Assembly (NCBI GenBank): GCA_024650045.1
Contig: JANKMU010000016.1
Coordinates: 1 to 37,387 of the forward strand
Length of the DNA stretch: 37,387 bases
Source: Mycoplasmatota bacterium
Lineage (GTDB): Bacteria; Bacillota_I; Bacilli_A; Acholeplasmatales; Acholeplasmataceae
Direction of reading: 5' to 3'
In this document: positions 1 through 37,387 of the stretch, in pieces
Layout: each line of letters opens with the position of its first letter
Numbering within the stretch: the first letter of the stretch is position 1
Made by a program: the position numbers and the translations under genes
Notes under the pieces: generated by a model
Told to the model about the DNA's origin: nothing
The model's input: only the letters and a program-made list of their open reading frames with translations
Databases searched by the model: none

Positions 1-59
1 AGACCACAACCCTTTTTAAAGCCTATACTCTACCACAACCTATTTTAAATAACTACTAA
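1..59 (+). other. possible 3' tail of a + strand gene, window edge
   Basis: Reading frame 3 is open from the window edge to a TAA at 57-59, and a terminator hairpin starts seven bases later, which would suit a plus-strand gene ending here. Frame 1 is also open, to a TAA at 46-48. The stretch contains two imperfect copies of ACCACAACC-nn-TTTTAAA, at 3-20 and 32-49, with a period of 29. It is too short to identify any protein, and non-coding spacer is equally possible. Confidence 0.2.
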
Positions 60-65
60 AAGTAT

Positions 66-97
66 AAGCTCAATTCAAGATGAATTGAGCTTTTCTT
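66..97. terminator. intrinsic terminator at left edge
   Basis: A perfect 11-bp stem (66-76 with 82-92) closes a 5-base loop. On the plus strand it is followed by TTTTCTT, so it best fits the end of a plus-strand transcript entering from the left. It may also stop minus-strand transcription of the ankyrin gene, but the minus-side tail (TTATACTTTTA) is a poorer U-tract. Confidence 0.7.
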
Positions 98-132
98 ATA
101 AATGAATATATTGCATATATGTAAAAGTCTTT

Positions 133-1098
133 TTATGAACTACCATTTACTTCTACATCTCTTAATAATCCCACACATAATGATAAATTATACTCTTTAG
201 CATAATCAAGTGCTGTTTTTTGTAATCTATCTTTTTTCATTGGAGTTTCTTTTTCAATTAATTTTCTTAAGTACACATGATCTCTATTTAAAACTGCTAA
301 TGCTAAAGCTTGTTTCTGTACAAGTCTTTCATATTTTGGAGTAATCATATAATCTTGTAAATATTTTAATATATCACTTTTATCAAAAATCATCGCTGTA
401 TCAACTGGTGTCTCATATCTGCGATTATGAATATCAATATACGCATCACTTGCAAGCAATAACCTAACGGTTTCAATAGTTCCGAAACGGACTGCATTAA
501 ATATTGGTGATTCAAATTGATCATTTAATGCATTGGGGTCTAAATTTTGATTTAGCAATAAATCAAGAATTTGTACACTGCTTGTTTTAGCTGCATGATG
601 TAATAGTGTATTGCCATACGTATCCTTGATAAACCAATTTTGTTTGCTTTCTTTTAATAAAAATTGGATAATATCACTTCTACCACCTGCGATTGCATAA
701 TGAACAGGTAATTTGTCTTCACTTGTTTTCTTGTTTAAATATGATCCGGATTCAATTAAAAGTTTAATCATGTCCAAGTCACCTTTAAATGCAGCAAGAT
801 GAATAGGGAGTTCACCATGTCTATTTTCAACATTTACAGATGCAAATTTACTAATCAGTAATTTTGCAATCTCTAGCTTACCTTTTCTCGCACAGTCAAA
901 AAGAGGTGTCTCTCCATGAGCATCCACCATATTAACATTAATATCCATATCCAATAAATACTTAATGACATCCATAGCAGAACCTAAAACTGCATAATGT
1001 AATAAGGTTTTTTTCTTTTCGTCTGCCATTTCTAAATGTGAAAAATGAAGTTTAACAAAATCAAGGTCATTTTCAGTAGCTTTCAAGAATATACTCAT
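133..1098 (-). CDS. ankyrin-repeat protein
   Basis: A 321-residue protein made almost entirely of ankyrin repeats. About seven repeats of roughly 33 residues can be seen, starting near residues 28, 61, 94, 127, 161, 194 and 227, with the usual G-x-T/L-P/L-hh-x-A-A...hhxhLL pattern. A degenerate repeat (TALDYAKEYNLSL) lies near 293-305. No signal peptide or membrane segment is visible, so it is probably a cytosolic protein-binding scaffold whose partner cannot be read from the sequence. The start is preceded by GGTGGTGAT, a fair Shine-Dalgarno. A terminator separates it from hup, so it needs its own promoter. A weak candidate is TTGTAT-17-GATAAA just after that terminator. Its position after HU is not part of the Bacillus-like order. 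Confidence 0.85.
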   Translation of the reverse strand: MSIFLKATENDLDFVKLHFSHLEMADEKKKTLLHYAVLGSAMDVIKYLLDMDINVNMVDAHGETPLFDCARKGKLEIAKLLISKFASVNVENRHGELPIHLAAFKGDLDMIKLLIESGSYLNKKTSEDKLPVHYAIAGGRSDIIQFLLKESKQNWFIKDTYGNTLLHHAAKTSSVQILDLLLNQNLDPNALNDQFESPIFNAVRFGTIETVRLLLASDAYIDIHNRRYETPVDTAMIFDKSDILKYLQDYMITPKYERLVQKQALALAVLNRDHVYLRKLIEKETPMKKDRLQKTALDYAKEYNLSLCVGLLRDVEVNGSS

Positions 1099-1149
1099 CT
1101 AATCACCACCTTCTACCTTTATTTTATCTTAAAATAGTTAAAAATATAC

Positions 1150-1184
1150 AAAAAAAGTACTTATCTTGAGATAAGCACCTTTTT
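1150..1184 (-). terminator. terminator after hup
   Basis: The stem 1157-1165/1170-1178 (9 bp with one G-U pair) has loop TTGA. It is followed on the minus strand by seven Ts (1150-1156). It begins 13 bases beyond the hup stop codon. A T-run on the other flank (1180-1184) could make it work in both directions. Confidence 0.8.
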
Positions 1185-1191
1185 ATTTAAC

Positions 1192-1467
1192 TTATTTTAC
1201 TGCTTCTTTTAATAATTTCCCTGCTCTAAATGCTGGTGATTTTTGTTCTGGAACAGTGATAAGTTCGCCAGTTCTTGGGTTCTTACCAGTTCTCTTTACA
1301 CGATTTCTAACTTCAAAAGTTCCAAATCCTGTAACTACTACTTTTTCTCCACGTCTACCTAATGTTTCAGATACTGTGTCAGTAAATGCTTTTAAAACGT
1401 CCTCAGTCACCTTTTGTGTGACTCCTGCGCGATTCGCCATAACTGCTATCAATTCTGTTTTGTTCAT
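1192..1467 (-). CDS. hup: DNA-binding protein HU
   Basis: A 91-residue HU-family nucleoid protein that dimerises and bends DNA without strong sequence specificity. The length is typical. It has the N-terminal helical dimerisation part (MNKTELIAVMANRAG), the GFGTFEVR signature near residues 47-54, the basic DNA-binding arm with the NPRTGE core near residues 63-68, and the C-terminal SPAFRAGKLLKEAV helix. The Shine-Dalgarno AAGGAGG sits 8 bases before the ATG. It is flanked by its own promoter and terminator, so it is a single-gene unit. It lies downstream of gpsA, as hbs does in Bacillus. Confidence 0.97.
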   Translation of the reverse strand: MNKTELIAVMANRAGVTQKVTEDVLKAFTDTVSETLGRRGEKVVVTGFGTFEVRNRVKRTGKNPRTGELITVPEQKSPAFRAGKLLKEAVK

Positions 1468-1492
1468 TCGATATCCTCCTTAAAGTGATTAT

Positions 1493-1521
1493 ATTTTAAC
1501 AAATATTTATCAATATTGCAA
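1493..1521 (-). promoter_or_regulatory. promoter of hup
   Basis: Sigma-A-type elements TTGCAA (1516-1521) and TAAAAT (1493-1498) have a 17-base spacer and lie about 26 bases upstream of the hup ATG. A TATAAT partly overlaps the -10. The assignment rests on sequence match only. Confidence 0.55.
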
Positions 1522-1570
1522 ACTTTTAGCGTTTTTTCCTACTTATTGTTGGCTTAATAAAGCAAATTTT

Positions 1571-2566
1571 TTAAAAATCCTCTGATTTTAAGTCTCTTGA
1601 GAGTAAATTTTGCAATGCATCTTTGACCGGTAAGTCGTTAAAAATGATGTCATATGCTGCATTAATCATTGGTAATTCGACATGATATTCTTGAGCAAGA
1701 TGATACATAGCTTCTATCGTTCTAATGCCTTCAATGGTTTGTTTTTGTTCTGCATAAACTTGATCAACTGGAATTCCTTGTCCTATTTTTTTGCCTGCTG
1801 TAAAGTTTCTAGAGTTTTCTGATGATGCAGTAACAATTAAATCACCGATACCAGTTAAACCATAAGCAGTTTCTTTTTTCCCACCCATAATTTCAACAAC
1901 TCTAATAATTTCAATAATACCTCGTGTAATAACAGCAGCTCTTGCGTTCTCGCCTAATCCTAAGCCTGTGCAGGCACCTGATATGACTGCTATCGCATTT
2001 TTAACTGCTCCTCCTACCTCACAACCTATAAGGTCGTTTGAGGTGTATACTCTAAGGTATTGCTCATTTGAAAAAATGAGTTGAACTTGTTCAGAAAGTT
2101 TTTGATCTTTGCTTGAACTAACTAATAAAGTTAACTTTCTTAGTATCACTTCTTCAGCATGTGATGGACCTGTTAAAACGACAAAACCTTTGAGATGATC
2201 TTTCTTGATTTCTTCTTCAACAATTTCACTTACACGCTTTAAAGTTTCAGGTTCAATACCTTTAGAAACATTGATAAATACACTTGGCTTATATAACAAT
2301 TGGTTGATTTCCTTTAAAACTGATCGTACAGCTTTTGTTGGAACACTTAAAAGAAAATAGTTTGAAAAATCAATGACTTCTTTTAAATTTGTAGTTGCTA
2401 CAACTTCATCTGGTAATACTGTGTCAAAAAAAGGATGTAAATGATGATTGATTTTCTCAACTGCTTTTGGATTAATATCATAAATGAGTACGCGATGTCC
2501 ATTATCATGTAATGTTTGGCCTAATGTAGTCCCCCACGCACCACCACCGATAATACTGATGTTCAT
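1571..2566 (-). CDS. gpsA: glycerol-3-phosphate dehydrogenase [NAD(P)+]
   Basis: This cytosolic enzyme reduces dihydroxyacetone phosphate to sn-glycerol 3-phosphate, the backbone for membrane phospholipids; pgsA elsewhere in this window uses a product of that pathway. At 331 residues it is full length. The N-terminal Rossmann glycine motif GGGAWG is at residues 7-12, NVSKGIE near 99-105 and GPSHAEE near 133-139. The catalytic lysine falls in GGAVKNA (about K189), and the GLTGIGDL substrate-domain motif follows. Its ATG lies one base after the der stop codon, so it is surely translated from the cmk-rpsA-der-gpsA mRNA. The Shine-Dalgarno (AGAAGG) is inside the end of der. No clear terminator follows before the hup promoter. 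Confidence 0.96.
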   Translation of the reverse strand: MNISIIGGGAWGTTLGQTLHDNGHRVLIYDINPKAVEKINHHLHPFFDTVLPDEVVATTNLKEVIDFSNYFLLSVPTKAVRSVLKEINQLLYKPSVFINVSKGIEPETLKRVSEIVEEEIKKDHLKGFVVLTGPSHAEEVILRKLTLLVSSSKDQKLSEQVQLIFSNEQYLRVYTSNDLIGCEVGGAVKNAIAVISGACTGLGLGENARAAVITRGIIEIIRVVEIMGGKKETAYGLTGIGDLIVTASSENSRNFTAGKKIGQGIPVDQVYAEQKQTIEGIRTIEAMYHLAQEYHVELPMINAAYDIIFNDLPVKDALQNLLSRDLKSEDF

Positions 2567-2567
2567 A

Positions 2568-3872
2568 CTATGCCTTCTTTCTTAATATTAATTTAATTGG
2601 TGTTCCCGTAAAATCTATTGCACTTCTAAACTGATTATTTAAATATCTCAAATATGAGAAATGGACAAAATCCGGATTGTTGACAAACAAAATAAATGTA
2701 GGTGGTTTGATTGCAACTTGTGTCACATAATTAAACTGTGCTTTACCATGATTAAATATCGGAGTTGGATTCATCGCAACCGCATCACTCAATAAATCAT
2801 TAAGTATACTTGTTTGAACAGATTTCTTATAATTGTCAAATGCAGTGTTAATTGCTGGAAAAATCGTGTTTAAACGATCACTATATTTTGCTGACACGAA
2901 AACGATTTGTGCATAATCCAAAAATTTGAATTCTTCTTTAATTTTTTCTTCCATTTTTTTCATTGTTTTATCGTTCTTTTCAACTGCATCCCATTTATTA
3001 ACGACAATAACAACAGCTTTCCCATAATCAGAAATATATCCTGCTACATGCTTATCTTGTTCTATTATGCCTTCTACGCCATCAATAATGAGAAGTGAAA
3101 CATCACTACGTTCAATGGCACTTAATGCTCTAAGTACACTATATTTATCTGTGTTCTCGTATATTTTCCCACGTTTTTTGATACCAGCTGTATCAATAAC
3201 GACATATTGCTTTTTATCCTTTTTAAACTGTGTATCAATAGCATCAGTTGTTGTTCCTGAAATTTCACTTACAATAACTCTTTCTTCTCCTAGTATAGCA
3301 TTGGTAAGTGATGATTTTCCAACATTTGGTCTTCCAACAATAGAAAAAGAGATAACATCTTCTTCATAAACAACATCTTCTTCAGTCATATAACTAATAA
3401 CTTTATCTAGTAAATCACCAATTCCAATACCATGATGGCTACTGATTGCAATTGGATCTCCTAATCCTAATGCATAAAATTCGTATGCATTATTCATTTG
3501 ATTAACATCATCTATTTTATTGACTGCTAAAATCACAGGTTTGTTCGAACTATATAATAATTTTGCAATATAATAATCACTATCAACTAAACCGTTTTTA
3601 CCGTCTACAACAAAAATGATGGTATCTGCTTCATCCATCGCAACTTGTGCTTGTGCTTTTATTTGATTTAAAAAAGGAGCATCGCCTATGTCGATGCCCC
3701 CTGTGTCTATGACTCTAAAATTCTTGGTCAACCATTCAGCTCTGGCATAAATACGATCTCGTGTGACGCCAGCTTCATCATCGGTAATCGATAGTCTTGA
3801 TCCAACCAAGCGGTTGAACAAACTAGACTTACCGACGTTTGGACGGCCAACAATTGCTACCTTATAAGGCAT
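2568..3872 (-). CDS. der: ribosome assembly GTPase Der (EngA)
   Basis: Der is the tandem GTPase needed for maturation of the 50S ribosomal subunit. The 434-residue protein has two complete G domains. The first has GRPNVGKSS at 9-17, DTGG at 56-59 and NKID at 118-121. The second has another GRPNVGKSS near residue 180, DTAG, and NKWD. A C-terminal KH-like domain follows (about 350-434). The length matches the family. It lies between rpsA (11 bases upstream) and gpsA (1 base downstream), the Bacillus arrangement with the yph genes removed. Confidence 0.97.
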
Positions 3873-3881
3873 AATTAAAAC

Positions 3882-5309
3882 CTACTTTTTTTTACTGTTC
3901 TTTTTTTTCTTTTTTCCGTCATCTTCCAATTCATCAGCAAATAAATCACCAATGGTTGGGTTATCAGTTGATTCTTCATCTTCTAAATATTGTTCAAATG
4001 TTGCACGTTCTGCTTTTTCTAATACTCTACGAATTGATAATCTGACAAACCATTGATCTTTATTGATATCAATGATGACAGCTTGAACTTCATCACCTTC
4101 AGCAAAGTAATCTTCAACTTTTCCAATGCGTTCATTTGATAATTCACTAAATGGAATATCACCTTCAACACCCTGAACTTCGACTTTTAGTCCATCTTTA
4201 GAAACAGATTTAACAACTGCTTTTACAACATCACCACGTTTTAATGTTACATTTTTCCATGGATTATCTTCTAAAGCTTTTCTTGAAAGTGCGATTCTTT
4301 CTTTCTTTAAGTCCATTTGAATAATGCTTAAAGTTACTTCGTCACCAATTTTTACATAACTATCAAAATTGTCATTTGGATTCCATGAGAATTCATTTTT
4401 ATGGAGTAAACCTCTAACATCTTTTGCAACTTCAACAATAATACCAAAAGGTAATTTTTGAAAAACAGTACCTGTAACTGTATCACCAATTTTATGATCA
4501 TGATAAAAAGCTTCATAAGGAGTCTTTTCAAGTGCTTTCATTGATAAATCAAGGCGATTGCCTTCTTTTTTAATGATTTTAACTTGAATTTCTTGTCCTA
4601 ATGTTAAAACATCATCAATTTTTTCAATACGATAATGACTAACCTGAGATATTCTTAAAAGACCTACAACATGATCAAAACGGATTGTTGCTGCATGTGG
4701 TTCGATTTTATCGACAACACCAGTAACAACATCACCTGTATTAATTTGTTCTAGTTCTTCTTGTCTTGCTTGAATACGTTTTTCGTAGGCTTCTTGTCTT
4801 TCTTTTTCAAAAATTACTTTTCTAGAAGCAACAATTCTTTTACTTCTACCACGTTGAGTCGCTTCAATAATCTGAATTTCTAAGGTTTTACCTTTTAAAG
4901 ATTCCTTTTCTTTAACTAGATCAAAATCTAATAGACTGTAAGGAAGAAAAACTTCATTGTCCATATAATTTAAAACAATACCTTTATCTACTATTTTTTT
5001 AACTTTAGCTTTTACAGTTTCACCTGATTCAACTAAGTCTTGAATTTTCTCAAATTTCTCTTCAATTAAAAGAGGAAGACGTGATAAAAGGATTTGCGTT
5101 GGTTCATCAGTAATCTTTTGAACTTTTGCTTTTACCCTATCGCCTTCTTTGACAAACCCAATAAATGTTTCTGGTGCGGGTCTATCATAGTTGTCTAAAT
5201 GTATTTTACCTTCTGTTCGATCTTGGATGTCTAGATAAATCGTATTCTCTTCTACTTTGATGACGGTACCCTCTACGATTTGGCCCACCTTCAATAACTT
5301 AAACTCCAT
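3882..5309 (-). CDS. rpsA: S1-domain RNA-binding protein (ribosomal protein S1 homologue)
   Basis: A 475-residue protein with five S1/OB repeats that I place at about 5-78, 93-165, 189-260, 272-344 and 356-430. They are followed by an acidic stretch and a lysine-rich tail (GKKKKKNSKKK). The Bacillus relative YpfD has four S1 domains and about 380 residues, so this one is longer by roughly one domain plus the tail. The likely role is binding mRNA on or near the 30S subunit. Low-GC S1 homologues are not always strict ribosomal proteins, so 'S1-like' is the safer reading. It starts one base after the cmk stop codon, with GGAG inside the end of cmk. Gene order cmk-S1 is conserved in Firmicutes and in many other bacteria. 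Confidence 0.93.
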   Translation of the reverse strand: MEFKLLKVGQIVEGTVIKVEENTIYLDIQDRTEGKIHLDNYDRPAPETFIGFVKEGDRVKAKVQKITDEPTQILLSRLPLLIEEKFEKIQDLVESGETVKAKVKKIVDKGIVLNYMDNEVFLPYSLLDFDLVKEKESLKGKTLEIQIIEATQRGRSKRIVASRKVIFEKERQEAYEKRIQARQEELEQINTGDVVTGVVDKIEPHAATIRFDHVVGLLRISQVSHYRIEKIDDVLTLGQEIQVKIIKKEGNRLDLSMKALEKTPYEAFYHDHKIGDTVTGTVFQKLPFGIIVEVAKDVRGLLHKNEFSWNPNDNFDSYVKIGDEVTLSIIQMDLKKERIALSRKALEDNPWKNVTLKRGDVVKAVVKSVSKDGLKVEVQGVEGDIPFSELSNERIGKVEDYFAEGDEVQAVIIDINKDQWFVRLSIRRVLEKAERATFEQYLEDEESTDNPTIGDLFADELEDDGKKKKKNSKKK

Positions 5310-5310
5310 G

Positions 5311-5967
5311 TTAATTCTCCTTTTTGTCGGTTAATTCTATAATTTTATTAACCACCTCTTCAATGGTTAAATAAGTTGTATCTAATAGTACTGCATCACT
5401 TGCGATTCTAAGTGGTGATTCTTTTCTTGTTGAATCTTTTTGGTCACGCTTTAAAATATCTTCAATGACTTTAGACATTTCTGATGACTTTCCTTTTTTT
5501 AATAGTTCTTTATGGCGACGTTGTGCGCGCTCTTCTACATTGGCAGTTAAAAAAATTTTTAAATCTGCACTTGGTAGAACAACCGTTCCAATGTCTCTAC
5601 CATCCATGACAATGTTACCTTTTTTTGCTGCATTTTTTTGAAGTTCAACAAGTTTTTTTCTTACGTATGGAAAACTAGAAACTAATGAAACATTATTTGT
5701 TACTGCTTCATTGCGAATGGCTTCAGTAACATCTCTATCATCAATAAATATGCGATTATTATCATAATGTATATTGGAGGTTTCTAAAAAACGATACGAC
5801 GCTTCATCGTTTAAATCAATATCAAGTTCAATTGCCTGAAGTGTCACAGCGCGATACATTGCTCCTGTATCGATATGCGTCCATCCCAATTTTTTAGCTA
5901 TTAAAGAACTAATTGTGCTTTTCCCTGATCCTGCAGGTCCATCAATGGCTAATTTGTATCCTGGCAT
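5311..5967 (-). CDS. cmk: cytidylate kinase
   Basis: Phosphorylates CMP and dCMP to the diphosphates with ATP. The protein has 218 residues, typical for bacterial Cmk. The P-loop GPAGSGKST is at 10-18, DTGAMYRA is in the NMP-binding region, and DGRDIGT and the lid-region arginines (RRHKEL) follow. The ATG is preceded by GGAGGAAAGAC. It is the first gene of an operon continuing into rpsA, der and gpsA, with an extended -10 promoter just upstream (5989-5997). Some read-through from rluB is likely because no terminator separates them. Confidence 0.97.
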   Translation of the reverse strand: MPGYKLAIDGPAGSGKSTISSLIAKKLGWTHIDTGAMYRAVTLQAIELDIDLNDEASYRFLETSNIHYDNNRIFIDDRDVTEAIRNEAVTNNVSLVSSFPYVRKKLVELQKNAAKKGNIVMDGRDIGTVVLPSADLKIFLTANVEERAQRRHKELLKKGKSSEMSKVIEDILKRDQKDSTRKESPLRIASDAVLLDTTYLTIEEVVNKIIELTDKKEN

Positions 5968-5988
5968 GTCTTTCCTCCATACATCATA

Positions 5989-5997
5989 ATTATAACA
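5989..5997 (-). promoter_or_regulatory. extended -10 promoter of cmk operon
   Basis: On the minus strand the sequence reads TGTTATAAT, a perfect -10 with an upstream TG at the extended position. No good -35 hexamer is seen. Transcription would start about 15 bases before the cmk ATG. Confidence 0.55.
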
Positions 5998-6025
5998 TAG
6001 ATTTATATGATATTATTACGATTTC

Positions 6026-6760
6026 CTATTTTTTTAATTGTGAATTTGCATACAATTTTTTTACTTCGTGAACACGTAATGGTCGGTAGGTCCCGCGTTC
6101 AACACCATCAAGTGTTAAGAAATCATAACGTATACGTGTAAGTTTTTTGACGGGATGTCCAATTGCTTCAAACATTTTTCTAACTTGTTTGTTTCTGCCT
6201 TCTGTTAATGTAATACTTAATAATGTCGATTGATGAACTTTATTTAGTTCAACAATAGACACAGATTTTGGAATTGCCAAATAGTTGTCATCAATTCTTA
6301 CACCTTTTCTAAGTTGTACTACTTTTTTACGAATAACAATACCTTCAACGCGAGCAAGATATTCTTTTTCAATTTCATGTTCAGGATGTGTTAATCTATT
6401 GGTGAAATCTCCGTCATTTGTTAAAAGAAGTAAACCGGCAGTATCAAAGTCTAGACGACCAACAGGATATAATCGAACATTTTTATGTTCATCTTCTAAA
6501 AGATCAATAACCGTTTTTCGATTTTTTTCATCAGATGTTGTTGAGACGTAACCAGTTGGCTTGTTTAACAAAAAATAAAGATGTTCTGCCAATTCAATTG
6601 GTTTTCCATCTACTTCAATTTTGTCTTTTTTATCTACTTTAAAACCTAGCTCATTGACAACGACACCATTGACTTTGACGCGACCTTCTAAAATAATTTC
6701 TTCAGATTTACGTCTAGATGCGATGTTTGCTTGGGCTAATACTTTTTGCAAACGTTCCAT
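6026..6760 (-). CDS. rluB: 23S rRNA pseudouridine synthase, RluB/RsuA family
   Basis: Converts a specific uridine in large-subunit rRNA to pseudouridine. The target site is inferred from the family, since RluB, RluE, RluF and RsuA look alike. An S4 RNA-binding domain occupies residues 1-60 (MERLQKVLAQANIASRRKSE). The catalytic motif GRLDFDTAGLLLLTND has its essential Asp at D104, and EGRNKQVRKMFEA lies in the C-terminal half. The 244-residue length is normal. The start follows CAGGTGAAT, a Shine-Dalgarno only about 10 bases from the predicted transcription start. No terminator is visible between this gene and cmk. Confidence 0.93.
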   Translation of the reverse strand: MERLQKVLAQANIASRRKSEEIILEGRVKVNGVVVNELGFKVDKKDKIEVDGKPIELAEHLYFLLNKPTGYVSTTSDEKNRKTVIDLLEDEHKNVRLYPVGRLDFDTAGLLLLTNDGDFTNRLTHPEHEIEKEYLARVEGIVIRKKVVQLRKGVRIDDNYLAIPKSVSIVELNKVHQSTLLSITLTEGRNKQVRKMFEAIGHPVKKLTRIRYDFLTLDGVERGTYRPLRVHEVKKLYANSQLKK

Positions 6761-6777
6761 ATTTATTCACCTGTATT

Positions 6778-6786
6778 ATTATAGCA
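6778..6786 (-). promoter_or_regulatory. extended -10 promoter of rluB
   Basis: The minus strand reads TGCTATAAT. The distance from the end of the -10 to the ATG is 17 bases, so the mRNA leader is only about 10 bases and begins at or just before the Shine-Dalgarno. Confidence 0.55.
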
Positions 6787-6818
6787 TACTTTTCTAAAAG
6801 AAACATGTGATATAAATA

Positions 6819-6877
6819 AGAAAAAATGAAAAAAGATATTTGAGAATGGATTTTTCTCTAAACATCTTTTTTCATTT
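6819..6877 (-). terminator. long terminator after efp
   Basis: A 14-bp perfect stem (6824-6837 with 6864-6877) continues inward, after a mismatch and a bulge, with TTT/AAA and GAGAA/TTCTC pairs around loop AAATCCA. A T-rich tail follows on the minus strand. It starts about 20 bases beyond the efp stop codon. Its symmetry suggests it could block transcription from both sides. Confidence 0.85.
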
Positions 6878-6896
6878 GTATTACTGAGTTTAGTTG

Positions 6897-7460
6897 TTAT
6901 TTATCTCTTGAAACATATGAACCATCTTGAGTACTAACAATAATTTTTTCGCCCTCTTCAATAAACATTGGAACTTTTACTAAAAGGCCTGTTTGCATAA
7001 TTGCATCTTTCATTGCATTTGTTTTAGTATCTCCTTTAACACCTGGAACTGTTTCTCTAACTTCTAGAACAACTTTATCTGGTAATGAAACACCTAATAT
7101 TTCGGTATTGTTATAAAACATAACTTCTACTTCCATACCTTCAAAAATAAAATTCAATTCTTTCTCAAGCTGTGCTCCTGGTATTTCAAGTTGTTCATAG
7201 TTTTCAGTGTTCATGAAAACATGATTTTCACCAGAAATATAGAGGTATTGCATTTGAATCTTATCGATTTGTGCACGCTCAATTTTTGTTCCTGCATTAA
7301 ATGTGTAATCTGTAACTGCCCCAGTTCTTAAATTTCTGAGTTTCGTTCTGACGAACGCTGCTCCTTTACCTGGCTTAACATGCATAAATTCTATAACTGA
7401 ATAGATATTACCATCATGTAATATTGTTTGCCCTGTTTTAAATTCATTTGTACTAATCAT
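6897..7460 (-). CDS. efp: elongation factor P
   Basis: EF-P enters the E site of stalled ribosomes and rescues synthesis of polyproline stretches. The protein has 187 residues and three beta-barrel domains: KOW-like 1-64, OB 65-127 and OB 128-187. The tip lysine is K32 in [11 protein letters not shown], the position modified with 5-aminopentanol in Bacillus; no modification gene is visible here. The C-terminal GDTKTNAMK and [13 protein letters not shown] motifs are present. It is a single-gene unit with its own promoter and strong terminator. Its position beside aroQ matches Bacillus (yqhS-yqhT-efp), minus the peptidase gene yqhT. Confidence 0.97.
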
Positions 7461-7493
7461 TGGTTTAACTCCTTAAGTTTTTTTGCCGTTTTT

Positions 7494-7522
7494 ATTATAC
7501 ATGAAAATATCGATATAAACAA
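7494..7522 (-). promoter_or_regulatory. promoter of efp
   Basis: TTGTTT (7517-7522) and a perfect TATAAT (7494-7499) are 17 bases apart. The leader is about 25-30 bases and carries TAAGGAG before the ATG. Confidence 0.65.
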
Positions 7523-7559
7523 GATTTATATGTTTAACTGAGTCTTTATTGTATCAACT

Positions 7560-7590
7560 AAAAGAAAAGACTAACAATAATGCTAGTCTT
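7560..7590 (-). terminator. terminator overlapping the aroQ stop codon
   Basis: A 10-bp stem with one G-U pair (7567-7576/7581-7590) and a 4-base loop is followed on the minus strand by TTTTCTTTT. The upstream arm contains the last codons and the stop codon (7583-7585) of aroQ. It ends the operon that begins at 15258. Confidence 0.85.
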
Positions 7591-8014
7591 CTAAATTAAG
7601 TAAATATTCAACAGCCTCTAAATAACTATCCATTTTTTTTCCCATAAAGCGTTTATTACAAACATCTTTAATGTAATCAACTTTTCGAAAATCTTCTCTA
7701 TTTTCAACATCAGACAGGTGAACTTCAACTTTAGGAATTTCTAGTAATTCTAATGCATCGCGAATTGCTATCGAAGTATGTGAGAATGCTCCAGCATTGA
7801 TGATTAATGCATCATATGATTCTTCAAGTGAATGCTGAATAACTTCTATAATTTCGCCTTCATAATTCGATTGAAAGAATGTGAAATTGATATCTGGAAA
7901 ATGATTTGTTGCGAGTTCTTCATACAAATGTTCTAATGTAAAAGCTCCATATAGTTTAGGATCTCTTTTGCCAAGCATATTAAGATTGGGTCCGTGTATG
8001 ACAAATAAATTCAT
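7583..8014 (-). CDS. aroQ: 3-dehydroquinate dehydratase, type II
   Basis: Removes water from 3-dehydroquinate to give 3-dehydroshikimate in the shikimate pathway. The 143-residue length and motifs fit the small dodecameric type II enzymes. IHGPNLNMLGKRDPKLYG carries the catalytic loop Arg and Tyr, followed by QSNYEGEII, INAGAFSHTSIAIRDAL and VEVHLSDVENREDFR. The ATG overlaps the aroK stop codon (ATGA), so the two genes are translationally coupled. No other shikimate-pathway gene apart from aroK is in the window. Confidence 0.95.
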   Translation of the reverse strand: MNLFVIHGPNLNMLGKRDPKLYGAFTLEHLYEELATNHFPDINFTFFQSNYEGEIIEVIQHSLEESYDALIINAGAFSHTSIAIRDALELLEIPKVEVHLSDVENREDFRKVDYIKDVCNKRFMGKKMDSYLEAVEYLLNLED

Positions 8015-8502
8015 TTGTTTACCTCATTTCTTAAGTAGTTTTTTATGACTTTGACAGTCATATCAACATCATAATTATTAGATACAACTGCATCTGCGAA
8101 ATCTTGATATTTTAAATATCTTTCATCGAAGAGTTGTTCTAAAGTTTTTTGTCTTAATAATGGTCTTTGATAATCCGTTTCTAATCTCTCTTTGATAACA
8201 TCAAGATCTGTATCTAGATAAAAATTGATACCGTCCATTAATGCTTTATTAGATTTTTTGATGACAATGCCACCACCGCATGCGACTACGATATCACCTT
8301 CGGGTAATTTGGTTAATGCTTCAGATTCTAATTCTCTAAATTTTTCTTCACCATATTTTTCTATAATTTCTTCACAAAACATCTTAGCATCTTTTTCGAT
8401 GATACCATCAAGATCAACATATTGATAACTGATTTCTTTTGCTAGATTTCTTGCTATGGTTGATTTACCGGATCCTGGCATTCCAATAAGAAATATTCTC
8501 AT
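8011..8502 (-). CDS. aroK: shikimate kinase
   Basis: Phosphorylates shikimate at the 3-hydroxyl using ATP. The protein has 163 residues. The P-loop is GMPGSGKST at 7-15, followed by DLDGIIE (shikimate and Mg binding), ACGGGIV (GGG motif) and YQRPLL in the lid region. It ends in UGA inside an ATGA overlap with aroQ. It starts 6 bases after the miaA end, within the mutS-mutL-miaA operon. Confidence 0.93.
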   Translation of the reverse strand: MRIFLIGMPGSGKSTIARNLAKEISYQYVDLDGIIEKDAKMFCEEIIEKYGEEKFRELESEALTKLPEGDIVVACGGGIVIKKSNKALMDGINFYLDTDLDVIKERLETDYQRPLLRQKTLEQLFDERYLKYQDFADAVVSNNYDVDMTVKVIKNYLRNEVNK

Positions 8503-8508
8503 TTTTCA

Positions 8509-9381
8509 TTAAACCTCCTTAAGAAATGCTTTAACCATGCGATAAGCATCATCTTCTAATGAGGTGCTTAAGGCATCGAGCATAACTGGATTCATCTGAT
8601 TTTTGAAAAACGTTTTTTGTTTTTTTGCAAGACGCTTACTTGCCTTTATAATTTGTTCTTTTGCTTCATCTATTGTTATTATACCATCTAAATATAGGTT
8701 AAGTTCTCGATAACCTATAGCATTTATTCTTATATTTAGCTGTTCTAGTTCTATAACTTCTTCGATAAAGCCTTCTTCAAGTTGTCGATCAAGACGTTTT
8801 CTCAACCGTTCTTCTAAAATGTTTCTATCGAGGTCAAGATATAAAATAAGAGGTTTATATAGCAAGATGTCTTTTTTAGTTTTTGATGACCTTGGATGTC
8901 CCAAAAGTGCTTGTTCGAGAGCTCTTAAGATGCGTCTTCTATTTTGAATATCGATAACAATATCAGGGTCTATGCCTATTAACATTTGATATAATTCTTC
9001 GTTGGTATACTTTACGTATTTATCATCAAAATCTTGACTTCGACCTTTTTCAATAAACTCATATTGATATAAAGCAGCTTTAATATATAAACCAGTCCCT
9101 CCAACAATCATGGGAACTTCAATTTCATCAATCTTTTTTCTTACATCTTTTTGAAAGTTATAAACACTATATGGTTCATTTGGTTTAACTATGTCAAATA
9201 AATGATGTGGAATATTCTCTTTTTCCTCATCTTTGATTTTGGCAGAGCCAATATCAAGTCCTTGATAGATTTGTACTGAATCTCCATTAATAATTTCTGC
9301 ATTTATTTTTTTAGCTAAACGTATGGATAAACCTGTTTTACCAGACCCTGTAGGTCCTACAATAACGATAACCTTTTTCAT
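8509..9381 (-). CDS. miaA: tRNA dimethylallyltransferase
   Basis: Adds a dimethylallyl group to N6 of A37 in tRNAs that read codons starting with U, making i6A37, the substrate of MiaB encoded at 15690. The protein has 290 residues. The P-loop is GPTGSGKTGL at 9-18, followed by DSVQIYQGLDIGSAK, HHLFDIVKP, VGGTGLYI and the RRRILRALE region. The start codon overlaps the mutL stop by one base (TAATG). The MutL-MiaA adjacency is common in bacteria. Confidence 0.95.
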   Translation of the reverse strand: MKKVIVIVGPTGSGKTGLSIRLAKKINAEIINGDSVQIYQGLDIGSAKIKDEEKENIPHHLFDIVKPNEPYSVYNFQKDVRKKIDEIEVPMIVGGTGLYIKAALYQYEFIEKGRSQDFDDKYVKYTNEELYQMLIGIDPDIVIDIQNRRRILRALEQALLGHPRSSKTKKDILLYKPLILYLDLDRNILEERLRKRLDRQLEEGFIEEVIELEQLNIRINAIGYRELNLYLDGIITIDEAKEQIIKASKRLAKKQKTFFKNQMNPVMLDALSTSLEDDAYRMVKAFLKEV

Positions 9382-11066
9382 TAAACCACCCGCTTAAACA
9401 TGCGTTCAACATCATAATGAGATAGTTTGATTATCGTAGGTCTACCATGTGGACAAGTATATGGATTCTTGCATTGCTTTAAATCTTTTACAATTTTGTT
9501 AATCTCGTTTTGATTCAAAGATTTATTTGCCTTGATAGCACCTTTGCAACTAATATCTTTAGCAAGACTATCTCTTAGAACAGCTAAATCTATTTTATTT
9601 TTTTCAGCAAGCATTGAACCCATTGTTTCAATGCCTAGGTCTACTTCTGTATCCAACATCCATATAGGAAGTCCTGTTAAATCGTAGTTTTCATCGAAAA
9701 TAAAACCATAAGATTCAAAGGATTTCATATGTTTTGAAATAACTTCTATATCTTCTTTAGTAAGATCAAGAGATCTTGGCATTAATAAATTTTTTACACT
9801 TTGATTCGGATTTGCTAGTGAATGATAGTAATGTTCATATCGTATTCTTTCTGCTGCAGCATGTTGATCCATCATATATAGTCCATCTTCGTTTTGAAAC
9901 AATAAATACGTACCTGAAAATACACCAACAAAATCTAGATCAGGTAATTTTTGGATGTCATTATCCTTATTATCTTCATTATTTTCTTGAATTAATTCCT
10001 CACCAAACTGTAAAGATTGATATACATATTTTTCATCTTGATCTTTTCTAATTCGGTTTATAGCTTCTGGTATTTGATGAACCTTTTTGTTTAATGCATC
10101 TTTTATCATAGTCTCAATATGATATGAAAGCATGGATTCATTGACAAATTTAACTTCATATTTTTGAGGATGTACATTGACATCGAGTAAACTTGGATCC
10201 ATTTCCATGTGAATTAAAGCAATCGGATATTTTCCAACCATCATATAACTATGATACCCATCAATCACTGCTTGAATTAATCTATAGTTTTTAATATATC
10301 GCCCATTAACAAAAATGGAGATATCTTTTTTTCTAGACCGTGCAATTTGAGGACTTAATAAATATCCAGTCATTTTAATTTTTTGAACTGTCTCTTCGAA
10401 AACAGTCATATCCTTTGTCATTTTTGAACCATAGATTTGATCAATTAAATTATAAAAATCATTAGTCCCATAGGTCTCTTTAACCATTTTATCGTCCATT
10501 TTTAAACTAAATCTAATATCGGGGTTTGCTAATGCAAGACGATCAAAAATATCAATGATAGCTGCTCTTTCTGCATAATCTGATTTAATATATTTAAATC
10601 TAGCAGGTGTATTGAAAAATAACTCTTTAACTTCGACAACTGTTCCTTTGTTTAAAGTTGCGCTACCTTCATATACCAAATGACTTCCATGGTACTCGAC
10701 TTGAATACCTTCCTGGTTTTCTTGTCTAGTTCTTAATATAACTTTAGAAACTGCAGATATGGCAGCAAGTGCTTCACCTCTAAATCCTAAAGTATAAATA
10801 TGATTTAAATCACTTTCATCTTTGATTTTACTTGTAGCATGCCGATTAAATGCTAAATGAGCATCAGAAAAATCCATACCTTCACCATTATCAGTAACAA
10901 TAATAGATTGCATTCCCATATCCATAACTTCAATGGAAATAATTGATGCTTTTGCATCGATTGAATTTTCTACAAGCTCCTTAATGACTGATGCTGGTCT
11001 ATCAACAACTTCACCAGCAGCAATCATGTTTGCAAGCTTACTGTCCATTTGTTTAATAATTGACAT
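9381..11066 (-). CDS. mutL: DNA mismatch repair protein MutL, endonuclease type
   Basis: Links mismatch recognition by MutS to strand incision. The N-terminal GHKL ATPase domain has ELVENSIDA (30-38), DNGEGM and LGFRGEAL (about 93-100). The C-terminal domain keeps the metal-dependent nuclease motif DQHA-x2-E-x4-E (DQHAAAERIRYE, near residue 398), CPHGRP (near 538) and the terminal FKRVV. This MutL should therefore nick DNA itself, as in Bacillus and unlike E. coli, which uses MutH. At 561 residues the linker is rather short. It lies 11 bases after mutS. Confidence 0.96.
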   Translation of the reverse strand: MSIIKQMDSKLANMIAAGEVVDRPASVIKELVENSIDAKASIISIEVMDMGMQSIIVTDNGEGMDFSDAHLAFNRHATSKIKDESDLNHIYTLGFRGEALAAISAVSKVILRTRQENQEGIQVEYHGSHLVYEGSATLNKGTVVEVKELFFNTPARFKYIKSDYAERAAIIDIFDRLALANPDIRFSLKMDDKMVKETYGTNDFYNLIDQIYGSKMTKDMTVFEETVQKIKMTGYLLSPQIARSRKKDISIFVNGRYIKNYRLIQAVIDGYHSYMMVGKYPIALIHMEMDPSLLDVNVHPQKYEVKFVNESMLSYHIETMIKDALNKKVHQIPEAINRIRKDQDEKYVYQSLQFGEELIQENNEDNKDNDIQKLPDLDFVGVFSGTYLLFQNEDGLYMMDQHAAAERIRYEHYYHSLANPNQSVKNLLMPRSLDLTKEDIEVISKHMKSFESYGFIFDENYDLTGLPIWMLDTEVDLGIETMGSMLAEKNKIDLAVLRDSLAKDISCKGAIKANKSLNQNEINKIVKDLKQCKNPYTCPHGRPTIIKLSHYDVERMFKRVV

Positions 11067-11077
11067 AATTTATTCCT

Positions 11078-13600
11078 TTACTTTTTGGGTTTAATCAGAC
11101 TTTGATAATGTTTAAGTAATAACAAAGCATCAATAGGTGTCATTTGATCGGTATTGAGTTTTTCAATTTCATCTAAAACACTGACTTTGTCAGGATTGAT
11201 GGTTTGAATATCTTCTGCTTCAAATTTTTCATAATTAAATAAATCTAGGACAACTTTATTTTCTTTATCTTCAAGTTTTTCCAATATTTGTTTGCTTCTT
11301 GCAATTAAACTTTTTGGAAGATGTGCTAAATTCGCAACTTGTATACCATATGATTTATCTGTGGTTCCTTTTTCAATATGGTGTAAGAAAACCATGGTAT
11401 CATTTTCTTCTTTTGCCTTAACACAAAGATTTGTTAACCGCTCTAAACTGCTCTCAAGAACTGTTAATTCATGATAATGTGTAGAAAACAGTGTTTGTGC
11501 TTTTATTTTCTCATGAATATACTCAATCATACCTTGTGCAAGTGCCATACCATCATATGTTGCAGTACCTCTACCAATTTCATCGAATAAAATGAGACTT
11601 TTATCACTTGCTTTGGTTAACGCCTCATTAGATTCAACCATTTCAACCATAAATGTTGATTTACCTCCAGACAAATCATCTGAGGAACCTATTCTTGTAA
11701 AAATGGCATCATAGACTGGAAGTCTAGCTTTTTCAGCAGGCACAAATGAACCAATTTGAGCAAGATATACAATCATTGCATACATTCTCATATATGTTGA
11801 TTTACCGCTCATATTGGGACCAGTGATTAAAAAGATTTCTCCTTCTTTCATTATGACATCGTTAGCGACAAATTTTGTAAACCTTTCAACAACAGGGTGT
11901 CTACCTTGAATGACTTCAACGTCTCTACTATTTTGAAGTGTTGGACGAACAAAGTTTAATTTTTCTGAAACGATTGCTAACGATAAGTAAACATCAACAC
12001 TCGCTACTTTAGTTGAAAGTTCCTGTAAACTAAATGTGAAGCTTTCAGCGAACTCACGAATTTCTTTAAATAATTCATATTCTAAAGTCATGCTTCTTTC
12101 TTTTGCATGAAGTAAATCATCTTCTTTTTCTTTCAAAATAGGTGTAATATATCTTTCACTATTTGCTAATGTTTGCTTTCTTTCATAACCAAACTCATCT
12201 TTAACTAACGATGCATTACCTTTTGATACTTCAATATAGTAACCGAAAACTCGATTAAAACCTACACGCAGATTTTTAATTCCAGTTCTTTCACGTTCTG
12301 TTTTTTCAAATTCAGATAACCATGTTTTGCCATGTAAATCTATATCTCTTAACTCATCTAATTTCGAGTTATAACCTTTTTTAATAATACCACCATCTTT
12401 TAGGGTGATGGGTGGATCGTCATGTATTGAACGCTCTAAATGATTGAATAATTCTTGATGTTCATCCATTTGATCAACGATTAAATCAAGTTTTTCATTT
12501 TTATATTGTTTGATTGATTCTTTTAAATCAGGAATTTGTCTTAATGTTTCTTTTAATTGATATAAATCTCTTGCATTAACCGTTTGAAATGCTATACGTC
12601 CAACGATTCTATTGATATCGTAAATATATCTTAAATGCCCTATCATTTGTTCTCTTGGTTGGTATGGTAAAAATGCTTCGATTAAATCATAACGATCATT
12701 TAACGACTTTATATCATATAAAGGATGATTGAGCATTGATTTCAACATACGTGAACCCATTGCTGTTTGACATTCATTTAGCCAATAGAGAAGTGTTGTT
12801 TGGGAATTATTGACCAAAGATTCTTCTATTTCGAGATGTTTTTTTACACGATAATCAACATGCATATGCCCAACTCTTTGGATAACTTTAAAAGGCATCA
12901 AATGGTTTAACATCTGTTTTTGGGTACCAATCAAATAATTCAACAAATGAGATGCAGCTCTTTTTTGCTCTCTTTCTAAATGATTTAAATATCTATTTTC
13001 GATGATTTGTAGTTGATCGCTAAATGAAACAAGTAATTCGTTTTCTTGTAATGTTTTAGAAATGTAATCATCAAAATGAACAGGCAAAACAACCTCTTTT
13101 ATATCTAAACTTAAGACAAGGTCTACTGCTTGTTTTTTTTCTAATCCATCCGTAATAAAAGATTCTCCAGTGGAAATATCAACATAGGTTAGTGCATATC
13201 CTTTTTCAGTTAGTAAAATTGAGCCAATAAAATTATTAGTGTTAGCATCCAATATACCATCTTCTAAAACAGTTCCTGGGGTAATCAAACGAATGACTTC
13301 TCTTTTAACTAATCCTTTACCAGCTTCTGTAACTTGTTCAACGATTGCAATCTTAAACCCTTTTTCAATAAGTTTTTGAATATAAGGTTTAACTGAGTGG
13401 TAAGGTACACCGCACATCGGAACCTTAGCTCCAGCATCTCTTGAAGTTAAGGCAATTTCTAGTACTTTTGATGCAACAATTGCGTCATCAAAAAACATTT
13501 CATAAAAATCGCCTAATCTAAAAAAGACTATCGCATCTGCGTAGTCTTCTTTAATTTCAAGGTATTGTTGCATCATTGGGGTGTACTTTTGTTTGTCCAT
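11078..13600 (-). CDS. mutS: DNA mismatch repair protein MutS
   Basis: Recognises base mismatches and small loops. The 840-residue protein is a full MutS1. The N-terminal mismatch-binding motif with the Phe-x-Glu pair is seen in GDFYEMF. The ABC-type ATPase has Walker A GPNMSGKST (near residue 593), a signature around SDDLSGGKSTF, Walker B LILFDEIGRG (near 673) and STHYHEL. Near the C-terminus LDLFNYE could be a sliding-clamp-binding peptide, which is inference. The Shine-Dalgarno is GGGGGATC. It follows the SAP-like membrane protein gene by 29 bases with no terminator between them. Confidence 0.97.
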   Translation of the reverse strand: MDKQKYTPMMQQYLEIKEDYADAIVFFRLGDFYEMFFDDAIVASKVLEIALTSRDAGAKVPMCGVPYHSVKPYIQKLIEKGFKIAIVEQVTEAGKGLVKREVIRLITPGTVLEDGILDANTNNFIGSILLTEKGYALTYVDISTGESFITDGLEKKQAVDLVLSLDIKEVVLPVHFDDYISKTLQENELLVSFSDQLQIIENRYLNHLEREQKRAASHLLNYLIGTQKQMLNHLMPFKVIQRVGHMHVDYRVKKHLEIEESLVNNSQTTLLYWLNECQTAMGSRMLKSMLNHPLYDIKSLNDRYDLIEAFLPYQPREQMIGHLRYIYDINRIVGRIAFQTVNARDLYQLKETLRQIPDLKESIKQYKNEKLDLIVDQMDEHQELFNHLERSIHDDPPITLKDGGIIKKGYNSKLDELRDIDLHGKTWLSEFEKTERERTGIKNLRVGFNRVFGYYIEVSKGNASLVKDEFGYERKQTLANSERYITPILKEKEDDLLHAKERSMTLEYELFKEIREFAESFTFSLQELSTKVASVDVYLSLAIVSEKLNFVRPTLQNSRDVEVIQGRHPVVERFTKFVANDVIMKEGEIFLITGPNMSGKSTYMRMYAMIVYLAQIGSFVPAEKARLPVYDAIFTRIGSSDDLSGGKSTFMVEMVESNEALTKASDKSLILFDEIGRGTATYDGMALAQGMIEYIHEKIKAQTLFSTHYHELTVLESSLERLTNLCVKAKEENDTMVFLHHIEKGTTDKSYGIQVANLAHLPKSLIARSKQILEKLEDKENKVVLDLFNYEKFEAEDIQTINPDKVSVLDEIEKLNTDQMTPIDALLLLKHYQSLIKPKK

Positions 13601-13629
13601 GGGTGATCCCCCTAATTTATATTATTTAA

Positions 13630-15258
13630 CTATCCAAAGATACTTGCAAGTAATTCATGTAAATGTTGCAAGATACCTTTACCAGCAATTTGAATACCAT
13701 TTAGTGTATTGTTAAATCCAGCTAAGAATGGGATATCAACAAAATATGTAATCGCTCCATATATAACGAATAAGATAATTCCAATTGAAGCTGCAATTAA
13801 GAATACTTTGAGTAAAACTTTGAATAGTTTCAACAAAAACTTGCCTAAACCTTTAAACATCTTGCCAAAGAAACGGAGTTCTCCGGGTAGTTGATCATCT
13901 TTATTCATAACATTTGTATCTTTATCAACACCAATAGATGATGCAGCTTTTTTATCTTCTATAAATTTTTCTCTTTCATCAGCTTCATCATTTTTAATAA
14001 TCTTCTTAAGTGATTTAGGTTCACCGTAAAACTCTGCAGAATTCAAAATAACTGGTTCACCTGATGGTGTCGATTCGGTTAATTTTGTAACTGCTTGACT
14101 TTCTTTTTGTTCAATTTTAGTTTCTTGTTGAAGTGCATGTTCAACAACTTCTCTTAGTAATTTAATCTCTTGAACTAGCTCACTAATATCTAGGTTTTGT
14201 TGGACATATTGAATAGGTTCTTTTGGTGGAGTTTCCTCTTTTGTCTCTACCTTTACACCTTTTTCTTCAACCTTTGTTTTAACCTCTTCTATAGGTTCAT
14301 CTATTTTAGCTTCCTCTACAACTTCAGGTTCTTCTTTTTTCTCTTCTATGATTGGTTTAGCAACAGGCTCTTCTTCAACATGTTTTTGAACCTCTTCAAT
14401 TTCTTTTTCGTAAACTGCTTGTGATTCTGGTACGAAGTATGTCTCTTTCGTTTCTTTAGCGTTTGCTAAAATATATTCAATAATTTCTTCTTTCTTAAGT
14501 TCGGTAGAAGCTTTAATGTCATGGTCAATTGCAAATCTTTGCATAATTAATACAGACATACCTCTGATTTGTGTTTCTAATTCTGGGGTATGTTCACCAC
14601 GATCTTCGAGTTCAGTAATAATAATATCTGCAAGTTCAGATTTCTTCAAACGTCTTGGAACATTTACATCATATTTAGCTCCTAGGTCTCTAATTTCACC
14701 TAATGTTGAACTCTTGTATAATACGGGTCTAAACTTACCAGGTGGCACACCATCTATTCTTCCAAAACTATCAAAGAATAAATCTTTAATTTCCCTATTA
14801 AAATTCTTCATGTTTGGCAGTTCAAGACCAACAGCTTTTACATGAGTAATAGAGTCATCAACAAGTTTCTTGATATCGTTTGATGTAACTTTTTTCTCAA
14901 CCATATAAGAAAGCAAATCAGTCCAAAAATCTTCTAAGAAGGTTTTGTCCAATTGAGGGTCATCGAAAAATACAAGTAAATTCTCGAGTTGTGTTTCTGT
15001 AAATTCAGTAAACCAAGAAAGACGATAATTTAGTTCATCAGCTAAAGTCAATCGTGTTTTTCTTGTTTCAATAACTTTTTCTCTTAATGTTTCTCTTAAA
15101 ACAAACATCCTTAGTTCACGAGGAATAGTTAGTCCTATATCCATGAAAAAAGAATTAACTTTACTACCAGGTAAGTATATAATTGTCTTCAGCACTTCTT
15201 CAATCTTTAACTCCTTGTTACCTACTAGTATTTCGCTTTCACGTGTTAATCTAGGCAT
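13630..15258 (-). CDS. unknown tail-anchored protein with tandem SAP-like motifs
   Basis: I do not recognise this 542-residue protein. Residues 1-180 form an unidentified, mostly helical region. Two related SAP/Rho-N-like helix-extended-loop-helix segments follow, at about 186-220 (IRDLGAKYDVNVPRRLKKSE) and 233-268 (FAIDHDIKASTELKKEE). After them come a Glu/Lys/Pro-rich low-complexity linker (about 282-345), a short coiled coil (about 356-390) and a basic amphipathic stretch. One strong hydrophobic helix lies near 483-507, and about 35 residues remain after it. The simplest reading is a cytoplasmic, possibly nucleic-acid-binding protein anchored at its C-terminus. It heads the operon with mutS, mutL, miaA, aroK and aroQ, behind a good promoter and GGAGGTATTAT. 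In Bacillus this slot between ymcA and mutS holds cotE, which is unrelated. Confidence 0.8.
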   Translation of the reverse strand: MPRLTRESEILVGNKELKIEEVLKTIIYLPGSKVNSFFMDIGLTIPRELRMFVLRETLREKVIETRKTRLTLADELNYRLSWFTEFTETQLENLLVFFDDPQLDKTFLEDFWTDLLSYMVEKKVTSNDIKKLVDDSITHVKAVGLELPNMKNFNREIKDLFFDSFGRIDGVPPGKFRPVLYKSSTLGEIRDLGAKYDVNVPRRLKKSELADIIITELEDRGEHTPELETQIRGMSVLIMQRFAIDHDIKASTELKKEEIIEYILANAKETKETYFVPESQAVYEKEIEEVQKHVEEEPVAKPIIEEKKEEPEVVEEAKIDEPIEEVKTKVEEKGVKVETKEETPPKEPIQYVQQNLDISELVQEIKLLREVVEHALQQETKIEQKESQAVTKLTESTPSGEPVILNSAEFYGEPKSLKKIIKNDEADEREKFIEDKKAASSIGVDKDTNVMNKDDQLPGELRFFGKMFKGLGKFLLKLFKVLLKVFLIAASIGIILFVIYGAITYFVDIPFLAGFNNTLNGIQIAGKGILQHLHELLASIFG

Positions 15259-15288
15259 ATAATACCTCCATTAGAACTCTTTGTATTA

Positions 15289-15317
15289 ATAATACAATGA
15301 TTTACGTTTTTTATCAA
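15289..15317 (-). promoter_or_regulatory. promoter of the SAP-like/mutS/mutL operon
   Basis: TTGATA (15312-15317) and TATTAT (15289-15294) have a 17-base spacer, the best -35/-10 pair in this part of the window. It lies between the ymcA terminator and the start of the 542-residue protein. Confidence 0.65.
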
Positions 15318-15336
15318 GTTATTTCACTCTTTTTAA

Positions 15337-15362
15337 TAGAAAAAGGCCTTATATAGACCTTT
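15337..15362 (-). terminator. terminator after ymcA
   Basis: The stem 15342-15348/15356-15362 (7 bp, one G-U) has a 7-base loop and then a T-rich tail on the minus strand. It begins one base after the ymcA stop codon. Confidence 0.7.
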
Positions 15363-15363
15363 A

Positions 15364-15693
15364 TCATTCGAAATCTTTTTCGATTCCTTCTTCAATTATA
15401 GAAATTATAGATTGTATCATATCATTTATATCGCCTTGCAAAGCCAAATACTCGGACATGAGGGGATAGCCTTCAATCTCACTTAATTGCTGTTCATAAC
15501 GTTTTTCAAATGATTTAATAGCTTCTTTTTTTCCAATCTCTTTTGCATTAACCATCTGTTTTTGAATAGCTTTAAGTTCGTTGATTTTTCTCTTTAATAC
15601 TTTATTTTTATTGATATGATTTTCGATTCTTTTATATCTTTGAATTTCTTCATTCTCCATAATCATTTTTATTAGTTTTTCTTTCTCCGTCAT
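15364..15693 (-). CDS. ricA: YlbF/YmcA family protein, likely RicA
   Basis: A 109-residue all-helical protein of the YlbF/YmcA family. In Bacillus, RicA (YmcA), RicF (YlbF) and RicT (YaaT) form a complex that steers RNase Y in mRNA maturation. The call rests on size, helical and charged composition, and position: as in Bacillus it follows miaB directly (ATGA overlap) and lies near rny. The partners RicF and RicT are not in this window. No catalytic residues are expected. YlbF itself is the alternative, but synteny favours YmcA. Confidence 0.78.
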   Translation of the reverse strand: MTEKEKLIKMIMENEEIQRYKRIENHINKNKVLKRKINELKAIQKQMVNAKEIGKKEAIKSFEKRYEQQLSEIEGYPLMSEYLALQGDINDMIQSIISIIEEGIEKDFE

Positions 15694-17132
15694 ATTGCTT
15701 CACCTAATAAAAACCATGTTTTTGCTTGTGTTATTTTAACTTCAACAATTTGACCAATCATTGTTTTATCACCTTTAAAATTAACAAGCTTATTGTGTTC
15801 TGAGTATCCTGCTAAAACATCATCATCATGTTTTGAAACACCATCAACCAATACTTTAACAGTTTGATTTAAGAACCTCTCATTACCTCTTAAATATCCA
15901 TCATTGACTTTTTCATTTAATAAATATAATCTTTGTTTCTTGATTTCTTCTGGAGTATCATCTTCAAATTTAGCAGCTGGAGTACCTTCTCTTTTTGAAA
16001 AGATAAATGTGAAAGCTCCTTCAAAATTCGCTTGATCTACCATATCTAAAGTTTCTAAGAAATCAGCTTCAGTTTCTGTTGGAAATCCGACAATAATATC
16101 TGTTGTAACTGCTATTCCTGGAACAGTTTCTTTTAGTTCGTTTAAAACTTTTAAGTAAGATTCTTTAGTGTAATGGCGATTCATTTTTTTAAGTACAGGA
16201 TTACTTCCTGATTGGACAGGTAAATGGAAGTGTGGCATAATATGTTTTCCATCTCGCATTGCTTCCATTGTTTTATAATCCAAATCATGAGGATGACTTG
16301 TTGTAAAACGAATACGCTCAATACCAACTTGATCTAAGTCTCTTAACAAATCTCCAAATGTGTACTCAATATCTTTAAAATCTTTACCATAAGCATTTAC
16401 ATTTTGTCCTAAAAGAGTTACTTCTTTATATCCTTGTTCTACAAGCTCATTTACTTCTTTTAATATTTCTTCTTTAGATCTTGATCTTTCTTTACCTCTT
16501 GTATATGGAACAATACAATATGTACAAAATTCATCACAACCAAACATGATATTAACCCATGCTTTAAATTTATGGTTTCTCACTTTTGGAAGATTTTCGA
16601 TAATCTCTCCTTCTTGTGAATAAACCTCAATAACTCTTTCTTTTGAAAACATTGCTGTTTCAACATACTCGGGAAGTTTATAGATGTTATGTGTACCAAA
16701 AACAAGATCAACATGTTGGTATTTTTTCATAACACGGTCGACAACATTTTCTTCTTGAGCCATACAACCAGCTAAACCTAGGATTAGATTAGGATTCTGT
16801 CTTTTCAGTTTTTTAAGTCTTCCCAATTCTCCCCATATACGATTTTCTGCATTTTCTCTAATGGCACAAGTATTAATGATAATCACATCACTATTCTCTT
16901 CAGTATTTGAGTATGTAAATCCCATTAACTCTAAAATACCCGCCATGGTTTCGCTGTCAGCTTCATTTCCCTGACATCCATACGTGTGAATTGAATATGT
17001 TTTATCGACACCAATTTTTTGATGTGCATCATTTAAATTAAATTGTAATTCCTCAATTGTTTGCTTACTTCTTTTTCTTGCTTTATTTAAATCTGGCTTG
17101 AAATATTTTTCAATATCTACGTTGTTGTTCAT
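15690..17132 (-). CDS. miaB: tRNA-2-methylthio-N6-dimethylallyladenosine synthase
   Basis: Radical-SAM methylthiotransferase that adds a methylthio group to i6A37, the product of MiaA, in the anticodon loop. The N-terminal cluster cysteines are in TYGCQGNEADSE, INTCAIREN and GLAGCMAQE. The radical-SAM CxxxCxxC is in FGCDEFCTYCIVPYTRG, and a TRAM domain ends the protein. I start it at the ATG at 17132 (480 residues). An in-frame GTG at 17141 lies inside the Shine-Dalgarno (ACAGGTGATTTTT) and is not a credible start. A TATAAT 17 bases upstream gives a very short leader. Confidence 0.95.
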   Translation of the reverse strand: MNNNVDIEKYFKPDLNKARKRSKQTIEELQFNLNDAHQKIGVDKTYSIHTYGCQGNEADSETMAGILELMGFTYSNTEENSDVIIINTCAIRENAENRIWGELGRLKKLKRQNPNLILGLAGCMAQEENVVDRVMKKYQHVDLVFGTHNIYKLPEYVETAMFSKERVIEVYSQEGEIIENLPKVRNHKFKAWVNIMFGCDEFCTYCIVPYTRGKERSRSKEEILKEVNELVEQGYKEVTLLGQNVNAYGKDFKDIEYTFGDLLRDLDQVGIERIRFTTSHPHDLDYKTMEAMRDGKHIMPHFHLPVQSGSNPVLKKMNRHYTKESYLKVLNELKETVPGIAVTTDIIVGFPTETEADFLETLDMVDQANFEGAFTFIFSKREGTPAAKFEDDTPEEIKKQRLYLLNEKVNDGYLRGNERFLNQTVKVLVDGVSKHDDDVLAGYSEHNKLVNFKGDKTMIGQIVEVKITQAKTWFLLGEAI

Positions 17133-17149
17133 AAAAATCACCTGTTCTT

Positions 17150-17155
17150 ATTATA
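17150..17155 (-). promoter_or_regulatory. -10 element of miaB-ymcA promoter
   Basis: The minus strand reads TGTATAAT, located between the ymdB terminator and the miaB Shine-Dalgarno. No convincing -35 is visible because the terminator occupies that position. The -10-to-ATG distance is 17 bases, the same as in front of rluB. Confidence 0.5.
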
Positions 17156-17157
17156 CA

Positions 17158-17184
17158 TGAAAAAACAGTATAAATTATACTGTT
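17158..17184 (-). terminator. terminator overlapping the ymdB stop codon
   Basis: The stem AACAGTAT/ATACTGTT (17164-17171/17177-17184) has a 5-base loop and is followed by Ts on the minus strand. The ymdB stop codon (17175-17177) lies in the loop and the top of the stem. Confidence 0.75.
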
Positions 17185-17936
17185 TCGCTTTCAATATGTA
17201 TATGTTTAATCGTTTTTTGTGTAAAATCCATAATAACCGCATTTAACTGTTTAGCTCCTGGGGCAACTTCATTTGGAGTTGAAAAGCCATTTAGGAATCT
17301 ATTGATGACAATTTCTTTAGTTACACCTATAACTCCATTTAATGGACCTGTCATACCGACATCAGTTATATATAATGTCCCATTAGGTAATTTTCTAGAA
17401 TCAGCTGTAGGTACATGTGTATGTGTACCAACAACAGCATCAACTCGACCATCTAAGTAATGTCCTAATGCAACTTTCTCTGAGGTTGCTTCAGCATGCA
17501 TATCTACTAATATATAGTCAGCTTCTTCTTTTTCAAGAATTTCATCTATACCTGTGAATGGATCCAACATATTTGCATTCATAAAAGTTCTTCCAAGTGC
17601 ATTGATCACCAATAGTTTTTTGCCATTGAAATTCGTTGTTAAGTAACCTTTGCCTGGAGCTTCACGATAATTGAATGGTCTAACGATGTTTGATTCATCT
17701 ATGAAGTCAAACAACTCTTTATTACCCCACACCCAATTACCCATGGTAATCATATGAATACCTAAACTCATTAACTCTTTATAGATCTTTAAACCAATAC
17801 CTCTACCATTTGAAGCATTTTCTGCGTTTGCTACGATTAAATTGGGACGGTATTCCTTTTTTAGTTCTGGTAAAAAATCATTAACCATTTCTAAACCTGG
17901 TTTACCATAAATATCTCCAATAAATAAAACTTTCAT
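17175..17936 (-). CDS. ymdB: YmdB-family metallophosphoesterase with GNW in place of GNH
   Basis: Member of the YmdB/TIGR00282 family of calcineurin-like phosphodiesterases; the Bacillus protein hydrolyses cyclic nucleotides and affects biofilm and motility decisions. The 253-residue protein keeps the metal-binding pattern: D8 (FIGDIYG), E39-N40 (NAENASNG), N67, H147 (DMHAEAT), H172 and H174 (GTHTHV), plus TDVGMTGP. The catalytic-site His that should follow N67 in the GNH motif is Trp here (MGNWVWGNKE, W68, codon TGG). Activity may therefore be altered or lost. The gene follows rny as in Bacillus but behind a terminator, with no clear promoter of its own and a weak Shine-Dalgarno (AGAAAGAG). 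Confidence 0.92.
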   Translation of the reverse strand: MKVLFIGDIYGKPGLEMVNDFLPELKKEYRPNLIVANAENASNGRGIGLKIYKELMSLGIHMITMGNWVWGNKELFDFIDESNIVRPFNYREAPGKGYLTTNFNGKKLLVINALGRTFMNANMLDPFTGIDEILEKEEADYILVDMHAEATSEKVALGHYLDGRVDAVVGTHTHVPTADSRKLPNGTLYITDVGMTGPLNGVIGVTKEIVINRFLNGFSTPNEVAPGAKQLNAVIMDFTQKTIKHIHIESETV

Positions 17937-17952
17937 TAAATCAACTCTTTCT

Positions 17953-17976
17953 AAAGAAAAGAGGCAAAAGCCTCTT
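17953..17976 (-). terminator. terminator between rny and ymdB
   Basis: The stem AAGAGGC/GCCTCTT (17959-17965/17970-17976) has a 4-base loop and is followed by TTCTTT on the minus strand. It overlaps the rny stop codon (17975-17977) by two bases. ymdB starts only 17 bases beyond the T-rich tail, so the element probably limits ymdB expression. Confidence 0.8.
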
Positions 17977-19549
17977 ATTTTGCAATATCTGTTGCTCGTG
18001 TTTCTCGAATGACCGTTACCTTAATTGTACCAGGATAAGTCATCTTTTCTTCAATTTGTTCCTTAATTTCACGAGCTACCTTGAAGGTCGATAAATCATC
18101 GATTTGATCCGCTTTAACAATAACACGAATCTCACGTCCTGCTTGAATTGCATATGATTTTTCTACTCCAGGAATTTCATTAGAAATGGCTTCTAATTGT
18201 TCTAATCGTTTAATATAATTTTCCATTGATTCGCTACGTGCACCTGGACGAGCTGCTGATAATGCATCTGCTGCTGCAACCAATACTGCAATCACACTTT
18301 CTGCTGGTTTATCACCATGATGTGATGCAATTGCATCTATAACTTCTTTTGGTTCTTTATAACGATTGACGATATTAACACCAATTTCTACGTGTCCACC
18401 TTCTATTTCATGATCTACGGCTTTACCAATATCATGTAATAATCCAGCACGACGAGTTAAAATTTCGTCTTCTCCTATTTCAGCTGCTAATTTTCCTGCT
18501 AGGAATGCAACCTCAATAGAATGTTTCAATACATTTTGTCCATAACTTGTTCTAAAACTTAAACGTCCTAATAATTTCACTAAATCTGGATGGATTTTAC
18601 CAATTCCAGTGGTGAAAACTGCGTCCTCACCAGCTTCGCGGATAAACATATCCACTTCCACTCTAGCTTTTTCTACGACTTCTTCGATTCTACCTGGATG
18701 AATACGACCATCGGATACTAACGTCGTTAATGCACGTTTGGCAATTTCTCTTCTAATCGGATCAAATCCACTTAATACGACAGCTTCTGGTGTATCATCA
18801 ATGATTAGGTCAACACCGGTTAACGCCTCAATTGTGCGAATATTCCGACCTTCTCTACCGATAATACGTCCTTTCATTTCATCGTTAGGTAAATCAACAA
18901 CAGATACAGTTCTTTCCGTCGTTGTCTCGCTAGCATATTTTTGTATAGCTAATGACAACAACTCTTTAGAACGTGATTGTACCTCGTCTTTTGCCTTTTC
19001 TTCTTCTTCTTTAATGTAAGTTGTAATCTCATCTGACATACTTTCTCTAACTCTATCCATGATAATATCTCTAGCTTGTTCAGTATTCAGACCAGAAATT
19101 TCAACTAACTTTAATTCTTGTTGTTTTAAGACTTCTTCCGCTTTGCTATTTAATTGTTCGAGTTGTTCTTTCTTTTCATCGAGTTTTTCTTCACGTAGAG
19201 CTAACGTTTCTTCACGCTTGTCTAAGTGAATAACACGACGATTCAATGTGTCTTCACGTTGTGAAACTTTACTTTCTAGGTTAACCACAACTTGTCTACG
19301 CTCACGTATATCGTTATCAAACTCTTTACGTAACGCAAATATTTCTTGCTTTGCTTCTAAAACACTTTCTCTCTTGGATTTTTCTGCTTCTTTTCTTCCA
19401 TCATCAACAATTTTTTGGGCCAAATCACGACTTTCTTTAAGGTTTTTTTCGCGCTGCCAAACACGAACAAAATATCCTATGATAAAAGTTATGACGGCTA
19501 GCAAAACGGAGATGACTGCCTCAATAACAATTAATGCTACTGGTAACAT
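17975..19549 (-). CDS. rny: ribonuclease Y
   Basis: Membrane-anchored endoribonuclease that starts decay of many mRNAs in Firmicutes. The 524-residue protein has the standard layout. An N-terminal membrane helix (about 4-28) is followed by a long charged coiled coil (about 30-200), a KH domain ([19 protein letters not shown]) and an HD domain with the metal-binding HD in [13 protein letters not shown]. The Shine-Dalgarno GGAGGTG precedes the ATG. Transcription starts from a promoter at 19623-19652, giving a leader of about 65-70 bases with a hairpin. RicA, encoded at 15364, is a likely helper protein. Confidence 0.97.
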
Positions 19550-19578
19550 TCTTACACCTCCATTTTATTTTATTTTTA

Positions 19579-19600
19579 ACAATTGATTAAATCAAATTGT
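19579..19600 (-). promoter_or_regulatory. hairpin in the rny leader
   Basis: An inverted repeat (ACAATTTGATT...AATCAATTGT on the minus strand) can form about 9-10 base pairs with a single bulge and a tiny loop. It lies about 30 bases before the rny ATG. It is followed by an A-rich stretch and not by a U-tract, so it is not a terminator. A role in mRNA stability or self-cleavage by RNase Y is conjecture. Confidence 0.4.
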
Positions 19601-19622
19601 CACATACTAGTTGTACTAAATC

Positions 19623-19652
19623 ATTATACCTTATTTTTTGTTATCAAGTCAA
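19623..19652 (-). promoter_or_regulatory. promoter of rny
   Basis: TTGACT (19647-19652) and a perfect TATAAT (19623-19628) have an 18-base spacer. It lies back to back with the plus-strand promoter at 19706. Confidence 0.65.
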
Positions 19653-19705
19653 TGAAGAAACCATTAAAGATTTTGGTTTTCATTTTTATTTTTTTAATTT
19701 TAAGG

Positions 19706-19711
19706 TATAAT
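19706..19711 (+). promoter_or_regulatory. -10 element for the plus-strand membrane protein gene
   Basis: A perfect TATAAT in GGTATAATAAG lies 38 bases upstream of the preferred ATG. The upstream region is T-rich, with no clear -35. Confidence 0.5.
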
Positions 19712-19748
19712 AAGATGTGAAAACAAGATGAAGGAGCATTCTTATATT

Positions 19749-20369
19749 ATGATAAACAATAAACCAGTAGCTGCACAATTTAATTTTTGGAAATGGCTAC
19801 ATAAAAATCGAATTAAAGTTGTAACTTATTCTTTCTTAATTATTATCCCATTAACACTATTATTAACTGCCTACATTGGAACTTACACAACACACACAAA
19901 GGTTCATTTTGATCAGGAAGTAACGGAAAACACAGAATATATTTCAAAATTTACTGATATGGATGAAATTGATGCTTTTGAATTATCTATTGATTGGAAG
20001 GAATTAAAATATCCAGTTTTAAATGAAGATGATGAATTATCTGGTGGATATTATATGTTTTCAATGTTTTACACAGCAAAACAAAACTATTCTGTTATTT
20101 CAATGACAGTTACACCTGTACTAAAAACTAATTGGACAGATATAAGATCTATGGGAAATCCTGTAACATTAACGCCATCAGCAAGAAATGTGCAGATTCC
20201 ATTTAATTATGAATTGCCGGTTAAACCTTTATGGTTTGTAACAGTTGAAGAACCCATCTTATATTTAAAGATAGATTATACATTTGTAACAGCTACCAAT
20301 GAAATCGCTAAAACCGTTTATATACAATTTATTTTGTCTGAAATTAATCCAGATAAAGTTGTTGCATAA
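19749..20369 (+). CDS. unknown single-pass membrane protein
   Basis: I do not recognise this protein (206 residues from the chosen start). A short basic cytoplasmic segment (FWKWLHKNRIK) precedes one membrane helix at about 24-46. About 160 residues with alternating beta-strand character then presumably lie outside the cell. There are no cysteines, no lipobox and no catalytic motif that I can name. The alternative ATG at 19728 has no Shine-Dalgarno, and its first codons contain AAGGAG, which serves the ATG at 19749 with a rather long spacing (12 bases). The gene stands alone on the plus strand between rny and the thioesterase gene, with its own -10 and a strong terminator, and interrupts the Bacillus-like recA-rny neighbourhood. 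Confidence 0.75.
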   Translation: MINNKPVAAQFNFWKWLHKNRIKVVTYSFLIIIPLTLLLTAYIGTYTTHTKVHFDQEVTENTEYISKFTDMDEIDAFELSIDWKELKYPVLNEDDELSGGYYMFSMFYTAKQNYSVISMTVTPVLKTNWTDIRSMGNPVTLTPSARNVQIPFNYELPVKPLWFVTVEEPILYLKIDYTFVTATNEIAKTVYIQFILSEINPDKVVA

Positions 20370-20411
20370 TACAGGGACTTAAAGTTTTTAAATTATTTTA
20401 TTTGCATATAA

Positions 20412-20457
20412 AAACAAAAAGATGCACCTAAACAACTTTAGGAGCATCTTTTTGTTT
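20412..20457. terminator. bidirectional terminator between convergent genes
   Basis: A very strong 20-bp stem with one A-A mismatch: outer arms 20412-20420/20449-20457, then GATGC/GCATC and CCTAAA/TTTAGG around loop CAAC. The A-run on one side and T-run on the other make it work both ways. It separates the plus-strand membrane protein gene from the minus-strand thioesterase gene. Confidence 0.9.
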
Positions 20458-20492
20458 ATTGTCTATGACAAGAAATATCTCTTAGACTTTTT

Positions 20493-20906
20493 CTATTTTT
20501 CGATGTTTTTAGTAAATAACTTATACATATCGGGATTAGTTTTTTCTATATTCATTGGTCTAAATTGATTGTTTAACCAAACAAGTCTTGTTTCTCCAAT
20601 ATGAATTAACTCATTATTTTTATCATAGAGTTCATATCTAAACTCCATTTGAACTCCAGAAAATTCAATTAACAGTGTTCTTTGTGTATAAGTTTCACCA
20701 AATTTAGAAGGTTTCTTAAAAATTGATTTCATTTCAACCATTGCTAAACTGATATTTTGTTCTTCAATCTTTGGAAACGGTATACCTATATCGTCACAAA
20801 ACTTAACTCTACCCATTTCATACCATATTGGGTAAACTGAATGATGAATAACACCCATTTGATCTGTTTCTTGATATCTTGGTTCAATCGTTAATACTGA
20901 CTTCAT
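20493..20906 (-). CDS. acyl-CoA thioesterase, 4HBT hotdog family
   Basis: A 137-residue single hotdog-fold protein like YbgC/FadM thioesterases, which hydrolyse acyl-CoA thioesters. The active-site segment YQETDQMGVIHHSVYPIWYE has the Asp, the GV and His, and the W-x-E pattern of the 4HBT family. The substrate cannot be read from the sequence; fatty-acyl or branched acyl-CoA are the usual ones. The start has AAGGAGG. A recA terminator lies upstream, so it needs read-through or a weak promoter of its own (TATAGT is present near 20930). Confidence 0.85.
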   Translation of the reverse strand: MKSVLTIEPRYQETDQMGVIHHSVYPIWYEMGRVKFCDDIGIPFPKIEEQNISLAMVEMKSIFKKPSKFGETYTQRTLLIEFSGVQMEFRYELYDKNNELIHIGETRLVWLNNQFRPMNIEKTNPDMYKLFTKNIEK

Positions 20907-20946
20907 TTTAATACCTCCTTAAACTTATTTGCAACTATAGGTGTTG

Positions 20947-20972
20947 AAAAAATGTCATACATGCGTATGACA
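20947..20972 (-). terminator. terminator after recA
   Basis: The stem TGTCATAC/GTATGACA (20953-20960/20965-20972) has a 4-base loop and is followed by six Ts on the minus strand. It starts 7 bases beyond the recA stop codon. Confidence 0.85.
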
Positions 20973-20979
20973 CTTTATC

Positions 20980-21984
20980 TTATTTTTTTTCATATGAAAT
21001 GCTATAGTGATCAAGCACTTGTTGATTAATCTTTTTCATAATATCTGGATGATCAGTTAAATACTGTTTTGCGTTTTCTCTACCTTGACCTATTTTGTCT
21101 CCATCATAGGCAAACCATGCTCCGCTTTTTTGAATGATATCTAGATCTGATGCTAAGTCAACAAGTTCTCCAACTCTTGAAATACCTTTACCATATATAA
21201 TATCAACGCTTACGACCTTGAATGGTGGAGCAACTTTGTTCTTAACAACTTTAATGTTTGCTTTATTACCAACGATATCAGTTGCATTTTTAATTTGTTC
21301 ACTACGTCTAATCTCTAATCTCACGGATGAATAGAACTTTAATGCTCTACCACCTGGAGTAGTTTCTGGAGATCCAAACATAACACCAACTTTTTCGCGA
21401 ATTTGGTTAATAAAAATAGCTGTTGAATTCGCTTTAGAAATAACACCTGATAATTTTCTCATAGCTTGACTCATTAATCTTGCTTGTAAACCAACATGAG
21501 AATCGCCCATTTCACCATTAATTTCTGCTTCAGGAACTAATGCTGCAACAGAGTCAATGACAATCATATCAACCGATCCACTGCGAATCAATGCCTCAGC
21601 GATTTCTAATGCTTGTTCACCAGTGTCTGGTTGTGATAATAATAGATTATCAACATCAACACCAAGTGCTCTTGCATATTGTGGGTCAAGTGCATGTTCA
21701 GCATCTATAAATGCGACATATCCACCTAATTTTTGCACCTCAGATATTGCATGAAGTGCAAGTGTTGTTTTACCCGAACTCTCAGGTCCATAAATTTCAA
21801 TAATTCTACCTTTTGGATATCCACCAATACCTAGTGCTATATCTAATCCTAAAGAACCAGTAGGATGTGCTTCAACATGTCGATCAGGTTCATCACCCAA
21901 TCTCATAATTGACCCTTTACCATACTGTTTTTCGATTTGTTTCATTGCGACCTCTAAGGCCTGTGCTCTTTTATCTTTGTCCAT
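20980..21984 (-). CDS. recA: recombinase RecA
   Basis: Forms filaments on single-stranded DNA, drives homologous pairing and, where present, SOS signalling. The 334-residue protein has Walker [11 protein letters not shown], the MAW/L1 region around [22 protein letters not shown], and [14 protein letters not shown] (L2). The C-terminal tail is short and ends YSISYEKK, without the long acidic tail of E. coli RecA. The start has GGAGGTAGACTCA. It follows pgsA by 46 bases, as in the Bacillus neighbourhood with cinA removed. I see no LexA-box-like palindrome just upstream. Confidence 0.98.
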
Positions 21985-22030
21985 TGAGTCTACCTCCGAC
22001 TTATAATAGTTGTTTTTTTATTGTTTTACT

Positions 22031-22600
22031 TTAAATACTTTCAAATATAGTGTTTCTATTTTTGATTAAATAATCTAATCCGCTTATTACTGTAAAGAAG
22101 ATTGCTACCCAAAATATAATATTACCTATCATCGGATGAAACCCAAAATCATTAAATAATAAAATGATAAGTGCAACCATCGTAGATGCTGTTTTAAACT
22201 TTCCATAAGGTGATGCTGCAATGACATTACCTCTCTCAATTGCTAACAACCTAATACCTGTAACAGCAAACTCGCGAACAATAACGATCATGACAGCCCA
22301 TAAAGGCACTCTTGATGGGTCTAGAACCATAAGATATAAAAATGCTGCTAATACTAATATTTTATCCGCAATCGGATCTAAGAACTTTCCAAACGTCGTA
22401 ATTTGATCATATTTTCTAGCAATATAACCGTCTAGAAAATCAGTAAATGCTGCTAATACAAACAAGATTGCAAACACAAATTGATTGATATCCATAGCAA
22501 AAAAGCCAATTGGAATTTGCAAAGGCTTTAAATAAATAAAGACAATCATTATTGGAATCATCAAAACTCTAAGTATAGTAAGTTTATTTGCAGTCGTCAT
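22031..22600 (-). CDS. pgsA: CDP-diacylglycerol-glycerol-3-phosphate 3-phosphatidyltransferase
   Basis: Membrane enzyme that makes phosphatidylglycerol phosphate from CDP-diacylglycerol and glycerol 3-phosphate. The CDP-alcohol phosphotransferase motif DG-x2-AR-x8-G-x3-D-x3-D is intact (DGYIARKYDQITTFGKFLDP, then IAD), and several membrane helices flank it. I start it at the ATG at 22600 (189 residues, MTTANKLTILRV), which has AAAGGAAG before it. The in-frame ATG at 22639 would add 13 polar residues and lies within the promoter. Same transcript as recA, with no terminator between them. Confidence 0.95.
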   Translation of the reverse strand: MTTANKLTILRVLMIPIMIVFIYLKPLQIPIGFFAMDINQFVFAILFVLAAFTDFLDGYIARKYDQITTFGKFLDPIADKILVLAAFLYLMVLDPSRVPLWAVMIVIVREFAVTGIRLLAIERGNVIAASPYGKFKTASTMVALIILLFNDFGFHPMIGNIIFWVAIFFTVISGLDYLIKNRNTIFESI

Positions 22601-22629
22601 TTTGTTACTTCCTTTAACTTTATAAGTAT

Positions 22630-22638
22630 ATTTTACCA
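22630..22638 (-). promoter_or_regulatory. extended -10 promoter of pgsA-recA
   Basis: The minus strand reads TGGTAAAAT, about 30 bases upstream of the pgsA start. No good -35 is seen at 17 bases. It is divergent from the rpsT promoter. Confidence 0.4.
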
Positions 22639-22655
22639 TAAATATGCGTTTCCTG

Positions 22656-22684
22656 TTGCAATTTTAATATGCTTTTGATACAAT
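22656..22684 (+). promoter_or_regulatory. promoter of rpsT
   Basis: TTGCAA (22656-22661) and TACAAT (22679-22684) have a 17-base spacer. The leader before the rpsT GTG is about 20 bases. Confidence 0.65.
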
Positions 22685-22711
22685 GGTTATGCGCATATGG
22701 GAGGTGAAATT

Positions 22712-22978
22712 GTGGCAAATATTAAACAACAAATTAAACGTAATAAAACTAATGAAAAACGTCGTTTACACAACGCTTCTTTTAAATCATCCGTAAAAAC
22801 TGCGATTAAAGCTGTCGAAACTGCTGTAGCAGCTAATGAAAAAGAAAAAGCAATCGAATCATTATCTTTCGCACATAAGAAGTTAGATAAAGGATTAGCT
22901 AAAGGCATCTTTCATAAGAACTTTGTCGCTAGACATAAATCAAGTTTAGCTCTTATGGTTAATAACCTAGAAAATTAG
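22712..22978 (+). CDS. rpsT: 30S ribosomal protein S20
   Basis: Small primary rRNA-binding protein of the 30S subunit, 88 residues, lysine-rich and helical (ANIKQQIKRNKTNEKRR, then SSVKTAIKAV). The start is the GTG at 22712, preceded by GGGAGGTGAAATT. The ATG at 22697 overlaps that Shine-Dalgarno and would add five residues not found in S20 proteins. It is one of two plus-strand genes in the window. In Bacillus it also stands beside holA in the opposite orientation. Confidence 0.97.
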   Translation: MANIKQQIKRNKTNEKRRLHNASFKSSVKTAIKAVETAVAANEKEKAIESLSFAHKKLDKGLAKGIFHKNFVARHKSSLALMVNNLEN

Positions 22979-23000
22979 GACACAATGTGTCTTTTTTTTT
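22979..23000 (+). terminator. terminator after rpsT
   Basis: A short stem GACAC/GTGTC (22979-22983/22987-22991) with a 3-base loop is followed by nine Ts. It begins directly after the rpsT stop codon, and its T-run reaches the stop codon of the opposing exonuclease gene. Confidence 0.75.
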
Positions 23001-23655
23001 AGCTATTTTCGATTTCTCTACGTCCACCTTTTTGTGCTATATATTTGACATGCGGTAATTTTACTCCAGAAACACCATATTTATGATTATACCCAATAAC
23101 ATTAATATATTTCTCAATGTTATCCTTTTCAAGACTCATTTTCTTTAATGCTTCAAGCGTTGCCTTGATATCATCTAAAGCTCTATGTGTATTTGGAACC
23201 TCAACACGATATGTTTCTACTGCTTGATCTAGACGATGTGGATATGGGTGACGATCTTTATAAATCGCCATGACATCTAGAATGTCATTTTTTATTTGGA
23301 AATTGTGGTCCCAAAATTTTTTGAAAAAATAAGTTAGAAATGACAAATCAAACTGAATATTATATGCAACCAATAAAGTTCGGTCGTCTTGATACATTTT
23401 GAAAAATTGATGAAATGCTTCTTCTTGAGATAAACCATCTCTAAGTAACATTTCATCAGTAATTTTTGTTATTTCAGTTATTTTTAGAGGAAGTGGACGA
23501 TCAGCCATAACAAGTGCAGACATCTCATCAGTAATTCTATACTTCCCATCAACTCGCTCTAAAACAATCGCTCCAATTTCAATAATTTGATCACGATCAG
23601 CATAAAGCCCTGTTGTTTCAAAATCAAATAGCAAGATTCTATCATGTGTTAACAT
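22999..23655 (-). CDS. DEDDh 3'-5' exonuclease, DnaQ-like
   Basis: A 218-residue protein with the three exonuclease motifs of the DnaQ superfamily: DFETTG near residue 11, NIQFDLSFL near 100, and HRALDDIKAT near 158, carrying the His of the DEDDh subclass. It resembles the proofreading exonuclease of PolC or a stand-alone epsilon-like protein. The true substrate (DNA proofreading, repair or RNA) cannot be decided from sequence alone. It starts one base after holA ends, with GGAG inside holA, so it is made together with the clamp-loader delta subunit. Confidence 0.85.
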   Translation of the reverse strand: MLTHDRILLFDFETTGLYADRDQIIEIGAIVLERVDGKYRITDEMSALVMADRPLPLKITEITKITDEMLLRDGLSQEEAFHQFFKMYQDDRTLLVAYNIQFDLSFLTYFFKKFWDHNFQIKNDILDVMAIYKDRHPYPHRLDQAVETYRVEVPNTHRALDDIKATLEALKKMSLEKDNIEKYINVIGYNHKYGVSGVKLPHVKYIAQKGGRREIENS

Positions 23656-23656
23656 A

Positions 23657-24604
23657 TCATGCTCCTAACAAATAAAGTTCTAGTCCTAATTTTTTATCTA
23701 TTTTCCCAGATTTAATATCATAATCAAGTTTAGACAATTTCTTCAAGTGATTTTCTAATATTTGAAAATTCACAGATTGGGCATTTTTAACTAAATAATA
23801 CGCACGTCCACTTTTGATATGAAAATGTTCTGCAATTTGATCTTGACGATAACCTTTGTCTAATAATAGTTTAGCGTGCATCAATTCTCTAACTTTACCT
23901 ACTATATTATTTAATATACGTAATGGATCTTCATTACGAGCAATAAGATCGTAAAAAATCTCAATAGTTTTTGTTTGATTTTTTGAAAGTAATGCATTTG
24001 TTAATTCAAAAATGTTTTCTTCTAAATTTCTACTTACAAGTAATGTTACTGCTTTTTCATGTATTTCTTTAGTATCATATGCAAACAACATTAATTTCTC
24101 AGCCTCTTGATTGATTAAGTTAAAATCTAAATTTGTTCTTTCAAGTAATGCATCTACTGCATCATCTGTTATAGTATATTGATATTTTTTAAACATGTTT
24201 TTAATAAATTCAGGATAATCCTTTTTCTCCATATCCTTAACTTTCTCAATAAATGCATATTTAAATAAAGCTGCACCTAATGCTGAGGTATCAGGTAACA
24301 ACTGAGAAACTGCAATAATTAATATAACATCAGGGTTTGGTTTTTCAAAATAAGAAATCCAACTGTTAATGACGTATTCATCCTCTTTTTCTAATTCTTC
24401 AATATTTCTAATAACAATAACTTTAGTTTCAGCAAAAAAAGAAACTGTTTGTAAATCTTCTAAAATATCATCACTAGGATTTTCTAATAAATCGTATTTA
24501 ATAATATTAAAAGGGTCAACATTAAATTCCTTAATTTTTTCTTCAATTGTGTGGTTTAATAAAAACTCATTTGTGCAATGATATAAATAAATGGCTTCGG
24601 CCAT
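23657..24604 (-). CDS. holA: DNA polymerase III delta subunit
   Basis: Clamp-loader subunit that opens the beta clamp. The protein has about 315 residues, with the N-terminal LYHCTNEFLLNHTIEE, the central ETKVIVIRNIEEL region and the C-terminal collar helices. Its position (comEC-holA-rpsT) is as for Bacillus yqeN. I choose the second of two close ATGs (24604), because the Shine-Dalgarno AGGGGGC directly abuts the first (24610). The stop is UGA. Confidence 0.9.
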   Translation of the reverse strand: MAEAIYLYHCTNEFLLNHTIEEKIKEFNVDPFNIIKYDLLENPSDDILEDLQTVSFFAETKVIVIRNIEELEKEDEYVINSWISYFEKPNPDVILIIAVSQLLPDTSALGAALFKYAFIEKVKDMEKKDYPEFIKNMFKKYQYTITDDAVDALLERTNLDFNLINQEAEKLMLFAYDTKEIHEKAVTLLVSRNLEENIFELTNALLSKNQTKTIEIFYDLIARNEDPLRILNNIVGKVRELMHAKLLLDKGYRQDQIAEHFHIKSGRAYYLVKNAQSVNFQILENHLKKLSKLDYDIKSGKIDKKLGLELYLLGA

Positions 24605-24630
24605 AATCATGCCCCCTGACTGTTACTATC

Positions 24631-24636
24631 ATTATA
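24631..24636 (-). promoter_or_regulatory. -10 element of holA
   Basis: A perfect TATAAT (minus strand, AGTATAATG) lies in the 44-base gap between holA and comEC, about 27 bases before the holA start. The -35 is not evident. No terminator follows comEC, so read-through is also possible. Confidence 0.45.
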
Positions 24637-24648
24637 CTAAAAATCACT

Positions 24649-26727
24649 TTAAAATGGTAGATGAAACATCCATTTTGATTTCTTTTTTGAATATATATTC
24701 AAGATGGTTCCATGAAGATCAGTACGATAAATCGTAACATTATATCGAATCAATCGATTGATAACTTCTTGGTCTGGGAAACCATACCTATTTTTTAAAC
24801 TGAGTGATATGACTGCAAACCGAGGATTCACATAAGATAAAAAGATTTCAGATGTTGAAGTTGATGATCCGTGATGCCCAATCTTTAAGACATCGCTTTT
24901 AAGTGAATAACCATATTGATGGATTAAGTCAATTTCTGCATCATGTTCTATATCGCCAGTCAAAAGATATGACAAATCATTTATCTTCGTTTGAATAACA
25001 ATTGAGTTGTTATTTGGTGATTCATGCTGTCTAATAGGTCCCAGTATATTTAAATGAATATTACCACAAGTCAACTTGTCTTTTGCTTTTACATATATTA
25101 TGTTAGGATGCTTAATTGAGTAATTGTCATATAACGATAAAACAACTGCTTTAACATTCACACTATCAATAATGTTTTGGGCTTCTTTAGTATGATCAAA
25201 GTCGCTATGAGTTAATATCAAATAATCCAATCTATATATACCGTGATGATTCATGAATTGTAACACATGTTGATAACTATCAATAACTGTTTGACATTCA
25301 TTTGAAGATATTAAAATAGAATCTCCTTGACCAACATCTAGAAAATATATTTTATCTGATTTCTGAAAATCTAGAATGACAATCCAGAAAACTGTGGCTA
25401 AAAGAATGATTCTAAACACCATGTTTTTAAAATTTTTCGATCTGAACAATGAAATAAGAAGTATAAAATAAAGAAGCATAAAATAAGGATTCAATGCAGG
25501 TAATTGAATTCCGATATTCCGATGATTGAACATCAATAAAAATGTCTCAAATAATTCCGTTAACTTAAAATAATATATATCAAACTCCGGAAACATCCAT
25601 GTACATATAGCTAGCAAAAACAAAGGTGATGTTACAAAAAACACTAACATAGGAAGCACTAAAATCAATATGATTGAAAACTCCAGATTAAAGGGTAAGA
25701 CTACAAGATATATTACTGTAGTCATCATCAATCTTTTTAAATATCCTTGATATAAACGAAATCTAAATTCCATTAAATAAATAAAATTGAGAATTAGATA
25801 TGTAATCAAAAAACCAATATGATATATCCAATATATATGTGTAACAAGCATGATAAAGAAAACGAAATGCAAGATGTCAATTTTGCTCAAATTAAGTTCA
25901 AGTTTATCGTTAATCAATCTAAAAGCAAATACCAAAGCAAGTCTAACGACTCCAATAGAAAAAGCATTTAAATATAAGAATACAACATAAATAAGACCTA
26001 CAAACAGATCTTGTTTTTTTTGACTAAAACTTAAATAAAAAAATATCTTTTTTACAAACGAAATCAAAGCATACAAGTGCAAACCAGAAACAGTGAACAA
26101 ATAAATAATATTTAAATCTTTAAATAACTTTTTCTGCTCAAAATTAAAGTTCCTTTCTCCTAGAATGAAACTTTGTAGATAACTGTTAGATTGCCTAGTT
26201 GAAAGATTTTGACTAATTTGGTCTCTAAGTGTGTAAAAAGTGTCATTTTGCTCAATCTTATTGATTTCATAAATTGAAATATAACCTAAAACGTTTTGAG
26301 AATAGTGAAATTGCTGTTCGTTATAACCGTACGGAATGGTCTGTTTTTTGTATGTGTTTATTTTCCCATCAATATAAATCTTATCTCCTATTTGATAATC
26401 ATTTTTAGGAGTATTTACATTATATTTTTGATGTTTATATTTTAAAGTCAACTGATCATTATACTCATATTGTACAACTCGAACGACAGTTGCTTCACCT
26501 TGTATTATTTTGGGAGTATATTGCATCGTAAAATGAAAAAATAGAATTGATACAATACTTATCAATATGATCAACAGCATCATTCTAATTCTTTTTCTCA
26601 ATACAAAAATATATATTACAAGTACAAGCCACATCCAAGGAAAAAATAAGCCAAGAATAAATAAGAATAATGCATAACCTTCGATATGAAGGTTATCCCA
26701 ACTTAATATATGGTCTAATTTTTTCAA
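24649..26727 (-). CDS. comEC: competence DNA-translocation channel ComEC
   Basis: Polytopic protein that forms the path for single-stranded DNA uptake in transformation. In the 692 residues I see N-terminal membrane helices, an OB-like extracellular region (about 75-155) and the Competence domain with SGLHLY near 214-219 and several helices. A C-terminal metallo-beta-lactamase domain has HSDFDH at 507-512 and GHHGSSTSTSE near 630. The start is a TTG at 26727 with AGGTG nine bases upstream; it overlaps the end of comEA by 35 bases, and no ATG or GTG nearby fits better. A perfect 9-bp hairpin spans the overlap. The gene looks intact, although competence in such organisms is not established. Confidence 0.9.
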   Translation of the reverse strand: MKKLDHILSWDNLHIEGYALFLFILGLFFPWMWLVLVIYIFVLRKRIRMMLLIILISIVSILFFHFTMQYTPKIIQGEATVVRVVQYEYNDQLTLKYKHQKYNVNTPKNDYQIGDKIYIDGKINTYKKQTIPYGYNEQQFHYSQNVLGYISIYEINKIEQNDTFYTLRDQISQNLSTRQSNSYLQSFILGERNFNFEQKKLFKDLNIIYLFTVSGLHLYALISFVKKIFFYLSFSQKKQDLFVGLIYVVFLYLNAFSIGVVRLALVFAFRLINDKLELNLSKIDILHFVFFIMLVTHIYWIYHIGFLITYLILNFIYLMEFRFRLYQGYLKRLMMTTVIYLVVLPFNLEFSIILILVLPMLVFFVTSPLFLLAICTWMFPEFDIYYFKLTELFETFLLMFNHRNIGIQLPALNPYFMLLYFILLISLFRSKNFKNMVFRIILLATVFWIVILDFQKSDKIYFLDVGQGDSILISSNECQTVIDSYQHVLQFMNHHGIYRLDYLILTHSDFDHTKEAQNIIDSVNVKAVVLSLYDNYSIKHPNIIYVKAKDKLTCGNIHLNILGPIRQHESPNNNSIVIQTKINDLSYLLTGDIEHDAEIDLIHQYGYSLKSDVLKIGHHGSSTSTSEIFLSYVNPRFAVISLSLKNRYGFPDQEVINRLIRYNVTIYRTDLHGTILNIYSKKKSKWMFHLPF
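26674..26696 (-). promoter_or_regulatory. hairpin across the comEA stop and early comEC codons
   Basis: A perfect 9-bp inverted repeat ATAACCTTC/GAAGGTTAT (26674-26682/26688-26696) has a 5-base loop. It contains the comEA stop codon (26693-26695) and lies about 10 codons into comEC. No U-tract follows on the minus strand, so it is not an intrinsic terminator. A role in coupling or pausing is inference. Confidence 0.5.
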
Positions 26728-27202
26728 GTGTAACTACACCTATATTTTTGACATTGATTAATTCATCGACAGTCTTGAAATCACCATGTGCTTCTCGATA
26801 AATGATGAGTGATGCAGCTCTAGTTTCTGTCATATGTGGTATTTGTAATAATTCTTTAAAGCTAGCTTGATTTACGTTGACCATTATACTAGGCTCAACT
26901 TGTTCTATATTAATACTTGGAATCGTGATTTGTCTACTAAAATGAATGACTTCTGTAAACATAACATTGGATGTATCTGCATCTTCTAAAAGACCACCTG
27001 TTTTGTTTATTATTTCACTTATTGTCACAGGTTCAAAAAAACGATAAGTTCCAGGAAATACGACTGCCCCTTTAACCTCTATATCAATAGGGATTAACAT
27101 TTCAGGACCTTGATTAATATATTCAATTTCCTCAGTTTTTGGAAATAACCAAACCCAACCAAGAACAGTTAAAATTACGGTCATAATCATTGCTTGTCTC
27201 AT
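26693..27202 (-). CDS. comEA: competence DNA receptor ComEA
   Basis: Membrane-anchored DNA-binding protein that receives incoming double-stranded DNA before ComEC. The 169 residues comprise an N-terminal membrane helix (about 3-20), an SLBB-like domain (EVKGAVVFPGTYRF..ISEIINKTGGL, about 42-80) and a C-terminal helix-hairpin-helix pair (VNQASFKELLQIPHMTETRA and FKTVDELINVKNIG). The Shine-Dalgarno AGAGGAG is the 3' arm of a terminator-like hairpin, and the U-run ends right at the ATG. It is followed by comEC in the usual order, with comEB absent. Confidence 0.93.
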   Translation of the reverse strand: MRQAMIMTVILTVLGWVWLFPKTEEIEYINQGPEMLIPIDIEVKGAVVFPGTYRFFEPVTISEIINKTGGLLEDADTSNVMFTEVIHFSRQITIPSINIEQVEPSIMVNVNQASFKELLQIPHMTETRAASLIIYREAHGDFKTVDELINVKNIGVVTLEKIRPYIKLG

Positions 27203-27234
27203 AAAAAAACTCCTCTATCTTATACTAGAGGAGT
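27203..27234 (-). promoter_or_regulatory. terminator hairpin embedding the comEA Shine-Dalgarno
   Basis: A perfect 9-bp stem ACTCCTCTA/TAGAGGAGT (27209-27217/27226-27234) with an 8-base loop is followed on the minus strand by an uninterrupted T7 and then the comEA ATG. The 3' arm holds the Shine-Dalgarno AGAGGAG. When folded it would both stop transcripts coming from yqeM and hide the ribosome site of comEA. An RNA opened by something else would be needed for expression, or a transcript starting within the hairpin. Confidence 0.75.
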
Positions 27235-27251
27235 ATCTCTGTTTTTACTAT

Positions 27252-27272
27252 AAAAAAAGCCTATTTAAAGGC
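27252..27272 (-). terminator. weak terminator at the yqeM end
   Basis: A 4-bp GC-rich stem GCCT/AGGC (27259-27262/27269-27272), overlapping the yqeM stop codon, is followed by seven Ts. The stem is short, so confidence is modest. With the hairpin at 27203-27234 it makes a tandem block before comEA. Confidence 0.4.
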
Positions 27273-27902
27273 AATGATTAAATGTTTCCTTGAATCGATA
27301 GAATCTTTAACTTCGTACTTAAATCCCATTTCCTTTAAAATATTCAAATAATAAGTTAAAGGATAAATATATTGCTTAATATAATCCATTTCATTTCCAA
27401 CTTCAACTTTATGCATCAACATATTCCCTTTTGATAACATAGACCATTGATATGAAATTGGATCGGTTTCTACTTCAACATATTCGTGGTATTCTTCTAA
27501 CACTTCATATTTATATATATCAAAAATAAATCTTCCACCCTGATTCAATGCTTGATAAATATGATGAAAAATCTTTTTAATTCCTTTAAAATAATTCATC
27601 ACATCAAACATAGCCAAAATAACATCAGCTGAAGTATATATTTTATTTTTTAAATCATGTTCATATAATGCAGTAGCATATTGATTCGATTTTAATTTAT
27701 CTTGAGCAATCGATAACATTTGTGTGTCATGATCAAAACCAATCGCAAAATGATTGTTTTTTAGTAGTTCTAAAAGTAAATAACCAGAACCACAACCTGC
27801 ATCAATAATAATATCTTCTTTTTTTAAGTAAGGTTTAATCTGCTGATAGATAGCATCATAATCTACATCAGACATTAAGATATCATAAACTCTTGCAAAC
27901 AT
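27261..27902 (-). CDS. yqeM: class I SAM-dependent methyltransferase, YqeM type
   Basis: A 213-residue methyltransferase with the SAM-binding motif I DAGCGSGYLLLELL (near residues 35-48), FDHD for the ribose hydroxyls, and a Rossmann-like core (VILAMFDVMNYF, GGRFIFDIYKYE). The substrate is unknown, including for the Bacillus relative yqeM. Position (rsfS-yqeM-comEA) supports the name. The ATG overlaps the rsfS stop by one base (TAATG). Confidence 0.85.
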   Translation of the reverse strand: MFARVYDILMSDVDYDAIYQQIKPYLKKEDIIIDAGCGSGYLLLELLKNNHFAIGFDHDTQMLSIAQDKLKSNQYATALYEHDLKNKIYTSADVILAMFDVMNYFKGIKKIFHHIYQALNQGGRFIFDIYKYEVLEEYHEYVEVETDPISYQWSMLSKGNMLMHKVEVGNEMDYIKQYIYPLTYYLNILKEMGFKYEVKDSIDSRKHLIIAFK

Positions 27903-28216
27903 TATTTAATCCTTTTAATGCCCATAAGTCTTTGATCAAAACCATAAAACTTACGGTCTTCTTCTCTAAATAAATGCACGATAACATCATGACAGTCTAT
28001 TAAGACCCATGTTCCGCCCTTACCTTCAACATGTCTTATTTCATCTGCTAGTAATTTTTTCTTTAAATAATTGATTGCTGCATTTGCTTGTCGCTCATTA
28101 GTCGTTGCAATAACGAAATAATCATAAAATGGTGATGTTTTTTCAAAATCGAAAACAGCAAGATCTTTGACATTAACGTCTTCAAGTGTGCTAATAATTT
28201 TATTGAGTTTTTCCAC
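27902..28216 (-). CDS. rsfS: ribosome silencing factor RsfS
   Basis: Binds ribosomal protein L14 and prevents subunit joining when nutrients are short. The 104 residues match the family: DVNVKDLAVFDFEKTSPFYDYFVIATT, EGKGGTWVLIDCHDVIVHLF and REEDRKFYGFDQRL. The start codon is GTG at 28216, preceded by AAGGAGG. It overlaps the yqeK end by 17 bases. Confidence 0.95.
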   Translation of the reverse strand: MEKLNKIISTLEDVNVKDLAVFDFEKTSPFYDYFVIATTNERQANAAINYLKKKLLADEIRHVEGKGGTWVLIDCHDVIVHLFREEDRKFYGFDQRLMGIKRIK

Positions 28217-28772
28217 TATTTACCTCCTTATAGTATGCGTAGGCACCAAGTTGTTCTTCACTTGGTGTTAATTGTTTTTTGTATACATGTTTAATACTAA
28301 TTTTCATGCAATGTTCAACTGCTAAATCCAAATCTTTTGTTGCTAAATTATAAATAAGTTCGCAATCTTTAAATCCTCGATTTGGCTCGCATGAATCGCT
28401 TATAAAAATAATTTTTTCAATATCTGTCATCTTTGGTCTTCCCCAAACATGATATTTAATCGCATTAAGTATTTCTTTGTCTCTAATTTTAAAATCATAT
28501 TCAAGTTGTGCTGCAGCAGCTAATGCATGATAGATGACCGGATACTCAACATATTCTTTAATTGACTTAAGGTCCAAATACTGAATTTGCTCTTCAATAG
28601 TATCATATTTTGCATAATCATGATAAAGAGCTGCAATAGCAACTTTTTTTTCATCAACCCCATGAATTTTAGCCAATTTTACAGCAGTTTCATAAACACC
28701 GAAAACGTGTTGTAATCTTTTTTTATGATTTTTAAGTTTCTCTGTTACTTTTTCCTTGATTTGATCAATCAT
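28200..28772 (-). CDS. yqeK: HD-domain hydrolase YqeK, likely Ap4A hydrolase
   Basis: A 190-residue HD-superfamily protein. H22 and the H51-D52 pair (LYHDYAKYD) fit the metal-binding pattern, followed by H80-region residues and SDSCEPNRG. Bacillus YqeK-family proteins split diadenosine tetraphosphate symmetrically to two ADP. In most relatives nadD lies immediately upstream or is fused, but here it is missing and yqeH is directly adjacent (ATGA overlap). Confidence 0.9.
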   Translation of the reverse strand: MIDQIKEKVTEKLKNHKKRLQHVFGVYETAVKLAKIHGVDEKKVAIAALYHDYAKYDTIEEQIQYLDLKSIKEYVEYPVIYHALAAAAQLEYDFKIRDKEILNAIKYHVWGRPKMTDIEKIIFISDSCEPNRGFKDCELIYNLATKDLDLAVEHCMKISIKHVYKKQLTPSEEQLGAYAYYKEVNSGKTQ

Positions 28773-29794
28773 TGAAATAGTGCCTCCGTAATACTGATGT
28801 GCATGTTTTTTGGAATATTCATTTTTACCGTCATAGGTCCAACAATATGGATGAATCCCATATCTGCAATCGTTAATTGATGTTTGCCTTTAGGAATTTT
28901 AAAAGATTTTTCCTCATACTTATCAATATATATTTTAAACATTTTTTCTTTATTTAATAATAGATCTTTGACTCTTGTCTCATTTGTTTTGTGGACGCTT
29001 AAGTTTCTATCCACATATAATACAACTGTTGGATCTACCCCTTGAAAGGTCATAGAAACCAAACCTTCTAAAAAGAGTGTTTGATTATTTTTAAGCTGGT
29101 AAATTTTGGGACGCATTTCTTCATCAGGAATTAGTTTTTTATAAACTTCATATGGTAAAAGATGGTGTAGATAACCTTCTTGATAAAGACCTGGCATATC
29201 CCAAATGATATGATTTTCAAAAGGAGCTGATAATGCTTCCTGAGTTAATCCTGCCTTTTTGAATGCTAGTGCTTTTTCTTGGTTGGTTAATGCTTTAAAT
29301 ATTGTAGTTTTCCCACTATTTTGGACACCTAATAAATAAATATTTTTCTGTTTAAATGTTTTTAAATACTTTTTTAGGTTTTCAATATCAAACTTATTTT
29401 TTGAAGACATTAAGATAATATCTACAAATGGAATGCCCATTTGTTTAGCTTTTTTTGTTACATTCTCAATTAATAAATCTAGATTTGTATCTTTTGGCAA
29501 TAAATCAATTTGATTAATGATATAAACATATTTCGCATCAGGTTGATAGCGATAAACTGGATAATTAAACAATAAATCCAAATGAAGTATCGAACTCACC
29601 ATAACAATTAATGAGTCAGCAGGTAAAGAAGGTAAATCTTCAGGATGAAAATGAGTATTTGCTTCACCATAGTGCAACAATCTATAACATGCTTGACAAT
29701 AGTCATGTTCTAAAGATAGCGCATACCCTACTTTATTTATATCTTCAGTTTGAAGAACTGCACCACAGCCTTGACACTTAATGGTCTTCGACAT
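28769..29794 (-). CDS. yqeH: circularly permuted GTPase YqeH
   Basis: Assembly factor for the 30S subunit. The 341 residues begin with a zinc finger (C7, C10, C33, C36; CQGCG...CQAC, then RLLHYGE). The GTPase motifs follow in permuted order: G4 NQID, G5 SSK, then G1 GVQNSGKTT and G3 DMPG. A C-terminal RNA-binding-like region ends the protein. It starts inside the end of yqeG (17-base overlap) with AAAGG. The next gene yqeK overlaps by ATGA, so aroE, yqeI and nadD of the Bacillus cluster are absent. Confidence 0.95.
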   Translation of the reverse strand: MSKTIKCQGCGAVLQTEDINKVGYALSLEHDYCQACYRLLHYGEANTHFHPEDLPSLPADSLIVMVSSILHLDLLFNYPVYRYQPDAKYVYIINQIDLLPKDTNLDLLIENVTKKAKQMGIPFVDIILMSSKNKFDIENLKKYLKTFKQKNIYLLGVQNSGKTTIFKALTNQEKALAFKKAGLTQEALSAPFENHIIWDMPGLYQEGYLHHLLPYEVYKKLIPDEEMRPKIYQLKNNQTLFLEGLVSMTFQGVDPTVVLYVDRNLSVHKTNETRVKDLLLNKEKMFKIYIDKYEEKSFKIPKGKHQLTIADMGFIHIVGPMTVKMNIPKNMHISITEALFQ

Positions 29795-30326
29795 ATGTTT
29801 TCAACCTTTCTTCATATAAAGCTGGACACTTCTTTTTAATTTTTTTTAGAATAATCTTTTCAATCTTTCGATTAAATTGGGTAATTTTTCGATCTGATTT
29901 TCTTTTTACTGAACGAATTAAAATTGATTTTATTCCAAATCGTGAACCACCAAATATATCGGTCATCAATTGATCGCCAATAACAATCGTTTCATCTTTT
30001 GTTGAATCCACCATTCTCATTGCTTTTTTAAAACCAAACTTAAGTGGTTTTTTTGCATACCAAATATATGGAACATCCAAATGAGTTAATGCTTTTTTAA
30101 CACGTTTATAATTTGTGTTTGATATAACTACAATTTGAAAATCCTTTTTCAAATCATTAAGTAAGTCTATATGTTTTTGAGTTAATATTTCATCATCATA
30201 AGCAATGATCGTATTATCCAAGTCAAAAAACAAGGACTTAATACCTTGTTCTTTTAGTTTTTTGTATGGTATTTCAAAAATGGATGCATGATATGCATGC
30301 GGTATGCATTTTTGATAAATTGCCAT
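29778..30326 (-). CDS. yqeG: HAD-family phosphatase YqeG
   Basis: A 182-residue HAD phosphatase of the YqeG type. The nucleophile motif DLDNT has D35 and D37 (FFDLDNTIIAY). Motif II is in VISNTN, the lysine in KPLKFGF, and motif III in IGDQLMTDIFGG. The physiological substrate is not known to me. It starts on the last base of the greA stop codon (TAATG) and runs into yqeH. Confidence 0.92.
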   Translation of the reverse strand: MAIYQKCIPHAYHASIFEIPYKKLKEQGIKSLFFDLDNTIIAYDDEILTQKHIDLLNDLKKDFQIVVISNTNYKRVKKALTHLDVPYIWYAKKPLKFGFKKAMRMVDSTKDETIVIGDQLMTDIFGGSRFGIKSILIRSVKRKSDRKITQFNRKIEKIILKKIKKKCPALYEERLKTYVEDH

Positions 30327-30799
30327 TATTTTACATCCAATATTTCAATTGAAAAAATACGTCCCGTTTCAGTTTTTACTTCAACGACTTCGCCTTCACC
30401 TTTGTTTAGCATTGCTTTTCCGATAGGTGATTCAACTGAAATCTTTCTTTGTCTTGGATCAGCCTCGATACTTCCGACCAAGTAAAATTCTTTTTCTTCT
30501 TTTGATTCTAGAAAACGAACAACTACTGTTTTACCAATATTAACGATATCATCTGATGTTGTTTTAATAATCTTAACGTTTTTTAAGATATTTTCAATCT
30601 CAGCGATTCTTGATTCAATTCTTGCTTGTTCATTTCTTGCAGCATCGTAATCCGCATTTTCTGATAGATCTCCTTGTGCTCTTGCTTCTTTAAGAGCTTC
30701 TAGGTTTTCTCCACGTTTTACATCTTTTAAGTGTGTGAGTTCATTTTTTAGATTATCGACACCTTCTTGAGTTAATTGAAATACTTGTTTTACAGCCAT
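30326..30799 (-). CDS. greA: transcription elongation factor GreA
   Basis: Stimulates transcript cleavage by backtracked RNA polymerase. The 157 residues have the N-terminal coiled coil with the catalytic acidic tip (LSENADYDAARNEQARI) and the C-terminal FKBP-like domain (ESPIGKAMLNKGEGEVVEV). The start has AAGGAGGATCACC. It is the first gene of the greA-yqeG-yqeH-yqeK-rsfS-yqeM run, with a -10 element upstream. Confidence 0.97.
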   Translation of the reverse strand: MAVKQVFQLTQEGVDNLKNELTHLKDVKRGENLEALKEARAQGDLSENADYDAARNEQARIESRIAEIENILKNVKIIKTTSDDIVNIGKTVVVRFLESKEEKEFYLVGSIEADPRQRKISVESPIGKAMLNKGEGEVVEVKTETGRIFSIEILDVK

Positions 30800-30826
30800 T
30801 GGTGATCCTCCTTAAATTTCTTCATT

Positions 30827-30832
30827 ATTATA
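30827..30832 (-). promoter_or_regulatory. -10 element of greA operon
   Basis: A perfect TATAAT (minus strand, TTGTATAATAATG) lies in the 42-base gap upstream of greA. The -35 is weak. No terminator separates greA from the upstream alaS operon, so read-through is possible. Confidence 0.45.
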
Positions 30833-30841
30833 CAACATTTT

Positions 30842-31507
30842 TCAAATAATTGCTATTTTTCGTAAGTCTTTTTGATAAACTTTGTGATTTGGCATCAATT
30901 TACTTAAAAGATTATAAAAATCTTTTGAGTGATTGAAAACGAGCGCATGAGCATATTCATGATATATGACATACGTTAAGTAAATTGGATTAAGTCGTGC
31001 TAGAAAAGTGTTGAGGGTAATCTCGTGGTTTTTCCGATGGTAACTGCCAAACTTTGATTTTAAATACTTGAGTTTATAGTTAAGTGGACTCAGACCATGA
31101 TTTTTTATATTTTCTTCAATACTCATTTCCATTTGATGTAACCAAACACTCAACTCGTTTTTATAAATCTGTTGCTTGATTTTTTTTATATCATCTAAAT
31201 TTGAATGGACAATGACACGATCTACATCAATCTCATAGCTGAACTTTCCCTTAAGTTTAATCAATTGATAGTGAACATCCCACAACATGATTTCATCATC
31301 ACGTTCAGTGACATGCATACTTTCTAACCTGTTATGAAAATGATCAAACTTCTGATCAATATAATTCATAATGGTTTCATGAGTTGTGAACTGATTGGTT
31401 GTGATGAGTAAATGCTGATTTCGAATTCTAAAATATGTATTTTTTATTCGCTTCCGATGGATTTGATAATTTAATATTTTACCGTTCTTTTTATATTGAT
31501 AAATCAT
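30842..31507 (-). CDS. YgjP-like zinc metallopeptidase (DUF45)
   Basis: A 221-residue protein with the DUF45/YgjP layout. A beta-rich N-terminal half precedes KSKFGSYHRKNHEITLN and the zinc motif HEYAH (H183-E184...H187), with a third ligand probably H193 in FNHSKDF. Related proteins are M48-like zinc metallopeptidases, and the substrate is unknown. It overlaps the end of trhP2 by ATGA, so it is co-translated with the tRNA-modification genes. In Bacillus udk occupies this place before greA. A functional link with the tRNA genes is conjecture. Confidence 0.88.
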   Translation of the reverse strand: MIYQYKKNGKILNYQIHRKRIKNTYFRIRNQHLLITTNQFTTHETIMNYIDQKFDHFHNRLESMHVTERDDEIMLWDVHYQLIKLKGKFSYEIDVDRVIVHSNLDDIKKIKQQIYKNELSVWLHQMEMSIEENIKNHGLSPLNYKLKYLKSKFGSYHRKNHEITLNTFLARLNPIYLTYVIYHEYAHALVFNHSKDFYNLLSKLMPNHKVYQKDLRKIAII

Positions 31508-32682
31508 CTTTTTCTTAGCATAGCGTATGGTTCAACACCAAACGGTATTATTATTTTCAAAATTTGTTTAGGATGTCTTGCTATAGGTGTATCAACACCA
31601 TCTGCATCTTTCATGTGATTAACGGTAAATGTTTTTATCTCTCCACTTGGGCTAAACACTTCAACTTCAGCACCATTCTCAAAATAATTCCTTTGTTCGA
31701 TAGTCGCTATTTTCGTATTTTCATCATAGTCCTGAACCAAACCAATAAACAACTGAGTTGGTTGTTCATTTCTTTGATTATAGAGTTGCTGTTCAACACC
31801 TGGTAAACCTTCTAAATATCCATGTGATGCAAGCCTGTTTTCTGCTTTTTGAAGTTCTTGCATATAAGGTTTAAAATCTTTAATTTGATGGGTTTTTTCA
31901 TATTCATCAATAAGTCTTCTATAAGTTGATACAACAGTTGCTATATAGTGAAGGCTTTTCATTCTACCTTCAATTTTTAGTGAAGAAATTTTCGAATCAA
32001 TCAGGTGTGGAATTTGTTCTAATGCTTCTAAATCTTTCGAAGACATTGAAAATGATATGTCACTTATGCTTTCTCCTTTTACAGTTAAATCATAGTTCCA
32101 ACGACAAGAGTGAGCACAACCTCCACGATTTGCATCACGGTCTGTCATGTTATTGGATAAACTGCATCTTCCAGAGTAAGACATGCACATGCCACCATGA
32201 ATGAAAACTTCTAAGTCTGCATTTGTCTTTTGTTTTAGTTTCCTAATTTGGTGTTTATCAAGCTCTCTAGCTAAAACAATGCGTTTGATCCCTTTTTGAT
32301 GCCAAAAATTTACTGTTTCTGCATTACTTGCAGATTGTTGAGTTGATAAGTGAACTTCTAAGTCCGTATGTTTTATAGCCATATCGATAATAAATGGTGA
32401 TGCAGAAATGATTGCATCTACATTTCTTTGTTCTAAAGCCTTTAAATATTCGACTAACCCGTCCATATCTTCGTTGTGAGGTATGATATTGGTTGTTACG
32501 TAGACTTTTTTGTTACGTTCGTGTGCGAATGTGGTTGCATCTAATATGTCGTCTAGGGTGAAATTAGAAGCTCTAGCGCGTAGTGAAAAATTCTGTCCAC
32601 CAATAAAGACAGCATCTGCTCCATACATTAATGCTATTTTCAATTTTTCTAAATCACCAGCTGGTGCGAGTAGTTCAACCAT
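31504..32682 (-). CDS. trhP2: U32 family tRNA U34 hydroxylation protein TrhP2/YrrO
   Basis: A U32 'peptidase' family protein of 392 residues, close to Bacillus YrrO, which works with YrrN in prephenate-dependent hydroxylation of tRNA wobble uridine to ho5U34. The Fe-S cysteines are clear (CMSYSGRC, then GGCAHSC), as are LLAPAGDLEKLK, YGADAVF and GRMKSLHYI. I start it at the ATG at 32682, which has AAAGGATAATATC. An upstream in-frame ATG at 32865 lies deep inside trhP1 and would add a 61-residue lysine-rich segment foreign to the family. It follows trhP1 by 4 bases. Confidence 0.92.
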   Translation of the reverse strand: MVELLAPAGDLEKLKIALMYGADAVFIGGQNFSLRARASNFTLDDILDATTFAHERNKKVYVTTNIIPHNEDMDGLVEYLKALEQRNVDAIISASPFIIDMAIKHTDLEVHLSTQQSASNAETVNFWHQKGIKRIVLARELDKHQIRKLKQKTNADLEVFIHGGMCMSYSGRCSLSNNMTDRDANRGGCAHSCRWNYDLTVKGESISDISFSMSSKDLEALEQIPHLIDSKISSLKIEGRMKSLHYIATVVSTYRRLIDEYEKTHQIKDFKPYMQELQKAENRLASHGYLEGLPGVEQQLYNQRNEQPTQLFIGLVQDYDENTKIATIEQRNYFENGAEVEVFSPSGEIKTFTVNHMKDADGVDTPIARHPKQILKIIIPFGVEPYAMLRKR

Positions 32683-32686
32683 GATA

Positions 32687-33562
32687 TTATCCTTTTTGTT
32701 TATAAATTGTTTTCTTAAAGAAAAACCCTTCATCCCATACTTCTTGATAATCTTTTTGTATTTGATCAATAATTGACTGGTTTGGTTTTCTATTTCGATA
32801 CATGGGAAGAACAGATAGTGCATATGCATCATCTTTGAATAACGTATCAATGACCAAGTAATCAAGATAAGGTTCTAATGTTTTTATATGTGTAAGACTT
32901 TGAAAAATATGACTTCTAAAAACATGTGTTCCCGCTTGATCTTCTAATACAGGATAAGCTTCATCTCTTGTTTCTTCGATAATTTTTAAATCTTGTCTAT
33001 TGTGGTAAATATGATCTTTTTTGTCATATTGCATAAAATTATCAATAAGCTGTCTTTTCGAGTAAAACATATTCAAATGACCGTGTCCAACCATAAACAT
33101 TTTGTATTTTTTGTTTTCAGCGATATATATGATATCTTCTAAAGTTATTTCTTTAGCTACATAGACACCTTGAATATTAAAATCTGCTAAAAAATTAAAA
33201 TCATAGACATTTGTCATTAATGTCTCGGGATTATAAATAACTTTACTAGTAAAACCTAATTTCTCAATTGTTTTATAAGCACCTAAATCAGCAACAACCA
33301 TACCTGATATATCTTGTATTGGTAATTGTTTGAGAAATAAAACTAAATGATCTAATTGTTCATCATTGAAAATTTGATTAAGTTGCAAAAACAATTCTTT
33401 TTTCAATGTTTTTAGTTGCTGTGTAACTTTAATAATTTCTTCAATTGAAAAACTTTTAGTCAATCTCGTTCCAAATTGATCATTACCAATCAAAAAACCA
33501 TCAGCATAGACAGATAAGTTTTCCAGATGATTCAAATCATAAATTGTGGTTAAGATTTTCAT
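32687..33562 (-). CDS. trhP1: U32 family tRNA U34 hydroxylation protein TrhP1/YrrN
   Basis: A 291-residue U32-family protein without the cysteine cluster of its neighbour. This is typical of the YrrN half of the YrrN/YrrO pair. Recognisable segments are VYADGFLIGND, MVVADLGAYKTIEKLG and GHGHLNMFYSKRQLI. It probably acts together with TrhP2. The ATG overlaps the trmR stop (ATGA). Confidence 0.87.
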   Translation of the reverse strand: MKILTTIYDLNHLENLSVYADGFLIGNDQFGTRLTKSFSIEEIIKVTQQLKTLKKELFLQLNQIFNDEQLDHLVLFLKQLPIQDISGMVVADLGAYKTIEKLGFTSKVIYNPETLMTNVYDFNFLADFNIQGVYVAKEITLEDIIYIAENKKYKMFMVGHGHLNMFYSKRQLIDNFMQYDKKDHIYHNRQDLKIIEETRDEAYPVLEDQAGTHVFRSHIFQSLTHIKTLEPYLDYLVIDTLFKDDAYALSVLPMYRNRKPNQSIIDQIQKDYQEVWDEGFFFKKTIYKQKG

Positions 33563-34125
33563 AATGACTTCCTTTGACTAATGCTCATACCATCACCTTG
33601 ATCATAAAATACTGTTTTAAAATCTTGGTGTTCTTGTAGGAATGTCTTAAATGCATTAATTTTTCTTATCAATTGTCTCGTATTACGATTAACAAATTCA
33701 GGTTTTAAATGATGGAATGATAAATTGTCACACACCACAATACCATTGGGTTTTAAGTATGGTACAAACTTTTCAAAAAAGTTTTGATACTGCGCTTTTG
33801 CTGCATCGATAAAAATCATATCGTAACTTCTTAACTCACCTTGATAGTCTAGTGCATCATAAGGTATCAACTGAATTTGATTTCTTTCATCATATTGATT
33901 GAAATGTACTTTCGCTTGTTCAATCATTTTTTGATTTCGCTCAAAAGTATCTATTTTACAACCAAAAGAAGCCATAGCAAGTGCGCTATAGCCAATGGCA
34001 GTACCAATTTCTAAGACATCTTTAACTTGATATTTTTTGATCGTAACATCTAAAAACAATAGACCCTCATCACAAATAATTGGTATATGATGGTCTACTG
34101 CATATTGCTTTAGTTGTTTCAGCAT
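33559..34125 (-). CDS. trmR: tRNA 5-hydroxyuridine(34) methyltransferase TrmR/YrrM
   Basis: A class I O-methyltransferase of 188 residues. SAM motif I EIGTAIGYSALAMAS is at about 39-53 and the metal/catalytic region is IDAAKAQY (about 106-113), with CDNLSF later. Bacillus TrmR (YrrM) methylates ho5U34 in tRNA to mo5U34. Placement directly before the TrhP1/TrhP2 genes supports that role. At 188 residues it is somewhat shorter than the Bacillus protein (about 217). It overlaps both neighbours (TAATG and ATGA). Confidence 0.88.
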   Translation of the reverse strand: MLKQLKQYAVDHHIPIICDEGLLFLDVTIKKYQVKDVLEIGTAIGYSALAMASFGCKIDTFERNQKMIEQAKVHFNQYDERNQIQLIPYDALDYQGELRSYDMIFIDAAKAQYQNFFEKFVPYLKPNGIVVCDNLSFHHLKPEFVNRNTRQLIRKINAFKTFLQEHQDFKTVFYDQGDGMSISQRKSL

Positions 34126-34424
34126 TACGCTTTTTCTTCAGTATCTTCTTCGTCTTCGTCTTCTTCTACATCATCTTCATGCTCATCATAATAAGCTTGA
34201 AGAACGCCATCTAACATATCCCATTCTTCATCTGTTTCGATATCTTCGAAAGATCCTTCATCATCAGATGGTCCTGGAACATAAATTGCTGCACTTACTT
34301 CGTGAGTATCAACAAACTCAAATACAACATAATTCTTTCCGTTTTCTTCGTGTGTAAACAGTATTTCACATACTGCTTCATCACCATTTTCATTAGTTAC
34401 AATCATTTGGTTATCTTTTAACAT
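34125..34424 (-). CDS. yrzB: DUF1292 family protein YrzB
   Basis: A very acidic 99-residue protein of the YrzB/DUF1292 family, with a core MIVTNENGDEAVCEILFTHEENG and a C-terminal Glu/Asp tail (DVEEDEDEEDTEE). Its molecular function is unknown. It is nearly always found between ruvX (yrrK) and downstream genes, as here. In Bacillus mltG (yrrL) follows; it is absent. The start has AAAGGAG. Confidence 0.88.
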   Translation of the reverse strand: MLKDNQMIVTNENGDEAVCEILFTHEENGKNYVVFEFVDTHEVSAAIYVPGPSDDEGSFEDIETDEEWDMLDGVLQAYYDEHEDDVEEDEDEEDTEEKA

Positions 34425-34846
34425 AAACTAGCTCCTTTATAATCTAAATAGTTTTGTAATATAATCACAGCTGCAAGCTCATCTTTTTTTTGTTTTTGTG
34501 ATTTGCGACGCTCTGATCCTTTAATCATTGTACGAATCGCTGTTTGTGTTGACATTCTTTCATCCCACAAAACAACTTCAATATCTCTTTTTTTTAAGAT
34601 GAGTTCTTTAAAGTCTTCACTGATTTTTCCTCGAATACCAATATCATTATTCATGTGTTTAGGATAACCTAAGACGACCGTATTGATTTGATAATCATCA
34701 ATCAATTTAATAACATAATCTACAGCATTTTCATATTGATTTTCACTAAAGCGATGTGTTGTTAATGCATACGCAATGACACCAGACTCACTCAGAGACA
34801 CACCTAAAGTTTTACTTCCTAAATCAAGTCCTAAATATTTTTTCAT
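34418..34846 (-). CDS. ruvX: Holliday junction resolvase-like RuvX/YqgF
   Basis: A 142-residue RNase H-fold nuclease of the YqgF family. Catalytic acidic residues are seen in LGLDLGSKTLGVSLS, VVLGYPKHMN, LWDERMST and KDELAAVIILQNYLD. Family members have been linked both to Holliday junctions and to 16S rRNA maturation, and the sequence does not choose between them. It overlaps alaS by ATGA and yrzB by 7 bases. The small gene yrzL/ireB, usual between alaS and ruvX, is missing. Confidence 0.94.
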   Translation of the reverse strand: MKKYLGLDLGSKTLGVSLSESGVIAYALTTHRFSENQYENAVDYVIKLIDDYQINTVVLGYPKHMNNDIGIRGKISEDFKELILKKRDIEVVLWDERMSTQTAIRTMIKGSERRKSQKQKKDELAAVIILQNYLDYKGASLC

Positions 34847-37387
34847 AAACGCTCTCTTACTTTATTTAATGCTTCTTCTAGATTTGATAAATCTTGAGAA
34901 CCACCTTGCGCAAGATTTGGTCTACCGCCACCAGAACCGTTGGTTAATTGAGCAGCATATTTAATCAAATCATTTGCATTATTTAATTCACTCTTACAAA
35001 CAAATGTAACTTTGTCATCTTGAATGTTTGCGATAAATAATGTTTGCGCCTTTATTTTATCATAAAGTGCATCTAATAATTGCTTTAAAACCTTTGAATC
35101 AACATCATGCGTTATAATCAATTGTTTTTTACTTGATTCATCATCGATAAAATCATCAAGTCTTTTCAAAACATCTTGTGATTTTTGTTTATTTAACTCT
35201 TTTTCGTGGTTTTTAATAAACTCTTTAAGATCATATATATATTGTCTGAAATTGATAATGTCTTGATAACTTCCGGTGATTTCAGGCTCTTTTGGTAATC
35301 TCACGGATGAATCTAGTCGATCCATTTTTTCTTTTAAAGTCTGAACTTCTAAGTGAAGTGGTTCAAGATATTCGTTGACTTGAGCAACGATATCGATACC
35401 AGTAACACCTTCCATTCTATAAATACCAGAACCAATTGATTCATACGAAGTAATTGCAAAATCGATAATCTCTTTGGTGTTATTGACATGGGTTCCACCA
35501 CAAAGTTCTTTGCTCCATCCCATATCTACAACTCTAACAACATCGCCATATTTTTCACCAAACAATGCCATTGCTCCGATTTTCTTTGCTTCTTCTAATG
35601 GCATTTGTCTAATGATAACGTCTAGTGGATTTTCTTTAATATAGTGTTTGACAATCGATTCAATTTGTAAAATTTTTTCATCAGATTCAGTTTCATAGTG
35701 ATTAAAGTCAAATCTCCAACTTTTCGGTGAAACTTGTGAACCTTGTTGATTAGCATGATTTCCGAATGTATCTTTAATTGCTTGGTGGAATAGGTGTGCG
35801 GCACTATGGTTTCTAATCGTTTTTAATCTTTGATATGCATCAACAATTGCTAAAACTTCATCACCTTCAACAAACTCACCTTCAACTTGATGAAGCGTTT
35901 GACCGTTTGGTAATTTTGAAACATCAACGACTTCTAATCCATTAATTGTTCCTTGATCAGCAACTTGTCCACCTGATGTTGCATAAAATGGTGTTTGATC
36001 TAATACAATACCTTCATCAAAAACTTTTATAACTTTTGACTCTGTTTGTAAAGTATCATAACCTACAAATACTGATGATTCATTAAAATTCAAATAAGCT
36101 TCTTCTTGAGCTTTCATTGAACCATGACTTGTTCTTGCTTTTCTTGATCGTTCTTTTTGCTCTTCAAGTGCTTCATAAAATGCTTTTTCATCAACAGATA
36201 CGCTTAACTCTTCTGCAATTTCTATAGTTAACTCGATTGGGAATCCATATGTATCATAAAGTTTAAAAGCAGTTTGTCCTGATATGGTATTTCCTTCTTT
36301 CTCGATTGCTTCGTGAAGATGCTTTTCACCTTCATTAATTGTTTCAAGAAACTTTTGTTCTTCTTTTAAAACAATTTTCTTAACGATTGCTTTCGTTTCA
36401 TGAAGATTTGTATAAAAGACACCCATTGTTGAAACAACATCATCAACTAACAGATATAAAAATGGTTCTGTCAAACCAAGAGAACGTCCATATTTAACAG
36501 CTCTTCTAAGCAATCTTCTTAACACATAACCTCTACCTTCGTTAGATAGAATTGCGCCATCACTAATTGCAAATGTTAATGCTTTGATATGATCTGCTAT
36601 CACTTTAAAAGCCATTTGCCCTTCGTATTTGACATGCGTTAATTGCTCAGTATGTTCAATAGTCGGATAAAACAAATCGGTTTCAAAATTCGTTTTAGTT
36701 TCTTGAATGACACAAGCCCAACGTTCTAAACCTGCACCTGTATCAATATTCTTTTTAGGTAATTCTGGATATTGTTCTCTTAATAAACCAGGTTTGGAGT
36801 TGAATTGTGAGAAAACAATATTCCATATTTCAATATAGCGTTCATTTTCTAAATCTTGGGCAATCAGCTCAACCCCTCTTTTATCATAGATTTCACCACG
36901 ATCAAAAAAGATTTCAGTATCAGGTCCACATGGTCCAGATCCAATTTCCCAAAAATTGCCTTCAACAGGTATTAAATGTGATGGATCAACACCTACAGAT
37001 ACCCATAAATCTCTTGCTTCTGTATCATCTGGATAATATGTCACATACAATTTTTCAGCAGGAAAACCGAACCACTTGGGATCGGTAAGTATTTCATACC
37101 CCCACTCGATGGCTTCTTTTTTAAAGTAATCACCAATTGAAAAATTACCAAGCATTTCAAAAAATGTTTGGTGTCTTGCTGTTTTTCCTACATTGTCAAT
37201 ATCATTTGTACGTATACATTTTTGAACATTAACAATTCTTGGATTTACAGGTCTTTCTGTACCATCAAAATATTTCTTTAATGGTGTAACACCTGCATTA
37301 ATCCAAAGTAAAGTAGGATCATTTTGTGGAATTAAAGATGATGATGTTTCGATTTTATGATTTTTACTTTTGAAAAAATCAAGCCAC
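34843..37387 (-). CDS. alaS: alanyl-tRNA synthetase, N-terminus beyond window
   Basis: Charges tRNA-Ala. The coding frame is open to the right edge: the first visible codons read WLDFFKSKNHKIE, then NDPTLLWINAG and RTNDIDNVGKTARHQTFFEMLGN. Only about 15 N-terminal residues lie outside, and about 847 residues are visible. The class II catalytic core is present (WEIGSGPCGPDTEI). The editing domain has HSAAHLFHQ and CGGTHV. The C-Ala domain ends in GGGRPNLAQGG. It is the first visible gene of a closely overlapped operon running to the YgjP-like gene. Any T-box or promoter would be beyond the window. Confidence 0.97.
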   Translation of the reverse strand, partial: WLDFFKSKNHKIETSSSLIPQNDPTLLWINAGVTPLKKYFDGTERPVNPRIVNVQKCIRTNDIDNVGKTARHQTFFEMLGNFSIGDYFKKEAIEWGYEILTDPKWFGFPAEKLYVTYYPDDTEARDLWVSVGVDPSHLIPVEGNFWEIGSGPCGPDTEIFFDRGEIYDKRGVELIAQDLENERYIEIWNIVFSQFNSKPGLLREQYPELPKKNIDTGAGLERWACVIQETKTNFETDLFYPTIEHTEQLTHVKYEGQMAFKVIADHIKALTFAISDGAILSNEGRGYVLRRLLRRAVKYGRSLGLTEPFLYLLVDDVVSTMGVFYTNLHETKAIVKKIVLKEEQKFLETINEGEKHLHEAIEKEGNTISGQTAFKLYDTYGFPIELTIEIAEELSVSVDEKAFYEALEEQKERSRKARTSHGSMKAQEEAYLNFNESSVFVGYDTLQTESKVIKVFDEGIVLDQTPFYATSGGQVADQGTINGLEVVDVSKLPNGQTLHQVEGEFVEGDEVLAIVDAYQRLKTIRNHSAAHLFHQAIKDTFGNHANQQGSQVSPKSWRFDFNHYETESDEKILQIESIVKHYIKENPLDVIIRQMPLEEAKKIGAMALFGEKYGDVVRVVDMGWSKELCGGTHVNNTKEIIDFAITSYESIGSGIYRMEGVTGIDIVAQVNEYLEPLHLEVQTLKEKMDRLDSSVRLPKEPEITGSYQDIINFRQYIYDLKEFIKNHEKELNKQKSQDVLKRLDDFIDDESSKKQLIITHDVDSKVLKQLLDALYDKIKAQTLFIANIQDDKVTFVCKSELNNANDLIKYAAQLTNGSGGGRPNLAQGGSQDLSNLEEALNKVRERL

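Follow-up and report, generated by a model that had tools for sequence, protein, structure and literature searches.

What role does a hairpin play when it looks like the terminator of one operon and at the same time contains the ribosome-binding site of the next gene? The start of comEA raises this question in the window, by which we mean the whole stretch analysed, the 37,387 nt of contig JANKMU010000016.1. The genome to which it belongs (G000; 1.89 Mb, 99.94% complete) has G001 as its closest relative. Its family, the Acholeplasmataceae, includes the free-living, wall-less Peloplasma aerotolerans, as described in the accessible text of PMC11122141. A first-pass annotation had read the hairpin as a terminator for transcripts of the greA-yqeM cluster that would also mask the comEA Shine-Dalgarno (SD) sequence, giving an off-by-default switch opened by antitermination, a trans-acting RNA, or refolding. 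The features on which the argument depends are these:

20980 to 21984, minus strand: recA, identified from its translation.
21993 to 22030, minus strand: second copy of the two-box element described below, before recA and without a hairpin (pattern match).
24649 to 26727, minus strand: comEC, 692 aa, above the TIGR00361 cut-off.
26693 to 27202, minus strand: comEA, 169 aa, with SLBB and helix-hairpin-helix domains; ATG at 27202.
27203 to 27209, minus strand: run of seven T between the SD and the comEA ATG; the first T pairs in the stem; absent in G001.
27209 to 27217, minus strand: 3′ arm of the hairpin, TAGAGGAGT, containing the SD AGAGGAG at 27216-27210.
27213 to 27218, minus strand: transcription start region predicted for the embedded promoter from promoter spacing.
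27218 to 27225, minus strand: hairpin loop, 8 nt.
27219 to 27228, minus strand: CTAGTATAAG, a −10-like box overlapping the end of the 5′ arm and the loop (pattern match).
27226 to 27234, minus strand: 5′ arm of the hairpin, ACTCCTCTA, inside the putative promoter spacer and −10 box.
27245 to 27249, minus strand: AGTAA, a −35-like box, in the wider context TATAGTAAAA (pattern match).
27252 to 27272, minus strand: terminator-like hairpin at the yqeM stop, weak, with GCCT/AGGC arms followed by T7, read by eye.
27261 to 27902, minus strand: yqeM-like methyltransferase gene, co-directional and upstream of comEA.

ComEC/Rec2 models matched the comEC product in the family scan. The same scan gave methyltransferase models for the gene at 27261-27902; the name yqeM is taken over from the first-pass annotation.

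The hairpin is as had been described, by both sequence and folding: nine perfect pairs join 27234-27226 to 27217-27209 on the minus strand, the 3′ arm holds the SD (7 nt upstream of the ATG), and T7 leads directly to the start codon. Folded alone, the 81-nt segment carrying it reaches −22.0 kcal/mol (z −4.2; none of 200 shuffles was equally stable; all fold energies were computed on short RNAs at 37°C), and in a 221-nt fold it is kept in both the minimum free energy (MFE) and centroid structures, although the 221 nt taken together reach a z of only −1.7. The second, weaker terminator-like element reported at the yqeM stop is also present by eye, as 4 bp at 27272-27259 followed by T7 at 27258-27252.

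Directly before the comEA ATG, one arrangement recurs in the genus: AGTAA, 15-16 nt, CTANTATAAG or a close variant, and an SD. The element can be written AGTAA-N15/16-CTANNATA, adjoining the SD, and the 5′ arm and loop of the hairpin lie inside it. By eye, it also stands before comEA genes whose upstream neighbor is not yqeM (L006, L007, L013, L018); the comEA upstream region of G003 (L016) is without it. The exact pattern with a GGAGG SD has a single match in the window's own genome, before recA. Across the genus, AGTAAN15-16CTANTATARG gave 24 matches against 10 for the reversed pattern, with comEA, recA, a UvrD-like helicase, a tyrosine recombinase, a 227-aa protein, and secreted proteins downstream. 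With up to three mismatches, there were 10 matches against 6 for the control in G000 and 11 against 1 in G001; this search added the radC, helicase, and recombinase genes of the window's genome, along with several other matches that looked like chance.

Family-wide, the pattern ending in GAGG returned 112 rows, or 111 distinct sites once a nested duplicate (G007:C61) was left out, against 6 matches to the reversed pattern. The sites are spread over 38 of 88 Acholeplasmataceae genomes and 10 of 15 genera, all from one family with many draft genomes, and related sites are not independent. A start codon follows the GAGG by 4-11 nt at every one of the 111. The downstream genes form nine groups: comEA (17 sites), recA (20), radC (8), secreted proteins (34 and 23), and others (9). 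Pfam supports RadC, UvrD-helicase, Phage_integrase, and an Ig-like surface domain among the products; it has no match for the 208-aa, 226-aa, and 119-aa proteins, and NCBIfam none for the latter two. The secreted class called Ig-like comprises two kinds merged by single-linkage clustering, one of them without a Pfam match, and the recombinase assignment in the strict set was made by eye, on 33 residues at the edge of a contig. In ten further genomes with comEA (nine without a strict comEA site, plus G003), AGTAA is similarly placed in seven and AGCAA in one. The element was not seen before a pilB-like gene in the stretches read. By its gene content, the set is a putative competence-type regulon.

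Two of the unnamed products may be mentioned separately. The 206-208-aa secreted-looking protein without a Pfam match stands behind the element in 23 genomes, including this one (G000:C33:139732-139785; L193), and might serve DNA uptake at the surface of wall-less cells. The 226-aa protein (MYYF..., LEFGMFNQDERRSEERYTKK) does so in six genomes, including L156 and L184.

The reading that we favor, and hold to be rather probable, is that the comEA hairpin is a read-through lock built around a competence-regulon promoter; from the sequence we infer the promoter function, the effect on translation, and competence as the condition. The promoter would consist of AGTAA (27249-27245) and CTAGTATAAG (27228-27219). 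Polymerase arriving from yqeM would transcribe the spacer, a sequence able to pair with the comEA SD, and the RNA would fold and hide that site; given the T7 of this species, part of these read-through transcripts would probably end at the hairpin. Were the embedded promoter to fire, its spacing predicts a start around 27218-27213, at the SD or slightly upstream of it, so that the RNA would lack the 5′ arm and comEA-comEC could be translated. The same design would recur at radC and the two classes of secreted-protein genes, and be absent at recA.

One alternative, which we regard as unlikely, is that the greA-yqeM cluster simply ends in an intrinsic terminator, which overlaps the comEA start by chance, the SD overlap having no role. 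The stem, loop, and T7 fit this, a G+C-containing stem being followed immediately by a U-run as in any intrinsic terminator, and under the strict family pattern a U-run of at least 5 also follows the hairpin at five of eight radC sites, several of them behind a GuaA-like gene. Terminator-like sites are in any case in excess here (19 in window positions 20000-37387, against 5.0 ± 2.1 in shuffles, about fourfold), so that a single one is unremarkable by itself. One terminator-like hairpin of this part of the window, at 28242-28269, is on the plus strand.

What weakens termination as the main function is the fate of the T-run. Upstream regions of comEA were read in 19 of 20 genomes of the genus (G005 has no readable comEA start in its locus). 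In G001, the stem is kept, with one C-to-T change that still permits a G-U pair, but GTGTTTATA replaces the T-run after it, so this is not a good terminator there. Among the 17 comEA sites that the strict pattern matches in the family, the U-run is present in 3 and missing in 14, while SD complementarity is kept in the class as a whole, and none of the 86 sites that belong to neither comEA nor radC has one. In many relatives in the genus, by eye, yqeM ends in a hairpin and T-run of its own; in several, the counterpart of the yqeM-stop hairpin has a longer stem and T-run. Unlike an intrinsic terminator, then, the comEA hairpin does not conserve its T-run, its 3′ arm is an SD, and its 5′ arm is putative promoter DNA. 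The rarity of U-runs outside radC suggests that termination is likely a local extra at some sites and not the common function. The proposal of a terminator opened by antitermination was thus half right: comEA should be off for read-through RNA, but the T-run is absent in the closest relative.

The stem was to be looked for in close relatives, where G001 bears it out, and examined for covariation, where support was weak: RNAalifold on ten picked sites found changes on both sides at one of eight pairs, since the register of pairing shifts from one site to the next. In place of common-stem covariation, the spacer was shuffled and swapped. After redundancy filtering, 93 of the 111 sites entered a swap test among all sites and 97 of 111 the per-class shuffles. 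The 93 sites pair their own spacers with the SD at a mean of −8.13 kcal/mol, against −6.13 ± 0.21 for swapped spacers (0 of 200 as low). When each of the 97 was compared with 200 shuffles of its own spacer, pairing was in excess for comEA (16 sites; −8.6 against −4.6 shuffled, Z −7.9), radC (5 sites; −14.7 against −6.6, Z −7.8), the 206-208-aa secreted class (22 sites; Z −9.3), the Ig-like secreted class (27 sites; Z −7.1) and, to a smaller extent, the 226-aa class (6 sites; Z −2.1). It was not significant for three single-site gene groups, and recA (18 sites) had no excess at all (−3.0 against −3.3, Z +0.9). Swaps within a class were as low as the observed pairing in 0 of 300 trials for comEA and both secreted classes and 4 of 300 for radC; the 226-aa class (131 of 300) and recA (245 of 300) showed no advantage of the own spacer.

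At single sites the signal varies. Individual comEA sites reached p 0.05 at 7 of 16 and missed it at 9. The 16-nt spacer of the window's comEA is extreme, at −15.7 observed against −3.7 ± 2.3 shuffled (0 of 300). Elsewhere in the same genome, radC and the 208-aa site also pair strongly and the recombinase weakly (0.037); at both Ig-like sites, the helicase, and recA, the real spacer pairs no better than shuffled ones. At the two comEA sites whose upstream neighbor is divergent, the hairpins are weak (−4.8 and −2.5), which is a hint only.

These tests bear on a further alternative, that the spacer is pyrimidine-rich because a sigma factor prefers it so, the SD pairing being a by-product and the hairpin without function. 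The end of the spacer is indeed rich in T and C, and swapped spacers still average −6.1 kcal/mol. Against this, shuffles that keep composition, and swaps within a class, fold much more weakly than the real spacers of comEA, radC, and the secreted classes, and recA has the same boxes with no pairing; we think this explanation improbable.

The comparison of recA with radC and comEA amounts to a built-in natural experiment. The recA element lies 0-6 nt past the stop of a co-directional open frame at 19 of 20 sites, and at all eight radC sites a co-directional open frame ends within 41 nt (in several cases GuaA-like by eye, from the C-terminus). Both therefore sit close behind co-directional genes and are open to read-through, so that the contrast between them is not one of position. 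By eye, radC hairpins have up to 14 pairs. That RecA would be needed always and RadC only in the induced state fits a hairpin at radC only; recA would use the same promoter with its SD left open, since it is also needed at other times. Whether this extends to a regulon-wide rule, in which the promoter spacer is the anti-SD of the gene it drives and each gene is translatable only from its own promoter, with recA having the promoter without the lock, seems to us evenly balanced; under it, the same letters may in addition terminate the operon that precedes radC or this comEA.

Computed accessibility agrees with the proposed lock. For read-through comEA RNAs with 5′ ends from 27902 to 27240, the probability that the SD is unpaired is 0.000, which bears out the earlier claim of a masked ribosome site in RNA entering from yqeM and implies that comEA should be off by default for such RNA. 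With the 5′ end at 27228 or later, the SD is 54-67% unpaired. The recA SD is unpaired with a probability of 0.42-0.85 across all 5′ ends tried. The suggested ways of opening the hairpin, by antitermination, a trans-acting RNA, or a change of folding, fared less well: no alternative antiterminator fold appears in the MFE or centroid structure of the folded region and no Rfam family matches in the window, so nothing points to an antiterminator or a riboswitch, and the embedded promoter is a simpler way out. That a leader made from an upstream promoter acts as a riboswitch, an antiterminator, or a trans-RNA switch is thus very improbable, even if such switches use the combination of masked SD and terminator-like hairpin and the short upstream stretch could serve as a leader, because there is neither an Rfam match nor a competing fold in the MFE or centroid and the conserved letters are those of a two-box element common to recA, which has no hairpin.

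Which sigma factor might read the element? Five genes in this genome encode sigma region 2. One, a SigH-like gene of 170 aa, lies between rlmB-like and secE-nusG-like genes, where Bacillus has its sigH. Among NCBIfam models it matches those of SigH best, with a top score of 53.4 bits, far short of the cut-offs of at least 208 for the leading SigH models. The boxes are AGTAA and CTANNATA instead of the AGGA-like −35 and GAAT −10 of sigma-H. Across the family, 36 genomes have both the element and a SigH match, 2 the element only (G011, G039), 19 SigH only, and 31 neither; without the one genus that lacks both (29 genomes), the association is uninformative (p 0.61). The element is probably read by this SigH-like factor. 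Open frames resembling SigH with one in-frame stop each occur in G020, G024, G025, and G038, and are perhaps decaying genes.

Among the others, ECF sigma 1 (L031) is an unlikely reader: relatives at 48% identity or more, its own genome included, are found in 10 of 20 genomes of the genus, with no near relative in G001, which carries the element. ECF sigma 2 (L032) is a possible alternative, with near relatives in 18 of 20; it is missing in G008 and G014, where the element is present and which are 81-85% complete. Both ECF genes (G000:C11 and G000:C5, respectively) have neighboring frames whose products look very acidic or membrane-anchored. A second RpoD-like sigma factor of 357 aa (L033; G000:C19) is encoded on a small contig beside helicase-like and radical-SAM-like frames, perhaps as part of a mobile element.

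For Acholeplasma laidlawii, a member of the same family, the accessible portion of PMC5138195 gives housekeeping promoters as TTGACA and TRTG-TAWAAT, unlike AGTAA and CTANNATA; starts there are mostly 6 nt on, a few nt past the −10 box as predicted here. “AGTAA” and “competence” are both absent from the main text of that paper.

The nearest known arrangement is that of bacteriophage T4 gene e. According to the available sections of PMC3014915, the SD of this gene (also of soc, 49, and I-TevI) is hidden in early read-through RNA and free in RNA from late promoters; those of gene e sit just ahead of the ribosome site, within the DNA that specifies the 5′ strand. The comEA anatomy would be the same in kind, with the SD in a helix in both and, as predicted here, the long RNA masked and the short one free; the likeness rests on sequence and computed folds. 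It differs from the T4 case, as covered there, in concerning cellular genes, a whole regulon, and probably a bacterial sigma factor, and in that the U-run at comEA and radC may add termination.

Sigma-H of Listeria drives comEA and comG, according to the accessible text of PMC4754846, from promoters with an AAAGG(A)TTT-like −35 at 22 and 19 nt from the gene. There too the promoter is directly before comEA, and the 22-nt distance fits; the −35 is similar (AAAGGATTT in Listeria, TATAGTAAAA here), but the −10 differs (GAAT against CTANNATA), and that text makes no mention of an SD-masking hairpin. Competence genes are also driven by sigma-H in Lactobacillus sakei and Staphylococcus aureus (PMC3364868 and PMC3486894, as far as their available parts go). 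In S. aureus, an inverted repeat at the SD in the sigH 5′ untranslated region likewise limits translation of a competence gene, but it acts on the sigma gene itself, and the accessible part of PMC3486894 describes no promoter inside the repeat.

A literature search, mainly of open-access papers, returned no report of the AGTAA element or of an SD lock in a bacterial competence regulon, and no paper on a competence sigma factor or competence regulon in the Acholeplasmataceae, for which a competence-type regulon with a readable promoter is now proposed. If the reading is true, the arrangement at the T4 lysozyme gene would be a regulon-wide rule in cellular, wall-less bacteria, and the read-through lock would be a simple way to silence induced genes in dense genomes where transcription runs through from neighbors.
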